A stretch of 64,000 nucleotides of DNA from a virus. Every line of letters starts with the position of its first letter. Positions within the stretch are counted from its first letter, which is position 1. Below are positions 1 to 64,000 of this stretch, one piece after another. The stretch covers positions 17,868 through 81,867 of the IMG/VR virus record IMGVR_UViG_3300021137_000006; one strand, written 5' to 3'. Both the position numbers and the translations under genes were made by a program. The notes beneath the pieces were generated by a model that did not search any database, was not told where the DNA came from, and worked only from the letters and a program-made list of their open reading frames with translations.

Positions 1-102
1 CACAGGTTCTCGAGCGCACTTCGCGAACTCCCTAACTTGGTCTGGAGTCATCTCAACTGTCGTTGCGTTCCCCTTCTTGACGTTTATATTCTTAGTTGCC
101 AT
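1..102 (-). CDS. N-terminus of probable terminase large subunit (partial)
   Basis: Only the first 34 codons are in the window; the gene starts at 102 and runs off the left edge on the minus strand. The visible peptide contains MTPDQVREFAKCAREPV, which resembles the stretch of T4 gp17 just before its ATPase domain (W-T-x-E-M-V-E-E-W-x-K-C-x-D-D-I-V). From the family, such a protein would be the packaging motor and headful nuclease at the portal. The neighbouring tail tube gene on the same strand fits the T4 17-18-19 region. The assignment rests on a short match and is tentative; the remaining sequence lies outside the window. Confidence 0.4.
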   Translation of the reverse strand, partial: MATKNINVKKGNATTVEMTPDQVREFAKCAREPV

Positions 103-140
103 CGCACATACTGTAGTTTGCTACTATTTACGACAATAAA

Positions 141-161
141 AAAGGGGCTAAAAGCCCCTTT
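141..161 (-). terminator. Intrinsic terminator after the tail tube gene
   Basis: Perfect 9-bp inverted repeat (141-149 with 153-161) around an AAA loop. Read on the minus strand it follows the tube stop codon at 181 and ends in a run of T (136-143 as A on plus). It separates the tube gene from the terminase gene. Confidence 0.8.
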
Positions 162-180
162 GTTCATGCAATACTGCGAG

Positions 181-771
181 TTATCCGTTTAGACCAACAC
201 CACCTAGTGCCATGTTGTTAGCAACCGCGTTAGGGAAAGTTTGATACATGTGGTCGACTGAGATCGTCAAATCGATTGTCATAATATCAGATTTTGCGTA
301 ATCTACTTCGCTGCTTTTGTATTGAGAAATCATACAACCTTCATAGGTCCATGTTTCTAACACAAGACTATTACCATTTAGTAAATCAAGGATGGTAGCA
401 AACTTGTACAAGCTACCTTCTTGACTAGAAGCGAGGAATGGTGCGCCGGCGCCAATAATCGACTGTTGTAACTGTAGTTGAGCTTGAACGATGCGACCAA
501 CGGATCCGCCGATATCGTCATCTAGCTTTAAAGTTAAATCACCAATATCATGCTTGCCAAGTACTTTCGCTGTAGAATTGTAACGATGTAACTTTTGGAC
601 TTCAAACTTCAACTCAGGACGGCCAATACTTTTAGCTTGCATTGATAGTGGAGTCGTGTTGGCCAAATCGCCAAATCCTAGGAAACTAACTCTCCATTTG
701 TTCGATAGTTTTGGTTGTAGAAACCCGGTTCCGATGTCCGGAACGCCACCGACTTGTGATAATGTGCTCAT
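181..771 (-). CDS. Tail tube protein (T4 gp19-like)
   Basis: A 196-residue protein with the tube-subunit pattern: an N-terminal NKWRVSFLGFGD strand, a central run of beta strands (HDIGDLTLKLDDD), a helix rich in Q (residues about 95-105) and a C-terminal strand DIMTIDLTISVDHMYQTF typical of the gp19/gp54 fold. Its role would be to form the inner tube through which DNA passes, inside the sheath encoded at 20897. Length is slightly above T4 gp19 (163 residues). It has its own late motif on the minus strand (803-809) and its own terminator (141-161), as expected for a protein needed in many copies. It could instead be a baseplate-tube initiator (gp48/gp54-like), but monocistronic organisation favours the tube. 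Confidence 0.7.
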   Translation of the reverse strand: MSTLSQVGGVPDIGTGFLQPKLSNKWRVSFLGFGDLANTTPLSMQAKSIGRPELKFEVQKLHRYNSTAKVLGKHDIGDLTLKLDDDIGGSVGRIVQAQLQLQQSIIGAGAPFLASSQEGSLYKFATILDLLNGNSLVLETWTYEGCMISQYKSSEVDYAKSDIMTIDLTISVDHMYQTFPNAVANNMALGGVGLNG

Positions 772-802
772 TTTAAACCCTGTGTAGAAAAATGTATAAC
801 CT

Positions 803-809
803 TATTTAT
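803..809 (-). promoter_or_regulatory. Late promoter of tail tube gene
   Basis: ATAAATA on the minus strand, about 30 nt before the ATG at 771. It matches the T4 late -10 motif (TATAAATA) with no recognisable -35. Confidence 0.6.
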
Positions 810-844
810 GCTATTGCACAGAACCTGCGAAAAAAAAGTTTATG

Positions 845-851
845 CTAAATA
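845..851 (+). promoter_or_regulatory. Late promoter deciding the start at 875
   Basis: CTAAATA lies 23 nt before the ATG at 875 and inside the reading frame that begins at the upstream ATG (842). Because transcription would start after the upstream ATG, 875 is the likely true start. Confidence 0.6.
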
Positions 852-874
852 CCCAATCGCCTCTTTGTACCATT

Positions 875-3262
875 ATGAAACTTTCTACCCCCAACGCAAC
901 TCCGCTAGTTGAACGTGCTGTGACAGAGTTCTCAGACAGTCCGGATATTCAGGAAGGGGATGTTGCCAATCACGGAATGGTAGGTAACGTCAAAGTCTAC
1001 CGTATACACGGTAACATAGCTGAGGTGATTGACCGCAATGGCAAACATTTGAAGTTGCAGTTGAGTAGTTTACACCCAGGTGCAGTAACTGAAAAGGTAT
1101 CCCCACCTGTTGCAGAAAATTACGACAAACACTCTGCTGCTGCTGCTCAACATGACAAGTTTATCCAAACTGGTAGCACAGATACTGCTACGTACAAAGC
1201 TGCGATCAAGCACCACGAACGTGCCGCAAAGACTGCTCCTAACGACACGTTGCAAAACCTACACGCTCGCAAAGCAGAGCAATATCTAATTAAATCGAAA
1301 ACAGCAAATGAAGCAACTGTATTGGAGCTCAGCATTGATACTCTACAGGGTGTGCTCCGGAGCGAAGCACATAAACAAGTAAAGCACCTTAGTGATGCTG
1401 GTAAGCAACTTCGGGTGACTAGATCCGCGCGTGAAAAAATCGCACAAAAACAAGCTGAAGATATACTTGCAGCAAAAGGAGATTCGAGAGTGAAAACAGA
1501 CATTAAAGAAGCGGGATTTCCACACGATGTTGATCACATGCCTGGTCAAACGGTTCGCAACGCTCCTATGTCGACGGATGACGTACGCACTGCGGATTTT
1601 GCTCGGTGGGACCGCGCCGTAGATTCGATAAATACTAAGATGTTTCACGACGATTGTGAGTACGTTACCCACGGCGAACGTAAAAAAATATTTAACCCTG
1701 CTGGTGAAGTATTTGCCATTTGGGATGGCGTTGGTCAAGTAGGTTGGTTTAACTCTCGTGGTCAACGAGTTCGCACTGTGAAAGAAAACGCAGTAGCCGA
1801 AAGCGTTATGAGTGCTATTAAAAACGTAGGCAAAGCACTCGCTAAGCCAGTAATCAGTGATAAGGAAGTGGCTGATTATGCTACTGCAGCTCAGGTCGTT
1901 AAGCGTACGAAACTGGACCCAGCTTATAAAAAGCGATTCACTGCAGATCCAAAGGGTGCTACATCGGATGTGTGGAAAGAAGCCACTGGCGTACAAGAAG
2001 CTTCCCAACGATTTAATGTCGGTGATGTAGTGCACGTGAAATGGCACTCAACCTCTAAACCAGTCAATCATGGTACTACCAATATCGATAAAGCATCTGC
2101 AACGTTCGCGCACGCTAAGCATCCTGAATCTGGTGACACAATTAAAGTACGTCAAGATACTGGCGCTGAAGCTGGCGCATCTGATGTAAAGGGTCACTTT
2201 AAATTCCATAAGAAAGTATCCGAAGCGCTTGACGTGGCTGCATTGCAGGTAGGCGACCCTGTCCGGATTATTGGTAATGTCCAAGGCGCAGGCGAACAAG
2301 GCACGTTCGTCGATACAGGTATCAACGGCGCCTTTGTTGTAATTAAGATGGATGATGGAAGTAAACGATCATTTCACAGTAGCAATGTTGAGTACTATGA
2401 CGGCGACGAAGGAGAAGATGAGTATGACGAGGATGACCTCGGTGAACGTGTTGAAGAAGCTCACAAGTTAGGTGATGTTGTTACGATTACGAAAGGTCCG
2501 AAGAATACGGTTGGTAAAACTGGACATATCGGAGAGATCCGCCACGGTGCTTTCAAAGGGGCCAACAAAACATACACGATTGACCATGAAGGTGGATCTA
2601 TCCAATTGTCAAAAACTCAATTTACTGGCGAAAAGGGTAAAAAAATGGTAAAAGAATCAATTCTAAGAGAAGCGCTCGTCGAAGCACCGGGTCAAGGGTA
2701 CGGCCGCGAACGCTGGGATACTAATAATCAGGGGTATCAGGACCGCGAACAGGATCGTATGGACCAGTCTGGTCGCGATTTTAGACGTGCTGAAATGGAT
2801 CAGGAACTTGCAGATGAGCATAACAATTATGCAGTTAATATCGATGGCCGTCAGTGGAAGGTGTTTTATGACCAACGCCGCGCAAATAATGTCGCTCGTT
2901 CGGTTATGCAAAAGTATCCTAACAAGAAGGTCAGCGTTCACGCAACTGGTGCAGCCGTAACTGAGGCAACACAAGAGGACCGAAAAGATACACGAACTCG
3001 TGCACTAATCGCTGATTATGAAAAACGTGCCAAAGCTACGACAAGCGATATCAAGAAACGGCACTTAATGGCAATGGCTACCCAGCTCCGTGACAACCTC
3101 AAACTAAACGAAACAGCTAAGCCTAAACAGCAAGCTGTTGCACCACGCAATTTCGTTGCAAAACACAGTCCATCAACTGGTGCGGGTACACATAGCAATA
3201 AGAAAAAAGCTGCACAACGTGGTGACGTCAAGCACAAAGGAAAACAAATAGACCCCGAATGA
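875..3262 (+). CDS. Large virion-associated protein with KOW-like modules
   Basis: 795 residues from the ATG at 875; function not recognised. The N-terminus MKLSTPNATPLVERAVTE looks like a capsid-targeting peptide ending in V-x-E, the T4 prohead-protease consensus. Four short beta-barrel-like modules begin with a G-D-x-V signature (near residues 30, 388, 468 and 540: EGDVANHG, NVGDVVHVKW, QVGDPVRIIG, LGDVVTITKG), each followed by G-rich strands, as in KOW/SH3-like domains. Acidic and K/A-rich linkers separate them, and an ILREALVEA segment near residue 600 offers two further protease-like sites. The first gene of a late block that ends in the capsid gene; a packaged internal head protein or processed core component is likely, but this is inference. 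Confidence 0.6.
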   Translation: MKLSTPNATPLVERAVTEFSDSPDIQEGDVANHGMVGNVKVYRIHGNIAEVIDRNGKHLKLQLSSLHPGAVTEKVSPPVAENYDKHSAAAAQHDKFIQTGSTDTATYKAAIKHHERAAKTAPNDTLQNLHARKAEQYLIKSKTANEATVLELSIDTLQGVLRSEAHKQVKHLSDAGKQLRVTRSAREKIAQKQAEDILAAKGDSRVKTDIKEAGFPHDVDHMPGQTVRNAPMSTDDVRTADFARWDRAVDSINTKMFHDDCEYVTHGERKKIFNPAGEVFAIWDGVGQVGWFNSRGQRVRTVKENAVAESVMSAIKNVGKALAKPVISDKEVADYATAAQVVKRTKLDPAYKKRFTADPKGATSDVWKEATGVQEASQRFNVGDVVHVKWHSTSKPVNHGTTNIDKASATFAHAKHPESGDTIKVRQDTGAEAGASDVKGHFKFHKKVSEALDVAALQVGDPVRIIGNVQGAGEQGTFVDTGINGAFVVIKMDDGSKRSFHSSNVEYYDGDEGEDEYDEDDLGERVEEAHKLGDVVTITKGPKNTVGKTGHIGEIRHGAFKGANKTYTIDHEGGSIQLSKTQFTGEKGKKMVKESILREALVEAPGQGYGRERWDTNNQGYQDREQDRMDQSGRDFRRAEMDQELADEHNNYAVNIDGRQWKVFYDQRRANNVARSVMQKYPNKKVSVHATGAAVTEATQEDRKDTRTRALIADYEKRAKATTSDIKKRHLMAMATQLRDNLKLNETAKPKQQAVAPRNFVAKHSPSTGAGTHSNKKKAAQRGDVKHKGKQIDPE

Positions 3263-3287
3263 GTCCTCGTAAGTTTGTAGCAACCCC

Positions 3288-3294
3288 ATAAATA
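3288..3294 (+). promoter_or_regulatory. Late promoter of HNH gene at 3306
   Basis: ATAAATA, 11 nt before the ATG of the homing endonuclease. The spacing is short, so the second in-frame ATG at 3315 may be used. Confidence 0.5.
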
Positions 3295-3305
3295 GACGCA
3301 CTACA

Positions 3306-4040
3306 ATGCGATTTATGAACTACACCCTGCACTACGACAGGTTGATGCTAAAAGCATCTACTCGGGACTTACCCTCTACTGTGTATACGGAAACTCATCA
3401 CATTATTCCGAGATGTATGGGTGGGACGGATGCCAGCGTCAATCTAATTAGATTGACGCCAGAAGAGCACTTTTTGGCTCATCAGCTGTTAGTAAAAATG
3501 CATCCGGAGAATGTGAATCTAATATGCGCCGCCCACCTGATGTGTTATGGGAACAATGGTACTAGAATGCATAATAAGTCATTTGGTTGGATTAAACGTA
3601 AACTAGCACTAGTGACATCTGAACGATTTAAAATAGTTAATAAACGACCCCAACAGACGGCAGAGTGTCCGCATTGTGGCAAAGTGGGAGGGGTTAATGC
3701 GCTACAACGATATCATTTCGAACGATGTACGTATCATCCAGATAGTGCCCAACGTCAACACAACTTGACCTCGAGGGTTGGTAAACCACAATCTGATGCA
3801 ACCAAAGCAAAACGAAAAGCAACTCAACGAGATAACCCCCCACATCGAGGCAAACAACACTCTGCTGAAACAAAAGAACGACTTCGTGAGATCAAACTCC
3901 GCCCCGATAACCCTCGCCGTGGAATAAAAGCTGGTCCACAACCAGTTGTTACTTGCCCTCATTGTGCTAAAACAGGTGGAAAGAATAATATGGTAAAACA
4001 TCATTTCGATAAATGCAGGATGAAAGACGCTGCTAAATAG
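3306..4040 (+). CDS. HNH homing endonuclease with two C-terminal zinc fingers
   Basis: 244 residues. An HNH core lies near residues 30-60 (ETHHIIPRCMGGTDAS then N-L-x-x-L-x-x-x-E-H), giving the His-His...Asn...His set of a beta-beta-alpha-metal nuclease. Two C-terminal zinc knuckles of the form CPHC-K-x-GG...H-F-x-x-C (about 123-143 and 217-237) are DNA-recognition modules common in phage homing genes; a basic NUMOD3-like stretch sits between them. It is a free-standing gene inserted between virion genes and would copy itself into related phages that lack it at this site. An alternative start is the ATG at 3315. Confidence 0.85.
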   Translation: MRFMNYTLHYDRLMLKASTRDLPSTVYTETHHIIPRCMGGTDASVNLIRLTPEEHFLAHQLLVKMHPENVNLICAAHLMCYGNNGTRMHNKSFGWIKRKLALVTSERFKIVNKRPQQTAECPHCGKVGGVNALQRYHFERCTYHPDSAQRQHNLTSRVGKPQSDATKAKRKATQRDNPPHRGKQHSAETKERLREIKLRPDNPRRGIKAGPQPVVTCPHCAKTGGKNNMVKHHFDKCRMKDAAK

Positions 4041-4057
4041 TTCCACTACCTATCTAA

Positions 4058-4064
4058 CTAAATA
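4058..4064 (+). promoter_or_regulatory. Late promoter of head-completion gene
   Basis: CTAAATA, 22 nt before the ATG at 4087. A second CTAAATA at 4033-4039 overlaps the end of the HNH gene. Confidence 0.55.
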
Positions 4065-4086
4065 GCCTCTATATGGGGCTATTTTA

Positions 4087-4515
4087 ATGTCAAAATATCA
4101 TCAAGGTCGTTATCGCCCTGCCAATCCAATAAAGTTCGAAGGCGACCTCAACAATATCATCTTCCGTTCATCGTGGGAGCTACGGTGCCTGCAGTTTTTC
4201 GATAATAACCCATCGATCACAAAAGTGATGAGTGAAGAGATTAAGATTCCGTACTTCAACCCAGTTAAACGCAAGCCAGCGAACTACTATCCAGACTTCT
4301 ACATAGAACTAACAGATAAAAACGGCAATAAGCGTAAAGAATTGTTGGAAATCAAACCTAGTGCCCAAATCCAGGAACAGGCTAAAGAAAATACGTACGC
4401 AAAGTTGATGAGAGCTGTGAATTACGCTAAATGGGAAGCTGCTGCAAAGTGGTGTGTTGAGCGTCAAATTACGTTCCGGTTGATCGATGAACATCAAATA
4501 TTTGGAACAAAATAA
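4087..4515 (+). CDS. Head completion nuclease (T4 gp4/gp50-like)
   Basis: 142 residues. The run from NIIFRSSWELRCLQF through the EEI-x-IPY segment to NYYPDFYIEL, followed by a lysine-containing LLEIKPS, closely follows the T4 gp4 head-completion protein. P-D...E-x-K (residues about 72-99) is a PD-(D/E)XK-type nuclease core. In T4 this protein acts after packaging, preparing the filled head for tail joining. Its stop overlaps the next start (TAATG), so the nucleotidyltransferase at 4515 is translated from the same late message. Confidence 0.85.
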   Translation: MSKYHQGRYRPANPIKFEGDLNNIIFRSSWELRCLQFFDNNPSITKVMSEEIKIPYFNPVKRKPANYYPDFYIELTDKNGNKRKELLEIKPSAQIQEQAKENTYAKLMRAVNYAKWEAAAKWCVERQITFRLIDEHQIFGTK

Positions 4516-5561
4516 TGAAACTATCTAAAGTATTCACACTTACTGAACAATATCTACAGAATGGTGGCTGGGACTCAACAGCTACTCAAAGTACAGTTGT
4601 TACCCCTGCTGTAGTAAAACGTGCTCTAACAGTTATACAAAAGTTTGCAGCAGATTTTAACCAATGGTTACTCAAGCAAGGGTTAGACGATCAAATCAAA
4701 GTTGGACATCCACTTGGTAGCAGCGCATACCATGAAGTAGATCCAGAGGAAAAGGTATACGGCGATATCGATCTGCAAATCGTTGTACCGGATATGGAAG
4801 GTACTCACTCTGCGATGCAAAATCTGTGGAACGCTCGACAAGATCAATTCTTACAAGACACTCACCCAGATTATGTGCTGATGGATGCTGGCGAAAGTAA
4901 ACCAGGCCACCCAATCTGCAAAATAGGTCCAGATCAATACGTGCAGGTTGATTTTATCTGGCATATTGAACGTAATGCAGAGTGGGGACGGTACCGAACC
5001 ACTCCAGAGCGTGGATTGAAAGGTCTGTTGAATGGCAACATGTTCTCTGTGCTTGGGTCACTGTTGGATATGAGTATCCAACACGCAGGCGTGCAGTTAA
5101 AAGTATCCGCGGAAGGTAAGCAAGTGCCATTCACAAACCGCAAGAACGTCACACTACACACAATTTCAACTTCTCCAACAACATTCATTCTTGATATTTT
5201 GTACTATGTTGCAACTCAATCTGGTCTTGATCGTAAGCAAGTAAAAGTTTCCTCGCAATTAAAATCTCACCCAGGTGTACAAACAGATAATGTCAAAGTG
5301 CAAGCACTAGCGCAAGGCATTAGAGGCCTCGCGCAAAGTTTTGAATTAAACCAGTTATATGGTAAGGGGATGCTTGCTGCATATGACTCAGTCGACTCGT
5401 TCTTGCATGCATTTACCGAAACGTACGCTACGAAAGTTAAAAACGAAATCGCATCAGCCAAGCGAGATAAAGCAGCCACCCCTGAAGCAATTGCTCGGGC
5501 TGATCAAGATAGACAGGTGATTCAACAAGGGTTAGACACTGTATTATCGTACTTCCAATAA
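4515..5561 (+). CDS. Nucleotidyltransferase-fold protein, possibly virion-packaged
   Basis: 348 residues with a polymerase-beta-type nucleotidyltransferase core: a G-S-S turn (HPLGSSAYHE, about residues 57-66), the metal-binding D-x-D in YGDIDLQIVV (about 77-86), and the third acid in VQVDFIWH (about 142-149). The substrate cannot be told; relatives include poly(A)/CCA-adding enzymes and oligonucleotide (CD-NTase-like) synthases. The start MKLSKVFTLTE resembles a capsid-targeting peptide with an L-x-E cleavage site, and the gene is translationally coupled to the late head-completion gene, so the enzyme may travel in the virion. A second such protein is encoded at 54285. Confidence 0.65.
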   Translation: MKLSKVFTLTEQYLQNGGWDSTATQSTVVTPAVVKRALTVIQKFAADFNQWLLKQGLDDQIKVGHPLGSSAYHEVDPEEKVYGDIDLQIVVPDMEGTHSAMQNLWNARQDQFLQDTHPDYVLMDAGESKPGHPICKIGPDQYVQVDFIWHIERNAEWGRYRTTPERGLKGLLNGNMFSVLGSLLDMSIQHAGVQLKVSAEGKQVPFTNRKNVTLHTISTSPTTFILDILYYVATQSGLDRKQVKVSSQLKSHPGVQTDNVKVQALAQGIRGLAQSFELNQLYGKGMLAAYDSVDSFLHAFTETYATKVKNEIASAKRDKAATPEAIARADQDRQVIQQGLDTVLSYFQ

Positions 5562-5564
5562 ATA
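5558..5564 (+). promoter_or_regulatory. Late promoter of gene at 5587
   Basis: ATAAATA overlapping the upstream stop codon, 22 nt before the ATG at 5587. Confidence 0.55.
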
Positions 5565-5586
5565 CCCCATCATTTAAGCAGCACCC

Positions 5587-6795
5587 ATGTCAAAACAATT
5601 AACCCCGTCCATGATCGACACCCTTCGTAGAGAGTATGCGAAGATTGATCGTATTAATCCAGACTCTGCCAATTACAAGAACTTGGTTGCTAAGTTGGAT
5701 AAATCTACACCAGAGATTCTACAACAACTTGCTAACTCAAACATCAAATTTGTATCCGGGCTTGCCCGCAATCGTGTTAAAAAATCACCCGCTCGTGTAG
5801 AAGAAGATAGTTCACCATCGTCTACCCATTCTGAGATTCTATCGAAGATGACCAGCGAACTCATGGCTCAGCCGTTCCTATCTGACGAAATAGCATACAA
5901 ACGTGCAGTCCGTCGTTTACTGGTTGATAAGCCGGTGATTCCGGCAGCTCAAGTTGAACAGTTTGTTCGACGTTACATTAGCGCAAATCCGTACAACAAA
6001 TATAAAGCATTGAAACGCGCATCGTCTAACCCTATGCAAGCAACTCCAGAAATCCAACAAGAAGCCACAACGCTTGTAAAGACACAAACGAGTGGCAAAA
6101 AGACTGCTAAAGTCTATAAGGATACTGAGACTGGTGAATTTATTGTTAAGTTTTACGTTGACGGTAAGTATCAAAAAGATGCTGACTATCATACTGATAG
6201 CAAACAAGATGCTATGGATACAGCAAAAACCGAGACGAAAAAAGCTAACGAGAGTGTCGTTCGTGAAGCTGAAGCAGACGCCGCTGGTAAAGATGATAGC
6301 GATCCACGTGACATTGAAAAACGTACTCCAGAAGAACTAGACCTCGACTGGATTAGTAAATTCGACTTGGGTGAGATCAAAGAGGCTATCCAGAAAATCA
6401 TCGACCACTTATCCGAAACGGATGATGAAGAACAAATCGACTTGCTGCGTAACGACATCCGTATTCTTGACAATTTGCACGGCGCGTTGGGTAAAAAAGA
6501 CAGCGCTGAAGTCAAGAAAAATTGGAAAATCGCAAAGTCTGAAGGTTCTGCAGAACACCTGCACGATGAGTTCAACCGTCGCATGGACGATGCTCTTGAA
6601 TCAAAGTCCATGCGTGAAGGTTACATCGCCGAGACGGAAGAGCGTAATACGTACAAAACTAAGTCAAAGTGGGATAAAGCAGCTCGTCAGTTCCGTGTTA
6701 AAGACACTGGTAAATCAAAGACAGCGTACTGTAAAGATACTGGTGCTATGATGGGCCGTTGGTCTGGTGAAAAAGGTTGGCTCGAAGTTTGCTAA
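5587..6795 (+). CDS. Unrecognised virion-region protein
   Basis: 402 residues, charged and lysine-rich, no family recognised. The C-terminal part repeats a theme seen in other late proteins here: a V-V-R-E-A segment near residue 225 that would fit a prohead-protease site, then acidic helices (EELDLDWISKFDLGEIKEAI), then a compact basic tail ending GRWSGEKGWLEVC. The middle segment, KVYKDTETGEFIVKFYVDGKY (split here only for description), looks like a small beta module. It is flanked by head genes and has its own late motif, so a head-interior or core role is plausible but unproven. Confidence 0.5.
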   Translation: MSKQLTPSMIDTLRREYAKIDRINPDSANYKNLVAKLDKSTPEILQQLANSNIKFVSGLARNRVKKSPARVEEDSSPSSTHSEILSKMTSELMAQPFLSDEIAYKRAVRRLLVDKPVIPAAQVEQFVRRYISANPYNKYKALKRASSNPMQATPEIQQEATTLVKTQTSGKKTAKVYKDTETGEFIVKFYVDGKYQKDADYHTDSKQDAMDTAKTETKKANESVVREAEADAAGKDDSDPRDIEKRTPEELDLDWISKFDLGEIKEAIQKIIDHLSETDDEEQIDLLRNDIRILDNLHGALGKKDSAEVKKNWKIAKSEGSAEHLHDEFNRRMDDALESKSMREGYIAETEERNTYKTKSKWDKAARQFRVKDTGKSKTAYCKDTGAMMGRWSGEKGWLEVC

Positions 6796-6825
6796 GCTAA
6801 CCTAAACCCTCTGGCAGCTTGTGTA

Positions 6826-6832
6826 GTAAATA
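6826..6832 (+). promoter_or_regulatory. Late promoter of small terminase gene
   Basis: GTAAATA, 20 nt before the ATG at 6853. It supports that ATG over the in-frame TTG at 6841. Confidence 0.55.
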
Positions 6833-6852
6833 CCCTATTATTGAGTATTGAA

Positions 6853-7284
6853 ATGCAAGCTGTTCCCACCTCCCATCCACTAGAGCAAGTATTCGATCTT
6901 GAGACTAACTCTACTCAACGCTCGTTAGTTACGCCTACTCCTATCGAAACTTTACCAGCTGTTGTTACTGCTCAGTATGACGATAAAGATTCGTCGATCG
7001 ATAGTGAACTCGCCGCAGTCCACGCAGAAGCGATGGCGGTTGCTAATGAGATGAAATCTCAAATGACGTTTGCCGATCCACGTGGATTGCCGCGAATGGG
7101 AGAAGTCGCAATTCAAGCACTTAACACTGCTTTAGATGCTATTAAGCAAAAAGCCGACATCAAGAAACACAAAGATAAACTAGCCGCTTCTGGTGGAATC
7201 GATGCTGTGAATAACGTCACAAACAACACTCTAATTATCGATCGCAGTGCACTGTTGGATCGTATTATGGCTGGGGAACTATAA
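6853..7284 (+). CDS. Probable terminase small subunit (T4 gp16-like)
   Basis: 143 residues. The central helices (GLPRMGEVAIQALNTALDAI) followed by K-K-H-K-D and an N-rich turn (NNVTNNTLIIDRSALLDRI) match the layout of T4 gp16, where a PRHMEV helix, an LHKDMKD segment, an N-rich strand and a final ELMDEI helix occur in the same order. Small terminase recognises the genome and stimulates the large subunit during packaging. It lies directly before the scaffold and capsid genes rather than beside the large subunit as in T4. The match is by eye and moderate; the alternative is a small core protein. Confidence 0.5.
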   Translation: MQAVPTSHPLEQVFDLETNSTQRSLVTPTPIETLPAVVTAQYDDKDSSIDSELAAVHAEAMAVANEMKSQMTFADPRGLPRMGEVAIQALNTALDAIKQKADIKKHKDKLAASGGIDAVNNVTNNTLIIDRSALLDRIMAGEL

Positions 7285-7343
7285 GACTCCCTCGCCGTAA
7301 GGTGACTTTTTTCGCTGGCATTCGGCTAACTTTAATAAATAAA

Positions 7344-7350
7344 GTAAATA
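7344..7350 (+). promoter_or_regulatory. Late promoter of scaffold gene
   Basis: GTAAATA (with ATAAATA at 7335-7341 just before) 44 nt upstream of the ATG at 7395. A putative ribosome site AAGGA precedes that ATG. Confidence 0.55.
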
Positions 7351-7394
7351 CGCCCACACTCAGTGCGCAATATACCCGCAAAGGACATTTAAAC

Positions 7395-8354
7395 ATGGCA
7401 ACCGAAATTTTCCAAAAGCTACTCGAAAACGATGTGCTGAATGAAGACACCAGAGCTTCTATCAAGACAGCTCTCGAGACTATTATTCAAGAAGCTAAGG
7501 ACCAAGCTCGTGCAGAAGTTACGGAAGAACTAACTGCCCGCTTTTCAGAAGACTTCGTAAAAGAACGTGATACCCTAATCGAGTCGATCGATGAGATGGT
7601 GTCTAAAGCTGTCATCGAGCATACTGAACAAGCCGGCAAATCATTGTCTGAGCATATCGAATCCCACGAAGCTGACATCGCTGCGTTCCGTGACCTAGAA
7701 GCTGAACAAGCAACTCGTCTAGTCGAATCGCGTCAAGAGCTCGTCGAATCGACAAAGAAGGATATCAAGGTTCTAGTTGAAAAGCTAGACGCATTCTTGG
7801 ATACCGCGATTATTGAAGAATTTGAAGAGATCAAAGAAGACTTAGTTGAATCTCAACGTCTGGCACTTGGTTCGAAAATCTTCGAAGGCTTCCGCGCTGA
7901 ATTTGAGCAATTTTACCTACAGAGCACTGGTGTTGCTAGTAAGGTCACAGAACTGTCCGAACAAGTTAAAGCTGCACAAGCTGAAAACGAAGGACTAAAA
8001 GAAAGCCTTGCTGCTGTAACACGCACAACTACAATGTCGACAGTTTTGTCTTCATTGGAAGGCAAATCACGCAAAGTGATGGAAACAATTCTAGCAACTG
8101 TCGCTACTGACAAATTGCAAGAGACATACGAACGATTTATCGACCGTGTGATCAAGGAAGGTGCTACCGCACCTGTAGCCGGGACCAAATCAGAGAAGGA
8201 AACTAAAGAAGTACTAGCTGAGTCGAAAGTAGATCCCAAAACTGTAACGCTGAAGACTGGTGACACAAAGGCTAAACAAGCTGTTGTGACCGAAAGTGTT
8301 GGACTATCCGAAGCTGATAAGAAACGCCTATTGGCGACTGCGGGATTAGCGTAA
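7395..8354 (+). CDS. Prohead core scaffold protein (T4 gp22-like)
   Basis: 319 residues from the ATG at 7395, preceded by AAGGACATTTAAAC; upstream in-frame codons lie before the late motifs and are not likely translated. The protein is highly acidic and almost entirely predicted coiled coil (E/K/L/A heptads from residue 20 to 210), with many L-x-E and V-x-E tripeptides (LVESRQELVES, VLAESKV) that would be cut by a gp21-type protease when the core is emptied. Position immediately before the major capsid gene is exactly that of T4 gene 22. The protease itself is not in the window. Confidence 0.8.
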   Translation: MATEIFQKLLENDVLNEDTRASIKTALETIIQEAKDQARAEVTEELTARFSEDFVKERDTLIESIDEMVSKAVIEHTEQAGKSLSEHIESHEADIAAFRDLEAEQATRLVESRQELVESTKKDIKVLVEKLDAFLDTAIIEEFEEIKEDLVESQRLALGSKIFEGFRAEFEQFYLQSTGVASKVTELSEQVKAAQAENEGLKESLAAVTRTTTMSTVLSSLEGKSRKVMETILATVATDKLQETYERFIDRVIKEGATAPVAGTKSEKETKEVLAESKVDPKTVTLKTGDTKAKQAVVTESVGLSEADKKRLLATAGLA

Positions 8355-8388
8355 TATTTTTACGCAAACTCACTAAAAGGAAATTGAA

Positions 8389-9711
8389 ATGAACTTATTT
8401 GAAAATTGGAGCGAAACGAAAGAAGTTTTGCTAACTGGCCTACAGGGCGAAAAGCGTAAAGTTGTTGACACTCTTCTTGAGAATCAAAAAACTTACAACC
8501 TAAACGAATCCGCAGCTTCTGGCTCAATCGCTGCACAAGATATCGCTGGCTTCCGTAACATCTTGATCCCTATGATCCGTCGTATTATTCCTGGTACGAT
8601 TGCAACTGAACTAGTTGGTGTACAGCCAATGAAGGCTCCAGTCGGTATCGTTTACTCGATGCGTTACAAGTACAACGAAACTCTAGCTGCTCCTGGTACA
8701 GTGACAGCCGGTGAAGAAATGTTCGGCAATGCTGAACCAGTTCGTCGTTACTACTCCGGTGCTACTGATACTGCTCCTGCTGCTGGTGCATCTGGTATTG
8801 ATAGCGGCACAGGTCAACCAAACATCACAGGCATTCCATCTGGTCAAGGTTGGGGCGCAAATGCTGGTCACTCGGCACTAGACGGTTGTACCGTTGGTGG
8901 TTCTGGTGGTCAACTAGAAGGTTCTGGCGGCCGTAAGGTTTCTTTGGAACTAGTGTCACAAGCTGTTGAATCAAAGAGCCGTAAGCTACAAACTGGTTGG
9001 ACCATCGAAGCGATGCAAGACTTGAATAGCCAACATGGTATGAACATCGAAACCGAAATGACGACAGGTATGTCTGCTGAAATCGTTCAAGAAATTGACA
9101 ACGAAATCATCAGCGACTTGCTAGCTCTAGCTGGTACAGTTTCTAACTGGGATGGTTCGCTACCTGGTGCCCCTGGTTACTATCGTCCAACATTCGGCGG
9201 TGATCGTTTTGCTCAACTAGGCATTATCATCAACTACGTCGCGAATGAAATCGGACGCAAGACTCGTCGCGGTACTGCTAACTTCATCGTAGTTTCCCCA
9301 ATGATCGTTTCTATTCTTCAGTCTGCTGCTAAGTCCGTCTTCGCCCCAGCTATCGAAGGTTCGTTCAAGGGTCCTAACAATACGATGTTGGTTGGTACTC
9401 TAAACGGTTCAATCAAAGTGTACTCATACTTGTGGAATCAAACCCAATCGACTGACATCGGTGGTACTGGTAACGACCAGATCCTAATCGGTTACAAGGG
9501 TGGTAACGGCGAGCAAGACGCTGGTTACTTCTACTGCCCATACGTTCCATTGATGAGCACTGGTGTTATTATGAACCCAGTGACAATGCAACCAGTGATG
9601 TCCCTAATGACACGTTATGCTAAGGCTCAGTTCACTAGCTCAGCAACGTCTCTTGGGAATTCTGCAGATTATTATGGAAAAATCACTGCAACAGGTGTTT
9701 CCTTCGCGTAA
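8389..9711 (+). CDS. Major capsid protein (T4 gp23-like)
   Basis: 440 residues, HK97-fold family of T4-type capsids. The opening NWSETKEVLLTGLQGEKRK and the segment IAGFRNILIPMIRRIIP-x-x-I-A are characteristic of gp23 relatives, as is the late YFCPYVPLM-like motif (YFYCPYVPLMSTGV) and the tail VMSLMTRYAKA. T4 gp23 loses its N-terminus to the prohead protease; here a NLNE-SAASG junction near residue 46 gives the same (I/L)-x-E cut site. Shorter than T4 gp23 (521 residues), close to the lengths in other T4-like groups. A strong ribosome site (AAAAGGAAATTG) and a strong terminator (9738-9764) fit very high expression. Confidence 0.92.
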   Translation: MNLFENWSETKEVLLTGLQGEKRKVVDTLLENQKTYNLNESAASGSIAAQDIAGFRNILIPMIRRIIPGTIATELVGVQPMKAPVGIVYSMRYKYNETLAAPGTVTAGEEMFGNAEPVRRYYSGATDTAPAAGASGIDSGTGQPNITGIPSGQGWGANAGHSALDGCTVGGSGGQLEGSGGRKVSLELVSQAVESKSRKLQTGWTIEAMQDLNSQHGMNIETEMTTGMSAEIVQEIDNEIISDLLALAGTVSNWDGSLPGAPGYYRPTFGGDRFAQLGIIINYVANEIGRKTRRGTANFIVVSPMIVSILQSAAKSVFAPAIEGSFKGPNNTMLVGTLNGSIKVYSYLWNQTQSTDIGGTGNDQILIGYKGGNGEQDAGYFYCPYVPLMSTGVIMNPVTMQPVMSLMTRYAKAQFTSSATSLGNSADYYGKITATGVSFA

Positions 9712-9737
9712 TCTAACAGAGTTTTCAAACTCACCAA

Positions 9738-9764
9738 AAAGGCCTCGAATCGAGGCCTTTTTTG
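9738..9764 (+). terminator. Terminator after the capsid gene
   Basis: Ten-base-pair stem AAAGGCCTCG/CGAGGCCTTT with an AAT loop, followed by T residues. Confidence 0.9.
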
Positions 9765-9889
9765 TTACCTGTTATATATGTCTCCTCACTAAGACCTGAC
9801 GATTCGTATAGTCGAACGTTGATCACTATATCCCGTTTCTGTTAAGATTTATTTTTGAGTCAACCTGTCGTTTCGGACATCGATCCTCA

Positions 9890-9896
9890 CTAAATA
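9890..9896 (+). promoter_or_regulatory. Possible late-type motif before the RNR gene
   Basis: CTAAATA 57 nt before the ATG at 9954. A small hairpin (TTGGA/TCCAA, about 9908-9922) lies between. An enzyme of nucleotide supply is not expected to be late, so this may be chance. Confidence 0.3.
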
Positions 9897-9953
9897 ACTT
9901 CCTCGATTGGAATTTCTCCAATCTTCACGAACACAATCACAAAGGAAAATCAA

Positions 9954-12167
9954 ATGGCAATAGGCAAACAAATGCTGTCGGAATCTAAGTTCTACATGGG
10001 TTACAGTAGATGGATCGACGGCGAAAGTCGCTATGAAACGTGGGAAGAGTCCGTTAGTCGAGTGATGAATATGCACCGGGAAAAGTATGCTGACAAGATG
10101 ACAGCAGAGTTGGAAACTCTAATCACTTATGCAGAACAAGCGTACAAAGACAAGCTGGTACTTGGCGCCCAACGCGCTCTTCAATTCGGCGGGGACCAAT
10201 TATTTAAGCACGAAGCGCGGATGTACAACTGCTCAGTCTCTCATGCTGATCGGCCTTCATTCTTCAACGAAACGATGTACCTACTGCTATGTGGCTGCGG
10301 AGTTGGATTTTCCGTTCAACGTCACCACATTGCTAAGCTCCCATCGGTTGCACGTCGGTCACAAAAGAAGGTAAAGATTTTCCAAGTCCCGGATTCAATT
10401 GAAGGTTGGGCTGATTCATTTGCAGTATTACTAAGTAGCTATTTCACAGAAGGTGCGACTCATCCAGAATATCGCGGCTGTCAAGTGCATTTCGACTTTA
10501 CAAAAGTTCGTCCAAAGGGTGCTTTGATCTCTGGCGGATTCAAAGCCCCAGGACCTGATGGGCTGCGTGCTGCACTCGTTAAATGCGAAGAGATGATCGA
10601 AAACCTACTGAGAGATGCACCAGTGACCAGCATCACTAGTATCGTTGCATATGACTTTATCATGCACATGAGTGATGCAGTACTATCTGGTGGTGTCCGT
10701 CGCTCTGCTACAATTTGCGTGTTCGACAAAGACGATAACACAATGTTGAAAGCAAAGACTGGTAATTGGTTCGTGGATAATCCACAGCGTGGTCGCAGTA
10801 ACAATTCTGCACTGCTAATTCGTGACGATCTAACGCGTGACGAGTGGGCCAACATTATGAAGTCTGTTAAAGACTTTGGTGAGCCTGGGTTCATTTTTGC
10901 AGACGACAAAGAGTTTATGTTTAACCCTTGTGTTGAAATTGGCATGTTGCCTGTTACTGAATCTGGTACCTCCGGCTTCCAATTCTGCAACTTAACTGAA
11001 ATCAACGGCGGTCAGTGTACTACGAAAGAAATGCTCATTCGTGCATGCAAGGCAGGCGCCATTCTTGGGACACTCCAGGCTGGATACACGAATTTCAAGT
11101 ATGTTTCGGCAGCTACTCGCGAAATCACTGCGCGCGAAGCTCTAATTGGGGTCTCTATCACTGGTTGGATGAATAATCCTGATATCCTATTTGACAAGCA
11201 GAATATGGTGGACGGCGCTACTCTTGTAAAAACAATCAACAAGCAAGTAGCTACACTAATCGGCATCAATCAAGCTGCTCGCACAACTTGTGTTAAACCG
11301 TCTGGCAATGCAAGTGTTGTACTTGGGACTGCGTCTGGTATTCATGGTGAACACGCACCAAAGTACTTCCGGCATGTGCAGATGAATGCTGACGACGAAG
11401 TTGCGCAGATCATCAGCAAGATCAATCCGAAGATGGTAGAAACCTCGGTTTGGTCGGCTAACGGTACAGATGTCGTGGTAGCGTTCCCGGTTATCACAAA
11501 AGTCGGGTCTAACTACAAACAAGATCTGATGGGTGTTGCACAATTGGAGTTTGTCAAACTCGCACAACAGTTCTGGGTAGAAGCTGGCACAAATGTCGAA
11601 TTGTGTCGCCATCCGAAGCTGCGCCACAATGTTAGCAACACGATCTCCGTTGACAACTGGGACGAAGTCGAGCAGTATATTTTTGACAATCGTGCGCACT
11701 TCGCTGGGATTTCACTATTGAGCTCGTTTGGCGATCGTGCGTACGTACAAGCTCCGTTTGCAGAAGTGATTGATGCTAAAGCAATTCTCGAACTGTATGG
11801 TGAGGGTTCACTGTTCGCATCTGGCCTAATTGTCGAAGCCTTACACGCGTTCAACGAAAACTTGTGGATCGCTTGTGATACAGTGATGGGATATGGTTTG
11901 AAATTAGATGAAGAAAACTCATCGGATATTCTCAAGCGAGATTGGGTACGTCGAGCGAACAAATTTGCAAAGAATTACTTCAAGGGGGATTTGCAACAAA
12001 TGACGTTCTGTTTGAAGGATTGTTACAATCTACACAAATGGAATAACATTGTGCATACGATCAAATCTATTGACTTTGCAAGTGATTTATCGCAGAAAAG
12101 CTTTGTTGAAGTCGACTCCCTAGCAGGTGCGGCCTGCTCAGGAGGGGTTTGCGAGCTTACCTTCTAA
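9954..12167 (+). CDS. nrdJ: Class II (adenosylcobalamin-dependent) ribonucleotide reductase, monomeric
   Basis: 737 residues, close to the 739 of the Lactobacillus leichmannii enzyme. It would reduce ribonucleoside triphosphates to deoxy forms using coenzyme B12, without oxygen. Visible cysteines fit the mechanism: C93 (MYNCSVSHAD) and C345 (FQFCNLTE) as the active-site pair, C326 in NPCVEIG as the thiyl-radical residue, and C728/C733 in the C-terminal CSGGVCELTF as the tail that reloads reducing power. LLLCGCGVGFSVQRHH is typical of the family's N-terminal barrel. It stands alone between two terminators. T4 itself uses class I and III enzymes, so this implies a host that makes or imports B12. 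Confidence 0.9.
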   Translation: MAIGKQMLSESKFYMGYSRWIDGESRYETWEESVSRVMNMHREKYADKMTAELETLITYAEQAYKDKLVLGAQRALQFGGDQLFKHEARMYNCSVSHADRPSFFNETMYLLLCGCGVGFSVQRHHIAKLPSVARRSQKKVKIFQVPDSIEGWADSFAVLLSSYFTEGATHPEYRGCQVHFDFTKVRPKGALISGGFKAPGPDGLRAALVKCEEMIENLLRDAPVTSITSIVAYDFIMHMSDAVLSGGVRRSATICVFDKDDNTMLKAKTGNWFVDNPQRGRSNNSALLIRDDLTRDEWANIMKSVKDFGEPGFIFADDKEFMFNPCVEIGMLPVTESGTSGFQFCNLTEINGGQCTTKEMLIRACKAGAILGTLQAGYTNFKYVSAATREITAREALIGVSITGWMNNPDILFDKQNMVDGATLVKTINKQVATLIGINQAARTTCVKPSGNASVVLGTASGIHGEHAPKYFRHVQMNADDEVAQIISKINPKMVETSVWSANGTDVVVAFPVITKVGSNYKQDLMGVAQLEFVKLAQQFWVEAGTNVELCRHPKLRHNVSNTISVDNWDEVEQYIFDNRAHFAGISLLSSFGDRAYVQAPFAEVIDAKAILELYGEGSLFASGLIVEALHAFNENLWIACDTVMGYGLKLDEENSSDILKRDWVRRANKFAKNYFKGDLQQMTFCLKDCYNLHKWNNIVHTIKSIDFASDLSQKSFVEVDSLAGAACSGGVCELTF

Positions 12168-12184
12168 TGTAACTCAACTAACCA

Positions 12185-12220
12185 CCCAACTGGCAAACTC
12201 TCAGCCAGTTGGGTCCTTTT
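12185..12220 (+). terminator. Terminator after the RNR gene
   Basis: Perfect 10-bp stem CCCAACTGGC/GCCAGTTGGG (12185-12194 with 12204-12213) followed by TCCTTTTTC. Confidence 0.9.
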
Positions 12221-12258
12221 TCTTTGTCGCTACATACTTAACCAACCTCAATATTACT

Positions 12259-12546
12259 ATGCAAATCAAACCTCTCCACGATTTTATCACCATTGAATTA
12301 GACATTCCTGCAACCGTTTCCGAAGGTGGTATTGTACTAATTCAACGCACTCCAGAAAAGGGTACCGAGACTGGTACCGTCGTTGATGTCGGCCCAGGTC
12401 TTTACGTTGATGGACGATTAGATGAGATGGTTGTTAAAGCAGGTGACAAAGTGCTGTTCAATAAAGGGACTGGCGCCCTGGTCGAACTCGACAGCAAAAA
12501 AGTGTTGTTTTTGAAGCAACGCGATATTATGGGAATTCTGCGTTAA
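12259..12546 (+). CDS. groES: GroES-like co-chaperonin (T4 gp31 role)
   Basis: 95 residues from the ATG at 12259; an in-frame start further upstream would run through the terminator and is rejected. The sequence follows bacterial GroES: MQIKPLHDFITIE at the start, a mobile-loop region (SEGGIVLIQRTPEKGTETG), then GTVVDVGPGLYVDG, KAGDKVLFNKGTG and a final strand KVLFLKQRDIMGIL. It would cap host GroEL to fold phage proteins, above all the capsid protein, as T4 gp31 does. The stop overlaps by four bases the stop of the convergent gene at 12543. Confidence 0.92.
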   Translation: MQIKPLHDFITIELDIPATVSEGGIVLIQRTPEKGTETGTVVDVGPGLYVDGRLDEMVVKAGDKVLFNKGTGALVELDSKKVLFLKQRDIMGILR

Positions 12547-12779
12547 TCTGTCAGCTTTTCCCAAGCTTCATCATCTACTAAATGCATTTGGCCATCGTCT
12601 TCGATGGCCACCCATTGCCCGTCGGGGCATGATGCGTATCGTAGCTTTACTTTGATTGGCATGATGCATCCGCACGCTTTGCACATCTTTACTGAATTGA
12701 ATAGTGGACACTGTTTACAGATGTTGTACCGTTCTTGTGCAATTTGCACAGTGGTGAACATACTACTGATTAGCGACAT
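12543..12779 (-). CDS. Small zinc-binding protein
   Basis: 78 residues. Four cysteines in two pairs plus one (ICKQCPLFNSVKMCKACGCIMPIK then SCPDGQW) form a probable zinc ribbon; the ending is acidic. Small proteins with this E-R-x-x-I-C-x-x-C-P pattern recur near head genes of T4-like phages but I know no function. It is the last gene of a minus-strand block that runs from 15003 to 12543, separated from its neighbour by one base. Confidence 0.65.
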   Translation of the reverse strand: MSLISSMFTTVQIAQERYNICKQCPLFNSVKMCKACGCIMPIKVKLRYASCPDGQWVAIEDDGQMHLVDDEAWEKLTD

Positions 12780-12780
12780 G

Positions 12781-13062
12781 TTAGGCTAATGACTTTACAA
12801 TAGTGATTGGCATTTTACGTAAGTGCAACATACCGTTGATTAGTGAAAACTCAATCCCAGGCAAACCTACTTGCATGATACTCAACTCTTCGTCGCTAAG
12901 GGTAACCCCAATCGGCGTCACTCGGTAGTTCGTGTAGAATCGATCAAGTGCTTGGGTAAGCGACTTCGCTGGATTAGCTGCATCAATTGGATATCCTACT
13001 GATTGTAGTGTAGTTTTTCCACTGCCGCAACAACTAGACTTATTGACAAATGTAAATTTCAT
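12781..13062 (-). CDS. Unrecognised small protein
   Basis: 93 residues. The start KFTFVNKSSCCGSGKTT resembles a P-loop-like glycine turn but the rest is too short for an ATPase. A late motif on the minus strand (13082-13088) lies 20 nt upstream of the ATG. Co-oriented with the zinc protein at 12543 and probably co-transcribed. Confidence 0.55.
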   Translation of the reverse strand: MKFTFVNKSSCCGSGKTTLQSVGYPIDAANPAKSLTQALDRFYTNYRVTPIGVTLSDEELSIMQVGLPGIEFSLINGMLHLRKMPITIVKSLA

Positions 13063-13081
13063 AATTACTCTACTAAATGTA

Positions 13082-13088
13082 TATTTAG
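13082..13088 (-). promoter_or_regulatory. Late promoter of gene at 13062
   Basis: CTAAATA on the minus strand, about 20 nt before the ATG at 13062. Confidence 0.5.
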
Positions 13089-13089
13089 C

Positions 13090-13106
13090 GGGGGCGAAAT
13101 GCCCCC
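13090..13106 (-). terminator. GC-rich hairpin after phoH
   Basis: GGGGGC/GCCCCC stem with a five-base loop, just beyond the PhoH stop on the minus strand. No T tract follows, so termination would be weak. Confidence 0.45.
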
Positions 13107-13116
13107 TACTGACACT

Positions 13117-13947
13117 TTAGTACCCGAAACTTTCACAAGCCATAATCCAAGATTTGACTAAACTGCTTCGTACGATATCATCAACTGTAAACTCAACACA
13201 GGTGAAGTCCCGCATTGTTTTTGCAATCTTGATGAATTCTTGCAATCCTGAAATGTCGTGCTTCGATTTTATCAAATCGTTCTGTTTCATATCCCCCGAA
13301 AAGATGATTTTGGAACGGTAGCCAGTACGACTCATTACAGTATTCAACTCATGGAAACTCATTGATTGGCATTCGTCGACGATAATGATCGCATCATCAA
13401 TGGAAATGCCACGAATAGCTGTTGTTGTAATGAAACGAGCATACCCTTGTTCTTTCAGGCGATCCCACGCGTCTGGTCTGTCGAACAACGTAGCACATAT
13501 TTCCTTGTATGGCTGTTCGTAAATTTCTTGTTTTTCCTCGATGCTACCTGGCAAGAACCCTTGATCACGAGTCTGCACAGCAGAGCGAACTACGACAATA
13601 TTTTTGAATGGGTTAGAACGATCGAGTACTTCACCTAGTGCCTGATATAGTGCAATAAACGTCTTGCCAGTACCAGGTGATCCAAACAATCCCATAAAGT
13701 AGTCGCCACCCTTGTATGCCTTGAAAAACGCTGCTTGATTTGCAGTGAGCGGATCGAAACTCTTTAAATGATCTAATTTGAGTTTGAGAGCATTACTTAC
13801 AACTGGCTGATGCCGATTCTTGCGCTCATCGTTCTCTACATGCTCTACTCGCTTTTGCAATCCAGACGGTTGAGGTTCGTGGTATTCAACTTGACCTGTT
13901 TCGTGTAAGAGCGCTGAGTGTTTTTGTCTTTTGGTATTTGATGCCAT
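13117..13947 (-). CDS. phoH: PhoH-like ATPase
   Basis: 276 residues. Walker A GSPGTGKT at 89-96, Walker B IIIVDECQSM at 187-196 and a sensor segment KIIFSGDMKQND near 215 are diagnostic of the PhoH family; NIVVVRSAVQTRDQGFLPG is its second signature. These are cytoplasmic P-loop ATPases related to helicase cores; the role in phages is unknown though the gene is common in large phages. It is in a stress-type block with Hsp20. About 50 extra N-terminal residues are polar and probably disordered. Confidence 0.9.
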   Translation of the reverse strand: MASNTKRQKHSALLHETGQVEYHEPQPSGLQKRVEHVENDERKNRHQPVVSNALKLKLDHLKSFDPLTANQAAFFKAYKGGDYFMGLFGSPGTGKTFIALYQALGEVLDRSNPFKNIVVVRSAVQTRDQGFLPGSIEEKQEIYEQPYKEICATLFDRPDAWDRLKEQGYARFITTTAIRGISIDDAIIIVDECQSMSFHELNTVMSRTGYRSKIIFSGDMKQNDLIKSKHDISGLQEFIKIAKTMRDFTCVEFTVDDIVRSSLVKSWIMACESFGY

Positions 13948-14001
13948 TTACATCTTTCTTTGTTATCTTCAAACAATCATTCCGGATGCGTGACTGTTGC
14001 T

Positions 14002-14469
14002 TTAGACTGGAGGCTTACTGAGGTTGGATTGGGGTTGTGGCAATGAAGGTGGGGCGGGCTCCTGCTTTTGTTGGGGTTGAGCTTGTTGAGGCTTCTTACC
14101 TGGTTGGGCGTCTTTATCAATATCTATGGCAAGTTGCTTGACGGCTTTAGCGAGGTCCGTCTTAGTGGTAACAGTGCGAGTTTCCCAATGCACTAGATTT
14201 TGCTCAGTTTTTGCAAGCATGGTTGGAGCACGAGTGCCAATTTGCGCTACCTTGTCGGCTGTTTCTTTCGATGTTAAGTTAGACTTGATACCGTCGAATT
14301 CCCCCTGCTTTAGCTTGAGAACTTCGTGATATTTTGGGTTACTCAGTACCTGAAGCCCAGTGATAATCGCAGCAACGCGCTTACGTTGCTTCTCTTTGAG
14401 CTCGGTGATCTTACCAGATGTCATTGCACCAAGTACTCTCGATAAATATTGTCCTGCGTTGCTTGCCAT
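14002..14469 (-). CDS. Unrecognised basic protein with P/Q-rich tail
   Basis: 155 residues from the ATG at 14469; the longer frame starts upstream of a perfect late motif at 14490-14497 and is not used. Helical lysine-rich N-terminal two thirds, then a Q/P-rich low-complexity tail (QPQQKQEPAPPSLPQPQSN). The start MASNAGQYLSRVLGAM could be a short amphipathic helix. Late expression suggests a virion or assembly role. Confidence 0.55.
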   Translation of the reverse strand: MASNAGQYLSRVLGAMTSGKITELKEKQRKRVAAIITGLQVLSNPKYHEVLKLKQGEFDGIKSNLTSKETADKVAQIGTRAPTMLAKTEQNLVHWETRTVTTKTDLAKAVKQLAIDIDKDAQPGKKPQQAQPQQKQEPAPPSLPQPQSNLSKPPV

Positions 14470-14489
14470 TGGTGCTATTCCGTTTGTAG

Positions 14490-14497
14490 TATTTATA
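14490..14497 (-). promoter_or_regulatory. Perfect T4-type late promoter
   Basis: TATAAATA on the minus strand, 20 nt before the ATG at 14469. Confidence 0.75.
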
Positions 14498-14500
14498 AAC

Positions 14501-14526
14501 AAAAAAGGAGGAGCATTGCGCTCCTC
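14501..14526 (-). terminator. Terminator after hsp20
   Basis: Stem GAGGAGC/GCTCCTC (14508-14514 with 14520-14526) with a T run on the minus strand (A at 14501-14506). It lies between the Hsp20 gene and the late promoter at 14490. Confidence 0.85.
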
Positions 14527-14532
14527 GGTTGA

Positions 14533-15003
14533 TTACGTTGTTAACAACTTATCGTGTAGTGATTTTGATGTATTTTTACCACCGATCGGTACCGCCTTTG
14601 ACTTTTTAGCCTCTGGTACGATGCGACTTACACCAATTGTCAACATTCCATTTTCGAATGCAGCACCTACGACCTCCATATCCACTCCAAGTTGCCAGCG
14701 CCGCTCGAAAGCGCGTTGACTAATCCCACGGTGGACGTATTGCAGATCCTTATCTTCCGGTTGATCGAGTTGTTTTGCAGTCTTGACGATCAGCTGCATC
14801 TCTTCTGTGACGATTTCTATATCGTCTGATGAGTAGCCCGCAAGTGCAATTTGAATCACCCAGTTATCGTCCTTACGGATGATGTTGACTGGTGGATAGT
14901 TACCGACAAAACGTCTCACTTCAGTTGAGCGAGCGTGTTCGATTTGATTTACGATACGTTGGAAGTCGAGCATGAATAGCCCAGCGATGTCATTAGTAGT
15001 CAT
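14533..15003 (-). CDS. Small heat-shock protein (Hsp20/IbpA-like)
   Basis: 156 residues containing an alpha-crystallin domain at about 38-135: PPVNIIRKDDNWVIQIALAGY then EEMQLIVKTAK, the R-A-F-E-R-R-W-x-L segment and a GMLTIGVSR strand, with an I-x-V-type C-terminal tail. It acts as an ATP-independent holdase for unfolded protein. The same gene is known from many T4-like phages of aquatic bacteria. A clear ribosome site CAGGAGAAC precedes the ATG. With GroES and PhoH it forms a protein-folding/stress group. Confidence 0.92.
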   Translation of the reverse strand: MTTNDIAGLFMLDFQRIVNQIEHARSTEVRRFVGNYPPVNIIRKDDNWVIQIALAGYSSDDIEIVTEEMQLIVKTAKQLDQPEDKDLQYVHRGISQRAFERRWQLGVDMEVVGAAFENGMLTIGVSRIVPEAKKSKAVPIGGKNTSKSLHDKLLTT

Positions 15004-15099
15004 TATGTTCTCCTGTTAAGCAAGTATGACTTGTATGGACCCAAATAGGCATCCATAATCGTATATATTAGAGATCGTCGAGGGTGGCGCAATTTTTCA

Positions 15100-15106
15100 C
15101 TAAATA
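15100..15106 (+). promoter_or_regulatory. Late promoter of neck gene
   Basis: CTAAATA, 24 nt before the ATG at 15131, in the divergent region between hsp20 and the neck genes. Confidence 0.55.
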
Positions 15107-15130
15107 GTTGACAATTGCACCGTACTACTG

Positions 15131-18034
15131 ATGACTTCACAACCGTTTTTTGATGCTCCTGGTGGAATTCGCCGGGAAGGTAATGACCAAACCCTAACCT
15201 TTACCCGAACATCGCCGACGACTGGCACAGTATGTTGGGCACCAGTTTCGACTAACTGCACCCCAAGTGGCAACTATACAGGTGGCGTACTCGTTGGTAG
15301 CACATCAGCCATCGGACAATCAGAAAAGCCAAGCGACGGAACGTGTTGCTATACTGGTGACCCTACGTTATCTCAACAACTTTTTGCTGGAGATGTACTC
15401 GGTAATGCAAAAGTGCTATGGAGTAGTAACACCGATGCCCAAACTGGATGCATCGACGTTACTGGGCTGGATGGGAATTGCTCAGCATACTACTTCGCAT
15501 TTTTCGCCATCGATAACGTTTGTCGGTACAACCAAGACGGTATTTTTAGCTACTCCCAAGCACTATCCACCACCATCGTAGATTGCACTCAAGGTCACCA
15601 ATGTCTACAGGCAAATGGCGCACGTCCGACGGATCAATTGAACCTACTAACACCTGGTGGCGATGGGATCGATCCAGCCACTAAAATGTATGCTGTTACG
15701 TTAAATCTAGATGGTAGCCGGTACGACATTGTGCTCAGAGGTTCTTATCTAACGACGTATCAATCACTTGTTGATGAATTTTCAACTGCTTGGCAGCGAG
15801 TGGGTTCCCAATTGATCGAAACTCCGCACCCACCGCACTATGGCGAATTTGTGTTTGCTAACGGAATATGGACGCAATTTGATGGAATCGTCGCTCGCCA
15901 AGTATTTCCATTATTCAGTAGCACCGATCCGCTTTCAGCAAGTGTAGGCGCGGTGTGGTTGAATACTATCGATAACTCACTCAACGTCTGGGACGGTATT
16001 AATTGGAATGCTGCCTCCCCAGCTATTAAATTTCCACAAGATCCGTCAATCGTCGCTTGTGACCAATATTGGTTCGACGGGCAGGTTGCCAACCAATTTG
16101 ACGGAGTAACGTGGATCGCTCAACCTACGTATACTCAGTTAACTGATCCGGCGAGCGCACCAGTCTTAACTTGCAGCTCGTTTTGGATCAATGATCAAAA
16201 CTTCAGTCGCTGGAATGACACATCATTTGCTTGGAATCTAGTACAAGTGACACAATTTGCTGTTGATCCTATGAATGTGCCAAACGGAACATACTGGTTC
16301 AACCCACTCAACCTATCTCTCCAACTTTGGAACGGCCTAGTGTGGGTCGGTCAAGTATTTGTTAATAGCACCGTACAACCTAACGAACCTCTTGCTAATG
16401 CACTGTGGTTCAATGGAGCTGCGAATACGCTTGCCAAATATAATGGACTAACCTCATTGTGGGATACACTCTCGGTTACAGTGCATTTCAAACCAGTCAA
16501 TAATATCCATATCGGAGAATTGTGGTTCAATACCACAATTTTCGCACTATCTGAATACACAGCAACTGGTTGGGTAGATGTTATGGCAGCGACGGTCACC
16601 TCGACGACCAATCCGGCACTACCACCAATTATGACAGAGGGTACAATGTGGAAAAACACCACATCTGGCATTTGGTTTACTCGAAGTGGTACCAAGTGGA
16701 GTGGCGTCAATGTGGTTGATAGTGCAGTGGATCCGAGATCGTTAGTTACTGGATATTGGTACAACCCAGCTACAACTTCGTGGTATCAACGCGCTGGCGC
16801 TATGTGGATACTAGTAGTTCCAGATTTCAGTACAGCATACTCCCCGACGACCGCTCAGCTTGGTTCTACGTGGTGGGATGGTACTCAACTCTGTCAACAG
16901 ACTACAGTAGTTGCAGTTCCTTTTTCCTCTCCGTCTAGTCCAATCTCCAGTTGGACTGTAGTTCCATTTTCGACCACCCCAGTCTCTATATTAGTAGGTC
17001 AACGTTGGTTAAATACGACGTCTAATGTAGTTTCTCAGTGGTCAGGCAGCGCTTGGGTGGAGCAAGTTGCTCCGTATACAGTCGCATTTAACGCGAAAAA
17101 TGACATTTTGCTAACCTCCACGACGTGTGGAGAACCCTCGTCGATTGAGTTGATCAATGCTCCAGTAATATTCTCCCTACTCCGGTTGATCCCGTCGCAC
17201 CCTGTGCCAGGACTAGACGGCAAATCAGGAACGCCAATGTATTTGGAAGTCGGCGTCGGCACGGATGGCAGCGTAGACGAACGTCGTTCAGTAATTGACA
17301 ATCTGTACACTAGACTTGGTCACCCGATCGTTAACGTTGAGCTAACCCGTAGTCAGATGGACTTAGCTGTGCAAAAGGGATTGGATTACATTCGTCGAGA
17401 CAGTGGGGCTGGATACAGTCGTGGATATTTCTTCCTTGACCTGCACGCAGGTCAGCAGCACTATACACTAACAAGCAAAACTGTCGGATTCAATAAAATT
17501 GTGGATGTGTTGTACTTGTACAGACCACGCGGCGGTTTCCTAAATTCGACATTCGGTGGGGAAATTTACGGACAACAAATGTTACAGCAGTTGTACGTGT
17601 CTGGTACGTTCGATATCTTAACGTATCATTTACTTGCTAGTTATCAAAACGTCGTTGCAAAAATGTTTGCATCTGAACTGCAGTATCAGTGGAGCGAGCG
17701 AACCCGAGTTCTTGCGATTATGCGTAAAATTGGCCGTAAGGAACGTATTCTTGTGGATGCAGTAATCGAACGTACTGAACAAGACTTGTTCACAGACCGC
17801 ATTACGAAAAACTGGGTTGAAAACTGGGCATTAACAGAAGCAAAAATTATGCTCGGTGAAATGCGCGGTAAGTATACGAGTCTGCCGGGTGCAGGCGGAG
17901 CAATCTCAATGAATGGGGAATCCCTCAAAACCGAAGCACTAGCCTCGCAGGCTCTGTTAAAAACAGAGTTGGAAGACTTTCTCGCGTCTGATGTCGAAAC
18001 GTGGGGCATTGGTGCAAGTATCACCAAAGGATAA
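15131..18034 (+). CDS. Neck protein (T4 gp13-like) with a large Trp-rich repeat extension
   Basis: 967 residues. The C-terminal third (from about 720) matches T4-type gp13 neck proteins: TRLGHPIVNVELTRSQMD, a D-Y-I-R-R segment, GFNKIVDVLYLY and an ending with LPGAGGAISMNGESLK. The other two thirds are unlike T4 gp13. A cysteine-rich N-terminal region of about 230 residues (possibly fibronectin-like) is followed by about ten tandem repeats of roughly 40 residues (about 240-645) with the pattern W-x-N...L..W-x-G-x-x-W. Neck position means this part could project from the head-tail joint as a collar, whisker or surface-binding appendage. It is followed immediately by gp14- and gp15-like genes. 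Confidence 0.7.
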   Translation: MTSQPFFDAPGGIRREGNDQTLTFTRTSPTTGTVCWAPVSTNCTPSGNYTGGVLVGSTSAIGQSEKPSDGTCCYTGDPTLSQQLFAGDVLGNAKVLWSSNTDAQTGCIDVTGLDGNCSAYYFAFFAIDNVCRYNQDGIFSYSQALSTTIVDCTQGHQCLQANGARPTDQLNLLTPGGDGIDPATKMYAVTLNLDGSRYDIVLRGSYLTTYQSLVDEFSTAWQRVGSQLIETPHPPHYGEFVFANGIWTQFDGIVARQVFPLFSSTDPLSASVGAVWLNTIDNSLNVWDGINWNAASPAIKFPQDPSIVACDQYWFDGQVANQFDGVTWIAQPTYTQLTDPASAPVLTCSSFWINDQNFSRWNDTSFAWNLVQVTQFAVDPMNVPNGTYWFNPLNLSLQLWNGLVWVGQVFVNSTVQPNEPLANALWFNGAANTLAKYNGLTSLWDTLSVTVHFKPVNNIHIGELWFNTTIFALSEYTATGWVDVMAATVTSTTNPALPPIMTEGTMWKNTTSGIWFTRSGTKWSGVNVVDSAVDPRSLVTGYWYNPATTSWYQRAGAMWILVVPDFSTAYSPTTAQLGSTWWDGTQLCQQTTVVAVPFSSPSSPISSWTVVPFSTTPVSILVGQRWLNTTSNVVSQWSGSAWVEQVAPYTVAFNAKNDILLTSTTCGEPSSIELINAPVIFSLLRLIPSHPVPGLDGKSGTPMYLEVGVGTDGSVDERRSVIDNLYTRLGHPIVNVELTRSQMDLAVQKGLDYIRRDSGAGYSRGYFFLDLHAGQQHYTLTSKTVGFNKIVDVLYLYRPRGGFLNSTFGGEIYGQQMLQQLYVSGTFDILTYHLLASYQNVVAKMFASELQYQWSERTRVLAIMRKIGRKERILVDAVIERTEQDLFTDRITKNWVENWALTEAKIMLGEMRGKYTSLPGAGGAISMNGESLKTEALASQALLKTELEDFLASDVETWGIGASITKG
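15940..17062 (+). repeat. Coding tandem repeats, W-x-N...W-x-G-x-x-W
   Basis: About ten degenerate repeats of some 115 nt within the neck gene. Examples are VWLNTIDNSLNVWDGINW, YWFNPLNLSLQLWNGLVW and RWLNTTSNVVSQWSGSAW. DNA identity between units is low, so they are old. Confidence 0.75.
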
Positions 18035-18037
18035 TCA

Positions 18038-19798
18038 ATGAGTATTTTTCTCGATCCGTCTATTGTCCCACAATCCCCACTTGCTCCGGAAGTCCGCCTG
18101 CTTTTCCCTAATACGGATAAGTTTCTTGATCGAAACACCTGCCCGGATGTATGCGAGACTGGGGATTGCGCACCTCTCGCGTACCTCGCTCCGCTTCCTT
18201 CGACGCAAGGGCCTGGCTGCATCATCATTCAGCCGAATGGGTCAGTTGTCACCCCAACTCCCTCTGTAAAAATCCCAGCTGCTGGTCAATTAACTAACCG
18301 TTTAGCTGATAACAGTTATATCAACACAATTGCTCTCAATCAACTTGATATGGGCGGAGCAAACGCGTGCGTATTCAAGCTACTTGGAGTGCATCAACAA
18401 GGTACCTTAATCGACGCAGCTGGATTTGGCACCGCAATCGCAAGTGACTTTGTTCCGGATTTCCCGCCAAGTAACGCATTCGATCGATTCGCAACTCATT
18501 GGGTTAGTGATACGGCCGGTACAGGATTAATGCAATCGTGGGTGGGGTACGATTTCGGGGTAGTTAAGCGTCCTAACGGTCTCCAACAATATTCAAACGA
18601 GGCGGACGCAGAAGCTCGTAAGCACATTACTAGCATTGCGATTAAACAAGCTGGAACGATGCAAAACTGGGTATATCGTGCTCGAGTGGAACGCAGTGAC
18701 GACGGAATCCGTTGGTTTGGAGTTGATGTTATCACAATTCCACAAACGACAGACCGCAGCATCATTGCAGTCAAGATGAGTGTACCATCCCGAATGTGGA
18801 GATTGCATCCGATCTCTAGTGGCAACGACCGCTGGATTGTTGACACCCTAGAGTTGTTTGAATTTGTACAGACTGACATTGCTAACATTCAGGAGAGTCC
18901 TTTATTTCAAGAAAACCGTGACCGTTCGTACTGTGTAAATCCGGTTAAGATGAAGATATTTTATGATCTGATTGACATCAACACTGAGTTAGCGCGGTTC
19001 GGAATTGACTTACCGTCTGCAACCCTATCCATGACGACGCACTTCGGCGAGACACTTCGGTTGCTTGGTCGAGGGTTTGTGATTGGGGATGTTGTTGAAA
19101 TACCAAGTGAATTGCAGTTTACTCCTGACATGAAAATAGTACGGAAGTACGTTGAGGTAAGTGACGTTAGTTGGTCGACAAGGGGTTACACACCTGGTTG
19201 GACGCCGTTGTTCCAACGAATTACCGCCCGCCCGATGCTTGCTAAACAAGAGACGTTGGACATCATTGGTTCGCTAGAGCCGAATATTGGTGCTGACGGA
19301 GACGGATTCAACTCAATGAACACAGTGTTCTCTACCGGCCCGTTTCAAGCAAATGAAAATATCCAGATTGCTGCGGATAGCATGACCCAACAACTAGGGA
19401 TTGATGAACAGGTTGTTGCAAATATCGGAGAGTTACCCCAACAACAGATTGAGGTAGCTGCATCGATTGGAGTGAATCTTGCTAAACTTACTACCAACTA
19501 CAACACAAGTGACGCTACCCGTACTGGAATGCCACCAGCCGGTACAAAGCCAGCTATGTTTACCACATCGGACGAAACTGCTGGGTGGCCTGAGAACCCG
19601 AAAAACAATCAGTACCATCGGGTGACGTACGAGAGTCATACCACGGAGCAAATTCCTCCACGTCTGTACAAGTATAGTAAGGCTAAGAATCGCTGGGTGT
19701 ATCTCGAAACTGATGAACGCTGGGCACAGCAAGCTAACAAGACGGCCCTGAAGTCATATTTAGTGGACGTTGATAGTAAACCAATTGAGGACATCTAA
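18038..19798 (+). CDS. Neck protein (T4 gp14-like) with a discoidin-type domain
   Basis: 586 residues, more than twice T4 gp14 (256). A central region (about 125-290) has the features of an F5/8 type C/discoidin beta-sandwich: a PSNAFDRFATHWVSD opening, a VGYDFGV strand, HITSIAIKQAG, ARVERSDDGIRWFGVD and RMWRLHP; this fold usually binds glycans. The following region (about 305-420) matches the gp14 pattern: FGIDLPSATLSM, RGFVIGDVVEIP, VEVSDVSW then GWTPLFQRITARPML. The extreme C-terminus is Q/N-rich. It sits in the conserved 13-14-15 order and its stop overlaps the next start (TAATG). Confidence 0.6.
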   Translation: MSIFLDPSIVPQSPLAPEVRLLFPNTDKFLDRNTCPDVCETGDCAPLAYLAPLPSTQGPGCIIIQPNGSVVTPTPSVKIPAAGQLTNRLADNSYINTIALNQLDMGGANACVFKLLGVHQQGTLIDAAGFGTAIASDFVPDFPPSNAFDRFATHWVSDTAGTGLMQSWVGYDFGVVKRPNGLQQYSNEADAEARKHITSIAIKQAGTMQNWVYRARVERSDDGIRWFGVDVITIPQTTDRSIIAVKMSVPSRMWRLHPISSGNDRWIVDTLELFEFVQTDIANIQESPLFQENRDRSYCVNPVKMKIFYDLIDINTELARFGIDLPSATLSMTTHFGETLRLLGRGFVIGDVVEIPSELQFTPDMKIVRKYVEVSDVSWSTRGYTPGWTPLFQRITARPMLAKQETLDIIGSLEPNIGADGDGFNSMNTVFSTGPFQANENIQIAADSMTQQLGIDEQVVANIGELPQQQIEVAASIGVNLAKLTTNYNTSDATRTGMPPAGTKPAMFTTSDETAGWPENPKNNQYHRVTYESHTTEQIPPRLYKYSKAKNRWVYLETDERWAQQANKTALKSYLVDVDSKPIEDI

Positions 19799-20556
19799 TG
19801 AGATCACAACCATATTTTTATTCGCATCAAATCGAACGGTACTTGATTCAGTTCACCAATATATTTTCCGGATTTGGTGTTAAAGTAGGATTAGGCGCAC
19901 GCGAACAACAGATCACGGTCCCGGTGATGTACGGTAGCATCGATAAAGTTGTAGCATCTATCCAAGCTGGCAATACTCAGAACAAACCAGTGCGCTTGCC
20001 TGTAATCTCAGCATTTATGACCGGAATTGAACTCGCTCCTGATTTATACAAAGGTGTCGGACAGGAAGAACGTAGCTCGTATCTACCAAGTGGTGGACTA
20101 CTACCGGATGACATTAAGGTTATTCATCGGTACATGCCCATTCCGTACCGAGTGACTGCGGATGTTTACGTATTTGTTAGCAATCAGCAGCAACAGTTGG
20201 AGTTACTGGAGCAGTTACTGATTTTATTCGATCCTACGTTACTGATACAAACAAACGACAGTAAGTTCGATTGGACTAAGTTGTCATACGTTGAATTAAA
20301 AAGCATCACATTAGAAGAGACGATCCCTGCTGGATCTGAACCACGTAATATTCTCGCCAGATTGTCATTTAGCTTTCCAGTGTGGCTAACGCCTCCTGCA
20401 AAGTTAAAGGCTGACTTTGTTGAAAAAATATACGTTCGTGTTGGGATTGCAGACGAAATGGATCCGAACACTATTGTAGAATTCTTTGACGGAGTTCCGC
20501 TTGATTATACGAAGGTAGCAGACGCTACTGAATTTTTCACCCCGACTTCTGTGTGA
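19798..20556 (+). CDS. Tail sheath stabiliser/terminator (T4 gp15-like)
   Basis: 252 residues. The start SQPYFYSHQIERYLIQFTNIFSG, the segment VPVMYGSIDKV, a PIPYRVTADVYVF strand and a closing LSFSFPVWLTPP follow T4 gp15 (FYNSSFRRYATLMGDLFSN, VPITYASKE, ELSIFTRYED, WSLTFEVNGWMYPP). In T4 a gp15 hexamer caps the finished tail and joins it to the head neck. Translationally coupled to the gp14-like gene. The last 52 bases overlap a minus-strand gene at 20505. Confidence 0.8.
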   Translation: MRSQPYFYSHQIERYLIQFTNIFSGFGVKVGLGAREQQITVPVMYGSIDKVVASIQAGNTQNKPVRLPVISAFMTGIELAPDLYKGVGQEERSSYLPSGGLLPDDIKVIHRYMPIPYRVTADVYVFVSNQQQQLELLEQLLILFDPTLLIQTNDSKFDWTKLSYVELKSITLEETIPAGSEPRNILARLSFSFPVWLTPPAKLKADFVEKIYVRVGIADEMDPNTIVEFFDGVPLDYTKVADATEFFTPTSV

Positions 20557-20828
20557 ACACACTGCTTGGAGCAGTAGGTATTATATCGGTTTTTGTGTAG
20601 ATTGAACGTAACGAACTTGGTGCACTTTCGGCACCCTGTTGGTTCGTCCTTCCCATTCAGTAAGCAGTAGATTTGCTCCCGCACTCCTCCGTCGCACCAA
20701 TCATATAGGTCTTGGAAATGTTGCCATGTCGATCGGTGAATTTGTGCATATAACTCCCAGTGTGGGTTGAGCGTATACTTGCCGTGTTTGAGTACAAGTA
20801 TTTTACTGCTTACTAATTTCCCTTGCAT
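20505..20828 (-). CDS. Small zinc-finger protein, likely homing-endonuclease remnant
   Basis: 107 residues. A C-x-x-C...Y-C-S-x-x-C zinc finger (GCRKCTKFVTFNLHKNRYNTYCSKQC, residues about 64-90; shown as two halves GCRKCTKF and NTYCSKQC) is the DNA-binding module found at the N-terminus of several phage homing endonucleases. No nuclease domain follows. The gene runs against the structural operon, overlaps the end of the gp15-like gene and has its own late motif (20856-20862), which is the layout of a decayed homing gene. Expression is uncertain. Confidence 0.5.
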   Translation of the reverse strand: MQGKLVSSKILVLKHGKYTLNPHWELYAQIHRSTWQHFQDLYDWCDGGVREQIYCLLNGKDEPTGCRKCTKFVTFNLHKNRYNTYCSKQCVHTEVGVKNSVASATFV

Positions 20829-20855
20829 GTTGGTACGAAAGCGGATGTAATCCTG

Positions 20856-20862
20856 TATTTAG
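20856..20862 (-). promoter_or_regulatory. Late motif of minus-strand gene at 20828
   Basis: CTAAATA on the minus strand, 28 nt before the ATG at 20828. Confidence 0.45.
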
Positions 20863-20896
20863 GGATAAGTACGGTAGTACATTAAAAGGATCCATT

Positions 20897-23020
20897 ATGG
20901 CATCACTAGTTTCCCCAGGCGTAACAACTCAATTAACCGACCAGTCGTTATTCGTTCCAAGCGTAGCGGATACCGTTCCGTTGTTTTTTATCGCCACTCA
21001 ACAAAGCAAAAAGCAAACGGACGGCATTACAACAGCTCTAGGTACAACAGAAAGCAACGTCGTTCGTACAATCACTTCATTGCAAGATAGTCTGACCCAG
21101 TACGGCATTCCATCGTTCCTTACAGCAACCTCTGGCGCAGCGCTACACGGTGATGCTCGTAATGAAGTTGGTCTGTTCACGTTAAATCGCTTCCTAGGAA
21201 TCGGTAGCCTTGCGTATGTCGTTCGTGCTAATGTTAATTTGAGCGATGACTATACAGCCACGTCAACGTCTTGGACAGCTAAATCATCCGCCGCTGCTGC
21301 TGAACTCCAATCATTGATTTCAGCATATCTCAACGCATATAACATGCAAAATGGTTACTTACCAACAGATCCGTTGTTTAAGATTACAGTTACGAACGTG
21401 GAATTGACTACGTTCATTAACCAAGTGATGTCGTCGATTTTTGCCGAAAACACATTCAGTAAAACCGAGGCTGACTTTTATCTAAACCGTTGGATGGCGG
21501 GCATTAGCGCAGCAGGCTCTCAAACTATCAGCTTCAGTGGTGCTGCAAGTTCAACTTCGGCAACTGGACTGGCTAATGATGCCACAGCATATACTGCAGT
21601 TATCGTTGTCGATGGCGTAGCCAAACCAGTGGTGGTAAGCGGATCAGCTGCTCAGACGATCGGAAACTTACTTGTTCAAATAAATGCCAAACTTGGTGGA
21701 ACTGCAATTGCTTCGTTGACAGGCGGTAACATAGTAATTACATCAGCAACTGTTGGTTCAAACTCCTCAGTTCTAGTGATCGACACTAACTTGTTCACTT
21801 CTGTAATTGGTTACCGTTCCTTATTGTTAGCCATTCCAGGCGCAAGCGCAATTTCGCCACTAAACGTGTATGCGAATGGCTTCAATCAGCCATCTACTAG
21901 TGAATATCTAGGCATGAAGGGCGTGATCGCAGTTTGGTCGAATGCTCTCGCATCAGGCGGCGGGGCAAGCGCAAATCCATACGAGTGGACAGCAATTGAA
22001 GCTTCACAAACGTTGCTAAATGCTACTGATGATTTCGTCGTGACAGCTGAGTTCTCCAATGAGACTAGTCTAGGCGCTGCTGATGCTGAAAAACGTCAAT
22101 CGATTGTCACCGCACTCCAAGCTATTATTAACAGCAACACAGAAGTTCGCTCTGAATTGTATGAGTATAACCTAGTTGTTTGTCCAGGTTTTGCTGAAGT
22201 TGTGGACGACTTGTTGACTCTAGTTGAAGATATTGGCGAAGAAGCGTTCGTAATTGGTGACGTTCCTTATCAACTAACTCCAGAAGCAGCTGCCAATTGG
22301 GCTGTTGCTCCTGCGTCTGCTGCAGATAGTCGCCGCGTTAACCGCAATGTCGCTTACTACTATCCACACGCAATCGCATCGAATGTTGATGGTAATGACG
22401 TGTTCGTCCCTGCATCGGCAATTGCCTTGCGTACCTACGCTTATAGTGACACCCAGAGTGAAGTTTGGTTTGCACCTGCTGGTGTTACTCGTGGTACCGT
22501 TACAGGAATCTCACGAGTTGGCTATATCAGTGGCATTCTAGGTCAACCTACCTCCTTTGTGGATGTTGCACTAAACAAGGGCCAACGTGACGCATTGTAT
22601 CAGTATTTCAGCAACATCAACCCAATTGCTAATCTACCAGGCCGTGGCATTCTTGTATTTGGTCAAAAGACCTCACAAAATGTTGCTAGCGCACTTGACC
22701 GTGTTAACGTCGCTCGTTTGGTTGCGTATATTCGCCGTCAAGCGCGTAAGCTTGGATTTGGATTCTTGTTCGAACCAAATGATACTATCACTCGTGCAAA
22801 CTTCAAGTCGGCAATCGATGGTATGTTAAGCACGATTATGACATCACGCGGCCTCGTCGATTACCTATCAGTATGCGATACTTCAAACAACACCCCTGCT
22901 CGTATTGGTGCAAATGAGTTGTATCTGGATATCGCATTGAAACCAATGATTGCAGCTGAATTTATCATCATCCCAATCACTGTTAAATCACAAGGAGCGA
23001 GTTTATCAGCATCGTCTTAA
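20897..23020 (+). CDS. Contractile tail sheath protein (T4 gp18-like)
   Basis: 707 residues (T4 gp18 has 659). It opens with SLVSPGVTTQLTDQS, the standard sheath start, and ends with the conserved core: LYQYFSNINPIANLPGRGI-L-V-F-G-Q-K-T, then DRVNVARLVAYIRRQ and a FEPND-T segment. The inner part (about 210-310) is a threonine/alanine-rich beta domain on the outer surface. Sheath subunits stack on the tube and contract at infection. Ribosome site AAAAGGATCC. A strong terminator follows, as expected for a highly expressed protein. Confidence 0.92.
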   Translation: MASLVSPGVTTQLTDQSLFVPSVADTVPLFFIATQQSKKQTDGITTALGTTESNVVRTITSLQDSLTQYGIPSFLTATSGAALHGDARNEVGLFTLNRFLGIGSLAYVVRANVNLSDDYTATSTSWTAKSSAAAAELQSLISAYLNAYNMQNGYLPTDPLFKITVTNVELTTFINQVMSSIFAENTFSKTEADFYLNRWMAGISAAGSQTISFSGAASSTSATGLANDATAYTAVIVVDGVAKPVVVSGSAAQTIGNLLVQINAKLGGTAIASLTGGNIVITSATVGSNSSVLVIDTNLFTSVIGYRSLLLAIPGASAISPLNVYANGFNQPSTSEYLGMKGVIAVWSNALASGGGASANPYEWTAIEASQTLLNATDDFVVTAEFSNETSLGAADAEKRQSIVTALQAIINSNTEVRSELYEYNLVVCPGFAEVVDDLLTLVEDIGEEAFVIGDVPYQLTPEAAANWAVAPASAADSRRVNRNVAYYYPHAIASNVDGNDVFVPASAIALRTYAYSDTQSEVWFAPAGVTRGTVTGISRVGYISGILGQPTSFVDVALNKGQRDALYQYFSNINPIANLPGRGILVFGQKTSQNVASALDRVNVARLVAYIRRQARKLGFGFLFEPNDTITRANFKSAIDGMLSTIMTSRGLVDYLSVCDTSNNTPARIGANELYLDIALKPMIAAEFIIIPITVKSQGASLSASS

Positions 23021-23038
23021 TCCGTTAAGAAGGTACCC

Positions 23039-23064
23039 AAAGGAGGGCTGTTTAGCCCTCCTTT
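23039..23064 (+). terminator. Terminator after tail sheath gene
   Basis: Eleven-base stem AAAGGAGGGCT/AGCCCTCCTTT with a GTTT loop. Confidence 0.9.
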
Positions 23065-23195
23065 CCTTTGCCTATATACTCAGGCATGGTCGCTCGATTC
23101 GCAACGATCATTAAAATCCCAAAGTAGTTGTTGCATACAAATCTCGATTAGTGCATTATGAAATGGCTCTCTTATTACTTTAAAGGAAATTACAA

Positions 23196-23456
23196 ATGGC
23201 AAAGAAAGACACCAAGGCAGTTGAAGTTGCAGCTACAGAACCTACCATCACCGTTGATGGTGAGCAGTTCACAATCAGTGCACTGTCCCCACAAATTCAA
23301 AATGCAATCGTACTATTGAATAAGTGGAACGCGGACAAAACCGAAGCTGAACAAAAGGTGGTTCAATTGCAATACGCAGTGAACGCTCTATCGGTTGAGC
23401 TTGCAAAGGCAATCAAGCCTGCTGAAGAAGTAGCTGCTGAAACTGCTGCTGAATAA
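23196..23456 (+). CDS. Small acidic protein (DUF6447-like)
   Basis: 86 residues with the pattern I-T-V-D-G-E-Q-F...I-S-A-L-S followed by one long helix and an E/A-rich tail. Very similar small proteins are widespread in T4-like phages; I recall the family as DUF6447 but know no function. Monocistronic, with ribosome site AAAGGAAATTAC and a terminator directly after, so it is made in quantity. Confidence 0.65.
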   Translation: MAKKDTKAVEVAATEPTITVDGEQFTISALSPQIQNAIVLLNKWNADKTEAEQKVVQLQYAVNALSVELAKAIKPAEEVAAETAAE

Positions 23457-23475
23457 TTAGCTCCCAAGCTACTCT

Positions 23476-23502
23476 AAAAAGTCTCCTACGGGGGACTTTT
23501 TT
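23476..23502 (+). terminator. Terminator after gene 23196
   Basis: A-rich arm plus GTCTCC/GGGGAC stem followed by TTTTTT. Confidence 0.8.
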
Positions 23503-23503
23503 G

Positions 23504-23531
23504 TTGCCTTTTTGTGAAACTTATGTATAAT
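23504..23531 (+). promoter_or_regulatory. Sigma70-type promoter giving a leaderless message
   Basis: TTGCCT, 16 nt, then perfect TATAAT (23526-23531). The next ATG is at 23539, at the expected transcription start, with no ribosome site between. Confidence 0.65.
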
Positions 23532-23538
23532 GGGGTCT

Positions 23539-23697
23539 ATGCAAAACGAAACCGTATACACATTTACCTCTTCACAACCATTGACCAAGCAACAGCTTGA
23601 ATATCTCAATAGGTGCATGTATAATATGCCAAGTGCAGACACTGAAGATTTTTCTGATGTCCCTGAATATACGACTGATATCGTCGAGGTAAAATAA
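23539..23697 (+). CDS. Small protein from a leaderless message
   Basis: 52 residues, starting MQNETVYTFTSSQPLTKQQL and ending acidic. It sits exactly between a perfect -10 box and the zinc-finger gene that starts two bases after its stop. Codon structure and tight coupling support a real gene; no family recognised. Confidence 0.6.
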   Translation: MQNETVYTFTSSQPLTKQQLEYLNRCMYNMPSADTEDFSDVPEYTTDIVEVK

Positions 23698-23698
23698 A

Positions 23699-23953
23699 GT
23701 GTCAGGATTTTCAGGGGACCCAGATGCAGAAGCAACCCACGCGTTAATACTTGCGGAAAACGCTCTGTACGCAGCTCGTCAAAATCTGTATACATCTACC
23801 AAATCTGCTGCAGAATGTGATGATTGTGGAGACTCTATTCCCGAAGCGCGCCGCAAGGCTATGCCGGGAGTTTACCAGTGCATTGTGTGCCGGTCTTTGT
23901 TCGAAAAGACAATGCACAAGCAGAAAATCAAGATGCTCGACAGAATCTTATAA
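23699..23953 (+). CDS. TraR/DksA-type zinc-finger protein
   Basis: 84 residues, GTG start one base after the preceding stop. A C4 zinc finger of the DksA family is visible at about 40-65: CDDCGDSIPEARRKA then GVYQCIVCRSLFE. Preceding residues form a short alpha-helical arm. TraR-like phage proteins bind RNA polymerase through the secondary channel and mimic DksA/ppGpp; that role is inferred. It is in an early transcription unit with the 52-residue protein, fitting a role in host transcription takeover. Confidence 0.85.
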   Translation: MSGFSGDPDAEATHALILAENALYAARQNLYTSTKSAAECDDCGDSIPEARRKAMPGVYQCIVCRSLFEKTMHKQKIKMLDRIL

Positions 23954-23956
23954 ATA
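23949..23956 (+). promoter_or_regulatory. Perfect T4-type late promoter
   Basis: TATAAATA overlapping the end of the zinc-finger gene, 28 nt before the ATG at 23985. Confidence 0.75.
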
Positions 23957-23984
23957 AAGCGTAGCACTCTAGGATACTTATAAA

Positions 23985-24359
23985 ATGGATATTAACACAC
24001 AACGTCGCATGCTTGAAATTGCCGGAATGTCTGGCGTAGTTCTGACTGAAGCGAAAAAGAAAACAACCGTAAAAGAAGACGCTCAGCAGTCTCTAGAACG
24101 CAAGTTTGGTGCCATCGGCACTGCAGTTGCTGACATCATCGACAACTATAAGCAGATGGCGACTGAACCAGACATAGCGGATGAAATGGATGCAGCGCGC
24201 ATGAGCCCAGGTAATATGTGGGGATACGTCGAAGACATGATCAACGACGCTCTCGCAGAAATCAAAGACAGCGAGGAGTACAAGCAATTGTGCGCAAGTC
24301 TGGCGGGTCAAACTACTCAAGTTAAGGCTGCGCCAGACCAAGGTATTTTAGACGTTTAA
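23985..24359 (+). CDS. Small late protein with capsid-targeting-like N-terminus
   Basis: 124 residues, not recognised. The start contains MLEIAGMSGVVLTEA, ending in L-T-E-A, which is a good T4 prohead-protease site and resembles the starts of the proteins at 41445 and 45567. The remainder is an acidic helical domain (about 30-105). Own perfect late promoter and terminator. A small internal head protein is the best guess. Confidence 0.6.
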   Translation: MDINTQRRMLEIAGMSGVVLTEAKKKTTVKEDAQQSLERKFGAIGTAVADIIDNYKQMATEPDIADEMDAARMSPGNMWGYVEDMINDALAEIKDSEEYKQLCASLAGQTTQVKAAPDQGILDV

Positions 24360-24385
24360 CACATCTTTTGTTTCGTATAAATTAA

Positions 24386-24408
24386 GAGGACATTCGTGTC
24401 CTCTTTTC
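24386..24408 (+). terminator. Terminator before the polymerase gene
   Basis: GAGGACA-TTCG-TGTCCTC tetraloop hairpin followed by TTTT. Confidence 0.9.
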
Positions 24409-24418
24409 CTTTTCCCAA

Positions 24419-27400
24419 ATGTACATATCCGCAAGTAAACAATTTGACAAAGTAATCGTTTGGGAGCAACGCACCAATCGTACGACACTTAATATTCGAA
24501 CATTCATTGCACCTAATGAGTGTTACGTTCGTGTGCATGATTGGAAAGCGTGCAAGGCCAATCTTAAGCAAGCAGTTGCAGATGGTAATATGGAAGATAT
24601 TACAGTTCTGAAACAGTTCCTCGGACTTGGTTCGAATGCTATTGATACTGTAGATACTCACGTATCGATGTACGGTGATCCTCTATATAAATTGACATTT
24701 TCTAAGTCAAAAGAGTTTCGTGCATTTACTGGTAGTGTCCCTGTCAATATTCGATTGTACGAAAGTGATATCCCACCAGAGTTAAAAGTATTGTCTGCGA
24801 ATTATTATCAAGCAGAACTTCCAATACTTAATGTTACGTTTTACGATATTGAAGTTGAAGCGATTACTCGTATTCGTGATCCAGAGCAGTTGATTAATGT
24901 CCGTAGTATTATGGACGGCTCTGTGTATGAAATGAAACTTCGTCACTTACGTAAAGTTGATAAAACAGACCACGATCAGTATGAATATAAGGAAAGACCT
25001 ACTCAGCCATTTCGTCCGTTGACTAATTCCCCACTGTTGTACGATGAGTTCGATCATTACTCGTCCGTAATGGATGCTGAAGCTCCAATTAATTCAATCG
25101 CATTTTATCACGCGTGGTTGGATGAGTATGTGTGCTATTGTGTGCCACCAACCACGTGGTCTATGGAAGAGTGTCAACAATACTTTAATTGGGACTTATT
25201 CCGAGACATCCCGGTCAAGTATAAAGTAATATTTTGTCAAAATGAAGCCGAGTTGCTAACATACTCGGTTGAAGAGATTCAGAATACGGACGTCTTATCA
25301 GGATACAATGCGTCAGTATTCGATGATCCGTATTTTTCACAACGAGTGCAAACGGTGCTAGGTGAAGAGTGGTTTCATATGCTATCATTTCCGAAGGGTA
25401 AGAAACCGTATTATACTGAGCGTGAGATATTCTTTCGGCCGCAAAAGCAAGTTCAATTTGATGGTCGTATTACAACTGATTATTTAGAACTGTTTAAAAA
25501 GTTTACAGTCGAAGACCGAGATAGTTGGAGCTTGGAAAGCGTTGCTCAAGATCACCTTGGTGAAAAGTTCAAAAAGCTCGATTATGAAGGCACTTTGCAC
25601 AGTCTATATCACGAGAATTTTCCTAAGTTTGTCCGATACAATATCCGAGATACTGAAATTCTACGCGAACTCGACCGTAAGTACAAATTTATTCAAACTG
25701 GTAACAGCCTAATCCACCAATCTACGTGTCATTACAAGAATATTGTAGGTACAATCCGTACTGCGGAAATGTCTATCAATAATTACTGTTGGCATGAGTT
25801 GGGAATGCGAGTGCCAGATACGCAGGTGCTGGACGAACAAGGCCAAGCAGAAGGCGCGTACGTGCTTGTTCCACAGACTGGTCTGCAAGATTGGTTGATT
25901 TGCGTCGACATCAACTCATTGTATCCAAACACCGAGCGTACTCTCAACTTGTCGCCGGAAACGATCATGGGTCAGTTTACAGAGTTTGGTAAAGCGTGGG
26001 AGGAGATTTTCCATAATACTGACGCTCAACTCACACTGAAGTGGGAAAAGACCAATCGGACCGACACTCTACCTGCGTCTGAATGGCGTAAGAAGCTGTG
26101 GGAGCTGAAGTTCAGCGTATCTGGTTATGGTACTGTATTTGACCAGAATAAAGAAGGTATTATCCCGCAGTTGCTTGGTAAATGGTACGCAGATCGTAAA
26201 GCATTCCAAGCAGCTGCAAAAAAAGCTGCGGCTAGAAAAGCCGAGCTCGAAAAGAACGGCGGCAGTCAAGATGAGATCGACGCAGCACAATCCGACTATG
26301 AATTTAATGACATGGCTCAATACGCTATGAAGATTAAGCTCAATAGTCAGTATGGCGCACTGCTTAACCAGAACTTCCGATTCTACGATAAACGAATGGG
26401 ACAGAGCGTTACGGCAACTGGCCGTCGCATTTTGCAACATCAGTTGCGTAAAGGTTGTGAGATCATTGACGGTGACTACAATATTGATCCGATCGTCGAC
26501 GACGAGGATCCGCGGGCAATGCGAGGCGAGATTGCAAGCCCTTGTTTGATTTATGGCGATACCGATTCTGGTTACTTTTCGATCAAGAACATCGTTCCAT
26601 CAGGTGCCACTACTGCATTCATTATTAAACTGGCTGACGAAATTGCTAACGAAATCAATGCATCTTTTCCGGAGTTTAATCAAAAAGCATTCTTATGTCA
26701 GCCTGGATACGATAGGTTCATTAAAACTGGTCGAGAACTTGTAGCAGATCGCGGATTCTTTATTCGGAAGAAACGTTACGTTATTCATGTGATTGACAAA
26801 GAAGGTAAAGCGAAAGATGAACTCAAGGCCATGGGTGTCGAAATGCGTAAAACCACTACTCCTCGTGACGTTAAGGTGTTTCTGCGGTCTTCGGCAACCA
26901 TGTTATTAAAAGGTACCCCGGACAAAGAACTTGACGAGTACATCGTTACGTATCGAGATAAGATTATCGATGATGTACCGCTGATGGAGATTGGTCTACC
27001 GAAAGGCATCAAGAAGATTGAATTCTACACAGATAACTTTAGAGATGATCCTCATACTCGTTTGCCAGGCCACGTTGCAGCAGCGTTATTATATAATGAG
27101 TTTCGAGAACATAATAAGGATAACCAATCGTTGCAAATTGCCAGTGGAATGAAACTCAAAGTGTTCAACTTCAAATACAAGTTCGAGCACGAAGGTCGCA
27201 TGTTTAACTCTATTGCGTTGCCGACAGACACAGAAGAGATACCCCATTGGTTTACAGAAGATTTTGCACCACTGATAGATAGAGTGATGCATTCGAAAAA
27301 GCTGGTTGATAATATGTTACATAACATGTTTGATTCCATTCCACGACATGTGCCAACTCGGCACATGCAAGCAATTGAAGAAGAATTTGATTTTAACTAA
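24419..27400 (+). CDS. Family B DNA polymerase (T4 gp43-like)
   Basis: 993 residues (T4 gp43: 898). The 3'-5' exonuclease motifs are present: Exo I FYDIEVE near 140, Exo II SGYNASVFDDPYF near 300, Exo III Y-N-I-R-D-T near 405. Polymerase motifs follow: A DINSLYPN near 497, B KIKLNSQYG near 640, and C YGDTDSGYF at 712. A charged helical insert rich in A/K/E lies between A and B (about 590-625). The C-terminus is acidic, where T4 polymerase contacts the clamp. This is the replicative polymerase. It starts 11 nt after a terminator with no good ribosome site, so expression probably depends on a nearby or read-through transcript. Confidence 0.95.
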   Translation: MYISASKQFDKVIVWEQRTNRTTLNIRTFIAPNECYVRVHDWKACKANLKQAVADGNMEDITVLKQFLGLGSNAIDTVDTHVSMYGDPLYKLTFSKSKEFRAFTGSVPVNIRLYESDIPPELKVLSANYYQAELPILNVTFYDIEVEAITRIRDPEQLINVRSIMDGSVYEMKLRHLRKVDKTDHDQYEYKERPTQPFRPLTNSPLLYDEFDHYSSVMDAEAPINSIAFYHAWLDEYVCYCVPPTTWSMEECQQYFNWDLFRDIPVKYKVIFCQNEAELLTYSVEEIQNTDVLSGYNASVFDDPYFSQRVQTVLGEEWFHMLSFPKGKKPYYTEREIFFRPQKQVQFDGRITTDYLELFKKFTVEDRDSWSLESVAQDHLGEKFKKLDYEGTLHSLYHENFPKFVRYNIRDTEILRELDRKYKFIQTGNSLIHQSTCHYKNIVGTIRTAEMSINNYCWHELGMRVPDTQVLDEQGQAEGAYVLVPQTGLQDWLICVDINSLYPNTERTLNLSPETIMGQFTEFGKAWEEIFHNTDAQLTLKWEKTNRTDTLPASEWRKKLWELKFSVSGYGTVFDQNKEGIIPQLLGKWYADRKAFQAAAKKAAARKAELEKNGGSQDEIDAAQSDYEFNDMAQYAMKIKLNSQYGALLNQNFRFYDKRMGQSVTATGRRILQHQLRKGCEIIDGDYNIDPIVDDEDPRAMRGEIASPCLIYGDTDSGYFSIKNIVPSGATTAFIIKLADEIANEINASFPEFNQKAFLCQPGYDRFIKTGRELVADRGFFIRKKRYVIHVIDKEGKAKDELKAMGVEMRKTTTPRDVKVFLRSSATMLLKGTPDKELDEYIVTYRDKIIDDVPLMEIGLPKGIKKIEFYTDNFRDDPHTRLPGHVAAALLYNEFREHNKDNQSLQIASGMKLKVFNFKYKFEHEGRMFNSIALPTDTEEIPHWFTEDFAPLIDRVMHSKKLVDNMLHNMFDSIPRHVPTRHMQAIEEEFDFN

Positions 27401-27408
27401 GGACTACT

Positions 27409-27681
27409 ATGAATGACCAAATCGACGATGTGATAGATAAAAATGACCCAACTTTAATAGAGTTAGTTGCAACACCAACGGAGTTCGTCTCTACTGAGGG
27501 TACGCAATCTGTTGATTTAGATCCGACCAACGCGGCTCTGGATCCAAATAAACTCAACAGTGCGGATCTTGCGCAGTTCCGTAAAAATGTTCGCCGTCTT
27601 CAGGAAAAAACCCAAATTGAACAAATGAAGAAAGTATCTCACTTCAATCTTGGGGCGTTTTTCCCTATTGGTAAAAAATAA
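27409..27681 (+). CDS. Unrecognised small acidic protein
   Basis: 90 residues following the polymerase by eight bases, so probably the same message. N-terminal half acidic, C-terminal half a basic helix (QFRKNVRRLQEKTQIEQMKK) with an aromatic end FNLGAFFPIGKK. No family recognised. Confidence 0.55.
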   Translation: MNDQIDDVIDKNDPTLIELVATPTEFVSTEGTQSVDLDPTNAALDPNKLNSADLAQFRKNVRRLQEKTQIEQMKKVSHFNLGAFFPIGKK

Positions 27682-27682
27682 C

Positions 27683-27689
27683 ATAAATA
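27683..27689 (+). promoter_or_regulatory. Late promoter of the lysis cassette
   Basis: ATAAATA, 28 nt before the ATG at 27718; a GCGAA/TTCGC hairpin (about 27690-27711) lies in the leader. Confidence 0.55.
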
Positions 27690-27717
27690 TGCGAAACCAC
27701 GAGGCTTCGCATATATT

Positions 27718-28140
27718 ATGGGACCATGGGACTTTCTTTTAAAACCAACTAACCTTGTTATTTCGGTACTGTTGCTTACCGCTGGACTTTCCAGCGGTAT
27801 TGCGTACTACATGTACCACCAAAATCTTACATTGCATGAACAAGTTGCAGTACAACAACGCGAATATCAAATATACGTTGAAACCCACAACCAGCAAATT
27901 AAACTATTAACTGCAACTATCGATGGACAAAATAGTTCAATCGACGCGTTTAAGAAGAATGGCGACAAACAAGTGATCGAGATGGGTAAAGTGCAAACAA
28001 AGGTTGATCAAATGCGGGTTACTGCAGAACAACAGCTTGCTGAACTACGTAAAACTAATACCGCAACCTACACGTGTGATCAGTCTATTCGATTTCTAAT
28101 TGATCAGTCGAAAGTGTTAACATGGGGAGCAGCCAAATGA
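27718..28140 (+). CDS. Inner-membrane spanin subunit (Rz-like)
   Basis: 140 residues: short N-terminus, one membrane helix (about 12-34, LVISVLLLTAGLSSGIAYYM), then a periplasmic coiled coil rich in Q/E/K up to residue 115. This is the i-spanin layout. Paired with the overlapping lipoprotein gene it would fuse inner and outer membranes in the last step of lysis. The stop TGA overlaps the ATG of the o-spanin (ATGA). Confidence 0.85.
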   Translation: MGPWDFLLKPTNLVISVLLLTAGLSSGIAYYMYHQNLTLHEQVAVQQREYQIYVETHNQQIKLLTATIDGQNSSIDAFKKNGDKQVIEMGKVQTKVDQMRVTAEQQLAELRKTNTATYTCDQSIRFLIDQSKVLTWGAAK

Positions 28141-28427
28141 ACTACCTTATTGTCGCCGTAGCGCTTGTATTAACCGGTTGCCAAACGTGTCCAGCTCCGA
28201 TGATCCAAGTAGAAACTCACGAAGTAAAAGTACTCGTTCAACAACCATACCCTTTGATTAGTACTATTCCGCATCCCGTATTGGAAATCACTAAACTTGA
28301 CACAACAGTTCCACCTGGAGTGGTAGTGCAAGCGTATCAAATTACTGTGCAACAGCTACTTAATCTGGTTGACCAGCTTGAAACTGAAATTACTGGAGTG
28401 AACAATGCGCGTCAACCAAGTCCTTAA
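28137..28427 (+). CDS. Outer-membrane spanin lipoprotein (Rz1-like)
   Basis: 96 residues from the ATG at 28137. The start NYLIVAVALVLTGC is a lipoprotein signal with lipobox L-T-G-C, so the mature protein begins at that cysteine and is anchored in the outer membrane. The rest is rich in P, V and Q (TIPHPVLEI, TTVPPGVV). The four-base overlap with the i-spanin gene is the usual separate-but-overlapping Rz/Rz1 arrangement. Its presence shows a Gram-negative host. Confidence 0.88.
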   Translation: MNYLIVAVALVLTGCQTCPAPMIQVETHEVKVLVQQPYPLISTIPHPVLEITKLDTTVPPGVVVQAYQITVQQLLNLVDQLETEITGVNNARQPSP

Positions 28428-28722
28428 TCGCGTCAATGAAAGTTGGCTACCATTGTTACTAGGAGCAGCTGTTGGAAATATAGCTAAACGGTCTGGCGCA
28501 GGAAATACGCTTGCACTCATGGTAACTGCTGGAACATATGCCGCTTTAACCAACCTTGCTCCAGCACATCGTAAGCAAGTGGTAGTCACCGCGACTACTC
28601 AATCAGAGGCGCTCGCTAACCAACGAGTTGTGCAAAATCTGATTGATAAAATGTCATACAAACTGGACGATGTTGAGTACATTGGGGCCCACGGCCGTAA
28701 ATGGACACTCTCCGCTAAATAG
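28405..28722 (+). CDS. Small membrane protein, holin candidate
   Basis: 105 residues overlapping the o-spanin gene by 23 bases. Residues about 14-52 (LPLLLGAAVGNIA ... LALMVTAGTYAALTNLA) could form one or two membrane helices; the rest is a soluble basic tail. Position in the lysis cassette makes a holin or antiholin possible. No sequence signature confirms it. Confidence 0.45.
   Translation: MRVNQVLNRVNESWLPLLLGAAVGNIAKRSGAGNTLALMVTAGTYAALTNLAPAHRKQVVVTATTQSEALANQRVVQNLIDKMSYKLDDVEYIGAHGRKWTLSAK
28715..28721 (+). promoter_or_regulatory. Late promoter of gene at 28749
   Basis: CTAAATA, 27 nt before the ATG. Confidence 0.55.
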
Positions 28723-28748
28723 ATACTACAGAACGGACCTATACTGAT

Positions 28749-30317
28749 ATGGAAAAAACTGACGCATACGTTGTGATGACGAATAACGCAATCAACATTG
28801 TTACTACTGACCCAAATGTAGCTGACCAAGCCAAGGCTCAAAACCCCGGCTCCGTTGTCAAACGCTTTCCGCTAACTGCAAAAATGCAAAACGGAAATGG
28901 CATCGTTGGTGAAGCACTAGACGGTGACTTCGATACTGGCGAAGGCTCAATTGGAGCCGATGACGTGGAGTTTGTTGATGGCCCACCTCCAGGCGAAGAC
29001 GGCGAAGAGCAGCCAATGGACGATATGGGTGATGACGAATTTGGTGGTGAAGATGAAGAGAACGCAGACGTAATCTGCATGGATACTGAACTTGCTGTTC
29101 GTGTGTTTGAATACATTGCGCAAAATCAACTCGAAGGTGAAGAACTTCAAGCCATGGCTGACAAGATGGCTGACCTTGGCAATCAATCAGACGACGTCCT
29201 TACAGTAGAGCATTTTGACGAAATCACCGGTGGTGAACAAGGTAGTCAAGACGACATGGGTGACGAATTCGGCGAAGATGATTTCCCAGAAGAAGATGGC
29301 GATGATGAGTTTGCTGATGATAGCATGCAATCACCTGAAGGTGAACAAGATGTCGAGCAAGACCTCGAAATCGGCGAAGACGCTTTTGATGGCGATACTT
29401 CGGACGACCAACTTACTGACGAGCCAAAATATGGTGCACAGACTAGTGAAGTTGACCCATATGAAGAAAAACTAGTGCAGCAGTTCTTATCAGGTCAAAT
29501 GAGCCGTGAAGCCCTAATTGATGCCCTACAGAGTGGAGCCTCCACTGACTACTCTATGCACCAAGGTGAAATGGGTAATCCAGATATGCGTGACGATATG
29601 CAACAAGGCCGTCAGCGAATGATGGATCCGTACGGTGATGATGTTACAGATGACTTCGGTGAGTATGACCGCGAAGACGATGACGAGGAATTCGACGAGT
29701 GCATGGATTACCGTTTAGGCGAAGATGCGCCACCAGGCCAGCAGCAACAAAACGACCCAACTATTGATGCTCAGTATATGAATGGCTACAACACTGGCAA
29801 ACGTGGCGGTCAAGCTACTCCACAAAATATCAATACTCCACAAGGCTCGGCATATAACTCCGGCTTCAGTGATGCTAAAGGTGGCAAACCATCTGTTCCG
29901 CCAAGCAAGCGTCAAGGTGAAAGTGTTCGTGAAGCAAAAGCAGCCCCAACTGGTGCGTGGGTTGCGTACGCATCGTCTACAAAGTTCAAGAGATTCAAAA
30001 CTCGTGAAGGCGCAAAGAACTTTGTAGAAGCTAATACTGGATGGAAACTCGCAAGCTCTGAGCACTATGCTGACAAAATCCAAGCTAAATCTGTCAAAGA
30101 AGGTGTAGAAACATTCGCATCGTTCCTAGCTAAAATTGATAAGCCATCTCCAGGTGTGACTACTGTTGCTGCTTTATTCAAGGCTAAAAAAGGTGCAAAG
30201 ACTATTGACAACACTGAAGACAAGCACTTCGAGATTGTTCAGGATCCAAAAACGACAGCTGTGAAGATCACCAATGACTCTACGACAGGCGTTCACAAAA
30301 CTTCCAACTCGTACTAA
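28749..30317 (+). CDS. Very acidic virion-type protein
   Basis: 522 residues, not recognised. A folded N-terminus of about 60 residues is followed by about 280 residues dominated by D, E and G (segments such as DDMGDDEFGGEDEENAD), with a small helical segment inside (ELAVRVFEYIAQNQLEGEEL). A glycine/serine-rich linker (STYNSGF-like, about 350-385) and a basic C-terminal domain follow, joined by E-S-V-R-E-A, a possible prohead-protease site. The charge could mimic DNA in the prohead core. Own late motif; stop followed after one base by the next gene. Confidence 0.55.
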   Translation: MEKTDAYVVMTNNAINIVTTDPNVADQAKAQNPGSVVKRFPLTAKMQNGNGIVGEALDGDFDTGEGSIGADDVEFVDGPPPGEDGEEQPMDDMGDDEFGGEDEENADVICMDTELAVRVFEYIAQNQLEGEELQAMADKMADLGNQSDDVLTVEHFDEITGGEQGSQDDMGDEFGEDDFPEEDGDDEFADDSMQSPEGEQDVEQDLEIGEDAFDGDTSDDQLTDEPKYGAQTSEVDPYEEKLVQQFLSGQMSREALIDALQSGASTDYSMHQGEMGNPDMRDDMQQGRQRMMDPYGDDVTDDFGEYDREDDDEEFDECMDYRLGEDAPPGQQQQNDPTIDAQYMNGYNTGKRGGQATPQNINTPQGSAYNSGFSDAKGGKPSVPPSKRQGESVREAKAAPTGAWVAYASSTKFKRFKTREGAKNFVEANTGWKLASSEHYADKIQAKSVKEGVETFASFLAKIDKPSPGVTTVAALFKAKKGAKTIDNTEDKHFEIVQDPKTTAVKITNDSTTGVHKTSNSY

Positions 30318-30318
30318 G

Positions 30319-30630
30319 ATGATTCTATCAAAAGAGCAACAGGCGCTGATTGCTCAGCTTATTATTAAACGGGACCAGCCAGAGGAATGTTTTTCTCTGG
30401 TTCGTTCTAATGCTAAAACCTATTCATTTGGGCGATTTTTTGAAAAGAATGGGTTGCTATCGATTGACGTTGACTCAGTTACTCTAAATCCAGCATTATT
30501 CGTGCAAGCATATAGAAATGGTATTACAGACGAGGCGGGTGAGTTAACAGATGAGGGTACCAAAATGTCACAACAATCAATTGAGGAAACTTACAGGTTC
30601 CTTAGAGTGATGTTATCCGGCGCTTCTTGA
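30319..30630 (+). CDS. Unrecognised small late protein
   Basis: 103 residues from the ATG at 30319, one base after the preceding stop. Mixed helix with a C-terminal segment SQQSIEETYRFLRVML. No family recognised. Its last 29 bases overlap the minus-strand frame at 30602. Confidence 0.6.
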   Translation: MILSKEQQALIAQLIIKRDQPEECFSLVRSNAKTYSFGRFFEKNGLLSIDVDSVTLNPALFVQAYRNGITDEAGELTDEGTKMSQQSIEETYRFLRVMLSGAS

Positions 30631-30940
30631 TTATTACTGATTGTTTAGGTACTGTCATTCCAACGACCTCTACTTGGGATGATGGCAATGACTGATACAT
30701 TGAATACAGATGTTGATGTATTCGAGCATCGGTTAGTACGAGATTCAGATACACACTGAAGTATGATGATTGACTTCCACTACAGTAGTTGGTCCATAGT
30801 GTGTGCACTTGTTCAACGAATTGAGATCCGATATCGACCAAAAACCCTTTGGTGAGGTCGTCTACTGTAACATCCGGAAAAAACCAACACGTCTTACCGT
30901 TGCGTATAATCTTCTGACATTTTGTCGCGTTAACTGTCAT
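30602..30940 (-). CDS. Possible minus-strand gene
   Basis: 112 residues filling an otherwise gene-free gap between 30631 and 31016. Composition is protein-like (NGKTCWFFPDVTVDDL, FSVYLNLVLTDARIHQHLY) and ends in a basic K-K-R-R-I-T-S-L. No late or early promoter is evident in front of it. It could be a small assembly protein. Confidence 0.45.
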   Translation of the reverse strand: MTVNATKCQKIIRNGKTCWFFPDVTVDDLTKGFLVDIGSQFVEQVHTLWTNYCSGSQSSYFSVYLNLVLTDARIHQHLYSMYQSLPSSQVEVVGMTVPKQSVIIKKRRITSL

Positions 30941-30987
30941 ATTCCCGGTGTAATCATCGTTGTACCCTCATACTTATGTGGGAATCG

Positions 30988-30994
30988 ATAAATA
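30988..30994 (+). promoter_or_regulatory. Late promoter of gene at 31017
   Basis: ATAAATA, 22 nt before the ATG; it lies inside the longer reading frame and so supports the start at 31017. Confidence 0.6.
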
Positions 30995-31016
30995 TAAAAA
31001 AGTTCCCATTACTACA

Positions 31017-31472
31017 ATGAAACTCATTGCAATTTTCGAAGCAGGATTTGTCGATTATACTCGTGACGGAGATAGTAACGATAACACTCCACAAGATGCT
31101 ACAAATCCTCCATTATCTGATGACCAGCCAGAGGGCGATGATGAATTCCAACAAGATGATGCGACGCAAGATGCCCAGCAACTAGACGGACAGGATGACC
31201 CCGATCGTCAAGGGAGCATTCGCACTGTACCGGAAGCTCATCTTGTCTATAAACGTAAGAATGAGAATAACTTATTCGACGAGCTGTGGATATACAAACA
31301 AAATCAACATGACACGTGGACAATGAAAACATATGATGCAATTGTTGCTGGAAGTGATATTCCGAAGGGTGCTACCACGAGTCCGGACGGTTCTCAAACA
31401 GTTGACAGATGGGAAGTGGGAGACCCGAAGAATACGCTCGTGTTTGTTGAAATTAAAGGAATGGCGAATTAA
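31017..31472 (+). CDS. Small late protein with capsid-targeting-like N-terminus
   Basis: 151 residues from the ATG at 31017. The start MKLIAIFEAGF has I-F-E-A, a prohead-protease-type site after only eight residues, like T4 internal proteins. An acidic disordered region (about 15-70) precedes a compact C-terminal domain (LVYKRKNENNLFDELWIYKQ, TKNTLVFVEIKG-type strands). Function unknown. Confidence 0.6.
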   Translation: MKLIAIFEAGFVDYTRDGDSNDNTPQDATNPPLSDDQPEGDDEFQQDDATQDAQQLDGQDDPDRQGSIRTVPEAHLVYKRKNENNLFDELWIYKQNQHDTWTMKTYDAIVAGSDIPKGATTSPDGSQTVDRWEVGDPKNTLVFVEIKGMAN

Positions 31473-31473
31473 T

Positions 31474-31695
31474 ATGTTTGTATCAAGCGACCAATTTTAT
31501 CTAAATGTCCGATTGCTTCGTGGATTGCAAGGATTGGGTATGAATATCCCCCCTACTAAAATGGCACAAAAGCAACTAATTGCCCGCCTTCTAATTGCTG
31601 AACTTGTTGATCCTCGTACAACTTACGTAGACACCAACGCAAAGTCGATGTATATTGCAGAGATTAGGGCATTCTGTCCTGATTTGTTCCATTAA
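31474..31695 (+). CDS. Unrecognised small protein
   Basis: 73 residues, start one base after the previous stop (TAATATG). Helical, starting MFVSSDQFYLNVRLLRGLQG. Probably co-translated with its neighbour. Confidence 0.55.
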   Translation: MFVSSDQFYLNVRLLRGLQGLGMNIPPTKMAQKQLIARLLIAELVDPRTTYVDTNAKSMYIAEIRAFCPDLFH

Positions 31696-31707
31696 CTTTA
31701 TACATCT

Positions 31708-31998
31708 GTGATTACTGAAAAAACTCCCAAAGTGTACCTCAGTCGACGTAATTTACTTGCGTTGCTATCGAAACTGGACCGCGATGCTGAGGGCGACGAA
31801 ACTACTTGCATGTTGATTAAGCATCAACAGCTATCTCCATGCTACAAGCAAACAATGAGGTCAATTGCCGTTATTGCAGTTCAAGACGAAGAGTATTACA
31901 GTACTCAACAACGTCCAGCTGGTGAAGTTCACCCTGCTGATGAAATTAAGCTCACAACCCCCTCCACTGGCACTCAATTCGCTGGTCAAGTCATTTAA
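31708..31998 (+). CDS. Unrecognised small protein (GTG start)
   Basis: 96 residues with a GTG start. An SLSRRNLLALLSKLDR-like helix (YLSRRNLLALLSKLDRDAEG) is followed by a C-terminal segment P-A-D-E-I-K-L. Tight spacing with neighbours on both sides supports a real gene. Confidence 0.5.
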   Translation: MITEKTPKVYLSRRNLLALLSKLDRDAEGDETTCMLIKHQQLSPCYKQTMRSIAVIAVQDEEYYSTQQRPAGEVHPADEIKLTTPSTGTQFAGQVI

Positions 31999-32014
31999 CT
32001 CCGAAAGTCCCTAT

Positions 32015-32245
32015 ATGCAAACACGTCAGATTGCGCTTGTTGCGCCAAGTCTTGCTATCACCTCGTTCGAATTAGCGGATGTCGATGTCGACAGTTACAT
32101 TCGGCATACTCGGTCCATGAAGCCGTCACATTGTGTATTCGTTGACAACGAAGTTGTTTATACTGGACTATTTGATTCCGAAACGATTTCTAAAGTTAAG
32201 AAGAAACTGAAGAAACAAACTGAAAAGGAACTTACTAATGTCTAA
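32015..32245 (+). CDS. Unrecognised small protein
   Basis: 76 residues from the ATG at 32015. Two short strands, a C-V-F-V-D-N-E-V-V-Y-T-G segment and a lysine-rich C-terminal helix. It overlaps the following gene by eight bases. Confidence 0.5.
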   Translation: MQTRQIALVAPSLAITSFELADVDVDSYIRHTRSMKPSHCVFVDNEVVYTGLFDSETISKVKKKLKKQTEKELTNV

Positions 32246-33089
32246 ATCACCATCATTCTGCACTATTGCTCCAACCGCATATCTTCCCGAATACGCCAGA
32301 TATACAGGGAGCAAGTTTCACCTATTGCTTGCTCACCTATTACATACTGAATCAAAATATTATGACCCGGAGTATCTTGCTTTTTATCGGGACACTAAAC
32401 AACCAGGGGAAGTGTATATTGGAGACAACGGGGCTTTTGAACTGGGAAATTCCTACGACCCTGATAAATTAATCACAATTGGCCAATCAGTTGGTGCAGA
32501 TATTTTGGTACTTCCTGATTACCCAGGCATCCATCACCAGATCACAATAGACGCTGCCAACGATCATATCCCGCAGTTTAAAGCAAATGGCTTTAAAACA
32601 TTCTTCGTGCCACAATCTAAACCAGGCGACTGGAATGGTTGGATGACAGCATTCGAGTGGGCTCTGTTCAATCCTCAAATTGATGTCATCGGTATGTCCA
32701 TTCTCGCGCACCCAATCGCACTACCTGACTATCCAAAGGGATATGCACGAGTAGTTGCAGCTGACCGTATTCGTCAATGGCTTGATGCGGATAAATCTCG
32801 TGCAGCTGCATACGAAGCAAAACACATTCACTGGCTTGGTTTGTTATCTCCAGGTCTTGAACTTGACCCACTGCTGAAGATGGGTATGGTTGATACACTT
32901 GATTCGTCAGGCCCAGTGCACTTTGGACATTGTGGGATCGGATATAACACATTTAATGAAAGTTGGGCGATTGATAAACAGTATGTACCAGAAGTTGATT
33001 TTGGTGCACATATGAATAAACGTGCCAAGCCTATCATTGAGCACAATCTAACAATCCTGAACAATAAGTTCAAACAGTATCAAAAATAA
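32238..33089 (+). CDS. TIM-barrel protein, tRNA-guanine-transglycosylase/DpdA-like candidate
   Basis: 283 residues. YIGDNGAFELG (about 53-63), GADILVLPDYPG (about 80-91) and VDTLDSSGPVHFG (about 217-229) resemble the pattern in TGT-superfamily enzymes, including phage DpdA proteins that insert 7-deazaguanine bases into DNA: a catalytic Asp near G-A/G-F, later L-P-D, and a D-S-S segment. The TGT zinc motif is not evident. A QueD-like protein at 61124 belongs to the same pathway, which strengthens the reading. Alternatively it is another TIM-barrel glycosylase. Ribosome site AAAGGAACTT. Confidence 0.45.
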   Translation: MSKSPSFCTIAPTAYLPEYARYTGSKFHLLLAHLLHTESKYYDPEYLAFYRDTKQPGEVYIGDNGAFELGNSYDPDKLITIGQSVGADILVLPDYPGIHHQITIDAANDHIPQFKANGFKTFFVPQSKPGDWNGWMTAFEWALFNPQIDVIGMSILAHPIALPDYPKGYARVVAADRIRQWLDADKSRAAAYEAKHIHWLGLLSPGLELDPLLKMGMVDTLDSSGPVHFGHCGIGYNTFNESWAIDKQYVPEVDFGAHMNKRAKPIIEHNLTILNNKFKQYQK

Positions 33090-33092
33090 ACC

Positions 33093-33650
33093 ATGATTAT
33101 TTCCCCACAACGTGCTTTTGCTGAAGGGTTCGTAACCAATGTTGCCAATCCAGCTAAACAAGTCGGAAGCGACGGCATTGATTTAACTCTACTCGCTATT
33201 AATCGGGTCAACGACGATGACAAGTACCCTGCGGTATTAGCCGAAGACAAGAAGTTGACAATGCACCGATCCCACACTCTGGTCACGCCAGTCAACCTGA
33301 CGCAACTGTATGGAATCAAAAGCGGGTACATTCTCGAACCGGGCATATACGATTTCACGTTCAATGAGGGATGTGAGTTAGTTGGTGGGATTGCTGGTTT
33401 ATTGCTATTGCGTAGCACATTCGTCAGAAACGGTTGCATCGGCCAATGCGGGCTCCACGACAATGGGTTCAAAACTACTAACCTGGGGATGATGGCTCAT
33501 GTGATTCGACGCACCGTCGTTGAAGCTGGTATGCGCACCGCCCAGATTGTTTTGTGGGAAAGTGCCTCGGCTAAGGAATACGACGGTACATATCAAAATC
33601 AACTAGGTACGAGCTGGAAAGCAACCGCATCTACAAACATTGTTCATTAG
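33093..33650 (+). CDS. dCTP deaminase/dUTPase-family protein
   Basis: 185 residues. QVGSDGIDLTL (about 25-35) matches the family N-terminal motif; LLLRSTFVRNGC with a following GLHDNGF and the C-terminal AQIVLW...YDGTYQNQ match the dCTP deaminase trimer core and its nucleotide-closing tail. It would convert dCTP to dUTP, feeding dTMP synthesis. Flanked by nucleic-acid enzymes. Confidence 0.8.
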   Translation: MIISPQRAFAEGFVTNVANPAKQVGSDGIDLTLLAINRVNDDDKYPAVLAEDKKLTMHRSHTLVTPVNLTQLYGIKSGYILEPGIYDFTFNEGCELVGGIAGLLLLRSTFVRNGCIGQCGLHDNGFKTTNLGMMAHVIRRTVVEAGMRTAQIVLWESASAKEYDGTYQNQLGTSWKATASTNIVH

Positions 33651-33651
33651 T

Positions 33652-34248
33652 ATGTCAAATAAAACGAAAATCCTATTCATCGACGTCGAAACTTCAGGTT
33701 ACGATTTAAACGACATGATGGACCGGTCAGGGAATGGTAAATTCCAAATGACCTCCCTTGGCGCGATCGTTGCTAATGCTACTACACTAAAAGAAGTGGA
33801 CACATTCTATACGGAGTTTAAGTTCATGGATGCATGCCAATGGGATCCGGGCGCAGAACGTGTTCATGGACTATCTAAAGAATACCTCGAAGAAAATGGA
33901 GTTTCGTATGAAGATGGGTTTGTCCTGTTTGTTGAGTTTCTTTGCAAGCATTTCGATCCATCTCGTGCTATCACACTCGGTGGCCACAACGTAGCGACGT
34001 TCGACCGGCACTTCGTTATTCGGTTCTTCGAACACAACGACGCGGTCATCCAACTATCTGGTCACAGTGTTGATAGTTACACACTAGGTAAAGTGCTACT
34101 CAATGCGAACAATTCAAATGAATTGTTCGAACAAGTTGGGATCGATCGAGATACTCACAACGCGCTGGAAGATGCACGGGCTTCACTCAAGGCTGCCCGC
34201 CTTGTTAAAAAATTGTACGAAACTGCTCTAAATACTCAATTAATGTAA
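33652..34248 (+). CDS. DnaQ-type 3'-5' exonuclease
   Basis: 198 residues from the ATG at 33652, one base after the upstream stop. The DEDD exonuclease motifs are clear: ILFIDVETSG (D11, E13), GGHNVATFDRHFV in the middle, and HNALEDARAS near the end, of the DEDDh type. It may proofread, trim DNA ends or degrade host nucleic acid; T4 DexA occupies a similar niche. Confidence 0.85.
   Translation: MSNKTKILFIDVETSGYDLNDMMDRSGNGKFQMTSLGAIVANATTLKEVDTFYTEFKFMDACQWDPGAERVHGLSKEYLEENGVSYEDGFVLFVEFLCKHFDPSRAITLGGHNVATFDRHFVIRFFEHNDAVIQLSGHSVDSYTLGKVLLNANNSNELFEQVGIDRDTHNALEDARASLKAARLVKKLYETALNTQLM
34228..34234 (+). promoter_or_regulatory. Late motif before the Acb1-like gene
   Basis: CTAAATA inside the end of the exonuclease gene, 19 nt before the ATG at 34254. 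Confidence 0.5.
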
Positions 34249-34253
34249 TTCAG

Positions 34254-34739
34254 ATGTTCACCTTCTTTCGCACCTTACTTGAAACACTTGAGGATACCCG
34301 CAAAACTGGTCACTATGTGGCTGCTAAAGTATCAAAGCAGACCACAGCTGACTTAAAAAAGTGGTGCAAAGAGAATAAAGTACCGACGTCGAAAGACTTT
34401 TTCGATAACTTGCATATCACGATCTGCTATTCGACAAAAGTTTTCCCAATTGACGAGAATGATACGATCGATGACTTGTCGGACTGGAATGTGGATCCGA
34501 TCGCTTTTGCAGAGTTCGGAAAAGATAATGATAAAAAATACTTGGTTCTAAAAGTTAAGAGCAACCAATGCGCTAGTCGTTGGCAACATTACCTCGATCA
34601 GGGCGCGAGTTACGACTTTGATGATTATCTTCCGCATATTTCACTTGCTCTGAACTTTAAGGGCGACCTCAATTCACTTGATCTGGATACCTTGCCAAAA
34701 CTAGTACTAGATAAAGAGTACTACGAAAAACTTTCCTAA
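34254..34739 (+). CDS. 2H phosphoesterase, Acb1-like anti-CBASS enzyme
   Basis: 161 residues with the two H-x-(T/S) motifs of the 2H superfamily: LHITICYS (H54, T56) and YLPHISLAL (H128, S130). The surrounding pattern GHYVAAKVSKQTTADLKKWC and SYDFDDYLPHISL resembles T4 gp57B/Acb1, which hydrolyses the cyclic oligonucleotide signals of CBASS defence. A LigT-type RNA 2'-5' phosphodiesterase is the alternative. Oddly for an anti-defence gene it has a late-type motif 19 nt upstream and a leading MFTFFRTLLETLE that could be a capsid-targeting peptide, so it may be delivered with the DNA. Confidence 0.7.
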   Translation: MFTFFRTLLETLEDTRKTGHYVAAKVSKQTTADLKKWCKENKVPTSKDFFDNLHITICYSTKVFPIDENDTIDDLSDWNVDPIAFAEFGKDNDKKYLVLKVKSNQCASRWQHYLDQGASYDFDDYLPHISLALNFKGDLNSLDLDTLPKLVLDKEYYEKLS

Positions 34740-34740
34740 A

Positions 34741-34980
34741 ATGGCTGACGATCAACTTCCCTTCTCACGTCTGCGGTACAACGTCGATAAAAAACGCAAC
34801 CAAATCATTACTCACCAAGCCGAGTTGGTGGAGATGGAGCGCGAATTGCAGTTGCGTTGTGATCACCTTGATATTGAGAGATTTCAAGAGCAAGCGGTTG
34901 GCGACTTCTATAGCGGCCCAGTTGTTGTTAATGTCATTCGCTGCAAGACTTGTGGATTTGTACGTAGACTTGCAGCATAA
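34741..34980 (+). CDS. Small zinc-ribbon protein
   Basis: 79 residues, ATG two bases after the previous stop. A coiled-coil start (about 10-38) and a zinc site formed by C-D-H near residue 40 and CKTCGFVRR near the end. Function unknown; could be a nucleic-acid or polymerase-binding factor. Confidence 0.6.
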   Translation: MADDQLPFSRLRYNVDKKRNQIITHQAELVEMERELQLRCDHLDIERFQEQAVGDFYSGPVVVNVIRCKTCGFVRRLAA

Positions 34981-35019
34981 CTATACCCTTACCCCCGCGT
35001 ACGTGATACAAGCCTGCTT

Positions 35020-35026
35020 GTAAATA
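35020..35026 (+). promoter_or_regulatory. Late-type motif before clpP-like gene
   Basis: GTAAATA, 31 nt before the ATG at 35058, in an otherwise empty 77-nt gap. Confidence 0.4.
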
Positions 35027-35057
35027 AGCGCGCAACTCGCATGCGACAAGGGAAATT

Positions 35058-35735
35058 ATGCAAAAATTCAACAGAGCTTCAATAAAAAATGACATCGAAG
35101 ACGAATTAGCTGACGATGAGCTTGCCCCTCGTCCTAAGTTTGGGTTCACTCGGACAATTCATGTTAAACATCATAACTTCTATCTCTATTCGGATATCGG
35201 ACCTCCTGAAAACTACATCGAACTAATTCAAACAATTCGAACTGCTGAAGCTACTGATCAAATTTATTTACACCTCAACACTGCCGGTGGTCACCTCGAT
35301 ACTGGCATTGCTATCGTGTCTGCAATTGCAGAATGTCAAGGTACGGTTACTACTGTACTCGACTCACAAGCCTGCTCGATGGGCGCAATCTTGTTCCTTG
35401 CTGGTCACCAGTATATCGTCCACGATTGTGCAATGATGATGTTCCACACGTTCAACGGAGGATTCGTCGGTAAGAGTTCCGATGTTGATAAACAGGTACA
35501 AGCGTACAAACGTCAGTACACGATGCTTGTCAAAAAGACGTGCTCTAAGTTTTTGTCAGCAGACGAAATTAAACGGATCGACAACGGTGAAGAACTGTGG
35601 TTCGCATCGGACGTAATTGGTAAACGACTGCGTGTGCTGCACAAAGAACAAATAGAAGAAACTCACACAAAGCCCCGTAAATCTAAAAAAGGTGTCGCCA
35701 CTCTAGTAATCGAGGACACACCACCACTTGAATAA
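35058..35735 (+). CDS. ClpP-like serine protease
   Basis: 225 residues. The ClpP/crotonase fold is visible: oxyanion strand HLNTAGGHLDTG (72-83), nucleophile S107 in SQACSMGAI, and H130 in AMMMFHTFNGG. The third catalytic acid should lie near 180. The acidic N-terminus and the tail RKSKKGVAT are extensions. Phage ClpP-like enzymes include head-maturation proteases; no gp21-type protease is seen in the window, so this could also serve the capsid, but its place between small genes and the primase gives no support. It may instead work with host ClpX/A. Confidence 0.8.
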   Translation: MQKFNRASIKNDIEDELADDELAPRPKFGFTRTIHVKHHNFYLYSDIGPPENYIELIQTIRTAEATDQIYLHLNTAGGHLDTGIAIVSAIAECQGTVTTVLDSQACSMGAILFLAGHQYIVHDCAMMMFHTFNGGFVGKSSDVDKQVQAYKRQYTMLVKKTCSKFLSADEIKRIDNGEELWFASDVIGKRLRVLHKEQIEETHTKPRKSKKGVATLVIEDTPPLE

Positions 35736-36727
35736 TGTTCGAAACTGAAACACTTGAAAATGTAATTAAACAGAGCGGGATCTTGGGAACGAGGTCTCCC
35801 TCTTCCTCAGGTTGGCACATAGTTAAATGCAAGATTTGCAACGACTACAAAGCTCGTGCTGGATTTATATTCGAAAATGGTGCTAGCACCTTTCATTGCT
35901 TCAATTGCGGCCACGCTGCTGGACATGCCCCATCTTCGCAGAAATTCTCAAAAGGCATGTACGAGGTACTAACTGCGTTTAATGTAGACATTTCTGCAGC
36001 AAAAAAATCACTCTTCGCCTCGTTTGGTGCACAAGAAGACACAACGGAAGAAGCGATTCACCGTGAGCAATATCGTCAGCCTCCTCCAATCGAAGTCCCT
36101 TCAGAATTCGAATTCCTTAATGTTACTAATCCAACCCATGCAGAAGCTATCCGATACACCGAAACCCGGTTCGTAGACTATGCAAAATACGGGTTGATGA
36201 TATCGACAACAACTAACTCCAGAAACAAGTGGTACAAGCGGATCATCGTCCCTATGTACAATCGTTCTAACCAAGTAATCTACTACCAGGGACGAACCTA
36301 CGACAATCATGCCAAGCGTTGGGACAGTCCATCTGACCCAAAGGCGAATGTGTTATTTGGTTACCACAATCTTGATGATTACTCCAAAGACTACATCATA
36401 ATCTGCGAAGGTCCGTTTGACATGATGAGTATTGACGGTGTAGCAATATTAGGAAGTGAGTTCTCCCCATATCAGATTCGAGTACTTACGGTGAGTAGTA
36501 AGAAGAAGATCGTCGTTCCGCAGCGAGATAAGCGGGGATACGCTCTTGCGTTACAAGCTCTTGAGCAAAACTACTCACTCAGTTTCCCAGATATTGGTGG
36601 TGCACAAGATATAAATGATGCGATCGTTAAGTACGGAAGACTGTACACTGAGCAGCAAATAGTTGCCAAAATGACATCTTCTAAATACGAAGCGCAACTG
36701 AAGCTCGGCATGTGGTGTTCCACATAA
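35735..36727 (+). CDS. DNA primase (T4 gp61-like)
   Basis: 330 residues. An N-terminal zinc finger is formed by C32-K-I-C35 and C55-F-N-C58 (CHC2-type). The central Toprim core shows IICEGPFDMMS near 222 and a basic VVPQRDKRG near 262 in place of the usual second acid cluster. It would make RNA primers for lagging-strand synthesis together with the phage helicase. Start overlaps the protease stop (TAATG). Confidence 0.85.
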   Translation: MFETETLENVIKQSGILGTRSPSSSGWHIVKCKICNDYKARAGFIFENGASTFHCFNCGHAAGHAPSSQKFSKGMYEVLTAFNVDISAAKKSLFASFGAQEDTTEEAIHREQYRQPPPIEVPSEFEFLNVTNPTHAEAIRYTETRFVDYAKYGLMISTTTNSRNKWYKRIIVPMYNRSNQVIYYQGRTYDNHAKRWDSPSDPKANVLFGYHNLDDYSKDYIIICEGPFDMMSIDGVAILGSEFSPYQIRVLTVSSKKKIVVPQRDKRGYALALQALEQNYSLSFPDIGGAQDINDAIVKYGRLYTEQQIVAKMTSSKYEAQLKLGMWCST

Positions 36728-36748
36728 CTTTACTATAACCTCACCTAT

Positions 36749-37345
36749 ATGATCACTTTCCCAAAATACCAACCAATCGCCAACGTCGTACTATCTGTGG
36801 ATCTCAACAACGCAGCTACCCAGAATTCTACCGATCTGCTACCGACGATTGGATACATCGGATTTGCTGAACCCCAAGGGGCAAAGGCAGTAATTGAGAT
36901 CGATAGCCAAGGTAAAATTCTTGGTACCAATTCAAAAGCAGCGACAAAGTGGGCAAACGCCAACACCAGGTCGTTACTCTTAATTCACTCTAACCTTGTC
37001 GCAGCGCACGGCCTCCTGCCGGACAATATGACACTAACCCTGGTTGGTTATATTTTTACAGGTTCGCTCACGCTGATCGACGCCCAGCTCGCCATAGACG
37101 GTAAACATAGTGTGTACTGGTTATCAGTCAAAGTACTCAATGAGTTGGTCGTGCGGGTGAGTAAAGTGCAAACTGCATTTGCTGACAACGCACTGTTCAC
37201 TGAAATCAATTTCAACCAACCTGAATTGTTCGTCGAAGCAGCCACTCAAGCTGCAGACGGCGTGCCAATGTTGTGGCAAATCAGTCCCCACACTGAATTT
37301 GCAATCGCTCCTGTGCTACGTGACCCGTACCGCATTGCTTTGTAA
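36749..37345 (+). CDS. Unrecognised beta-rich protein next to PAAR
   Basis: 198 residues with many short strands (NVVLSVDL, AVIEIDSQGKILG, NMTLTLVGYIFTG) and no known motif. It directly precedes the PAAR protein by two bases, so a baseplate or spike-associated role is possible; in T4-like phages the spike tip gene lies among baseplate genes. Confidence 0.55.
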   Translation: MITFPKYQPIANVVLSVDLNNAATQNSTDLLPTIGYIGFAEPQGAKAVIEIDSQGKILGTNSKAATKWANANTRSLLLIHSNLVAAHGLLPDNMTLTLVGYIFTGSLTLIDAQLAIDGKHSVYWLSVKVLNELVVRVSKVQTAFADNALFTEINFNQPELFVEAATQAADGVPMLWQISPHTEFAIAPVLRDPYRIAL

Positions 37346-37347
37346 TC

Positions 37348-37512
37348 ATGCCAGCAGTTGCACGAAAGGGTGATCCGGATTCAAATGGAGACTCGATTAC
37401 ACAGGGCTCTCCATCTGTTTTTGCAAACGGCCAACCTGTTGCACGAAAGGGTGATCCGGATTCAAATGGAGACTCGATTACACAGGGCTCTCCATCTGTT
37501 TTTGCAAACTAG
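37348..37512 (+). CDS. Miniature PAAR-like spike-tip protein made of two identical units
   Basis: 54 residues in two 27-residue halves: each ends VARKGDPDSNGDSITQGSPS then VFAN. This is the PAAR-type repeat (A-R-x-G-D-x-x-x-x-G-x-x-I-x-x-G-S-P-x-V-F-x-N-G) that forms the pointed cap on contractile-tail spikes, such as T4 gp5.4. Known family members are about 90-100 residues, so this is short and could be a truncated yet trimeric tip. The two halves are identical over 72 bases of DNA. It ends directly at a run of three promoters. Confidence 0.7.
   Translation: MPAVARKGDPDSNGDSITQGSPSVFANGQPVARKGDPDSNGDSITQGSPSVFAN
37357..37428 (+). repeat. 72-nt perfect direct repeat, copy 1 (PAAR)
   Basis: Identical to 37438-37509, offset 81 nt, in frame within the PAAR gene. 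Confidence 0.95.
37438..37509 (+). repeat. 72-nt perfect direct repeat, copy 2 (PAAR)
   Basis: Identical to 37357-37428 with no silent change, so the duplication is recent or kept alike by conversion. Confidence 0.95.
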
Positions 37513-37514
37513 CA

Positions 37515-37586
37515 AAACAACCTGTTGACCCACTTTGTGAAATGTGTTACATTAGACAAATCGGGTAGCAGAAAAAGTTAAAAAGA
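37515..37586 (+). repeat. Promoter-bearing direct repeat, copy 1
   Basis: 72 nt, 71 identical to 37594-37665 (difference G/T at 37565/37644). Contains the promoter at 37525-37553. Confidence 0.95.
37525..37553 (+). promoter_or_regulatory. tRNA-cluster promoter P1
   Basis: TTGACC, 17 nt, TACATT. Confidence 0.75.
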
Positions 37587-37593
37587 AATTTTG

Positions 37594-37665
37594 AAACAAC
37601 CTGTTGACCCACTTTGTGAAATGTGTTACATTAGACAAATCGGTTAGCAGAAAAAGTTAAAAAGA
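37594..37665 (+). repeat. Promoter-bearing direct repeat, copy 2
   Basis: Second copy, offset 79 nt, containing the promoter at 37604-37632. Confidence 0.95.
37604..37632 (+). promoter_or_regulatory. tRNA-cluster promoter P2
   Basis: Duplicate of P1: TTGACC, 17 nt, TACATT. Confidence 0.75.
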
Positions 37666-37669
37666 TCTG

Positions 37670-37698
37670 TTGACCCAAAAAGTTTTTTGATTTATAGT
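37670..37698 (+). promoter_or_regulatory. tRNA-cluster promoter P3
   Basis: TTGACC, 17 nt, TATAGT; the best -10 of the three, with the next start codon 52 nt downstream. Confidence 0.8.
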
Positions 37699-37749
37699 TA
37701 GCCTTTTGGCATTGAGCCATATATACTCTTACAGTAGAAAGTTTTTGAA

Positions 37750-37854
37750 ATGTCTTCGTCCTTCGTGATTATTAGCAAACATACAATGAGTGAGCGCTTT
37801 AGCGATCGTTCGGATACTATGTGCGCCCTTGTTCAAGAAGGATGGGATGATTAA
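37750..37854 (+). CDS. Possible 34-residue leader protein
   Basis: MSSSFVIISKHTMSERFSDR then SDTMCALVQEGWDD. It lies between the triple promoter and a terminator that precedes the tRNAs. Could be a small early protein or chance frame; no ribosome site is strong. Confidence 0.35.
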   Translation: MSSSFVIISKHTMSERFSDRSDTMCALVQEGWDD

Positions 37855-37880
37855 AGAATCGTTCTAACCGGATAAGAAAC

Positions 37881-37908
37881 AAGGGCTCCAAATAGGGGCC
37901 CTTTTTAT
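37881..37908 (+). terminator. Terminator/attenuator before the tRNA cluster
   Basis: AAGGGCTCC/GGGGCCCTT stem with an AAATA loop and a TTTTT tail. It stands between the three promoters and the first tRNA, so it may set how much tRNA transcript is made. Confidence 0.75.
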
Positions 37909-37967
37909 TGCCTAATCGATCGAGGTTGGTGCAAGTAAGATCATTAAAAATTTGCGTGTGTTTTTAT

Positions 37968-38043
37968 CCCTGTGTAGCTTAATGGCTAGAGCAATCGGCT
38001 TTTACCCGATCAGGTGTCCGTTCGACTCGGATCACAGGGACCA
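37968..38043 (+). tRNA. tRNA-Lys(UUU)
   Basis: Acceptor CCCTGTG/CACAGGG, anticodon loop CTTTTAC in stem ATCGG/CCGAT, CCA encoded. Confidence 0.9.
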
Positions 38044-38058
38044 AAACTTATTCAATAG

Positions 38059-38271
38059 CTGTGTCCTAATTGTCACAGTATCACGGATACTTGGCGCGGT
38101 CGAAACAAACCCGCCAATAATGGAAAAAACGTTGTACAGGATAAAACGTTGTTGCAGCACTTACAAGACGCTCCTAACATCCGTCAAGGATTACTAAGAG
38201 CCGGATTAGCAGCAAAAGGCGCTAACTACGAAAGAGCGAAACAGTTATTGAATAAGAATTTGGGAGCGTAG
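38059..38271 (+). pseudogene. 3' remnant of an HNH homing endonuclease
   Basis: An open frame without a start codon, beginning right after a stop at 38056-38058. It reads LCPNCHSITDTWRGRNKPAN then, near the end, APNIRQGLLRAGLAAKGANY and ERAKQLLN: the last HNH strand (compare LCPNCHSLT in the intact gene at 43005) plus the C-terminal helix-turn-helix-like module of phage HNH enzymes. The upstream half is lost. Its stop TAG is formed by U8-A9-G10 of the next tRNA. Confidence 0.8.
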
Positions 38272-38339
38272 CTCAACTGGCTAGCAGCAATCGGCTCTTA
38301 CCCGATAGGTTCTGGGTTCAAATCCCAGTGCTCCCACCA
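38262..38339 (+). tRNA. tRNA-Lys(CUU)
   Basis: Acceptor GGGAGCG/TGCTCCC, loop CTCTTAC in stem ATCGG/CCGAT, CCA encoded. Shares its anticodon stem with tRNA-Lys(UUU). Its first ten bases are also the end of the HNH remnant. Confidence 0.9.
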
Positions 38340-38348
38340 CAACATTAT

Positions 38349-38423
38349 GCCCGGACAGCTCATCGGTAGAGCACTCGACTGATAATCGAGCGGTGATTGG
38401 TTCGATTCCAATTCCGGGCACCA
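38349..38423 (+). tRNA. tRNA-Ile(GAU), first copy
   Basis: Acceptor GCCCGGA/TCCGGGC, loop CTGATAA in stem CTCGA/TCGAG, canonical T loop, CCA encoded. Confidence 0.9.
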
Positions 38424-38428
38424 ATTTT

Positions 38429-38503
38429 AGCCGCGTAACTCAGAGGCAGAGTAATCCCTTGATAAGGGATAAGTCGACATTTCGAAATTGTCCGTGGCTA
38501 CCA
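38429..38503 (+). tRNA. tRNA-Ile(GAU)-like, second copy
   Basis: Acceptor AGCCGCG/CGTGGCT, loop TTGATAA in stem ATCCC/GGGAT, CCA encoded. T stem GACAT/TTGTC has U53-U61 instead of the near-universal G-C, a feature shared with the tRNA at 43728. Confidence 0.75.
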
Positions 38504-38510
38504 GAAATAT

Positions 38511-38588
38511 ATCACTGTCGTCTAATTGGAATAGGACACTAGACTTTCAATCTAGCAAATGCGGATTCGACTTCCGTCAGTGATACCA
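38511..38588 (+). tRNA. tRNA-Glu(UUC), first copy
   Basis: Acceptor ATCACTG/CAGTGAT, loop CTTTCAA in stem CTAGA/TCTAG, CCA encoded. Confidence 0.88.
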
Positions 38589-38590
38589 TA

Positions 38591-38634
38591 CTTTGTGATC
38601 GTCTATTGGTTAGGAGTTCTAACTCATAAATAGA
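38591..38634 (+). pseudogene. 5' half of a tRNA, probably tRNA-Met(CAU)
   Basis: CTTTGTG-A-TCGTCTATTGGTTAGGA resembles the 5' half of the adjacent tRNA-Glu, followed by an anticodon-type hairpin TCTA...CTCATAA...TAGA with CAU centred. No T arm or acceptor 3' strand follows; instead a homing-gene leader begins. The late motif ATAAATA of that gene lies inside this hairpin. Confidence 0.45.
38626..38632 (+). promoter_or_regulatory. Late promoter of homing gene at 38651
   Basis: ATAAATA, 18 nt before the ATG, with a strong ribosome site AGGAGGA between. Confidence 0.6.
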
Positions 38635-38650
38635 CATAGGAGGACTTTTT

Positions 38651-39331
38651 ATGTCTATGGGTGGTTATCGAGAAGGCTCTGGTAGGAGCAAAACAGGGTA
38701 CTACAATGGAATCTATTGTGGTAGCACTTACGAGTTGTGTTGGGTGATATATTCTATAGATCACGGAATTAACTTTACCCGATTTCCGGGATTATTGGAA
38801 GCTAATGGTGTCCGGTATTATCCAGATTTCCTACTAGGTGACGGTAAGACTATCGTCGAGACGAAAGGGTATGAAGCCCAATTAGCAGTGGATAAGAAAA
38901 CGGCTGTAGCAATTTCTCATGGGTATGTTGTGCAAGTTCTCCGTAAGGATGATCTAAAATACGCTTTCGATTATGTATCTGAAAAGTATGGCACCAAGCG
39001 ATACCACACTTTGTATGATGGATACGCACCGACGTATGACTATATTTGTGATTGTTGTGGACAGCCATTTCGAGTCGATTCTAAAAAGAAAACAGAACGA
39101 AAATTCTGCAATAGAGTATGTGCGGGTAAATTCCGAAAACAACTAATCCTGCAACAAGATGACTGGAGAGACCGAATTTCAGCATCCTTAACGGGACGGA
39201 AGGTTAAGCCGTATCAAAGAAAATATAAACAAAAGTGGATTACTGACGGTAAACTTAATACGAAGATTCAGTTTGATCTTTGTATACCGGATGGATTTCA
39301 CCAAGGGCGAACAAATTCTGTGCAGGACTAA
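38651..39331 (+). CDS. PD-(D/E)XK homing endonuclease (EDxHD/Vsr-like type)
   Basis: 226 residues. The N-terminal third has GGYREGSGRSKTGYYNGIYC, then STYELCWVIYSIDHG-INFTRFPG and RYYPDFLL...TIVETKGY, i.e. P-D...E-x-K, as in I-Bth0305I-type homing enzymes. A zinc finger follows (CDCCGQPF...RKFCNRVCAGKF, about 137-165) and a C-terminal DNA-binding tail with ITDGKLNTKI then LCIPDGFHQGR, a module shared by many T4 homing enzymes. It appears to have landed in a tRNA gene (38591). Confidence 0.85.
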   Translation: MSMGGYREGSGRSKTGYYNGIYCGSTYELCWVIYSIDHGINFTRFPGLLEANGVRYYPDFLLGDGKTIVETKGYEAQLAVDKKTAVAISHGYVVQVLRKDDLKYAFDYVSEKYGTKRYHTLYDGYAPTYDYICDCCGQPFRVDSKKKTERKFCNRVCAGKFRKQLILQQDDWRDRISASLTGRKVKPYQRKYKQKWITDGKLNTKIQFDLCIPDGFHQGRTNSVQD

Positions 39332-39353
39332 ACTCCTCAGCAGTGCCATTTAT

Positions 39354-39428
39354 ATCACGTTGGACTTCTAGTGAGGTCATCTGCCTTTCACGCAGACCAG
39401 ACGAGAGCGTAACTCGTACGTGATGCCA
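39354..39428 (+). tRNA. tRNA-Glu(UUC), second copy
   Basis: Acceptor ATCACGT/ACGTGAT, loop CTTTCAC in stem TCTGC/GCAGA, CCA encoded. The T loop AGCGTAA lacks the TTC signature, so it may be degenerate. Confidence 0.7.
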
Positions 39429-39512
39429 TTTACCGCCCATCCTGTGAAGGACCGGCTTCGTGATGACTCGTTTATTGACCGAGGGATACCAAATAGTCAA
39501 TAAGAATTTTAT

Positions 39513-39590
39513 GGCCTATGAGTCTGCTTGGTGTGGACGCTACCCTGTCACGGTAGAGATAGATCGGTTCAAATCCGATATAGGTCGCCA
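39513..39590 (+). tRNA. tRNA-Asp(GUC), first copy
   Basis: Acceptor GGCCTAT/ATAGGTC, loop CTGTCAC in stem CTACC/GGTAG, T arm ATCGG/CCGAT, discriminator G, CCA encoded. Confidence 0.9.
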
Positions 39591-39610
39591 ATTATGTTCG
39601 GGATCGAATC

Positions 39611-39617
39611 ATAAATA
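39611..39617 (+). promoter_or_regulatory. Late promoter of HNH gene at 39641
   Basis: ATAAATA, 23 nt before the ATG. Confidence 0.6.
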
Positions 39618-39640
39618 TGTTCGATCACATGGAGTAGTGT

Positions 39641-40054
39641 ATGAAGAAAGTATGTTCTAAATGCCAGCAAGAAAAAGAGCTGTCGGAGTTTAGAAAAGAC
39701 AAATCCCGCAAGGATGGGGTAATGTCAAGCTGCAAACAATGCACTAGACAGTTTTACAAAAGCCAGTATGTGACAAAGTACGGCGACAAATATGCGACTG
39801 CAAACAGAAAGCGTAGAGCTAATCAAGCAGCCATGTTGTACGAATATAAGAGTAAGCAGAAGTGCTTATTTTGTGACGAGCGAGAGCCAGTCTGCTTAGA
39901 GTTCCATCACACCGATCCGTCAATCAAAGATTTTGGAGTCGGTTCGAGCGTGGGACGCAACTGGGAAAAGATCCTCGCAGAGATTGAAAAATGTGTGTGC
40001 CTGTGCAGCAATTGTCACAAAAAGGTACATGCAGGTTTATTAATTATACAGTAG
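39641..40054 (+). CDS. HNH endonuclease with N-terminal zinc finger
   Basis: 137 residues. N-terminal C-x-x-C...C-x-x-C finger (KVCSKCQQEK and SSCKQCTRQF). A second zinc/HNH unit follows: CLFCDEREPVCLEFHHTDPS...CVCLCSNCHKKVHAG, giving the H-H, N and H residues of the HNH active site with zinc cysteines. Small free-standing homing type. The stop codon is inside the acceptor stem of the next tRNA. Confidence 0.85.
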   Translation: MKKVCSKCQQEKELSEFRKDKSRKDGVMSSCKQCTRQFYKSQYVTKYGDKYATANRKRRANQAAMLYEYKSKQKCLFCDEREPVCLEFHHTDPSIKDFGVGSSVGRNWEKILAEIEKCVCLCSNCHKKVHAGLLIIQ

Positions 40055-40123
40055 TAGCATAGCGGCTAATGCACCTCCCTGTCTAGGAGACTACCGCGGG
40101 TTCGAGTCCCGTCTACTGTGCCA
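40048..40123 (+). tRNA. tRNA-Asp(GUC), second copy
   Basis: Acceptor ACAGTAG/CTACTGT, loop CTGTCTA in stem CTCC/GGAG, T arm CGGG/CCCG, discriminator G, CCA encoded. Overlaps the last seven bases of the HNH gene. Confidence 0.85.
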
Positions 40124-40127
40124 AATA

Positions 40128-40200
40128 TGGGTAGCTTAGCATAATGTAAATGCGCTCACGTTGAGTGAGAGATATTGAGCCATCTCAATAGACGCCCCCA
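40128..40200 (+). pseudogene. Fragment of a class II (long variable arm) tRNA
   Basis: D-arm-like start, an anticodon hairpin CTCAC/GTGAG and a variable-arm hairpin TATTGAG-CCAT-CTCAATA, but no T arm or matching 3' acceptor. Looks like a decayed tRNA-Leu or -Ser. Confidence 0.4.
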
Positions 40201-40276
40201 AGTTTAAGGATACGAACAGCAAATCTAAACAATTTGACCTTTTAATTCAAACCTAAAGTGTATCCTGTCTTATTTT

Positions 40277-40352
40277 CCACTTCTAGCTGACAAAGTATTA
40301 GCGCTGGGCTGAAAATCCAGAGATCCTGGGGCGGTACCAGGGGAGTGGGCCA
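40277..40352 (+). tRNA. tRNA-Phe(GAA), first copy
   Basis: Acceptor CCACTTC/GGAGTGG, loop CTGAAAA in stem CTGGG/TCCAG, T stem CCTGG/CCAGG with an atypical loop, CCA encoded. Confidence 0.75.
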
Positions 40353-40359
40353 ATTTTAT

Positions 40360-40435
40360 GCAGCCATAGCTCAGTTAGGAGAGCACCGGATTGAAACCCC
40401 GGGTGTCGCTGGGGCGGATCCAGCTGGTTGCACCA
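40360..40435 (+). tRNA. tRNA-Phe(GAA), second copy
   Basis: Acceptor GCAGCCA/TGGTTGC, loop TTGAAAC in stem CCGGA/CCCGG (one A-C mismatch), CCA encoded. T loop again GGCGG-rich. Confidence 0.75.
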
Positions 40436-40438
40436 TTT

Positions 40439-40446
40439 TATAAATA
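40439..40446 (+). promoter_or_regulatory. Perfect T4-type late promoter
   Basis: TATAAATA, 20 nt before the ATG at 40467. Confidence 0.75.
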
Positions 40447-40466
40447 TACTACCTCAGGAGAGTATT

Positions 40467-40790
40467 ATGAAGAAGATTCTTGTAAGTTTACTATTAGCTG
40501 TCGCAGCAAGTTCCGCATTTGCTGATCGTTGTTGCTACCGAGGTGGTTGGGGTCATGGAGGCGGCTGGATCGGTCCAGTACTCAGTGGTGTCATCGGGTA
40601 TGAAATTGGACAAAGTCAGCGTCAGACGGTACTCGTGCAACAACAACCTGCGTATGTACAACCTGTGTATGTACAACCTGCTCCGATCATTATCACAGAT
40701 CCCAACCAAGTTGTAATCAACGGCAAGCTGTACCGCAAGCAATTGATGAATATCGATGGCGTAGTGCAGGAAGTGCTCGTAGCACAATAA
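40467..40790 (+). CDS. Small exported glycine/tyrosine-rich protein
   Basis: 107 residues from the ATG at 40467 (ribosome site CAGGAGAG). A clear signal peptide KKILVSLLLAVAASSAFA is followed by a Gly/Trp/His-rich stretch (GGWGHGGGWIGP), then YVQP repeats. The C-terminal VVINGKLYRKQLMNIDG segment resembles small bacterial surface/envelope proteins. A late, exported protein could alter the envelope for superinfection exclusion or lysis. It sits alone among tRNAs and may be of host origin. Confidence 0.65.
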   Translation: MKKILVSLLLAVAASSAFADRCCYRGGWGHGGGWIGPVLSGVIGYEIGQSQRQTVLVQQQPAYVQPVYVQPAPIIITDPNQVVINGKLYRKQLMNIDGVVQEVLVAQ

Positions 40791-40795
40791 CCACA

Positions 40796-40870
40796 TGGTT
40801 CGTTAGCTCAATGGTAGAGCACTGCTTTGACTCGGCAGACACAAAGGTTCGATTCCTTTACGATCCACCA
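40796..40870 (+). tRNA. tRNA-Val(GAC)
   Basis: Acceptor TGGTTCG/CGATCCA, loop TTGACTC in stem CTGCT/GGCAG, canonical T arm, CCA encoded. Anticodon call depends on a G-U closing pair. Confidence 0.8.
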
Positions 40871-40877
40871 AACAAAT

Positions 40878-40965
40878 GGAAGGTTAATCTCACTGGGTGA
40901 GACACTGCTTCGAACGCAGTCGGACTCCGCAAGGGGTTAGAGTTCGATCCTCTATCCTTCCTCCA
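40878..40965 (+). tRNA. tRNA-Ser(CGA)
   Basis: 88 nt with a long variable arm; acceptor GGAAGG/CCTTCC, loop TTCGAAC in stem ACTGC/GCAGT, CCA encoded. Confidence 0.88.
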
Positions 40966-40986
40966 ATTTTTACAAAGCATAGAGGT

Positions 40987-41057
40987 GTGACGTTAGTGTA
41001 GCGGCAGCACCCCAGATTGTGATTCTGTTAGTACGGGTTCGACCCCCGTACGTCACC
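40987..41057 (+). tRNA. tRNA-His(GUG)
   Basis: Perfect acceptor GTGACGT/ACGTCAC, loop TTGTGAT in stem CCAGA/TCTG, discriminator C as in tRNA-His. No CCA is encoded, unlike most tRNAs here. Confidence 0.85.
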
Positions 41058-41078
41058 CCTGTGTGCTTTGTAACGTTC

Positions 41079-41155
41079 GGTGCGGTAGTATTATTAGCAA
41101 TACGCGGTCCTCATAAGGCTGAATGAAGGGAGTGCAAATCTCCCCCGCACCACCA
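41079..41155 (+). tRNA. tRNA with CAU anticodon (Met or Ile2)
   Basis: Perfect acceptor GGTGCGG/CCGCACC, loop CTCATAA in stem CGGTC/GGCTG, CCA encoded. Initiator, elongator and lysidine-modified Ile cannot be separated by eye. Confidence 0.88.
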
Positions 41156-41161
41156 AATCTG

Positions 41162-41190
41162 TTGACCTTTTTGGAAATAGGGTAGATAAT
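41162..41190 (+). promoter_or_regulatory. Early promoter of gene at 41219
   Basis: TTGACC, 17 nt, GATAAT. The 34 nt from inside the spacer to the ribosome site are identical to those at 46977-47010. Confidence 0.85.
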
Positions 41191-41218
41191 TACCGTATTG
41201 ACAAACAAAGGACACAAA

Positions 41219-41407
41219 ATGAAGATCACAATCCACACTTGCCCTTACAAAGGTTTCCGCCACATCACCGTTGGTGGAGATAGTTCATCTTACACTGCTA
41301 ACCTGTACGGAAAGTGCTGGAGCGTGTTTTACAAGGGACAGTTGATTGGTGCTACTCCGAAAGTGCGTCGGATTGAATTCATCATTGCTGAAAGTTTGAA
41401 GCCGTGA
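41219..41407 (+). CDS. Small early protein
   Basis: 62 residues from the ATG at 41219 with ribosome site AAAGGA. Starts MKITIHTCPYKGFRHITVGG. Not recognised. Driven by the same promoter/leader type as the gene at 47016; early small genes of this sort often target host functions. Confidence 0.6.
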   Translation: MKITIHTCPYKGFRHITVGGDSSSYTANLYGKCWSVFYKGQLIGATPKVRRIEFIIAESLKP

Positions 41408-41414
41408 CTAAATA
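41408..41414 (+). promoter_or_regulatory. Late promoter of gene at 41445
   Basis: CTAAATA starting right after the preceding stop codon, 30 nt before the ATG. Confidence 0.55.
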
Positions 41415-41444
41415 CGCTAATACACACAACACGAAGGTATAAAA

Positions 41445-41801
41445 ATGTCCCCAGAACAATTCTTGACGCTGGCTGGTATACCAGTAACAACACAGATCGT
41501 TCGTCGATTGAACGAAGCAGTTAAGTCAGGTGATCAGTTTTCACAATCTAAAGCCAGAGTACTGGCGGTGATTGATACTTTCTACCAACAGTACGGGATC
41601 AAAGGGTATGTGAATAGGTTCTTTGATGCCGAAGCTGCAGCCCAGGGAATATTCTTTAAAGCTGAAGTCGGTAATTATAATCCGGAAGAAGTAGATGTGT
41701 CGGAAGTACTCGATGAGTTGAATAGCATCCCAGGAGTGCATGCTGAGGAGTGTTATACGGCAGATCAAACATATGGAGTAGAGATTACAATTAATCGTTG
41801 A
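41445..41801 (+). CDS. Small late protein with capsid-targeting-like N-terminus
   Basis: 118 residues. The first 25 residues, EQFLTLAGIPVTTQI then VRRLNEA, give a hydrophobic helix with L-A-G and an L-N-E-A site, like the starts at 23985 (MLEIAGM...LTEA) and 45567 (LANMAGV...LKES). The remaining domain has a ferredoxin-like strand pattern (FFKAEVGNYNPEEVDVSEVL, GVEITINR). Function unknown. Confidence 0.55.
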   Translation: MSPEQFLTLAGIPVTTQIVRRLNEAVKSGDQFSQSKARVLAVIDTFYQQYGIKGYVNRFFDAEAAAQGIFFKAEVGNYNPEEVDVSEVLDELNSIPGVHAEECYTADQTYGVEITINR

Positions 41802-41826
41802 CTTGTTTGTAGTGTGGTGAGATAAT
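41798..41826 (+). promoter_or_regulatory. Early promoter giving a leaderless message
   Basis: TTGACT, 17 nt, GATAAT; the ATG at 41833 is only six bases beyond the -10 box. Confidence 0.75.
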
Positions 41827-41832
41827 TATCAC

Positions 41833-42009
41833 ATGAATAAATTTAAAGCACTTGCAGCGAAGTATGATTTCACCTTGTGGTACGATCGTAGTTTGAAATT
41901 GTGGTCACTGACTGATAATACAGGTCAGAAAGATGCGTATTACTTCACCAAGCACTTGATAGTGTCTGTGTCACTGGAGGCATTCGAACATTATCACTTC
42001 AATGACTAG
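41833..42009 (+). CDS. Small protein from a leaderless early message
   Basis: 58 residues: MNKFKALAAKYDFTLWYDRS at the start, FEHYHFND at the end. No ribosome site is possible because the promoter abuts the start. It overlaps the next gene by eight bases. Not recognised. Confidence 0.6.
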   Translation: MNKFKALAAKYDFTLWYDRSLKLWSLTDNTGQKDAYYFTKHLIVSVSLEAFEHYHFND

Positions 42010-42226
42010 CATGCTGGTTAAAACTTACAAAAATGTGTACAGCTCTGATCTACGAGCGCGAGCAGGGCATCCGCCTGATGTGCTGCAATTGCGAATCGTG
42101 GACGAAACTGGAGTCCTCCATTGGGTTGGAGAGCATGCGCTGCCAGAAGACGATGACGCATATCGTGCGAATCTTAAGCGAGTGAGAGCTCGGTTGGTGT
42201 ACGCTGCGAAAAAACATGGGTATTGA
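42002..42226 (+). CDS. Small early protein
   Basis: 74 residues; a second ATG at 42011 is an alternative start. Arg-rich C-terminal helix (YRANLKRVRARLVYAAKKHG). Coupled to the leaderless gene before it. Not recognised. Confidence 0.55.
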   Translation: MTSMLVKTYKNVYSSDLRARAGHPPDVLQLRIVDETGVLHWVGEHALPEDDDAYRANLKRVRARLVYAAKKHGY

Positions 42227-42265
42227 CCAGTTGCTAACTTAATCAATTACAACGACTATTGACAT

Positions 42266-42520
42266 ATGATATACAAACAAACGGTTATCGCAATTTCTAT
42301 TCACCAAACGGGTGTGAATCCAATCTTCGGTGAAGGTGCCACGCACGTTAAGTTGTGTGATGATGCAGCTGGGTATTTCATTGAGTTGAGTCAGGCAGAC
42401 GAATCTGCTGAAAATGGTGTAGTGCGATTTGACCCAACGGAATGGGAAGCAATCAACGCTGCAGTGAAGACGCTGCTAAATAGCGCACCAGTTGCAGACA
42501 ACTTTGCTAGTGTTGTATAA
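42266..42520 (+). CDS. Unrecognised small protein
   Basis: 84 residues, mixed alpha/beta, with VRFDPTEWEAINAAVKTLL near the end. Likely in the same early unit as the two genes before it. Confidence 0.55.
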   Translation: MIYKQTVIAISIHQTGVNPIFGEGATHVKLCDDAAGYFIELSQADESAENGVVRFDPTEWEAINAAVKTLLNSAPVADNFASVV

Positions 42521-42530
42521 TAAGAATATT

Positions 42531-42618
42531 GGGGTGTGGAGGTACTGGGTACCAAGCGGCTTTGAATACCGTTCCACTGTTAATAGCGGTGATAGTTCGA
42601 TTCTATCACGCCCCGCCA
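42531..42618 (+). tRNA. tRNA-Ser(UGA)
   Basis: 88 nt with a long variable arm; acceptor GGGGTGT/ACGCCCC, loop TTTGAAT in stem GCGGC/ACCGT, CCA encoded. Confidence 0.82.
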
Positions 42619-42624
42619 AGATTT

Positions 42625-42716
42625 GGAAGATTTTCTAGTCAGGGATACTAGCCGCGCTTGGAAAGCACGTGGAGCGTCAATGTGCGCCGGAGGTTCGAAT
42701 CCTCAGTCTTCCGCCA
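42625..42716 (+). tRNA. tRNA-Ser(GGA)
   Basis: 92 nt with a long variable arm; acceptor GGAAGAT/GTCTTCC, loop TTGGAAA in stem CGCGC/GCACG (one mismatch), CCA encoded. Confidence 0.82.
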
Positions 42717-42724
42717 TGAAATGT

Positions 42725-42841
42725 AGTTGCTCCTGCTGGGCCAGGAGTTCCCACCGAGGGTAGTATGCTATTCGATTCAGCTGAAAGTATGGTACACATA
42801 AATCCGCACGGTTCGGAAAGGTTCGAATCCTTTAGCAACTT
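42725..42841 (+). pseudogene. Aberrant 117-nt tRNA-like element
   Basis: Perfect 7-bp acceptor AGTTGCT/AGCAACT and perfect T arm AAAGG-TTCGAAT-CCTTT, but about 40 nt too long in the middle, with no clear anticodon stem; no CCA. It could be a tRNA carrying an insert, as at 43412, or a decayed gene. Confidence 0.5.
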
Positions 42842-42849
42842 CGTATATT

Positions 42850-42924
42850 GCCCTTGAAGTGTAGACAGCGACACACTTGTTTCGTAATCAAGAGAGTGGT
42901 GGGCAGGTCACCACAAGGGCACCA
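42850..42924 (+). tRNA. tRNA-Thr(CGU)
   Basis: Perfect acceptor GCCCTTG/CAAGGGC, loop TTCGTAA in stem CTTGT/TCAAG, CCA encoded. T loop atypical. Confidence 0.78.
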
Positions 42925-43004
42925 TTTAAAAGAGTTTTCGTCCCCTGCGAGAATTCTTCTAAATGGTCGGATTTTTCAGACTATATACATTAAGCGGATA
43001 CAGA

Positions 43005-43421
43005 ATGGCGTACAGCAAGCACAATATAACATGCTTACACTGTGGCACGGAGCGAGAACAGAGCAAACACTCAGCAAGAGGAAAGTTCTGTTCAAACAGG
43101 TGTCAAGTTGATTACCAGTACAACCAGTTTATACAGCGTTGGTTAGCTGGCGAGGAGACTGGTTTGAGTGGACAGCGTGGAATAAGTTTGCACGTTCGAC
43201 GTTTTGTATTTGAAAAGTTTGATAGCAAGTGTGTTGAGTGTGGCTGGAATCAAAAGCACCCAACAGATGGTCGAATTCCACTGGAAGTAGATCACATAGA
43301 TGGTAACTGGATGAATACGACGGAATCTAATTTGCGGTTGTTGTGTCCAAACTGTCATTCACTTACGATAACTTATAAGTCGAGAAATCGACAGAGTAGT
43401 AGAAAGTACAAGCCCGATTAG
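43005..43421 (+). CDS. HNH homing endonuclease (intact)
   Basis: 138 residues from the ATG at 43005. N-terminal zinc finger (CLHCGTEREQSKHSARGKFC then SNRC), a helix pair, then a zinc-HNH core: KCVECGWNQKH, PLEVDHIDGNWMNT and LRLLCPNCHSLT. The D-H...N...H set of an HNH enzyme is complete. The ORF closes at T-A-G formed by U8-A9-G10 of the next tRNA. The remnant at 38059 is a relative of its C-terminal half. Confidence 0.88.
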   Translation: MAYSKHNITCLHCGTEREQSKHSARGKFCSNRCQVDYQYNQFIQRWLAGEETGLSGQRGISLHVRRFVFEKFDSKCVECGWNQKHPTDGRIPLEVDHIDGNWMNTTESNLRLLCPNCHSLTITYKSRNRQSSRKYKPD

Positions 43422-43559
43422 CTCAGGGGTAGAGCAACCGCCTTTTCGGAGAGGATAATGACCTCTCTCCACAGGAGATTCTCACGAGTCTCCTGTACAG
43501 GAGGATAACTCCAAAAGGTAAGCGGTAGGTCGTCTGTTCGAATCAGACATTGGGCACCA
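43412..43559 (+). tRNA. tRNA-Thr(UGU) interrupted by a 73-nt insert in the anticodon
   Basis: All tRNA parts are intact: acceptor GCCCGAT/ATTGGGC, D arm GCTC/GAGC, anticodon stem ACCGC/GCGGT, T arm GTCTG-TTCGAAT-CAGAC, CCA. The anticodon loop, however, is 80 nt (43442-43521). Joining CTT (to 43444) to GTAA (from 43518) restores CTTGTAA, the standard tRNA-Thr(UGU) loop. The insert (43445-43517) folds into three hairpins and its ends continue the stem (CTTTT/AAAAG). Exact junctions are ambiguous by a few bases; UUU (Lys) or GGU (Thr) are alternative outcomes. Confidence 0.75.
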
Positions 43560-43566
43560 AAATTTA

Positions 43567-43641
43567 GCTCCTAAAGTGTAGATGGCGACACACTGGTTTT
43601 GTAATCCAGAAAGCGAGGTTCAAGTCCTCGTGGGAGCACCA
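43567..43641 (+). tRNA. tRNA-Thr(UGU), uninterrupted
   Basis: Acceptor GCTCCTA/TGGGAGC, loop TTTGTAA in stem CTGGT/TCCAG, canonical T arm, CCA encoded. It follows the interrupted tRNA by seven bases. Confidence 0.88.
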
Positions 43642-43645
43642 TATA

Positions 43646-43721
43646 TGGGTCGTTAGTTCAGCGGTAGAACTCTATCCTTACACGGTAGCTGTCGGCGGTT
43701 CGATCCCGTCACGACCCACCA
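43646..43721 (+). tRNA. tRNA-Val(UAC), first copy
   Basis: Acceptor TGGGTCG/CGACCCA, loop CTTACAC in stem CTATC/GGTAG, CCA encoded. Confidence 0.9.
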
Positions 43722-43727
43722 CCTTAT

Positions 43728-43802
43728 ACGCGGGTAACTCAGAGGCAGAGTAACTCTGTTACATAGAGAAGGCCGGGATTTCGAAATTCCCCCTGCGTAC
43801 CA
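43728..43802 (+). tRNA. tRNA-Val(UAC)-like, second copy
   Basis: Acceptor ACGCGGG/CCTGCGT, loop GTTACAT in stem CTCT/AGAG, CCA encoded. D arm TAACTCAGAGGCAGAGTAA and the U53-U61 T stem are shared with the tRNA at 38429. Confidence 0.72.
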
Positions 43803-43806
43803 ATTT

Positions 43807-43881
43807 GCCCATTTATTTCAGTGGTAGACAGCTTTCTTGGTAAGAAAGAGGACATTGGTTCAATTCCAATAATGGGCACCA
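43807..43881 (+). tRNA. tRNA-Thr(GGU)
   Basis: Acceptor GCCCATT/AATGGGC, loop TTGGTAA in stem CTTTC/GAAAG, CCA encoded. Confidence 0.9.
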
Positions 43882-43925
43882 CTTATTGCCACCAATTCCC
43901 AGCAATCTCTGCTGTAAGTAACTAC

Positions 43926-44639
43926 ATGGCAAAAATCTTCTTACGCTTACCATCCACGTCTTCAGTGGACCTACGACCAGATGCTGATTATGTTATCAAT
44001 CAGCAATCGTACGGCTCTTGTACAGCAAACGCAGGGTGCGCGTGCATGGAAATTATGTACAAGCAACGTAATGATGTGTCGATCGAATTTAGTAGATTGT
44101 TTTTATACTTCTGTGAGCGGACATTAGAAGGTGCACCCGACGACGATGTCGGTGCACCGGCTGTTCTAATTGGAGAATCTTTACTAACTTACGGAGTGTG
44201 CAAAGAAGAATTGTGGCAATATAATAAAGAGAATATGTTCGATACTCCACCCCAAGCTGCGTTTGATCAAGCACTCTCTTATAGAATTGCTGGATATCGA
44301 CTATTAGATGGAGCCTTACTTACCGCAATTAAAACCAGTTTGAATAACGGTGTCCCAATTTTGCTTAGTTTAATTGTAACAACGTCATTCAGAACCTTGA
44401 CGGGACCCTGGAAGACTCATAACTGGAACACTACAATAACACGTAGTAATAAAGTACTCGGTGGACACGAAGTTGCGATCATTGGATATGATGATGCTGC
44501 TAAGCGACTGTTAATTGAAAATTCCTGGGGACGCGGATGGGGAGATGGTGGATTCGGCGGCATTCGATATAGCGCTATCGATTCTCAACTATTCGGAGAC
44601 CTGTGGGTCCTACAACCAAATTTTGCGACTGTATCATAA
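43926..44639 (+). CDS. Papain-like (C1 family) cysteine peptidase
   Basis: 237 residues from the ATG at 43926; a longer frame would begin inside tRNA-Thr and is rejected. The C1 catalytic set is present: Q26 and C32 in NQQSYGSCTAN, H181 in GGHEVAIIGYDD, N199 in LIENSWGRGWGDGGF. It starts VDLRPDADYVI as in bacterial C1 peptidases without propeptide. Phage C1 peptidases of this kind are seen but their targets are unknown. The last 15 bases overlap tRNA-Arg. Confidence 0.88.
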   Translation: MAKIFLRLPSTSSVDLRPDADYVINQQSYGSCTANAGCACMEIMYKQRNDVSIEFSRLFLYFCERTLEGAPDDDVGAPAVLIGESLLTYGVCKEELWQYNKENMFDTPPQAAFDQALSYRIAGYRLLDGALLTAIKTSLNNGVPILLSLIVTTSFRTLTGPWKTHNWNTTITRSNKVLGGHEVAIIGYDDAAKRLLIENSWGRGWGDGGFGGIRYSAIDSQLFGDLWVLQPNFATVS

Positions 44640-44701
44640 CTGGATAATGTCCAACCTTGCGAGGGTTGATTATGGAGGTTCAAGTCCTCTCGGTCGCACC
44701 A
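44625..44701 (+). tRNA. tRNA-Arg(GCG)
   Basis: Acceptor GCGACTG/CGGTCGC, loop TTGCGAG in stem CAACC/GGTTG, canonical T arm, CCA encoded. Its 5' end lies within the peptidase gene. Confidence 0.85.
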
Positions 44702-44708
44702 CTAAATA
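44702..44708 (+). promoter_or_regulatory. Late-type motif between tRNAs
   Basis: CTAAATA directly after tRNA-Arg and 25 nt before tRNA-Ser(GCU); it could give late transcription of that tRNA and of bL33. Confidence 0.4.
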
Positions 44709-44732
44709 AACACACGCAATTTTGATAGTTTT

Positions 44733-44818
44733 GGAGAAGTGGCGAAATGGTAGCCGCACTTGTTTGCTAAACAAGCACTGGAAACGGTGTGCAGGTTCAA
44801 GTCCTGTCTTCTCCGCCA
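44733..44818 (+). tRNA. tRNA-Ser(GCU)
   Basis: 86 nt with a long variable arm; perfect acceptor GGAGAAG/CTTCTCC, loop TTGCTAA in stem CTTGT/ACAAG, CCA encoded. Confidence 0.92.
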
Positions 44819-44843
44819 ATTTATACAACTAGGAGCTTAACAC

Positions 44844-45014
44844 ATGGCACGCAAGCACGGTAGAGAACTAATTAAACTAGAGTCCACATCCGGTTCAGGA
44901 CACTTCTACACAACTGACAAGAATAAGAAGACTACTCCGGGGAAACTGGAGTTCAACCTGTACGACCCAATCATTCGCAAGCACGTCGCTTACAAAGAAG
45001 TTAAGCTCAAATAA
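44844..45014 (+). CDS. rpmG: Ribosomal protein bL33
   Basis: 56 residues (bacterial bL33 is about 55). [20 protein letters not shown] and [11 protein letters not shown] are the bL33 signatures, matching the E. coli form (IKLVSSAGTGHFYTTTKNK ... YKEAKIK) and closer still to betaproteobacterial ones that have KLEST and RKHVAYKE-x-KLK. It lacks the zinc cysteines of the C+ form. bL33 sits at the E site of the large subunit; a phage copy could replace the host protein in ribosomes. Ribosome site TAGGAGCTT. It stands between tRNA genes. Confidence 0.92.
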
Positions 45015-45021
45015 CAGAATT

Positions 45022-45125
45022 TTGTAGTTAAGTCGGTCAGACTTTGGTAAAGGCGATGCGGAATGGTTTAGGCCACGTTAAATATCGAAGCGCATCTTAA
45101 TGATAATGTGTGCAGCCTACTACAA
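45022..45125 (+). ncRNA. Structured RNA of unknown class
   Basis: 104 nt closed by a perfect 7-bp stem TTGTAGT/ACTACAA (45022-45028 with 45119-45125). Inside: hairpin AAGTC-GGTCA-GACTT (45030-45044), then helix AGGC/GCCT (45051-45054 with 45115-45118) that stacks on the closing stem, continued by GATGCG/CGCATC (45055-45060 with 45091-45096) and a small TGG/CCA hairpin. The first half mimics a tRNA (U8-A9, D-like arm), but there is no anticodon arm, T arm or CCA. Confidence 0.5.
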
Positions 45126-45129
45126 ATAT

Positions 45130-45207
45130 GCGTCCGTAGCTTAACTGGATAAAGCACTGGAATTCGAATCCAGTAGATTGCACGTTCAAGTCGTGTCGGG
45201 CGCACCA
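45130..45207 (+). tRNA. tRNA-Arg(UCG)
   Basis: Acceptor GCGTCCG/CGGGCGC, loop ATTCGAA in stem CTGGA/TCCAG, T arm CACG/CGTG, CCA encoded. Last tRNA of the cluster. Confidence 0.85.
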
Positions 45208-45232
45208 TTTTACCCTACTGTGATAAATAAAG

Positions 45233-45239
45233 TATCACA
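45233..45239 (+). promoter_or_regulatory. Late-type motif before gene 45253
   Basis: ATAAATA, only 13 nt before the ATG at 45253; the spacing is short for a leader with a ribosome site. Confidence 0.4.
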
Positions 45240-45252
45240 CATAGGGCTCACC

Positions 45253-45543
45253 ATGTCTCTCAACACTGTCTCTACCATATACGACTACGATATCGCTGAT
45301 ATCGCGTACTTCATCGTACCTCGCACACAAGCTGATACTACCTTCAAGCAGATCTCATTAAAGAAGTGCCAAATCCTTGCAAAACGCAGCTACGTTCAGC
45401 CAACTCAATCGACTCCGACTATTATCGGACCAAACATTTCAGTTGTTCAGTATGATGTCAGATTCCTAGACAACACTACTCTCACGGTGATTCCGTCCCA
45501 ACTACTCTCAGGGATTGAAGCTGTTGCTAACATCATTGCATAA
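45253..45543 (+). CDS. Unrecognised small late protein
   Basis: 96 residues from the ATG at 45253; upstream in-frame codons lie in a tRNA. Beta-rich, with IADIAYFIVPRTQADTTF and VVQYDVRFLDNTTLTVI. No family recognised. Confidence 0.55.
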   Translation: MSLNTVSTIYDYDIADIAYFIVPRTQADTTFKQISLKKCQILAKRSYVQPTQSTPTIIGPNISVVQYDVRFLDNTTLTVIPSQLLSGIEAVANIIA

Positions 45544-45546
45544 ATA
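45540..45546 (+). promoter_or_regulatory. Late promoter of gene at 45567
   Basis: ATAAATA, 20 nt before the ATG. Confidence 0.6.
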
Positions 45547-45566
45547 ACTGAAATAATCCACATACT

Positions 45567-46928
45567 ATGTCATCACTACTAGAACGCCTCGCCAACATGG
45601 CTGGAGTCTCACTAAAAGAATCTGAGTTCCCTCGGTTCAAGACTATCAAGATTCCTCTAGTCGATGTCGGTCTCGATGATCAACCAGAAGCTGTCATTAT
45701 GCAGTTCGCGCAAAAAGTCGCAGAACAGAATGACGTACTAACAATCGAAGACTGTCGCGTTAACCGTAAGGCTGGTACTCTTGAATTTGATCCAATGTTG
45801 TCAAACGGGGAAGTATCACCGCGTCAAATCGCAGCTTTCCGCAGCTTCGCAATGGATTTTTTGAGCGATCCTGAAAACATTGACACGTACGAGAGCGTGC
45901 AAAAAGGTAAAACTGAAGATACTGCTAACTATGAAAAAGTACTCGGACATAATAATGCAATGTCGGGCTCTAGGCATCCAACAGCTATAAAACTAAAAAC
46001 CGCACCTAAGGGATATAAGTTTAATGCTACTGGTCATCTCATACAGGAAGCTACTGGTAGCAACACACCGTATGATGAACTTGGTGCTTGGAAAGCTGCT
46101 GCAGCGAAAGCTGGTCTTGAAGTGTATTCACAAGGTGCTGCCGATGGCAAGTACACAGCCAAGAGAGATGGTGAAGTGTACGGCCGCTTTAACAAAGAAT
46201 CTGGCGAAGGTTGGATACACTCATCTGCAATGAAGGAGGCAATGACTCCTGCAGAAAAGAAAGAATTCCAAGCCCAGGTCGATAAGAGTGGTAAAGACTT
46301 GGAAACTGCAATTAAAACTGCTCCTCCGGGTTCTGAAAAAGACATGATCAAGGGCTTCCGTGGCGCAGTAAAAGCTGCGTACAAATCGAAATCTGGTGTC
46401 AAGGAAAGTGAACTAGAAGAAGCGCCAATCGGAGAACCTTGGGTTGTTCATCTACAATTCCGTAAGGAAGGTGACACACGCACTTGGAGTTCTGCAACTT
46501 ACAAGCTAAATGCACCAGACAAAGAACGTGCAAAAAGCTACGCAATTGCTGACTACAAGAAAAAAGGATACATTGATGTCACCGCTGTCCGTGCAACTCC
46601 TGCTAAACCTGTGAAAGAAGATGCAGAAGAGTACAACCAACCTGTGGATAGTGCTCAACAAGGTCCGCTTCCACAAGGTCTTGCTGAAATCGCTCAAACG
46701 CTTGGCTTCCAAACGCTTGATACTCAAGCTAACCAAGGCAACTCCCAACAAGTATCCGCAGACACCGTTCGTACTGCTCTACTTGCAGCGTTCAATCTTG
46801 GTAAAACACAAGGAGACGCTGATGTTGGTTCTGCTGCCCAACAGCCACAATCTGGTGGACTCCCGCCACCCGAATCCCGCACATCAGCGGACCATCAACA
46901 AGCAGGTCCAATCGGTACTGCACGATAA
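45567..46928 (+). CDS. Large late protein, probably processed head-interior protein
   Basis: 453 residues, not recognised. The start LLERLANMAGVSLKES ends in L-K-E-S, a T4 prohead-protease-type site. Two more candidates sit between domains: HLIQEATG near residue 158 and SELEEAPIG near 287. Domain edges therefore seem to coincide with cut sites. A Q/P-rich C-terminal third (VDSAQQGPLPQG, QSGGLPPPES) follows. Own late motif and own terminator. Confidence 0.55.
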   Translation: MSSLLERLANMAGVSLKESEFPRFKTIKIPLVDVGLDDQPEAVIMQFAQKVAEQNDVLTIEDCRVNRKAGTLEFDPMLSNGEVSPRQIAAFRSFAMDFLSDPENIDTYESVQKGKTEDTANYEKVLGHNNAMSGSRHPTAIKLKTAPKGYKFNATGHLIQEATGSNTPYDELGAWKAAAAKAGLEVYSQGAADGKYTAKRDGEVYGRFNKESGEGWIHSSAMKEAMTPAEKKEFQAQVDKSGKDLETAIKTAPPGSEKDMIKGFRGAVKAAYKSKSGVKESELEEAPIGEPWVVHLQFRKEGDTRTWSSATYKLNAPDKERAKSYAIADYKKKGYIDVTAVRATPAKPVKEDAEEYNQPVDSAQQGPLPQGLAEIAQTLGFQTLDTQANQGNSQQVSADTVRTALLAAFNLGKTQGDADVGSAAQQPQSGGLPPPESRTSADHQQAGPIGTAR

Positions 46929-46934
46929 TCCAAC

Positions 46935-46959
46935 AAGTCCGCCCCGGCGGACTTTTTTG
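46935..46959 (+). terminator. Terminator after gene 45567
   Basis: GTCCGCC/GGCGGAC hairpin followed by TTTTTT; the next promoter starts at once. Confidence 0.88.
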
Positions 46960-46988
46960 TTGACCTTTTGTGAATTAGGGTAGATAAT
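46960..46988 (+). promoter_or_regulatory. Early promoter of gene at 47016
   Basis: TTGACC, 17 nt, GATAAT; near-duplicate of the promoter and leader at 41162. Confidence 0.85.
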
Positions 46989-47015
46989 TACCGTATTGAC
47001 AAACAAAGGATTATT

Positions 47016-47270
47016 ATGACAGTTCTCGCTACTACTCTGGTTCGTCGTGCACTTCGCGCTGCTGGTGTGCGCATGGGGTTCAATGTGTTCACAAACAAGT
47101 ACAAAACTTGTCGCACTGTTAAGATGTACGGTAGTGATAATGCAGCGATCGACGCACAGTGCATTGATGCTGTCAAAGCATTAGAAATTCCCGGATTGAC
47201 TGTTAAGCAACGCGATTGCTGCACGCACTATGGTACTCGCACTTCAATCATCTTCCGTTTGCCCCTGTAA
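47016..47270 (+). CDS. Small basic early protein
   Basis: 84 residues with ribosome site AAAGGA. Basic, four cysteines (TCRTVKMYG, QRDCCTHYG). Not recognised. Shares its upstream region but not its protein sequence with the early gene at 41219. Confidence 0.6.
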   Translation: MTVLATTLVRRALRAAGVRMGFNVFTNKYKTCRTVKMYGSDNAAIDAQCIDAVKALEIPGLTVKQRDCCTHYGTRTSIIFRLPL

Positions 47271-47274
47271 TACC

Positions 47275-47460
47275 ATGACCACACTATATCTCGTCACTGC
47301 TGGTAACATCATTTTTGAAGATGTTACTGAAGATGTTGTCAATCCAGTGGAAATCTTTGACAATCTCCAAGCTGCAGAAGATTTTGGTAAATTGTTTGAT
47401 TTCTGCACGATTGTTGAAAAGACTCTCAATCCTGTTGTGCCCTTTCCAAAAATAGGTTAG
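47275..47460 (+). CDS. Unrecognised small early protein
   Basis: 61 residues from the ATG at 47275, four bases after the previous stop. Acidic N-terminal half (IIFEDVTEDVVNPVEIFDN). Its end overlaps by four bases the minus-strand homing gene. Confidence 0.55.
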   Translation: MTTLYLVTAGNIIFEDVTEDVVNPVEIFDNLQAAEDFGKLFDFCTIVEKTLNPVVPFPKIG

Positions 47461-48224
47461 TCGGTAAACTCACTTTCCCAGATGGTAACCAGATTATATC
47501 CCATCGACTGTACAAGAGTTTCACGTTCGAGGGTGGTGTGATATAACTCACCTGCTGTGATTGTTTTGTTAAAGGGGTGGCAAGTATCACTCTCGCTATA
47601 GATATCTGGATTACCGTGAAACTTGTTACCATAAAACTCGTATATTGTATTAGTAGCAGCATCATACCCGTCAGCGTGAAACCGAGTATTTGGTATTTTA
47701 TATTCTTTGCCTCGTCCTATTCGTTGTAATGTGCAGTTATTATGTTGTTCGATTTGTTCCAACCATCTAATCGCTTTTCCAGAGTGGTGTTTTCTGTAGC
47801 AACATAGTCGACAGCCTTGTTTTCCGGTAAGATGGTCTTTTGGTGTCATACTAAAATCACCGTGTTCTGGACAGGTTATTATTAGTTTAGTGTGAGTATT
47901 GACGTATACAGCGTTGTGGTACGTATACTTGCTGTTGTGTATTGTGTTAGCCTGCTCCACAAACTCTGCTATCGATTTTTGTTTTGTTTTTATTCGACTT
48001 TGCTGTGCACATTGTGGACATCCTCCGGTGTTAGTGTGTTTGCTTGTATTGTGTGTGCGAATATGTTGGTCAGGTAGTTGACTAAACACACCGTGAATAT
48101 AGCACATTATGTTAACCGGAGTTTTTGCGTTTTTGTATACTACTTGTGAATAATCATATCGATTGCCGTGAAGTAGTTTCGCCTTTTCTATGAAGTTGCT
48201 CATTCGTTTATTAGTATCGTCCAT
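47457..48224 (-). CDS. Homing endonuclease with DUF723-type zinc modules
   Basis: 255 residues. Two modules of the pattern F-x-x-x-A...H-G-x-x-Y-D-Y-S...C-x-x-H-G-x-F...G-C-x-x-C (about 8-68 and 80-135) resemble the repeats of phage DUF723 endonucleases. The C-terminal domain has RFHADGYDAATNTIYEFYGN-K-FHG followed by a helix and LVTIWESEF, a PD-(D/E)XK/Vsr-type core. It is inserted between early genes and the helicase, in the opposite direction, with its own late motif. Confidence 0.82.
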   Translation of the reverse strand: MDDTNKRMSNFIEKAKLLHGNRYDYSQVVYKNAKTPVNIMCYIHGVFSQLPDQHIRTHNTSKHTNTGGCPQCAQQSRIKTKQKSIAEFVEQANTIHNSKYTYHNAVYVNTHTKLIITCPEHGDFSMTPKDHLTGKQGCRLCCYRKHHSGKAIRWLEQIEQHNNCTLQRIGRGKEYKIPNTRFHADGYDAATNTIYEFYGNKFHGNPDIYSESDTCHPFNKTITAGELYHTTLERETLVQSMGYNLVTIWESEFTD

Positions 48225-48251
48225 CTACTCTATCTGGTTGAGTTATACACG

Positions 48252-48258
48252 TATTTAT
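48252..48258 (-). promoter_or_regulatory. Late promoter of minus-strand homing gene
   Basis: ATAAATA on the minus strand, 27 nt before the ATG at 48224. Confidence 0.6.
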
Positions 48259-48272
48259 GCAGATTTTAAAAG

Positions 48273-48301
48273 TTGACCCCATTTTTTATTAAGTGGATAC
48301 T
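48273..48301 (+). promoter_or_regulatory. Early promoter of helicase gene
   Basis: TTGACC, 17 nt, GATACT, ending 21 nt before the ATG at 48323. Confidence 0.8.
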
Positions 48302-48322
48302 CTCGGCTCATTAAGGAATAAA

Positions 48323-49423
48323 ATGCTTATACAACAGATTTTCGCTGGCAAACCTGCTCGCACATATCAAGTCGCTGCAAAAAATGAAGTAATAGCCGCA
48401 TTAGTGGGCGGACACACCCGCATCTGCTGCGTGTTGCCAACAGGCGCTGGGAAGACTCATACGGCTGGACTGCTGTTAGTTGCTCCGGAGTTGCGCACCG
48501 TACTGGGTATTCGACCAGACCAACCACTTCGTGTGTTGTTTATCGCCCATCGTCATCGGCTGCTCAAACAAGCCGCAGATGCGTATTGCACGGAAATGAC
48601 TATTCTCAAGGATGATGAATATAAACACACGCCTATGTGCGCAGGGTACACTGGCCAATCCTCGGCGAAAATTTTATTTACTACGTTATCCACCTTTAGC
48701 ACAGTGCCACGTGATATGCAGTGGGACATCGTTGTGCTCGACGAAGCGCACCACGAAGCAATGTTGACTTTCCAACACAAACTGGAACAAATCAGTGTTA
48801 AACCAATCATTGGGTTAAGTGCGACCCCGTCAAGAGCCGATGGAGTGTTGTGCAAGTTTTCCAAGTTTGTAGAGACGCTTTCTCGGGAAGACGCAGTAGC
48901 TGCAGGATTCCTTGCTGATAGCAGTGTGTACTCATTTATAGACAGTCCTGCACGTGAACACGTCGATATGGTAATGGACATTGTTGAGCTCAAGCAATCT
49001 TCGCTCGGTCAAACAATGGTGTTCGTCCGTACTAAACACGAAGCTGTAGATCTGCAGCAGCGTCTTGCTGCACTCAAGCTCACTTCTGTTGCACTGGTCA
49101 ATGTTAAAGAAAAGACACTCAATGCGGAACTGATTAAGTTCGAAAAAGCAGAAGTGCAGTTTGTGATCTCGTGTAATAAGATCGGTGAAGGTACTGACGT
49201 AAAGGGATGCGAGAGCATTATCATTGGTCGTACCACTGCAAGTAAACCACTTTTGAACCAAGTTATTGGACGTTCGGCGCGGAATGACTGTGAATCTCGT
49301 GTTTATGAGATCATCAACCCATTATCGAGTAATAACTTAACTGCCAGTGATATCGTGGATCCCCATTACCACGAGATTTGGTATAAAGTGCGACACCAGT
49401 GGAGATGTCACGTAGTTAGGTAA
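48323..49423 (+). CDS. SF2 (DEAH) helicase, T4 UvsW-like
   Basis: 366 residues from the ATG at 48323 (ribosome site AAGGA; the upstream GTG lies within the promoter). Motif I PTGAGKT (39-45), motif II VLDEAHH (138-144), motif III LSATPSRADG near 166, motif V IGEGTDVKG and motif VI QVIGRSARND. Full-length two-domain core without obvious accessory domain. By analogy to UvsW/RadD-type enzymes it would act in recombination, branch migration or origin switching. Homing genes flank it on both sides. Confidence 0.88.
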   Translation: MLIQQIFAGKPARTYQVAAKNEVIAALVGGHTRICCVLPTGAGKTHTAGLLLVAPELRTVLGIRPDQPLRVLFIAHRHRLLKQAADAYCTEMTILKDDEYKHTPMCAGYTGQSSAKILFTTLSTFSTVPRDMQWDIVVLDEAHHEAMLTFQHKLEQISVKPIIGLSATPSRADGVLCKFSKFVETLSREDAVAAGFLADSSVYSFIDSPAREHVDMVMDIVELKQSSLGQTMVFVRTKHEAVDLQQRLAALKLTSVALVNVKEKTLNAELIKFEKAEVQFVISCNKIGEGTDVKGCESIIIGRTTASKPLLNQVIGRSARNDCESRVYEIINPLSSNNLTASDIVDPHYHEIWYKVRHQWRCHVVR

Positions 49424-49451
49424 AATATGGAGTATTTTTCATCGGTAGAGC

Positions 49452-49458
49452 ATAAATA
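49452..49458 (+). promoter_or_regulatory. Late promoter of homing gene at 49479
   Basis: ATAAATA, 20 nt before the ATG. Confidence 0.6.
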
Positions 49459-49478
49459 CCTGATATACGAGGCACCAT

Positions 49479-50483
49479 ATGCATTACGAACAAAAAACAT
49501 TACCGGAGTGGCAAACTCGATTCATCACCGCCGCTAATAACATATTTGATAACAAGTATGATTATTCGCAAGTATGCTACAGCTCTACACACGTTCCGGT
49601 TACTATTATTTGTCCAGACCACGGACCGTTTTTGAAGCGACCAGTTAAACACATATCAGCGAAAGAAGGTTGTCCAACTTGTGCGAAACAAGCTCGACTG
49701 CAAAACTCCGTACGATTCAAAAATATAGATGACATTAGAGAGGAGTGTAACACGCTCCACAACTCTGCCTACCTCTATACCGACGTATCGTTATCGCCAC
49801 GTGGTTATATCACCACAGATTCCCTGTTAACTATCGTATGTCCAACACACGGCGAGTTTACACAAACGGTTAACAAACACATTTACCAAAAAACAAAATG
49901 TGAAAAATGCAAGTTTGTTACTAATGCAGCACTAAAAATCCAACGCACCAAACTGATATTTGAACAGGAGCGGATACTAATACATGGCAATAAGTATGAT
50001 TACTCTAAAGTTGACTACAAGGGGTGGCATCCGAAAGTAACGATAACCTGTCCCATCCACGGTGATTTCGAGATGTCCCCTACAAACCACATTAGAGGAT
50101 ACCAAGGGTGCCCAACCTGCTGTGAGTCGGGACCCGAGCAGATCATTCGACAGTTGTTGACTGACAGACACATAAAGTTTATTGCCCAGAAGAAATTCCC
50201 TGGTTGTATTGGGGCTGACACCAAATCAGCTCTTCGATACGATTTTTACTTACCAACGCAAAATACGGTAATCGAATATGATGGGATTTATCACTACCAA
50301 GCTATCCAGCACGGCGATGGAGCGGAGAGCGCGGCATTGCGGTTTTCTCGCCAGCAGCAGAACGATTTGATCAAAACAAAATATGCAGAAGACCACAATA
50401 TGACACTCATCCGCATCCCACACTTTGAAAAACAAACAATCGTTACAATAATCGACTCGATTGCTACCCAAGTAATTGCTTGA
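49479..50483 (+). CDS. Homing endonuclease with three DUF723-type zinc modules
   Basis: 334 residues. Three modules (about 12-70, 78-150, 160-215) each end in a C-P/E-x-C knuckle (GCPTCAKQ, KCEKCKF, GCPTCCES) after a C-x-x-H-G-x-F segment. The C-terminal nuclease domain shows LRYDFYLPTQNTVIEYDGIY, a D...E-x-D arrangement of the restriction-enzyme fold. It is a relative of the minus-strand gene at 47457, with one module more. Confidence 0.85.
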   Translation: MHYEQKTLPEWQTRFITAANNIFDNKYDYSQVCYSSTHVPVTIICPDHGPFLKRPVKHISAKEGCPTCAKQARLQNSVRFKNIDDIREECNTLHNSAYLYTDVSLSPRGYITTDSLLTIVCPTHGEFTQTVNKHIYQKTKCEKCKFVTNAALKIQRTKLIFEQERILIHGNKYDYSKVDYKGWHPKVTITCPIHGDFEMSPTNHIRGYQGCPTCCESGPEQIIRQLLTDRHIKFIAQKKFPGCIGADTKSALRYDFYLPTQNTVIEYDGIYHYQAIQHGDGAESAALRFSRQQQNDLIKTKYAEDHNMTLIRIPHFEKQTIVTIIDSIATQVIA

Positions 50484-50508
50484 CCCCAAATCAACCTTTC
50501 AATATAGT
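50480..50508 (+). promoter_or_regulatory. Early promoter giving a leaderless message
   Basis: TTGACC, 17 nt, TATAGT; the ATG at 50517 is eight bases beyond the -10 box, at the expected +1. Confidence 0.78.
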
Positions 50509-50516
50509 GCACGCAT

Positions 50517-51551
50517 ATGATTTCAAACAAACACTTTAAGCTGATTGATGCAGTCTCTTTCGAATACTTGCATATGACACAACTCTCACAAGCGACTGTT
50601 GATTGCACCGTCACTCTGGTGCGAGATGGCGTAGAGACCAAGTTTAGTATTCCTCCAGGTGTATCATATCGTCTTCGTAAGTCGATTGGCAATGTGTCTA
50701 AATTCTCTGTAGCACACCCGATCTGCGTTGCTTTTGTTGGCGATCGCATTGTGAGTGCAGACTGCCCCATTCGTGCAGCACTACCAGATGCTCGCAAAGG
50801 CAAGTGGAAAAGTATCATCGATATCAATTTGACACTGTTCAAGGCGCCTGCAAATGCGTACTTTGATGGCCAGTACATCTACACGATCGATGCGGAGCCA
50901 GAAGTATTTGATCGTAACTTTGGTGTGTTGAAATTGACTGCATGTTACGATATGTTTCATTGCGGCGATCCGGTATGGACCAGTTCGCCTCGCGCTTGCT
51001 TCGCATACCAGGCTGCAAAAGGTAAGTGGGTTGTTACTGCACCGTGTACCAATTCTGCTGGGTCATTCCTGCAACTGATTGCGGACGATGTTAGCAATAA
51101 TACCGCAGCTGTGTACGACAGCGTTGATATGATTGACAAGATTCGGTTCGTTAATCTCCGCTTCGTCAATTACGCTGCCGGCCGCCTTGCAAATGCGTTT
51201 GATTTTGAAACAATCGAACCACTTGGCTTACCACTGCTAATGATCGAACACGGTACATTCAACCTGGGTGAGTTGACACCAACAGTGCAAATGACTTGCC
51301 CTGCTCCATTGACATTCTCGCAGACGTTGGCGTGGCTCACTGGTCTGTGTAACCGTGCCACAACACTCGGTCAGTTTATCACTGTAAAGGATTGCATCAA
51401 GATGTTGATGTCTAAAGGTTGTACACGCACCGCCTCGGTAGTGGGAGCTGGCGAAGAGTTGGATGATGGTGCAACCGATGTGTCAAAGAATGAAATCGTG
51501 TATGCAGCTCGTAAACACTATAATTCACTGCCGATGATGAACTTCAGTTGA
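50517..51551 (+). CDS. Unrecognised 344-residue early protein
   Basis: Mixed alpha/beta protein, no family recognised. It has several hydrophobic strands (VDCTVTLVRDGVETKFSIP) and a C-terminal helical part (DDGATDVSKNEIVYAARKHY). The message is predicted leaderless. Its stop overlaps the promoter of the next gene, so the two are separately transcribed early genes. Confidence 0.65.
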   Translation: MISNKHFKLIDAVSFEYLHMTQLSQATVDCTVTLVRDGVETKFSIPPGVSYRLRKSIGNVSKFSVAHPICVAFVGDRIVSADCPIRAALPDARKGKWKSIIDINLTLFKAPANAYFDGQYIYTIDAEPEVFDRNFGVLKLTACYDMFHCGDPVWTSSPRACFAYQAAKGKWVVTAPCTNSAGSFLQLIADDVSNNTAAVYDSVDMIDKIRFVNLRFVNYAAGRLANAFDFETIEPLGLPLLMIEHGTFNLGELTPTVQMTCPAPLTFSQTLAWLTGLCNRATTLGQFITVKDCIKMLMSKGCTRTASVVGAGEELDDGATDVSKNEIVYAARKHYNSLPMMNFS

Positions 51552-51576
51552 CCTCAATTTGGTTACATCGGATACT
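51548..51576 (+). promoter_or_regulatory. Early promoter of gene at 51604
   Basis: TTGACC, 17 nt, GATACT; the -35 box overlaps the preceding stop codon. Confidence 0.8.
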
Positions 51577-51603
51577 TGTCTATCTTTTAAGGAGTCCTCA
51601 ATA

Positions 51604-52632
51604 ATGTTCGTTCGTACCCAAAATTTCACTTCTGCTGCTGATATCACCAGTTCTTTGATCTATCGTGCTAAGTCTGTGGCACCGATCCTAGGTGACAAGG
51701 GCCTAACAGGAATGAAAGTCGACAAGATTTTTGACGTCCCGTTTAGCTCGACGTCTAACGAAGCAAAACAAGTGCTGTTGGGCGTCGACCCAAAGCAAGT
51801 AATCGAGCAGTACGCTGGTGGTCTTTTCCACGTTGCTGATGATAAGGTCATCGATTATCGGCCAACATCGTACACTGGCTTTGTGCATGGTACAGATGCT
51901 CTGAACGAATTGTCGCAGCGCATCGGATTCCTCAAGCATGGTGATACTCTCGTCCCTCGCAATCGCACTTCACAATTTGAACACGAGGCGTTTGCCAAGG
52001 GTGGTAAATTCGATGTCGATGTGGGATTTGAGTGGAGTGCATTCTCTCCGTCCATCGACAGTCGTTTCGAAATGGTTCGAGCATTGTGCTCGAACCAAAT
52101 GATCTTCGGCAAAGGTACAGTGATGTCTCGCTCGATTCCAATGATTAGTGATTGGGAATCCAACATGCATGTCAGCAACGATGTGCTGAAGCACATTTTT
52201 CACACTACCGTTATCGGCCGCCTCGCGGATATGCCTGACGAACGTGCCAACCTTGCTGATGCACGTTTGCTGAAGCTAGAAATTGGTCGCCAATTGGACA
52301 ATGAAGCGATGGCTGTAGATAGTCGCAAATTCCTCAACAATTTGCTTGAAAAAGTTGCAGCACTGGATTCGTTTGAGCTGCCTAAGTCGATGTCGGTCAA
52401 TGACGTCAAGCGGATTGCGGTACCAATGTCTGTGTATGACGCAATGAACATTGCAACGGAAGTGACCACTCACCACAGTGATGGCAAACCCTCTAATAAG
52501 CTGAAAGCTTTTGCTGTGTCCTGCATCTTCGATCGTAAGCGTCAGTCTAACATCATCAGTGAAGAAGTATTTTCTAGCACGAACACGTTCAACGACCCCG
52601 ATCGTGCATTCTGGGCCGAAACTGTTCACTAA
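51604..52632 (+). CDS. DUF932-like phage/plasmid protein
   Basis: 342 residues from the ATG at 51604 with ribosome site AAGGAG. The layout resembles DUF932 proteins common in large phages and plasmids: a beta N-terminal region with YTGFVHGTDALNELSQRIGF, then ALCSNQMIFG in place of the family's C-x-N-G segment, then a helical C-terminal half. Function unknown. Its stop overlaps the next start (TAATG), coupling it to the deaminase. Confidence 0.55.
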   Translation: MFVRTQNFTSAADITSSLIYRAKSVAPILGDKGLTGMKVDKIFDVPFSSTSNEAKQVLLGVDPKQVIEQYAGGLFHVADDKVIDYRPTSYTGFVHGTDALNELSQRIGFLKHGDTLVPRNRTSQFEHEAFAKGGKFDVDVGFEWSAFSPSIDSRFEMVRALCSNQMIFGKGTVMSRSIPMISDWESNMHVSNDVLKHIFHTTVIGRLADMPDERANLADARLLKLEIGRQLDNEAMAVDSRKFLNNLLEKVAALDSFELPKSMSVNDVKRIAVPMSVYDAMNIATEVTTHHSDGKPSNKLKAFAVSCIFDRKRQSNIISEEVFSSTNTFNDPDRAFWAETVH

Positions 52633-53060
52633 TGCCCTTTTGCAAAAAAGAGCTAAAGTATCTTGCTAGTGCTTTAACTCTTGCTCACTCAAGCACATAC
52701 GGGGTTAAGAACATCAAAATTGGTGCCCTTGTTGTTGACAAACGGGGCAATCAGTATATTGGACGTAATAGTTCAAAATCTGATCCAATGCAATACTTCT
52801 ATAATAAGAAGCGGTTTGATGGAGAAATATTCGATAGTGTTGGACATGCATTGCACGCAGAGATGGCTGCCATTAAGAATGCTATAAATAGACGAGTGGA
52901 CCTAACCGGAGCAGCAATATACATTGCTAGAGTTGGCAGCAACACTCAGTACGGAATGTGTAGACCTTGTGCTGCCTGTCTAGCTGCTGTCATTGCGGTT
53001 GGGATTACAGATATTTTTTATACGACTGAGCAAGGAATTGCCCATGAACGAGTACTGTAG
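52632..53060 (+). CDS. Cytidine/deoxycytidylate deaminase
   Basis: 142 residues. Zinc motifs [10 protein letters not shown] (H75, E77) and [10 protein letters not shown] (C113, C116) define the deaminase. The insertion around 45-70 is like that of nucleotide deaminases. With the dCTP deaminase at 33093 it would raise the dUMP/dTMP pool. A CDA-type nucleoside deaminase is also possible. Ends before a terminator. Confidence 0.85.
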
Positions 53061-53109
53061 AGCACCCTCTGCACGACACGTTATACATTTGCGAATACGC
53101 AATTTTACA

Positions 53110-53132
53110 GGGTGCCAAAAGCACCCTTTTTT
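53110..53132 (+). terminator. Terminator after the deaminase gene
   Basis: GGGTGC-CAAAA-GCACCC hairpin followed by TTTTTT. Confidence 0.9.
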
Positions 53133-53137
53133 ATTAT

Positions 53138-53731
53138 ATGATGAACATTCATACTAAAATCCTGACCTTAGATATGGCAGGTGTACCTCGGAAATGGGAG
53201 GACGTTGAGAAAGTAGTTGAATACTACGCAAAGGATAAGATTGCTTGGGATCTCGGCGACTTTGAATACACTATGCGTGGTGGTATTCAGCGCGTATCCG
53301 GACTACAAAGTGAAATTACTGTTCGCAGTATCGTCGCTGTGAAAGGTACTGAGCATCTTGTTGGCAAAGAACGTACGCCACCTCTGTCGCGTCGCATGTT
53401 GTTTTCGCGTGACCGTTGCGTCTGTGCATACTGTGGGCAGAAGTATGATGAACGCAACCTCGAACAAGAGCACGTTATCCCACGTGCTCAAGGTGGCCGC
53501 TCGTCTTGGACCAACCTTGTTACTGCTTGCTACCACTGCAATGACTTGAAGGGTAACCGCACTCCAGAACAGGCTCAAATGCCACTGGTCTATCTGCCTT
53601 ACATTCCAAACCGGTATGAAGAACTGTTGCTGTCTAACCGCCACATTCTGGCTGACCAAATGGAGCTGCTAATGAGCAAGGCTAAGCACTTCAAGATGAT
53701 GCCACGAGGGGAATTGCATGTCCGTCAATAA
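53138..53731 (+). CDS. HNH endonuclease (McrA/bacterial type)
   Basis: 197 residues; an ATG at 53141 is an alternative start. The core is [20 protein letters not shown] then RAQGG...[16 protein letters not shown], a zinc-HNH unit with the H and N residues in place. It lacks the extra DNA-binding modules of the homing genes here and resembles standard bacterial HNH proteins, so it may be a phage nuclease for host DNA or for packaging rather than a homing gene. Its end overlaps the NADAR gene by 14 bases. Confidence 0.82.
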
Positions 53732-54260
53732 AAACTTTGCGAATGTTTTTGAAAACATGCAACAAATTGTCGAAGACCGTCAAAACGGTGTTCGAATGAC
53801 TGACAGTGTTATCATTTTTGATGACAAGTTTAATCCATTAAGCGTTGGGTATCAATGTGACATAGTATTGGAAGGGGTGATGTTTGCATCAGCGGATCAC
53901 GCTCTCCAATATTTGCGTGCAATGGCATTTCAGGACCAAGCAGCGATGCGACAAATAGCGTCCGCTGCAACTGCAAAACAAGCAAAGACTGTCCTAATTA
54001 ATCGATTCAGCAACAACACGTGGCGTAAGTTTGAGCATCGTTCGATGCAGGTAGTGATTGGTGCTAAAGTCAAACAAAACAAGACAGCGCGAGAGCACTT
54101 AAAGATGACTGGGACGAAAAAGTTGGTGTACGCATCCAAACACGACACGTATTTCGGTTGTGGACTTGCTATGAACGACGACAATGTGTTATATCCTCAA
54201 TTTTGGGCTGGTCAAAACCAACTTGGTCATATTCTTGAGCAGTATCGCAAAGTCCTGTAA
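53718..54260 (+). CDS. NADAR-domain (YbiA-like) protein
   Basis: 180 residues. The family pattern is visible: [32 protein letters not shown]...M...A-K-V-K-Q-N, and the C-terminal [13 protein letters not shown] ... [17 protein letters not shown] enzymes cleave N-glycosidic bonds of ADP-ribose compounds, and some remove ADP-ribose from guanine in DNA; phage copies have been reported to neutralise DarT-type toxins. That function here is inference. An N-terminal 45-residue extension is specific. Confidence 0.82.
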
Positions 54261-54263
54261 ATA
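54257..54263 (+). promoter_or_regulatory. Late promoter of gene at 54285
   Basis: GTAAATA overlapping the preceding stop, 21 nt before the ATG. Confidence 0.5.
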
Positions 54264-54284
54264 GACCAACGTTATGACATTACT

Positions 54285-55160
54285 ATGGCACTGAAAGAAG
54301 GCGGAAACGCAACAGCAGAGTGGGGAACTACTCGTGCTACTCAGCAGGATATGCAAGCAGCACTGAAGTTTATGGCAGGTGCTTCAGGCATTCCACAAGA
54401 GGAGCTACGCGCTGGATTGCTTGGTAGTACAGAATTGACCATTCTTGGCCTACGCAAAGATAGTGGAGATGTTGATATTGCTGTGGATCTCGGCAAGTAT
54501 GATATGTCAGAGGTTCACAGTAAAGTGCTCGCTGCGGTTCACGGAGAAGGTGCTTTGGCGTCCGGCCTTCGCACAGGATCGTACGCTGTTCCTGTCGGCG
54601 GCGGCAAAAAGATCCAAGTTGACCTAATGTACTTCGATAGTGTCAAGTGGGCAAAGTTTATGTACCACAGTGACGAAGGTCGTAACAGCAAATTTAAAGG
54701 GGTTGTTCGCAATCAACTTCTCATGGCGTGTGTCCGACACATGATTCACCCAGGTGACATTATAATCAAGAATGAAGCGGGCGAAATTATCGCTCGTGCA
54801 AGTCGCTCAATTGATCCAAATAAAGGAATGCGCCGGATTTTCAAAATGGTGTCAATCAATAAACGCACTGGTGCTCCGAACAAGACACTCGGTACGGTCA
54901 CACCTGCTGAAATCCGAGCTCGATACCCAGGTGCTGAGTTCATCGATCGAGAGGACTTAGTTAATGATCCAGAGACGCTCGTCCACACGTTATTTGGGGA
55001 AGACGTAGAGCCATCGAGTGTTATGACAGTTGAAGACTTGATGGACGTGATCAAACGTAAGGTTACTGATGCCAAACTGCGTGAAACGATTGGATTGGAT
55101 GCGGCTACTACGTTGGATCGGGACGATATCCCATATCCACCAGCTTTGCGGGACCTGTAA
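54285..55160 (+). CDS. Second nucleotidyltransferase-fold protein
   Basis: 291 residues. The core has GLLGSTELTILGLR (G-S turn), DSGDVDIAVDL (D-x-D, about 60-70) and KIQVDLMYF (third acid, about 110-118), the same layout as the protein at 4515 though overall similarity is low. It opens MALKE-GG, an L-x-E junction that could be a prohead-protease site. The C-terminal half is a separate charged domain. Late motif upstream. Substrate unknown. Confidence 0.6.
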   Translation: MALKEGGNATAEWGTTRATQQDMQAALKFMAGASGIPQEELRAGLLGSTELTILGLRKDSGDVDIAVDLGKYDMSEVHSKVLAAVHGEGALASGLRTGSYAVPVGGGKKIQVDLMYFDSVKWAKFMYHSDEGRNSKFKGVVRNQLLMACVRHMIHPGDIIIKNEAGEIIARASRSIDPNKGMRRIFKMVSINKRTGAPNKTLGTVTPAEIRARYPGAEFIDREDLVNDPETLVHTLFGEDVEPSSVMTVEDLMDVIKRKVTDAKLRETIGLDAATTLDRDDIPYPPALRDL

Positions 55161-55163
55161 TCG

Positions 55164-55192
55164 TTGAGCACAATGGTGTAACCTGAGACAAT
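55164..55192 (+). promoter_or_regulatory. Early-type promoter of gene at 55223
   Basis: TTGAGC, 17 nt, GACAAT. The -10 box overlaps a GAGACAATTGTCTC palindrome (55185-55198) that could be an operator. Confidence 0.55.
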
Positions 55193-55222
55193 TGTCTCAT
55201 TGTTTAACTATTTGGAAACGTA

Positions 55223-55468
55223 ATGACTACAGCTTCTCTAATGGCTAGCCGAGTGCTTGAAAAATTTGTAAATGCTCAGGTGCACCGCGCCACATTCGAT
55301 CCTGCTAATGTTGGGCACCGAATCACATACTTGCAGTTCCGTGAAACTGGCAAGTGGTCTGGCGGTTGTCCGTTCAAATTAGAGTGGCCATTCCTCACGG
55401 TTCCTGCTCTGTGTCAGGGTAGACTTCTGGACTATTATTTAACCCAGGACAACGAACTGCATAAATAA
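55223..55468 (+). CDS. Unrecognised small protein
   Basis: 81 residues, starting TTASLMASRVLEKFVNAQVH, with a C-x...W-P-F-L-T-V-P-A-L segment. No family recognised. Confidence 0.55.
   Translation: MTTASLMASRVLEKFVNAQVHRATFDPANVGHRITYLQFRETGKWSGGCPFKLEWPFLTVPALCQGRLLDYYLTQDNELHK
55461..55467 (+). promoter_or_regulatory. Late-type motif upstream of the transglycosylase
   Basis: ATAAATA at the end of the previous gene. It is 165 nt before the ATG at 55633; the gap holds only a possible 11-codon frame (55512) and no other clear signal. Confidence 0.4.
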
Positions 55469-55632
55469 ACCACACATTCAACGTCATTGGTACGCTGTTT
55501 GAGGCATAAGATGAGTGTGAACTTCGAGCGCAATGCTCGGTGGTAAGTTCAAAAACACCAGCCTCAACTTACTCAGCTTATCATGTATCAGTTGGCTCGT
55601 TTATCGATGCCGACACTTTAATAGGAGACCCT

Positions 55633-56337
55633 ATGTTAACATTAAAGCGATTGCCTTCGGTATCGTCGTTTACGATTTCTCGTAACGTTTTTTCCTCGTC
55701 CCCACTCAAGCGTCGTAGTTTTGTGCTACGCTATTGGTGGATCGTTCTTGCCCTTACTGTTGCGTTTGCTATGGGCACGTTTTATACATACCAACAAGCG
55801 ATGGAATGGTGGAACTACGAAATCTACCTCAAGCGTCAAGTAGCGGAGGTAGATACCACCAATCCGATCTTCACCAATGCACTTGTGCAGTGGATTAAGA
55901 AAAAGTCAAATGGTGCACCTAATACTAATCCAGAAATGTTACAACAAATTGTTGTAACGGCATTTAAGGAAAGCGAAGCACATCAAGTCGATCCGTACTT
56001 GACACTAGCCGTCATTACGACAGAAAGTAAGTTCGATTACATGGCAACTAGTCCAGCAGGCGCAAAAGGTTTAATGCAGGTGATGCCCTCTATGCATAAA
56101 GATAAGATCAGCATCGTTGAAGTATTCAATCCAGTTGCTAATATCAAAGCAGGTACGCAAATTTTGCGCGATTATTTGAAGACTTCCAATGGAGATGTGC
56201 ACAAAGCTCTATTGATGTACAATGGTTCGTTAGCAATCCCTGGCGCGAACTACGATAAAAAAGTATTGCAGAATCGTGCTGAACTATCAAACTTTGTAGA
56301 GAGTCAAATTCGAACTAATTATGGACGCAACATCTAA
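55633..56337 (+). CDS. Membrane-anchored lytic transglycosylase (SLT domain)
   Basis: 234 residues from the ATG at 55633 (ribosome site AGGAGACC). A basic N-terminus and one membrane helix (about 34-53, WWIVLALTVAFAMGTF) are followed by an SLT domain at about 110-220: VITTESKFDYMATSPAGAKG with catalytic E131, GLMQVM and A-L-L-M-Y-N-G. It cleaves peptidoglycan. The uncleaved N-terminal anchor suggests a signal-anchor endolysin held in the inner membrane until lysis; a host-type MltE/EmtA-like enzyme is another view. Confidence 0.85.
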   Translation: MLTLKRLPSVSSFTISRNVFSSSPLKRRSFVLRYWWIVLALTVAFAMGTFYTYQQAMEWWNYEIYLKRQVAEVDTTNPIFTNALVQWIKKKSNGAPNTNPEMLQQIVVTAFKESEAHQVDPYLTLAVITTESKFDYMATSPAGAKGLMQVMPSMHKDKISIVEVFNPVANIKAGTQILRDYLKTSNGDVHKALLMYNGSLAIPGANYDKKVLQNRAELSNFVESQIRTNYGRNI

Positions 56338-56396
56338 TAGCACACATACTTTATAAAATAGACAATTGGTTCTTATTAGTATTCACGGAATTGAAA

Positions 56397-56786
56397 ATGA
56401 CAATATACCACAAAGATAGTACTCTTCCTCGAAATGGGGAGATTTTTGTGTTTGGTAGTAATTTCCCGAGGGGAATTCACGGCGCAGGCGCTGCAAAAGC
56501 TGCTCTGCAATTTGGAGCAAAACACGGACAAGGTGTTGGTCTTGTGGGAAATACATACGCAATTCCCACAAAAGACGGTAACATACAAACCTTGCCGTTG
56601 GTTGATGTCCAACATCATATTGCTGCGTTTATTGCATATGCTGAAGCTACTCCCGACAAACAGTATTTTCTTACAGCTGTGGGGTGTGGATTAGCAGGCT
56701 TCGTTCATAGTCAAATCGCTCCCCTGTTTAGCCCTCCGCTACCGAATGCTAGCTATCCTGATACTTGGATGAAGTACCTAGAATGA
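56397..56786 (+). CDS. Macro-like phage protein (A1S_2505 type)
   Basis: 129 residues from the ATG at 56397. FVFGSNFPRGIHGAGAAKAA, GVGLVGNTYAIPTKDG and AVGCGLAGF-x-x-x-x-I-A-P-L-F match a family of small proteins seen in phages and bacteria that look like a nucleotide-binding (macro-like) fold. I know no proven activity. Its four-base overlap with smpB (ATGA) couples the two. With NADAR it may belong to ADP-ribose chemistry; that is speculative. Confidence 0.6.
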   Translation: MTIYHKDSTLPRNGEIFVFGSNFPRGIHGAGAAKAALQFGAKHGQGVGLVGNTYAIPTKDGNIQTLPLVDVQHHIAAFIAYAEATPDKQYFLTAVGCGLAGFVHSQIAPLFSPPLPNASYPDTWMKYLE

Positions 56787-57205
56787 CACAACTTCGCTCT
56801 ACTCCAATTGGACTCGATTACGAAATTCTCGAGCGCATTACTGCTGGTCTTAAACTGACTGGAGAGCAAACCAAAGCGATTGCGGAAAATCAATATGACA
56901 TTCGTGGCGCCCGTGCTGCACAAACCCCCGATGGGTTTTGCATAATTGGGCTGCAGTTTCGTAGTGTAACTGAGAGTGTTAAAGCGCTACTTAACAAAAA
57001 TGAAATCGATCGACTATCTGGGTTGATAACACAACGTGGATTAACGGTAATGGTAGAATCAGTTGTTCACATTCGTGGGAAATTTAAAGTTGTATTGGCA
57101 ACCTGCAAAGGCAAGACCAAATTCGACAAACGTGAAGATCTCAAAAATGCGGATATTGATAAACGGTTGCGTAGAGTTGTAAAATCTCAGCAGCTTTTTG
57201 AATAA
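56783..57205 (+). CDS. smpB: SmpB-like tmRNA-binding protein
   Basis: 140 residues from the ATG at 56783. It follows SmpB: an oligonucleotide-binding barrel start (IGLDYEILERITAGLKLTGE-Q), N-E-I-D-R-L-S-G in place of the bacterial K-x-E-I-x-x-L-x-G, then GKFKVVLATCKGKTKFDKRE and a basic tail DIDKRLRRVVKS, the part that folds as a helix in the ribosomal mRNA channel. Host SmpB (about 160 residues) delivers tmRNA to stalled ribosomes. The phage tail is about 20 residues shorter. No tmRNA gene was seen in the window. Confidence 0.85.
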   Translation: MTQLRSTPIGLDYEILERITAGLKLTGEQTKAIAENQYDIRGARAAQTPDGFCIIGLQFRSVTESVKALLNKNEIDRLSGLITQRGLTVMVESVVHIRGKFKVVLATCKGKTKFDKREDLKNADIDKRLRRVVKSQQLFE

Positions 57206-57208
57206 ATA
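57202..57208 (+). promoter_or_regulatory. Late-type motif before gene 57232
   Basis: ATAAATA overlapping the smpB stop, 23 nt before the ATG at 57232. Confidence 0.45.
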
Positions 57209-57231
57209 TTATTGCACACTAACCACTGTAA

Positions 57232-57477
57232 ATGTCAAGCAAAACTAAAACTGCTCATCTCCATGAAGTTACCAAACTAGTTGAGGAAGTTTCCCAGCTA
57301 TCTGATGCGGATGCTTATACCCTTCATGGGATTGAGTATTATACTGATGATGGAGTATACGATTCCATTGAAGATATTGATTACAGCTCACTTGCTCAAT
57401 GGGCTGAAGCTCAAATCTCTGCTATATACGACGCCACTTTCTTAAAGCGCCACTCTCCGCGCGCTTACGACGAATGA
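57232..57477 (+). CDS. Unrecognised small acidic protein
   Basis: 81 residues, helical and acidic (YYTDDGVYDSIEDIDYSS). Overlaps the hydrolase start by four bases (ATGA), so the two are coupled. Confidence 0.55.
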   Translation: MSSKTKTAHLHEVTKLVEEVSQLSDADAYTLHGIEYYTDDGVYDSIEDIDYSSLAQWAEAQISAIYDATFLKRHSPRAYDE

Positions 57478-58070
57478 CTCCTACCCCTACTATTGTATTT
57501 GTACACGGCGCATTTTCCACTCCAGATGCTTTTAACTATTTCAAAACTCAGCTAACTGATTATCCTCAGTTATCTTTTTCATATGACTGGAATAATCCAA
57601 CTTCCCAAGTGGGTCAGGACCTAGTTGAATATGTTGTTAATCGTACTTCAACTAGGCAAATAGTTTTACTGGGGCACTCGCTTGGTGGAAATGTCGCCAT
57701 CCACTCGTTGCCGCACTTCAGCCAACATGATGCAGTAACAGTTGACCACGTTTGTACATACGGCAGCCCGTTTGGTGGTAGTAAGTATGCATCGTTGGTT
57801 GGACTATTCTCGAAAGCTTCTGTATTTGAGCATATTACTCCATCCTCTACTCAAATTCGGTCACTTAAACCGATTGTTAAGCAACATACTAACATTACTA
57901 GTTTCGTGACTACTCGAGGCCCACTATCTTCTCTAAATGATGGCGTAGTTACAGTCGCCTCTCAAACGGCACTTCCTGGAGTCCACTACGTGACCGTTGA
58001 TACCAACCACATGGAAGTATTATTATCGGACCATGTTATAGCAGCCACTAGGCAATTTATAGAACACTGA
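57474..58070 (+). CDS. Alpha/beta hydrolase (lipase-like)
   Basis: 198 residues. IVFVHGAFSTPDAF (oxyanion turn), nucleophile elbow GHSLGG near residue 66, acid in LNDGVVTV near 160 and the final His in TNHMEVL near 182 complete the triad. It resembles the PGAP1/esterase type lipases. In a phage it could attack membrane lipids at lysis or modify a small molecule. No signal peptide, so it acts in the cytoplasm unless released. Its stop overlaps the clamp start (TGATG). Confidence 0.8.
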   Translation: MTPTPTIVFVHGAFSTPDAFNYFKTQLTDYPQLSFSYDWNNPTSQVGQDLVEYVVNRTSTRQIVLLGHSLGGNVAIHSLPHFSQHDAVTVDHVCTYGSPFGGSKYASLVGLFSKASVFEHITPSSTQIRSLKPIVKQHTNITSFVTTRGPLSSLNDGVVTVASQTALPGVHYVTVDTNHMEVLLSDHVIAATRQFIEH

Positions 58071-58780
58071 TGTCGACACAACTTACACCACCATCTATAG
58101 CAACCGTTAAAGCGGTTGTTAGTTTTTCCCGCCACTTCTCTGCTGATCTTATTAAATTAACTTCTTCCACAGCAGCTGCGATTGATGATATTCCATCGTT
58201 GTTTATTGTATTCGATGGAATATCATACGCTGGCCCAGATCTAATGCTTAATCGAGTACGAGAGTTGTCCCAACGCATCGCTACCGAAGGTGCAGCAATC
58301 ACGGTAGTGACGGGTGGTACCGAAGACAAACCTAAGTCATTGCAAATTAAATCCGGTAAATCCACGATCGATTTTCGTCTTGCTACCGAACGCTCTACTG
58401 ATCGCATTCCGTCGAAGTTCACAGGCACTTTCGTGCATACTATTGAAATGTTGAGGGACGATTTAACAATAGCGATAACTGGTGCTAGTTCAATTGGATC
58501 TAAGTTGCTAACATTTGTTAGCAACGGTAAAACATTAGCGTTAACTGCAACTAGCGAAAGCGAGACTTATACCGCTGCACTTGATAATATCAATACTACG
58601 GAAAAGTTTCAGTATAACTACACTGTAGAGTATTTGCACTCGATTGATAAACTTCTGCCAAAATCAGTATCGTCGATTGAGTTTAATATTACAGCGAAAG
58701 GGCATATGCAGGTTGTGATGCCTACGGAACTGAGTCAAATTACGGCTTCAGTATTTTTACTTGATGTAAAGAATCGATAA
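58070..58780 (+). CDS. Candidate sliding clamp (T4 gp45-like)
   Basis: 236 residues (T4 gp45: 228). The strand pattern and two segments fit a clamp: KSGKSTIDFRLATE (compare DGNIKIADARSTIFWP), TFVSNGKTLALTATSE (compare TIAITVKEGKIVING) and a last domain FQYNYTVEYLHSIDKLLPKS with a closing A-S-V-F-L-L. A trimeric ring would tether the polymerase and, in T4, activate late promoters, which are plentiful here. Similarity is weak by eye; neighbours of replication type support it. Confidence 0.5.
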   Translation: MSTQLTPPSIATVKAVVSFSRHFSADLIKLTSSTAAAIDDIPSLFIVFDGISYAGPDLMLNRVRELSQRIATEGAAITVVTGGTEDKPKSLQIKSGKSTIDFRLATERSTDRIPSKFTGTFVHTIEMLRDDLTIAITGASSIGSKLLTFVSNGKTLALTATSESETYTAALDNINTTEKFQYNYTVEYLHSIDKLLPKSVSSIEFNITAKGHMQVVMPTELSQITASVFLLDVKNR

Positions 58781-58781
58781 T

Positions 58782-59171
58782 ATGTTTTATTCCAAAAAAT
58801 CCATTGACGGTATTGTTAGCACCTTACGCACAGAAATTGAGAATGCCGCCGCCCGGAGTCAGGAACTCAGAGAGTGGCTTCCGCAGATGGTCAAAGCAGC
58901 AATTGTGACTGATCGAAATGAACAAGCAGCAGCTCAAGCGAAAGTAATTGACGATCGTCAAAAAAGTGATACTCCGTTTGTTGAAATTATTTCAGACGGA
59001 TATGACCCTGAGCTCGGCGTTCAGCTCCAACTTGACTGGAACGTCGCATTTATCAAAGAGCTTAAAGCTAAAGGATACTCAGGTAAGAATGATCGAGATG
59101 TCGTCAACAAGTGGTTAATCACGATGCACAAGCAGCTTGCCTCGCAATTCGAAGAACAAGATAAAGTATGA
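58782..59171 (+). CDS. Unrecognised protein between clamp and exonuclease
   Basis: 129 residues, helical; contains FVEIISDGYDPELGVQLQLD and ends in a charged helix. Overlaps the following exonuclease gene by four bases (ATGA). Conserved coupling suggests a replication accessory role, but nothing specific is visible. Confidence 0.55.
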   Translation: MFYSKKSIDGIVSTLRTEIENAAARSQELREWLPQMVKAAIVTDRNEQAAAQAKVIDDRQKSDTPFVEIISDGYDPELGVQLQLDWNVAFIKELKAKGYSGKNDRDVVNKWLITMHKQLASQFEEQDKV

Positions 59172-60205
59172 ACAATGTAGATAATCTCATCTTCGACGTA
59201 TCGGGGATGTTATATCGCACTTATTACGCTTTGCAAGCGCAGGGCGGTAAGAGCGGCAAGGGCGGAATACGGAAACAAATCCTAGATGACGATGATGATA
59301 ACGATGAGCTGCCGGACATCGGTGGGATGGCGCTACATTCTGCACTTCAGTCGATGAATAAGTCATTCAAGCAGTTCCAACCAAAGCGAGTGGTGGCGTG
59401 CTTTGATACTCCAGGAAATTGGCGCAAACGATACACAGCAAGCGGACTAGCAATCTCTCGGTTGCAGTACAAAGGTCAGCGCCGCAAGGATCAGACGCCA
59501 GTTCAGCAAGCAGCGTATGCTAAGTTCCTTGAACACGTTAATGAATTTCAAGATATCCTGACCAGAATGACAGGAATCGTCGTGTTGTCCGCCCCGCTAC
59601 TTGAAGCAGATGACTGCATTGGCGGCTGGGTCCAGTTGTATCCAAATGAAATTAACGTCGTACTTACCGGTGATAGTGACATGCATCAGCTGATCACAGA
59701 AAATACTCACATATGTGACTACAAAACTGCTGAACTTGTAGTGATGGAAGACCCAGCATACTATCTCTTCGAAAAATGCTTCCGTGGGGATATGCAGTCG
59801 GATAATGTAGCGAGTGCATATCCAGGCATTCGTTCTACTCGTCTGCAAAAAGCATACACCAACAAGTTCGAACTCGCCAATATTTTGGAAGAACAGTGGC
59901 ATAACCCAGTTGCTCATCCGATCCCTGCAGAGGGTGAAGAAGCTCAAGTGATCAAGGTGAAAGAAATTCTGGAAGAGAATCAGATGCTAATCGACTTGAC
60001 GAAGCAGCCGCCCGCAATTCGCAAGTTGATGGAACGCGTTGTCACCACCAATCGTGACGCAGTGAAGAAGTTTGATTTTTGGAAGTTTTCAGCGTTCTGC
60101 ACAAGAGCTAAACTGGTTAAAATCCTTAAGGACTTACCAACCTTTCGACCACTCTTAATAGGCGGACATGGACACAAAAACGCACTCACTAACGCTATTG
60201 AATAA
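59168..60205 (+). CDS. 5'-3' exonuclease/RNase H of the FEN family (T4 Rnh-like)
   Basis: 345 residues. Metal-binding acids of the PIN-like FEN core: LIFDVSGMLYRTYYAL (first Asp), ACFDTPGNWRK, EADDCIGG and VVLTGDSDMHQLI. An insert near residues 37-50 is very acidic. In T4 this enzyme removes RNA primers on the lagging strand. It is followed by an overlapping small gene. Confidence 0.82.
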   Translation: MNNVDNLIFDVSGMLYRTYYALQAQGGKSGKGGIRKQILDDDDDNDELPDIGGMALHSALQSMNKSFKQFQPKRVVACFDTPGNWRKRYTASGLAISRLQYKGQRRKDQTPVQQAAYAKFLEHVNEFQDILTRMTGIVVLSAPLLEADDCIGGWVQLYPNEINVVLTGDSDMHQLITENTHICDYKTAELVVMEDPAYYLFEKCFRGDMQSDNVASAYPGIRSTRLQKAYTNKFELANILEEQWHNPVAHPIPAEGEEAQVIKVKEILEENQMLIDLTKQPPAIRKLMERVVTTNRDAVKKFDFWKFSAFCTRAKLVKILKDLPTFRPLLIGGHGHKNALTNAIE

Positions 60206-60347
60206 AATAGTCGACAACTTACCACAGGAGTTTAAGGGTTGTAAAACCGACCCGGCTAATTTAAACAACCTTTATATCCTACTTGGTGAGATATGCATGG
60301 CGCTAACCGCTATTAATGATCACCTCTCCTCAACCACTGATAAGTAA
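60168..60347 (+). CDS. Small helical protein
   Basis: 59 residues in another frame overlapping the exonuclease end by 38 bases: MDTKTHSLTLLNKIVDNLPQ then EICMALTAINDHLSS. It fills the gap before the zinc-finger gene. Not recognised. Confidence 0.5.
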   Translation: MDTKTHSLTLLNKIVDNLPQEFKGCKTDPANLNNLYILLGEICMALTAINDHLSSTTDK

Positions 60348-60370
60348 TTAACTTTAATACCACTAATAAT

Positions 60371-60727
60371 ATGAGCAATTTTGACCAAACCGAATCAGAC
60401 AACCCAATTGAAGCAGAAGAACAAGCGCAGTTGCTTGAACTAATGTTCAGGGAAAAGGCGATTGCAAAAGTAAATTCGATGCTTATCACACTGGATGGGA
60501 TTTCGTCTCCAGCGGATGTTCCTGAAGACGGACTCGAGTGTGCCCAGTGCGGCGAGCCTGTCCCAGCCAACCGTGTTAAAGCGCTAATGACTGAAGTGCA
60601 AGTTGGTAACAAATTGGTGTGGAAGGCAAATCCGAATGTGGTAATTTGTGTGCACTGTGCTACAAAGAATGAAAAACTAGGTAAACAATACTGGCATGGT
60701 GCAAAAGAAGAATCCGCTGCTTTCTAA
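60371..60727 (+). CDS. TraR/DksA-type zinc-finger protein, second copy
   Basis: 118 residues with a C4 finger: ECAQCGEPVPANRVKAL ... NPNVVICVHCATKNE, matching the DksA family and the protein at 23699. A 55-residue helical N-terminal part could enter the RNA polymerase secondary channel. Overlaps the next gene by 32 bases. Confidence 0.8.
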   Translation: MSNFDQTESDNPIEAEEQAQLLELMFREKAIAKVNSMLITLDGISSPADVPEDGLECAQCGEPVPANRVKALMTEVQVGNKLVWKANPNVVICVHCATKNEKLGKQYWHGAKEESAAF

Positions 60728-61112
60728 ATTGCTGAAAGAGCTGACTACACCCCCCAAGCCCAAAAAACTCGTTGCGCTTCGGCGTAGTCTGGTAAAGAAG
60801 GCTGGCAAAACTCAGTTGCAGCCGAACATGCATACTATTGGTAATTTTAAAGATGCCTCCTCAATGGCACTTTCTGACAAATTTCCTTTTGGGAAGTACA
60901 AAGACAAGACGGTTCGTTACATCATTAAGACTGACCCAATGTGGTTATCGTGGCTAATGAATAACTCAGAAGGTCGCATTCGATTGTGTAGCGAAGCGAC
61001 AAAGCAGATGGCGATGTTTATTGCCATTGAGGCTACTGATTCTGATGAGGGCTACCAAGTAGAGCTCGAAGAGGGCGAATTCGGCGGCATTGCTGTTGAT
61101 GATACATTTTAA
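60696..61112 (+). CDS. DUF3820-like protein
   Basis: 138 residues. FPFGKYKDKTVRYIIKTDP then WLSWLM is the signature of DUF3820-type domains, which are often fused to DnaQ-like exonucleases. Here the domain stands alone after a basic 35-residue N-terminus. Function not established. Confidence 0.65.
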   Translation: MVQKKNPLLSKLLKELTTPPKPKKLVALRRSLVKKAGKTQLQPNMHTIGNFKDASSMALSDKFPFGKYKDKTVRYIIKTDPMWLSWLMNNSEGRIRLCSEATKQMAMFIAIEATDSDEGYQVELEEGEFGGIAVDDTF

Positions 61113-61123
61113 GGAGAAAATAC

Positions 61124-61486
61124 ATGACTACAAAAGTAATAACTGAGGTATTCTGTTCATTGCAGATTGATGGCCTGCACAATTGGCCAGAGTGTCCATT
61201 TGAGGAGATGAAGATTTTGCGTGATCTTCACCGTCATATGTTCCACATCAAAGCGTACAAACAAGTAACACACTCGGATCGTGACGTCGAGTTTATCATG
61301 CTGAAGCATCGAATATCGAAGTGGCTTCGTGAAAACTATTGGAGTAACGAACTAAATTCGCACGTGCTCGGACGTATGTCGTGCGAGGCGCTTGCGGAAT
61401 TGTTGCACAAAGAATTTGATCTATCTGCGTGTCAAGTTGACGAGGATGGCGAGAATGGTAGTTTCACACGTTGGGAGGATGTATGA
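61124..61486 (+). CDS. QueD/6-pyruvoyl-tetrahydropterin-synthase-like protein
   Basis: 120 residues with the T-fold layout: H19 (LHNW), H36 and H38 (LHRHMFHI) as the zinc histidines, EFIMLKHRI in the place of the family's D-F-x-x-L-K, and MSCEALAELL in place of P-T-x-E-x-x-A. The catalytic cysteine position differs from E. coli QueD. QueD makes a precursor of queuosine and of 7-deazaguanine DNA bases; whether this copy is catalytic is open. Four-base overlap with the Nudix gene. Confidence 0.55.
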   Translation: MTTKVITEVFCSLQIDGLHNWPECPFEEMKILRDLHRHMFHIKAYKQVTHSDRDVEFIMLKHRISKWLRENYWSNELNSHVLGRMSCEALAELLHKEFDLSACQVDEDGENGSFTRWEDV

Positions 61487-61938
61487 GCTATGATAAACCA
61501 CAAGTATGGCGTGCTGGAGCAATCCCCTACGTAGTTCAACCAGATACTGGTGAAATTGAAATGATGTTCATGGTTCCGTCGAATACTGACTACAACAAGG
61601 ATGTTCCGGAACTGACGATGCCGCAAATCGCAAAAGGCCGCATCGAGCGGTTTGAGAATCCGCTTCCGGCCGCTGTACGAGAATGCATCGAAGAATTAGG
61701 ACTCGTTGAAGACAATATCGATACAATCATTGAAGGTGGTGTTGTACTCGGCCGTACTCACATCTACGCATTCAAAGTGCATGATAAAGCTAACTTTACC
61801 GGATTCAGTAGCGAAACGGCAACTACATTGTGGCTAACTCATGATCAGTTTATGGACAAGGGGCGCGACCTTCATAAGCCTGTAGTCGACGGTTTGCACA
61901 ATCAAATTGTCGAAAAATACTTCACAGAGATGACCTAG
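61483..61938 (+). CDS. Nudix hydrolase
   Basis: 151 residues from the ATG at 61483. The Nudix box is perfect: G52-x5-E58-x7-R66-E67-C-I-E70-E71-L-G73-L74. Upstream strands WRAGAIPYVV are typical. Substrates in this family are nucleoside diphosphate derivatives; T4 NudE acts on ADP-ribose and Ap3A. With NADAR and the macro-like protein it could form an ADP-ribose-handling group. Confidence 0.88.
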   Translation: MSYDKPQVWRAGAIPYVVQPDTGEIEMMFMVPSNTDYNKDVPELTMPQIAKGRIERFENPLPAAVRECIEELGLVEDNIDTIIEGGVVLGRTHIYAFKVHDKANFTGFSSETATTLWLTHDQFMDKGRDLHKPVVDGLHNQIVEKYFTEMT

Positions 61939-61940
61939 TC

Positions 61941-61947
61941 ATAAATA
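61941..61947 (+). promoter_or_regulatory. Late promoter of gene at 61976
   Basis: ATAAATA, 28 nt before the ATG. Confidence 0.6.
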
Positions 61948-61975
61948 TCGAAATACACTATCCTATAGGACAATT

Positions 61976-63400
61976 ATGAAACTACTAAAGACGCTTGTTG
62001 AGGCAGTTGCTTCGAAATCGAAAATGGCCGCACAAACCATTTTAAGCAGCGAAGAGCAGATCGCTACAATGGCCCGAGGTGCAGCTGCAGTGCTCAAGAA
62101 AAACTTCGGCGAGCGTTTGATGGACACTCCAATGGCTATGATTACTCAACAAGTACGTTCGTATGTAGATGCTACTACTGGTACTCGTTTGGGCAAAGAT
62201 GGCCTCGAGCAAGTCACCCAAGCGGTAGTTTCCCAACTTCGTCCATATCTCGGTGAAAGCAAAGTCGATGAAGACGATGAGGAAGTAACTGAAGCGTTTT
62301 CCGACGAAGATGCAAACGGAGAAGAAAATATTGAAGAAGGTGCAGACATGGTAAAGGGTGCAGTTGCGGCACTCAAGAAAACATTCGGCGCTAAATTGAT
62401 GGATACGCCAATGGCTGTGATTACTCAACACGTTCGTTCGCACCTTGACTCTGCCACTGGCACTAAACTAAGCAAGGATAAGCTCGAGAAGCTAACTCGC
62501 TCTGTCGTGGCTGGGCTTCGTTCGCACCTTGGCGAAGGGAAACTTGAAGAAGGTAAGATGGCGGAACTAGATGATGACCTAACATCGTTGACTAGCGAAG
62601 AGTTTAAAAAGAAGTATGGCTGCTCTAAGAAAGATATGCGCGCCAAGACCCGAGGAGACGGTAAAGAAAAAACAGTCAAAGAAGCTGTTGATACTGTACA
62701 TGGTGTAATGGATCAGATTCTCGACGACACGCTTGATGCGTACGATGTGATGATTCATCCACAAACTCCGGGACAGCGTGCTGCGGCAAAAATCATTCAG
62801 CGTATGTACGATCAGCAGACTTACGGTGATGACGAAACGGGTGGTCTCCATGCTGATGATGATGTTGATCAAATCATGCTAAACGTCTACGAAGAAATCG
62901 AAGCCGAATACGGTCCAGATGCTGGCAAGTCTTCATTCGAATCCGTACAGGAAAGCGAAGAAGAGGTTGAAGAAGCTAAAGAAGAGGCTCCAGCCAAGAA
63001 GCGCGGCCGTCCTTCAAAGAAAGTTGCAGAAGAAAAACCAGCTACTAAAAAACAGACGAAGGCTGATGACAGTGATGATGAAGAAGATACTAAAAAGGTA
63101 TCCTCCAAAGCGCTAGCTAAATCGATGGAAAAAGACGACGATGGGGAAGACGACGACGCTGATGTCAAAAAAGCCGATTCAGCATCAAAAGATAAGCCGA
63201 AGAAAATCGTCGATACGTCTGTCAAGCCAGACCAGTTGAAGACTGCGTATGAAAACTTGTCAAAGCGTATTCAACATGCCGTAGATACGTCAAGCGCCTC
63301 TTCGGCCTTTGAATTGAGTAAAGAATTACGTGCTACGTTTAAGGACATCACTACAGATGAAGTTAAACAAGCAACTGCAATTTGGAAATCAGAAAACTAA
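61976..63400 (+). CDS. Late AT-hook protein with duplicated domain, likely packaged
   Basis: 474 residues. MKLLKTLVEA at the start is the best capsid-targeting peptide in the window (compare T4 internal proteins, MKTYQEFI-x-E-A), with L-V-E-A as cut site. Two copies of a 60-residue domain follow (about 36-95 and 128-188): LKKNFGERLMDTPMAMITQQ and LKKTFGAKLMDTPMAVITQH. A helical middle and an acidic/basic mixed region with an AT-hook KKRGRPSKK (about 339-347) precede the end. DNA binding inside the head is a reasonable inference. Confidence 0.65.
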   Translation: MKLLKTLVEAVASKSKMAAQTILSSEEQIATMARGAAAVLKKNFGERLMDTPMAMITQQVRSYVDATTGTRLGKDGLEQVTQAVVSQLRPYLGESKVDEDDEEVTEAFSDEDANGEENIEEGADMVKGAVAALKKTFGAKLMDTPMAVITQHVRSHLDSATGTKLSKDKLEKLTRSVVAGLRSHLGEGKLEEGKMAELDDDLTSLTSEEFKKKYGCSKKDMRAKTRGDGKEKTVKEAVDTVHGVMDQILDDTLDAYDVMIHPQTPGQRAAAKIIQRMYDQQTYGDDETGGLHADDDVDQIMLNVYEEIEAEYGPDAGKSSFESVQESEEEVEEAKEEAPAKKRGRPSKKVAEEKPATKKQTKADDSDDEEDTKKVSSKALAKSMEKDDDGEDDDADVKKADSASKDKPKKIVDTSVKPDQLKTAYENLSKRIQHAVDTSSASSAFELSKELRATFKDITTDEVKQATAIWKSEN

Positions 63401-63422
63401 AAGCACTTAACGTGCACCTAAT

Positions 63423-63446
63423 AGAGCCTTCGGGCTCTTTTTTTTG
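63423..63446 (+). terminator. Terminator after gene 61976
   Basis: AGAGCC-TTCG-GGCTCT tetraloop hairpin followed by eight T. Confidence 0.92.
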
Positions 63447-63467
63447 ACCCTTTAGTTTAAAGTTCCC

Positions 63468-63474
63468 CTAAATA
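63468..63474 (+). promoter_or_regulatory. Late promoter of fibre-like gene
   Basis: CTAAATA, 85 nt before the ATG at 63560; a TTGACC at 63445-63450 lies 17 nt before it. Confidence 0.45.
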
Positions 63475-63559
63475 GCTCTGTACCCTAAAACAAGGTGTGA
63501 CTGTCTTAATTGACACAGCAGCTTGAAAAAGACAAATCCATATTTTTAGGAGTTCTTCA

Positions 63560-64000
63560 ATGTCTACTATCCAACACAGCGCCGTAACTGGTGCTGACAT
63601 TCACAGCGTTCTTGCTTTTACTGCCGTTTCTACTGCTGCGCGTGATGCGCTATCCGTCGTTGCTGGTGATATCGGTAAAGTTGCTCGTGTAACCGCTGAT
63701 AATTCTTTCTATATTTTAACTAGCATTTCCCCGTCTGTATGGACCCCATTAGCTAGCAGTGCTTCTCTACTAGCTAATCCAACCATCACTGGTGGTCTAA
63801 CGATGACTGGTAGCATCCTTCCTGATACAAACGTTGCATATGATCTAGGTTCGCCTACTAAGCAATGGCACTCGCTGTATGTCGGTCCAGGTTCTTTGTA
63901 TGTTAACAACCAAAAGGTTCTACAAGACAACTCTGGTACAATCGTGTTCAGTGCTGACGTCAACCAAAACATCAGCATTCAAACTCAAGGCACAGGTGAT
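63560..64000 (+). CDS. Tail-fibre/virion surface protein (partial)
   Basis: First 147 residues; the frame is open at the right edge. Ribosome site TAGGAG. After a helical start the sequence is rich in T/S/G with TITGGLTMTGSILPD and NVAYDLGSPTKQWHSLYVG, the latter being the strand pattern common in fibre and appendage proteins (Y-D-L-G-S-x-x-x-x-W-x-x-L-Y). No receptor-binding part is visible yet. Confidence 0.7.
   Translation, partial: MSTIQHSAVTGADIHSVLAFTAVSTAARDALSVVAGDIGKVARVTADNSFYILTSISPSVWTPLASSASLLANPTITGGLTMTGSILPDTNVAYDLGSPTKQWHSLYVGPGSLYVNNQKVLQDNSGTIVFSADVNQNISIQTQGTGD

Follow-up and report, generated by a model that had tools for sequence, protein, structure and literature searches.

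A conserved 73-nt insert in the anticodon loop of a phage tRNA-Thr gene: a candidate tRNA intron of undescribed type

Introduction

Group I introns follow a U and end in G, and the bulge-helix-bulge consists of two 3-nt bulges flanking a 4-bp helix at the junctions. Breaks in the anticodon loop are repaired by T4 Pnkp/Rnl1. RNA repair is covered in PMC7824862. According to PMC4033280, a review, bacterial tRNA genes are uniform, with group I (and II) introns as their only significant interruption, and most bacterial tRNA group I introns lie at 37/38. A second review states that, as of 2014, all introns seen in phages lay in protein genes, despite the many tRNA genes of phages (PMC3984707). In the accessible text of the literature we searched, which lay mostly outside subscription journals and included PMC7824862, PMC13015707, PMC3984707 and PMC4033280, we found no nested tRNA and no small phage tRNA intron other than group I. 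Here we describe a phage tRNA-Thr gene that is interrupted in its anticodon loop by 73 nt, and compare it with these systems and with inserts in other phage tRNA genes.

Results

The DNA analysed, referred to as the window, is a stretch of 64,000 nucleotides (positions 17,868 to 81,867) of the 81,867-base virus record IMGVR_UViG_3300021137_000006. The record belongs to a tailed phage, whose genes include those for a tail sheath, a major head protein and a DNA polymerase, and its capsid protein is closest to those of Xanthomonas phage XacN1 and Stenotrophomonas phages CM1 and RAS14 (55-57% amino acid identity). A tRNA array extends from about 37.9 to 45.2 kb of the window. With introns allowed, ARAGORN called a tRNA-Thr(tgt) at 43412-43559 with a 73-nt insert in the anticodon loop; the default setting, without introns, did not call this gene, so tRNA inventories made without intron options can miss genes of this kind. 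The split gene was also recognised by the Rfam tRNA model (Infernal on a short stretch, 52.3 bits, E 6.4e-11, with the interior of the anticodon loop skipped). The two programs agree with the original prediction, made from the sequence alone, that a tRNA-Thr is split here by a structured 73-nt insert. As had also been claimed, seven bases separate the end of the split gene (43559) from an intact tRNA-Thr(tgt), called by ARAGORN from 43567. The parts of the locus are:

43412-43444, plus strand: 5' exon of tRNA-Thr, with acceptor strand, D arm, 5' anticodon stem and, in the UGU reading, C32 U33 U34 (ARAGORN -i, Rfam tRNA)
43445-43517, plus strand: insert of 73 nt that interrupts the anticodon loop, lying between U34 and G35 if UGU is read (ARAGORN -i, fold; 69/73 identical to L462:17853-17925)
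43518-43559, plus strand: 3' exon, with G35 U36 A37 A38, 3' anticodon stem, T arm, acceptor strand and ACCA (ARAGORN -i)
43567-43641, plus strand: intact tRNA-Thr(UGU) (ARAGORN; its score of 102.2 is the lowest but one of the array)

The anticodon loop of the split gene measures 80 nt, and removal of 43445-43517 leaves the 7-nt loop CTTGTAA. The joined exons scored 121.6 in ARAGORN, versus 114.1 with the intron in place, and the corresponding scores in the related contig L462 (see below) were 121.0 and 113.5. In both genomes the joined exons outscored every other tRNA of the array that ARAGORN called (in the window 20, of which the best reached 119.6, and in L462 10, with a maximum of 120.7). 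Several 73-nt cuts are possible, four of which score equally at 121.6. Cutting one base earlier (CT-insert-GGTAA) would give the loop CTGGTAA of a Thr GGU tRNA, and cutting one or two bases later would give CTTTTAA (Lys). We prefer the UGU reading (CTT-insert-GTAA) because the uninterrupted homologue, tRNA-Thr(TGT) of Synechococcus phage S-H25, has an identical anticodon arm, ACCGC-CTTGTAA-GCGGT. Judged from this likeness the split gene probably encodes tRNA-Thr(UGU), with GGU as the remaining alternative.

The three hairpins of the insert and the extension of the anticodon stem by its ends, both foreseen in the original prediction, all occur in the predicted fold of the window sequence:

43442-43517, plus strand: predicted closing stem, CTTTT (43442-43446) with AAAAG (43513-43517), which prolongs the anticodon stem and takes three bases of the 5' exon
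43449-43467, plus strand: predicted hairpin 1, GAGAGG/CCTCTC
43471-43496, plus strand: predicted hairpin 2, ACAGGAGAUUC/GAGUCUCCUGU, 11 bp, loop UCAC
43500-43512, plus strand: predicted hairpin 3, GGAG/CUCC, loop GAUAA

The fold of the whole split gene has a z score of -4.9 and none of 200 shuffled sequences was as stable. The insert alone gave z = -5.2 (0/200 shuffles as stable) and z = -4.9 (0/500) in the window and z = -3.9 in L462 (0/500). The outer CTTTT/AAAAG stem is absent from the minimum-energy fold of L462 and is present in the consensus of the two sequences.

Contig L462 (109,810 bases) was found by a search with the neighbouring primase gene, which is 69% identical in amino acids. 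Its split gene spans 17819-17965, and the surroundings are as in the window: the DNA upstream is homologous, and downstream there is an intact tRNA-Thr(tgt). The original prediction had proposed a look at this site in relatives, and we found the insert present in L462. The two split-gene genomes are far diverged. Four-fold sites agree at 219 of 550 positions (40%) in eight genes, a comparison that includes some poor alignments (one gene at 29% amino acid identity), and at 102 of 234 in the primase, ClpP-like and exonuclease-like genes alone; at 40% agreement, synonymous change is close to saturated. Within the insert, 69 of the 73 positions are identical. The four differences (43448, 43458, 43459 and 43497) leave the stems of the two-sequence consensus unaffected, and the window's own fold has an extra G-U pair at 43448 that L462 does not have. 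The best-conserved longer stretch nearby, 255 nt of the upstream neighbourhood, is 85.5% identical, and shorter stretches of the array reach 88-90%; the binomial probability of the identity of the insert is 0.014 against 85.5% and 4e-23 against 40%.

The tRNA body around the insert has diverged considerably. Among the 17 pairs of the acceptor, anticodon and T stems, 6 are altered on both sides and 11 are the same; none is altered on one side only, and the stem pairing of a pseudogene would be expected to decay, whereas 0/17 pairs are broken in either genome. The D arm is outright different between the two. On the L462 stretch the Rfam tRNA model scored nothing at E up to 1, and ARAGORN does call the split tRNA there. 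One of the two readings first offered for this locus was a recent insertion that killed the gene. This is contradicted by the same insert at the same site in diverged L462 with 17/17 stem pairs kept, and L462 does not show the randomly decayed tRNA that would have spoken against a removable element. Together the two genes look like a maintained, interrupted tRNA. Since two sequences are compared, the insert could alternatively have been transferred lately as a unit between two healthy tRNA genes; had it moved horizontally in this way, its identity need not mean selection. Because an intact tRNA-Thr(UGU) lies beside the split gene in both genomes, the split gene looks redundant for decoding.

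We then compared the insert with known classes of interruption. The group I core model (Intron_gpI, RF00028) matched nowhere in the window, near the split gene, elsewhere in the record or in L462, and the same Rfam search finds group I introns in two other phage loci, L013 and L015, which serve as positive controls. The remark that the insert is too short for a group I intron is in keeping with this result. The 5' exon ends in U and the insert ends in G (CTT-TT...AAAAG-GTAA, UGU reading), which is weak evidence for group I. A bulge-helix-bulge was rejected by eye on the folds, where we saw a 3' bulge only and the 5' junction lay within CTTTT/AAAAG. Self-cleaving ribozymes were tentatively set aside as well. 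At its 3' junction the insert ends CTCCAAAAG and has no inner acceptor stem with CCA, and it is missing from the strict list of nested tRNAs described below; a T-loop (TTCRA) was not found within it.

The insert is known from two examples only, the window and L462. A pattern for its ends returned 30 stretches, and the sole one with anticodon-stem pairing and a T-loop, L513, is from the same contig as L462. A covariance model of the insert gave no third example in 99 of 566 sequences, where three weak matches (E 0.5-0.7) had no tRNA context, nor in a search of 5 records. The sole stretch of the viral contigs that matched the exact insert pattern, L002, was rejected, as its context looks protein-coding and no tRNA was found there. 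No relative was retrieved with the papain-like protease gene as bait, and the insert had no match in plasmids. When the window tRNA was compared with cultured phages, none of 286 records covered 80% of the query, and in the two-piece matches listed the exons align and the insert is unmatched. The covariance model had no credible match in XacN1, CM1 and RAS14, the major capsid protein relatives, of which CM1 was searched by this model only. The 11.8-bit matches in XacN1 (E 3) have no surrounding tRNA, and ARAGORN intron calls in the scanned parts of XacN1 (three) and RAS14 (one) were unconvincing on folding.

Upstream lies a homing gene that had been said to end in the split tRNA, and its reading frame does end there, at 43421:

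42963-43421, plus strand: open reading frame of an HNH endonuclease gene, ending inside the split tRNA

In 80 loci with relatives of this gene, taken from searches of which one gave the best 80 of 407 matches, the nearest downstream tRNA was Thr(UGU) in 13 of 49 and the nearest upstream tRNA in 21 of 55, against a background of 54 among 781 tRNAs overall; these counts include sibling contigs. In L017 and L040 an HNH relative lies beside a tRNA-Thr(UGU) that itself has a loop insert (the outer tRNA of L040 is Thr by our reading and Gly(tcc) by ARAGORN). The HNH family is likely to have a homing preference for the tRNA-Thr(UGU) gene. In L462 no intact HNH gene adjoins the split gene, and two short HNH-like pieces (52% over 23 and 19 amino acids) end 494 nt upstream, so an HNH gene may once have been near. 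Since L462 keeps the insert, an intact neighbouring HNH gene is not needed to keep it, and the tie between insert and HNH gene is loose.

Three other elements were seen in this part of the array. A long hairpin with the 7-nt loop TCCCCTG lies between tRNA-Thr(CGU) and the HNH gene (42922-42966) and also occurs in L462. An oversized tRNA-like sequence with a 7-bp acceptor and a T arm (42725-42850) is called by neither ARAGORN nor Rfam, and its acceptor has a compensating change in L462 (AGTTGCT/AGCAACT versus AGCTGCT/AGCAGCT). The motif (A)ACAGCAA(T) recurs in inserts of tRNA arrays or their neighbours, in the inserts of L014, L044, L155 and L346 and at about 40204-40275 of the window, a stretch that is 88.9% identical in L462 over 72 nt.

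Other phage tRNA genes also carry inserts in the anticodon loop. Pattern scans gave at least 120, at least 120 and at least 115 rows, counts that are not a census; in two of them the upper gap was too wide and mostly neighbouring tRNAs were returned. A scanner for long anticodon loops found 44 unique cis arrangements, including archaeal introns and tandem tRNA copies, versus 8 in a permuted control. Because this scanner has a real background, we rest the nested class on a stricter list, 11 of 67 long-loop rows, which became ten when L120 (5 acceptor pairs, odd loop) was dropped; two of the ten are from L009, and L311 is a near variant of one of these. In all ten the insert ends in CCA, its ends pair as in an acceptor stem (by 7 pairs in nine rows and by 6 in L017), and once it is removed a loop of 7 nt is left (CTTTTAA in four, CTTATAA in three, CTTCTAA in two, TTTGTAA in one). 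U36 is found in 10/10 and was required by no search pattern; A37-A38 was required by two. In six rows the cut follows position 34, in the other four position 35. The outer isoacceptors are our reading of the joined loop, and ARAGORN names several differently. The nested cases, with two read by hand, are:

L085:14-143, nested case
L085:5316-5506, nested case, tRNA-Thr(UGU) interrupted at 34/35 by 119 nt of tRNA-like sequence (found by hand and then confirmed: 7 pairs, CCA, CTTGTAA; missing from the strict list through de-duplication)
L009:100-225 and 693-846, nested cases
L044:2184-2327, nested case, CTGTTAA, inner tRNA of 71 nt (also a manual reading, later checked; missed by the scanner)
L106:4219-4339, nested case
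L204:113-260, nested case
L215:10457-10610, nested case
L228:4514-4662, nested case
L183:2156-2294, nested case
L311:4097-4246, minus strand, nested case

The inner elements form a gradient. They are full-length tRNAs in L228 (tRNA-Pyl(cta) according to ARAGORN) and L215 (78 nt), are reduced to 58 and 50 nt in L085 and L009 and to an acceptor and T arm of 44 nt in L106 (three contigs), and are smallest in L017, a 22-nt hairpin with UCCA. RNase P is known to need the parts that are retained along this gradient. The loss of the anticodon arm with retention of these parts suggests excision by tRNA-processing enzymes.

Further types of insert were a common hairpin of about 25 nt in tRNA-Arg(UCU) (our reading of the isoacceptor) in L208, L209 and L213, a set in L040 whose outer tRNAs are Asn, Thr and Lys by our reading and Ser, Gly and Val by ARAGORN, and the group I introns:

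L040:925-1081, 2572-2724 and 3706-3860, three tRNAs of one array, each insert consisting of a hairpin and, after it, an acceptor and T arm like those of a tRNA
L013:3850-4037, group I intron by Rfam, in tRNA-Leu(UAA) at 34/35 by our reading
L015:2088-2277, group I intron by Rfam, in tRNA-Arg(UCU) at 34/35 by our reading
L015:1805-2033, group I intron by Rfam

The L013 locus with its tRNA array also holds a ROOL RNA (L013:103-717; Rfam RF03087, 296 bits). In 16 of 19 sources the split isoacceptor as read has no intact copy within the DNA examined, the exceptions being the window, L462 and L017. This is weak support, since several of the 19 derive from one contig or from siblings and the loci are incomplete (L204 is without any intact tRNA).

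An RNA ligase would be needed to rejoin tRNA halves. The L462 record has an Rnl1-family ligase domain (E 8.5e-14) in a frame that is interrupted by an opposite-strand GIY-YIG/NUMOD3 homing-endonuclease gene, with the apparent rest of the ligase frame beyond:

L536 (G001:26500-29500): Rnl1-family RNA ligase gene broken by a GIY-YIG/NUMOD3 homing-endonuclease gene on the other strand

A search of the 82-kb fragment that contains the window yielded no Rnl1 and no RtcB. The kinase family PF13671 had no match in the window or L462 records, and the Rnl2-type family PF09414 had none in the L462 record. Insert-bearing records are not enriched in Rnl1, which occurs in 4 of 14 (three being siblings) versus 7 of 36 others, among which L014, L015 and L044 possibly have inserts of their own.

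Discussion

Our data suggest, with somewhat better than even confidence, that the 73-nt insert represents an undescribed type of tRNA intron, one in which no ribozyme core can be recognised. The loop left by its removal is identical to that of an uninterrupted phage tRNA-Thr(TGT), and other phage loci have inserts in the same loop, group I introns included. Because no group I core was found by covariance model and no bulge-helix-bulge in the folds, cutting followed by ligation is the most likely route. The precursor would fold as a normal tRNA, with the anticodon stem running on into an A-U-rich stem by which the three hairpins are kept away from the loop. The insert would be freed by cleavage at two points close to the foot of this stem, most likely after U34 and before G35, and an RNA ligase would then rejoin the exons as tRNA-Thr(UGU). 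Candidates for the cutting enzyme are host RNases that act in tRNA processing or decay; those for the joining enzyme are host RtcB and a ligase of the T4 Rnl1 type, which repairs anticodon loops. We infer transcription and excision, as well as these enzymes, from sequence. The other first reading, a new removable element, is thus the better of the two, in that L462 conserves both the insert and the tRNA stems, and removal itself is the part that we extrapolate.

The best of the other explanations, although an unlikely one, is that the gene is not spliced and the 148-nt RNA is itself the product, tRNA-like with an enlarged anticodon arm and serving for instance as a decoy for a host protein that binds or cuts tRNAs. 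Such a product would account for insert sequence and consensus stems being kept in two viruses and for the conserved tRNA architecture, and, given the redundant intact tRNA-Thr(UGU) that both genomes carry, there is no evident need for the split gene in decoding. It leaves unexplained why removal gives a perfect 7-nt Thr loop and the best-scoring tRNA of each array.

We give slightly less credence to a mobile passenger that homes into tRNA-Thr(UGU), shields the gene from the HNH endonuclease and stays in, its function being covered by the second copy. The over-representation of the HNH family beside tRNA-Thr(UGU), the adjoining HNH relatives of L017 and L040, the broken HNH-like fragment upstream in L462 and the sharp edge of identity at the insert all fit this idea. 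However, L462 retains the insert with no intact HNH gene alongside, and an abandoned tRNA should lose pairs whereas none of the 17 is broken.

A coreless group I intron, spliced in trans or no longer spliced, is very improbable. The U before the insert and the G at its end, a CCUU/GAGG pairing across the 5' edge that we read from the sequence, and the location of the L013 and L015 introns at 34/35 (by our reading) agree with it, but Intron_gpI matches neither the window, the surroundings of the gene, the rest of the record nor L462, and hairpin 1 competes with the supposed P1. An assembly error or neutral recent insertion, which only the redundancy of the split gene favours, can practically be set aside, being already contradicted by the presence of the insert at the same site in two clearly different genomes.

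The small, conserved, coreless insert and the nested-tRNA inserts, which lie at or next to its position in other phages, would add to the known ways in which a tRNA is interrupted and made whole again, and phage RNA ligases would have a constructive role. More tentatively, and as an idea we hold with less than even confidence, the anticodon loop of large phages may receive several unrelated kinds of removable RNA, namely group I introns, tRNAs (complete or reduced) with a terminal CCA, simple hairpins and the three-hairpin element of 73 nt. Ordinary tRNA processing (RNase P and a 3' enzyme) could excise the forms ending in CCA, and RNA ligase would reseal every kind other than the group I introns. 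Bacterial viruses would in that case splice tRNAs with neither a ribozyme intron nor the archaeal endonuclease, a categorically new route.

The insert shares features with each of the described systems. Like group I tRNA introns (RF00028) it interrupts the anticodon loop, follows a U and ends in G, and those of L013 (tRNA-Leu) and L015 (tRNA-Arg) also lie at 34/35 by our reading; however, the three Rfam matches found here are about 190-230 nt long, whereas the insert has 73 nt and, by covariance model, no catalytic core. Like the protein-spliced tRNA introns of archaea and eukaryotes it is a short, non-catalytic insert that prolongs the anticodon stem, but those are usually at 37/38 rather than 34/35, and its carrier is, by gene content, a bacterial virus. 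With the nested tRNA or mini-tRNA inserts (L085, L009, L106, L204, L215, L228, L044 and others) it has in common the same or an adjacent position in the loop, a U36 tRNA and a 7-nt loop after removal; these end in CCA with ends that pair as an acceptor stem, and the window insert has neither. T4 Pnkp/Rnl1 is a phage enzyme set that seals a broken anticodon loop and would supply the joining step, with the difference that it mends nuclease damage whereas here an encoded piece would be removed.

Follow-up and report, generated by a model that had tools for sequence, protein, structure and literature searches.

Locus and gene neighbourhood

The window, as we call the whole 64,000-base stretch analysed, runs from base 17868 to base 81867 of a virus record that is 81,867 bases long. 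Its smpB-like gene lies on the plus strand at 56783..57205, stop codon included, and encodes 140 residues from an ATG start. The gene immediately upstream (56391..56786, plus strand) belongs to phrog_2072, has no assigned function, and overlaps the smpB start by ATGA. Because of this overlap, the two genes are likely to be translationally coupled. A cluster of at least 20 tRNA genes occupies 37968..45207 on the same strand, in which the tRNA/tmRNA searches found no tmRNA. A NADAR-domain protein (53718-54260; PF08719, E 9.4e-27) is encoded a few genes upstream of smpB and may be connected with ADP-ribose chemistry and phage-host conflict. Positions 34254-34736 encode a homologue of the anti-CBASS protein Acb1 (PF23474, E 3.8e-25).

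The record is a fragment of a jumbo myovirus genome and encodes a tail sheath, a head-tail adaptor, a DNA polymerase, and a ribonucleotide reductase. Comparison of the tail sheath and the DNA polymerase places three jumbo phages closest among the named ones: Stenotrophomonas phages CM1 and RAS14 (319 kb) and Xanthomonas phage XacN1 (385 kb). There is one close sister contig, G001 (109,810 bases), in which the genes around smpB follow the same order; the aligned coordinates show that it and the window record together span ca. 148 kb. The relatives suggest a genome of about 320-385 kb, more than half of which would then be unseen. Two G001 tRNA genes of 103-105 nt (L011:14247-14349 and L011:745-849) contain extra sequence; they were missed by ARAGORN and score above the Rfam tRNA cut-off. 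Another G001 tRNA (L010:14979-15052) has a CUA anticodon and resembles an amber suppressor, of which type XacN1 has two.

The gene product is a divergent SmpB

The Pfam family PF01668 matches the gene product over residues 12-134 with an E-value of 7e-20 (71.8 bits against a gathering cut-off of 27), and a phmmer search of PDB sequences returned SmpB chains only. The AlphaFold model (pLDDT 76.8, pTM 0.63) shows an OB-type barrel with flanking helices. All of its 20 best PDB matches are SmpB, with TM-scores of up to 0.72 on the query and 0.80 on the target, and the remaining matches have E-values of 0.12 or above. The original prediction had read an SmpB barrel core from the sequence and would have been refuted by a predicted structure unlike that barrel; profile and predicted fold agree with it. 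The score against TIGR00086 is 69.3 bits, below the equivalog cut-off of 119.1, and the protein is therefore a divergent member of the family.

The SmpBs of the window phage and G001 are 89% identical, compared with 68% for the best DNA polymerase segment. Between the two phages, smpB has a dN/dS of 0.055 and is under strong purifying selection. The Pfam score, the dN/dS, and the fold matches rule out a chance match. The gene product is a real, divergent, and selected phage SmpB.

The tail is complete and the central loop is shortened

We compared the window SmpB residue by residue with 32 bacterial or plasmid SmpBs and 21 other phage SmpBs. The residue table and the model place the tail that would occupy the decoding centre and mRNA channel at 57122..57202 (plus strand), which comprises F114, the DKR motif, and 23 more residues and is rich in Lys and Arg. 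The tail begins with KGKTKFDKR, in which an aromatic F stands at the position of E. coli His136. The D-K-R-E noted originally is part of a KGK-aromatic-DKR-E motif (K109-G110-K111 ... F114-D115-K116-R117-E118). Counted from DKR, the tail has 26 residues, compared with 24 in E. coli and 20-26 in the 32 bacterial or plasmid SmpBs. Hence, the original statement that the tail is shorter than in bacteria does not hold; it is full length, and the changes lie in the loop and the N-terminus. A helix is predicted for residues 116-138 with low confidence. Aside from KGK, the aromatic residue at 136, and DKR, the protein keeps K143, R153, and K156, as well as Y24, AG, K42, L91, L92, and K124. In E. coli, His136 is the residue that activates EF-Tu and DKR is required for accommodation (PMC4151336); the roles assigned to the E. 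coli tail residues follow the same work and PMC8363625. L91 and L92 pack against G19 of tmRNA (PMC8363625, PMC4151336).

The central loop comprises residues 55-66 (IGLQFRSVTESV; 56945..56980, plus strand), as delimited by the alignment and the residue table. In the columns of E. coli residues 66 to 88, the window protein has 12 residues, the nearest phage clade 16, and nearly all bacteria 22-23, so the loop of about 22 residues typical of SmpB is missing in this length. The N-terminal NK(K/R)A, E40, Y55, R88, and K134 are changed or lost. The protein is short because of its 12-residue loop and the missing N-terminal motif. Y55 stacks under the resume codon (PMC8363625), and the loop presumably touches the tRNA-like domain and aids alanylation and EF-Tu activation (PMC4131195). 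The SmpBs of hemoplasmas, Carsonella, and Hodgkinia are without this loop (PMC4131195). Since some accepted bacterial SmpBs thus also lack it, the short loop lowers the certainty of function, not that of homology.

The nearest SmpB relatives are accompanied by a permuted tmRNA

Six IMG/VR phage SmpBs (L062, L063, L065, L066, L067, and L069, from records G020, G021, G022, G023, G028, and G029) are 33-37% identical to that of the window, and the window and sister SmpBs join them with a tree support of 100/100. The window SmpB sits on a very long stem of 3.4 changes per column. The whole group has in common a KAIA motif, a shortened loop, GKFK, and a C-terminal VKSQ. The tail sheaths of G020 and G023 are 46% and 43% identical to that of the window, which indicates related myoviruses.

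A permuted two-piece tmRNA is present in six of six records of these relatives. It lies just downstream of smpB in most of them (L063-L068, G023), and its tags include ANDSQFALAA, ANDESYALAA, and ANDETPYALAA. In the 385-kb G020, the tmRNA (149181-149384) and smpB (163691-164104) are ca. 14 kb apart, and the tmRNA sits in a tRNA-rich region, as in XacN1. The G022 tmRNA scores below the RF04321 cut-off (37 bits, E 2.5e-7) and is supported by ARAGORN. A pattern of the G020 type, searched for in viral contigs, recovered G020 itself only. The permuted tmRNAs of G020 (L170:1345-1735) and G022 (L067:2404-2874) have unusually long predicted tags of 24 and 32 residues, which end in AFA rather than ALAA and exceed the tags of close relatives by ca. 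14-22 codons.

Of the named phages with a tmRNA, the nearest is XacN1 (AP018399.1), which has a permuted tmRNA (RF04321, 123 bits) with the tag ANANTFDYALAA. It occurs in two copies within the terminal repeats (37231-37530, L188; 356026-356325, L189), near two tRNAs of the amber-suppressor type. The stretch of AP018399.1 that we viewed has no tmRNA annotation, and the main text of the XacN1 paper (PMC5852040) does not mention one. Two profiles detected no SmpB in XacN1, and RAS14 and CM1 yielded neither SmpB nor tmRNA. Because XacN1 has the RNA with no SmpB by these profiles, the two parts appear separable in these phages.

More widely, SmpB matches were found in 61 of 50,697 catalogued phage records, including 15 Lak phages, five phages of 634-735 kb, and, beside prophages, at least some host DNA. 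About two dozen further IMG/VR contigs carry SmpB. The claim that SmpB is uncommon in phages therefore stands as to rarity in the catalogue; SmpB and tmRNA in huge phages have nonetheless been known since 2020 (Al-Shayeb et al.; PMC7162821). Other huge phages, namely Lak and LR756504 together with several IMG/VR contigs, combine a full-loop SmpB with a standard tmRNA. A further case of SmpB on mobile elements is the smpB of large plasmids (L183, L184) from Variovorax and Pseudomonas sp. Leaf58.

Search for a tmRNA in the window record and the sister contig

The searches combined ARAGORN, the full set of Rfam families at gathering score, RF00023, RF04321, and an nhmmer profile built from tmRNAs of related phages. 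Neither the 81,867-base record nor the 109.8-kb G001 yielded a tmRNA in any form, tRNA clusters included. The window is thus without a visible tmRNA, as originally observed, and so is the rest of the record, itself a fragment of the genome that the original prediction had proposed to search. Given that ca. 148 kb is covered of an expected 320-385 kb, this result does not demonstrate absence from the phage. A typical permuted tmRNA would have shown up, since that of XacN1 scores 123 bits with RF04321; RF00023 alone underrates such RNAs and gives it 33 bits. A leave-one-out test of the nhmmer profile returned the related tmRNAs at 30 (G020) to 244 bits, and that of XacN1 at only 14.6. A strongly diverged tmRNA in the record or G001 could escape these searches.

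The remaining weak matches in the record and G001 are tRNA T-arms or very short fragments. The weak RF00023 match at 38262-38339 of the window proved to be a tRNA-Lys; in G001, the weak matches to this family either fall on tRNAs or are fragments. The nhmmer search also picked up orphan T-arms in G001 (L011:12833, L012:1810, and L011:11854), which were read as tRNAs missed by Rfam or ARAGORN. ARAGORN with relaxed scoring gave hundreds of false tmRNAs and was uninformative.

A probable role in trans-translation

The gene probably encodes a functional SmpB that serves trans-translation with a tmRNA, either the phage's own from elsewhere in its genome or the host's. SmpB assists in releasing stuck ribosomes, and as the closest viral relatives also carry its partner tmRNA, the phage copy most likely sustains this rescue in infected cells instead of working by itself. 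This reading is supported by the ancestry shared with tmRNA-linked SmpBs, the intact tail, and the purifying selection. Against it stand the searches of ca. 148 kb that found no tmRNA, the lost tmRNA-facing elements, the long stem, and the missed equivalog cut-off. The gene shares its ancestry with the set of smpB and permuted tmRNA of the jumbo myovirus clade. In the proposed mechanism, its product would attach, during infection, to the tRNA-like half of a tmRNA; this RNA would most likely be encoded in the unsequenced part of the phage genome and otherwise be supplied by the host. Stalled ribosomes would take up the intact basic tail in their vacant mRNA channel, which would allow trans-translation. 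Ribosomes may thereby be kept free while mRNAs are cut during infection, which would benefit the phage. The original prediction had offered three roles on the basis of a short tail, and this basis is wrong. Two of the roles, upkeep of trans-translation and service to a phage tmRNA that lies beyond the window, are preferred in view of the permuted tmRNA present in every nearest-clade record examined and in XacN1. The third, a decoy, has gained no positive evidence but keeps some probability: half of the central loop, NKKA, and Y55 are lost, and the decoding-centre tail is intact.

An SmpB that is independent of tmRNA or inhibitory is rather unlikely. Its tail would fill the vacant A site and mRNA channel, or else the protein would compete with host SmpB, so that host trans-translation is blocked or ribosomes are marked for another rescue step. 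The loss of the loop, NKKA, Y55, and R88 alongside an intact tail and purifying selection fits this reading, as does the outcome of the tmRNA searches in the window record and G001. There are also cellular parallels, in that loop loss preceded tmRNA loss in hemoplasmas and the smpB of Carsonella stays constrained without a tmRNA gene (PMC4131195). However, the genome is sampled only in part, and interference with host rescue has no direct evidence. In the nearest clade, the loop is already reduced to 16 residues, R45 is changed, and G38 is mostly changed, yet the tmRNAs of these phages have tag frames. Likewise, several huge-phage SmpBs without E31 share their genome with a tmRNA. In the stronger form of this idea, the SmpB of this lineage would have evolved to bind the ribosomal A site or mRNA channel by itself, without tmRNA, and would stop or divert ribosome rescue in the host. 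It draws on the loss of half of the loop, NKKA, and the resume-codon residue while the decoding-centre tail is preserved, and we judge it quite unlikely.

It is improbable that the phage is without a tmRNA and supplies SmpB alone, maintaining or boosting the host tmRNA. Such a phage would be the mirror image of XacN1, whose tmRNA without a detected SmpB speaks for this reading; the lack of detectable SmpB and tmRNA in RAS14 and CM1 is in line with it, but all nearest SmpB carriers also have tmRNA. Moreover, the window SmpB has diverged strongly from its bacterial counterparts, which is easier to reconcile with co-evolution with a partner that has itself diverged than with use of the host tmRNA. 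That the gene is a functionless passenger, either decaying or acquired from a host, is hardly credible. The long branch and the loss of otherwise conserved residues might point that way, but this reading is already contradicted by the selection signal (dN/dS 0.055, with identity to the sister above that of DNA polymerase), the intact frame, and the conserved position in G001.

The presence of tmRNA and SmpB in huge phages had been established, but it was unclear how the two parts travel together. The analysis points to a jumbo myovirus clade with cassettes of smpB and permuted tmRNA, and to an SmpB that retains half of the central loop. The relatives form a series with both parts, tmRNA only (XacN1), or SmpB only as far as seen (the window phage). 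Together with the graded loop lengths, these one-part relatives give a ready-made series in which to ask which SmpB elements the tmRNA partnership needs, and this comparative pattern is a more useful outcome than a single divergent SmpB. The unannotated tmRNA of the cultivated XacN1 makes phage-encoded trans-translation testable.

Comparison with known SmpB systems

The closest counterparts are the jumbo-phage SmpBs of the six IMG/VR records, which share with the window protein the 100/100 clade, KAIA, the shortened loop, GKFK, and VKSQ. They differ in having a loop of 16 residues, in keeping NKKA and R88, and in being accompanied by a permuted tmRNA. XacN1 resembles the window phage in its large tRNA cluster and ranks, in tail sheath and DNA polymerase, among the three named phages closest to it; unlike the window phage as far as seen, it has a permuted tmRNA and no detectable SmpB. 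The SmpBs of Lak and other huge phages (PMC7162821) are also phage-encoded, in very large genomes and often with a tmRNA elsewhere in the genome. In contrast to the window SmpB, they fall in a separate clade that includes Bacteroides SmpB, have a full-length loop, and go with a standard one-piece tmRNA where one was found.

Bacterial SmpBs (PF01668, TIGR00086; E. coli and Thermus) agree with the window protein in predicted fold, in the order of elements, in the KGK-aromatic-DKR start and the length of the tail, and at the positions L91/L92 and K124. Their loop has 22-23 residues instead of 12, and the window protein departs from them in NK(K/R)A, E40, Y55, R88, and K134 and falls below their equivalog cut-off. 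The SmpBs of hemoplasmas, Carsonella, and Hodgkinia have lost the loop, of which the window protein retains 12 residues, and one hemoplasma subclade has lost tmRNA too (PMC4131195). These organisms are cellular with reduced genomes, and the tail is lost in Carsonella (PMC4131195) whereas that of the window SmpB is full.
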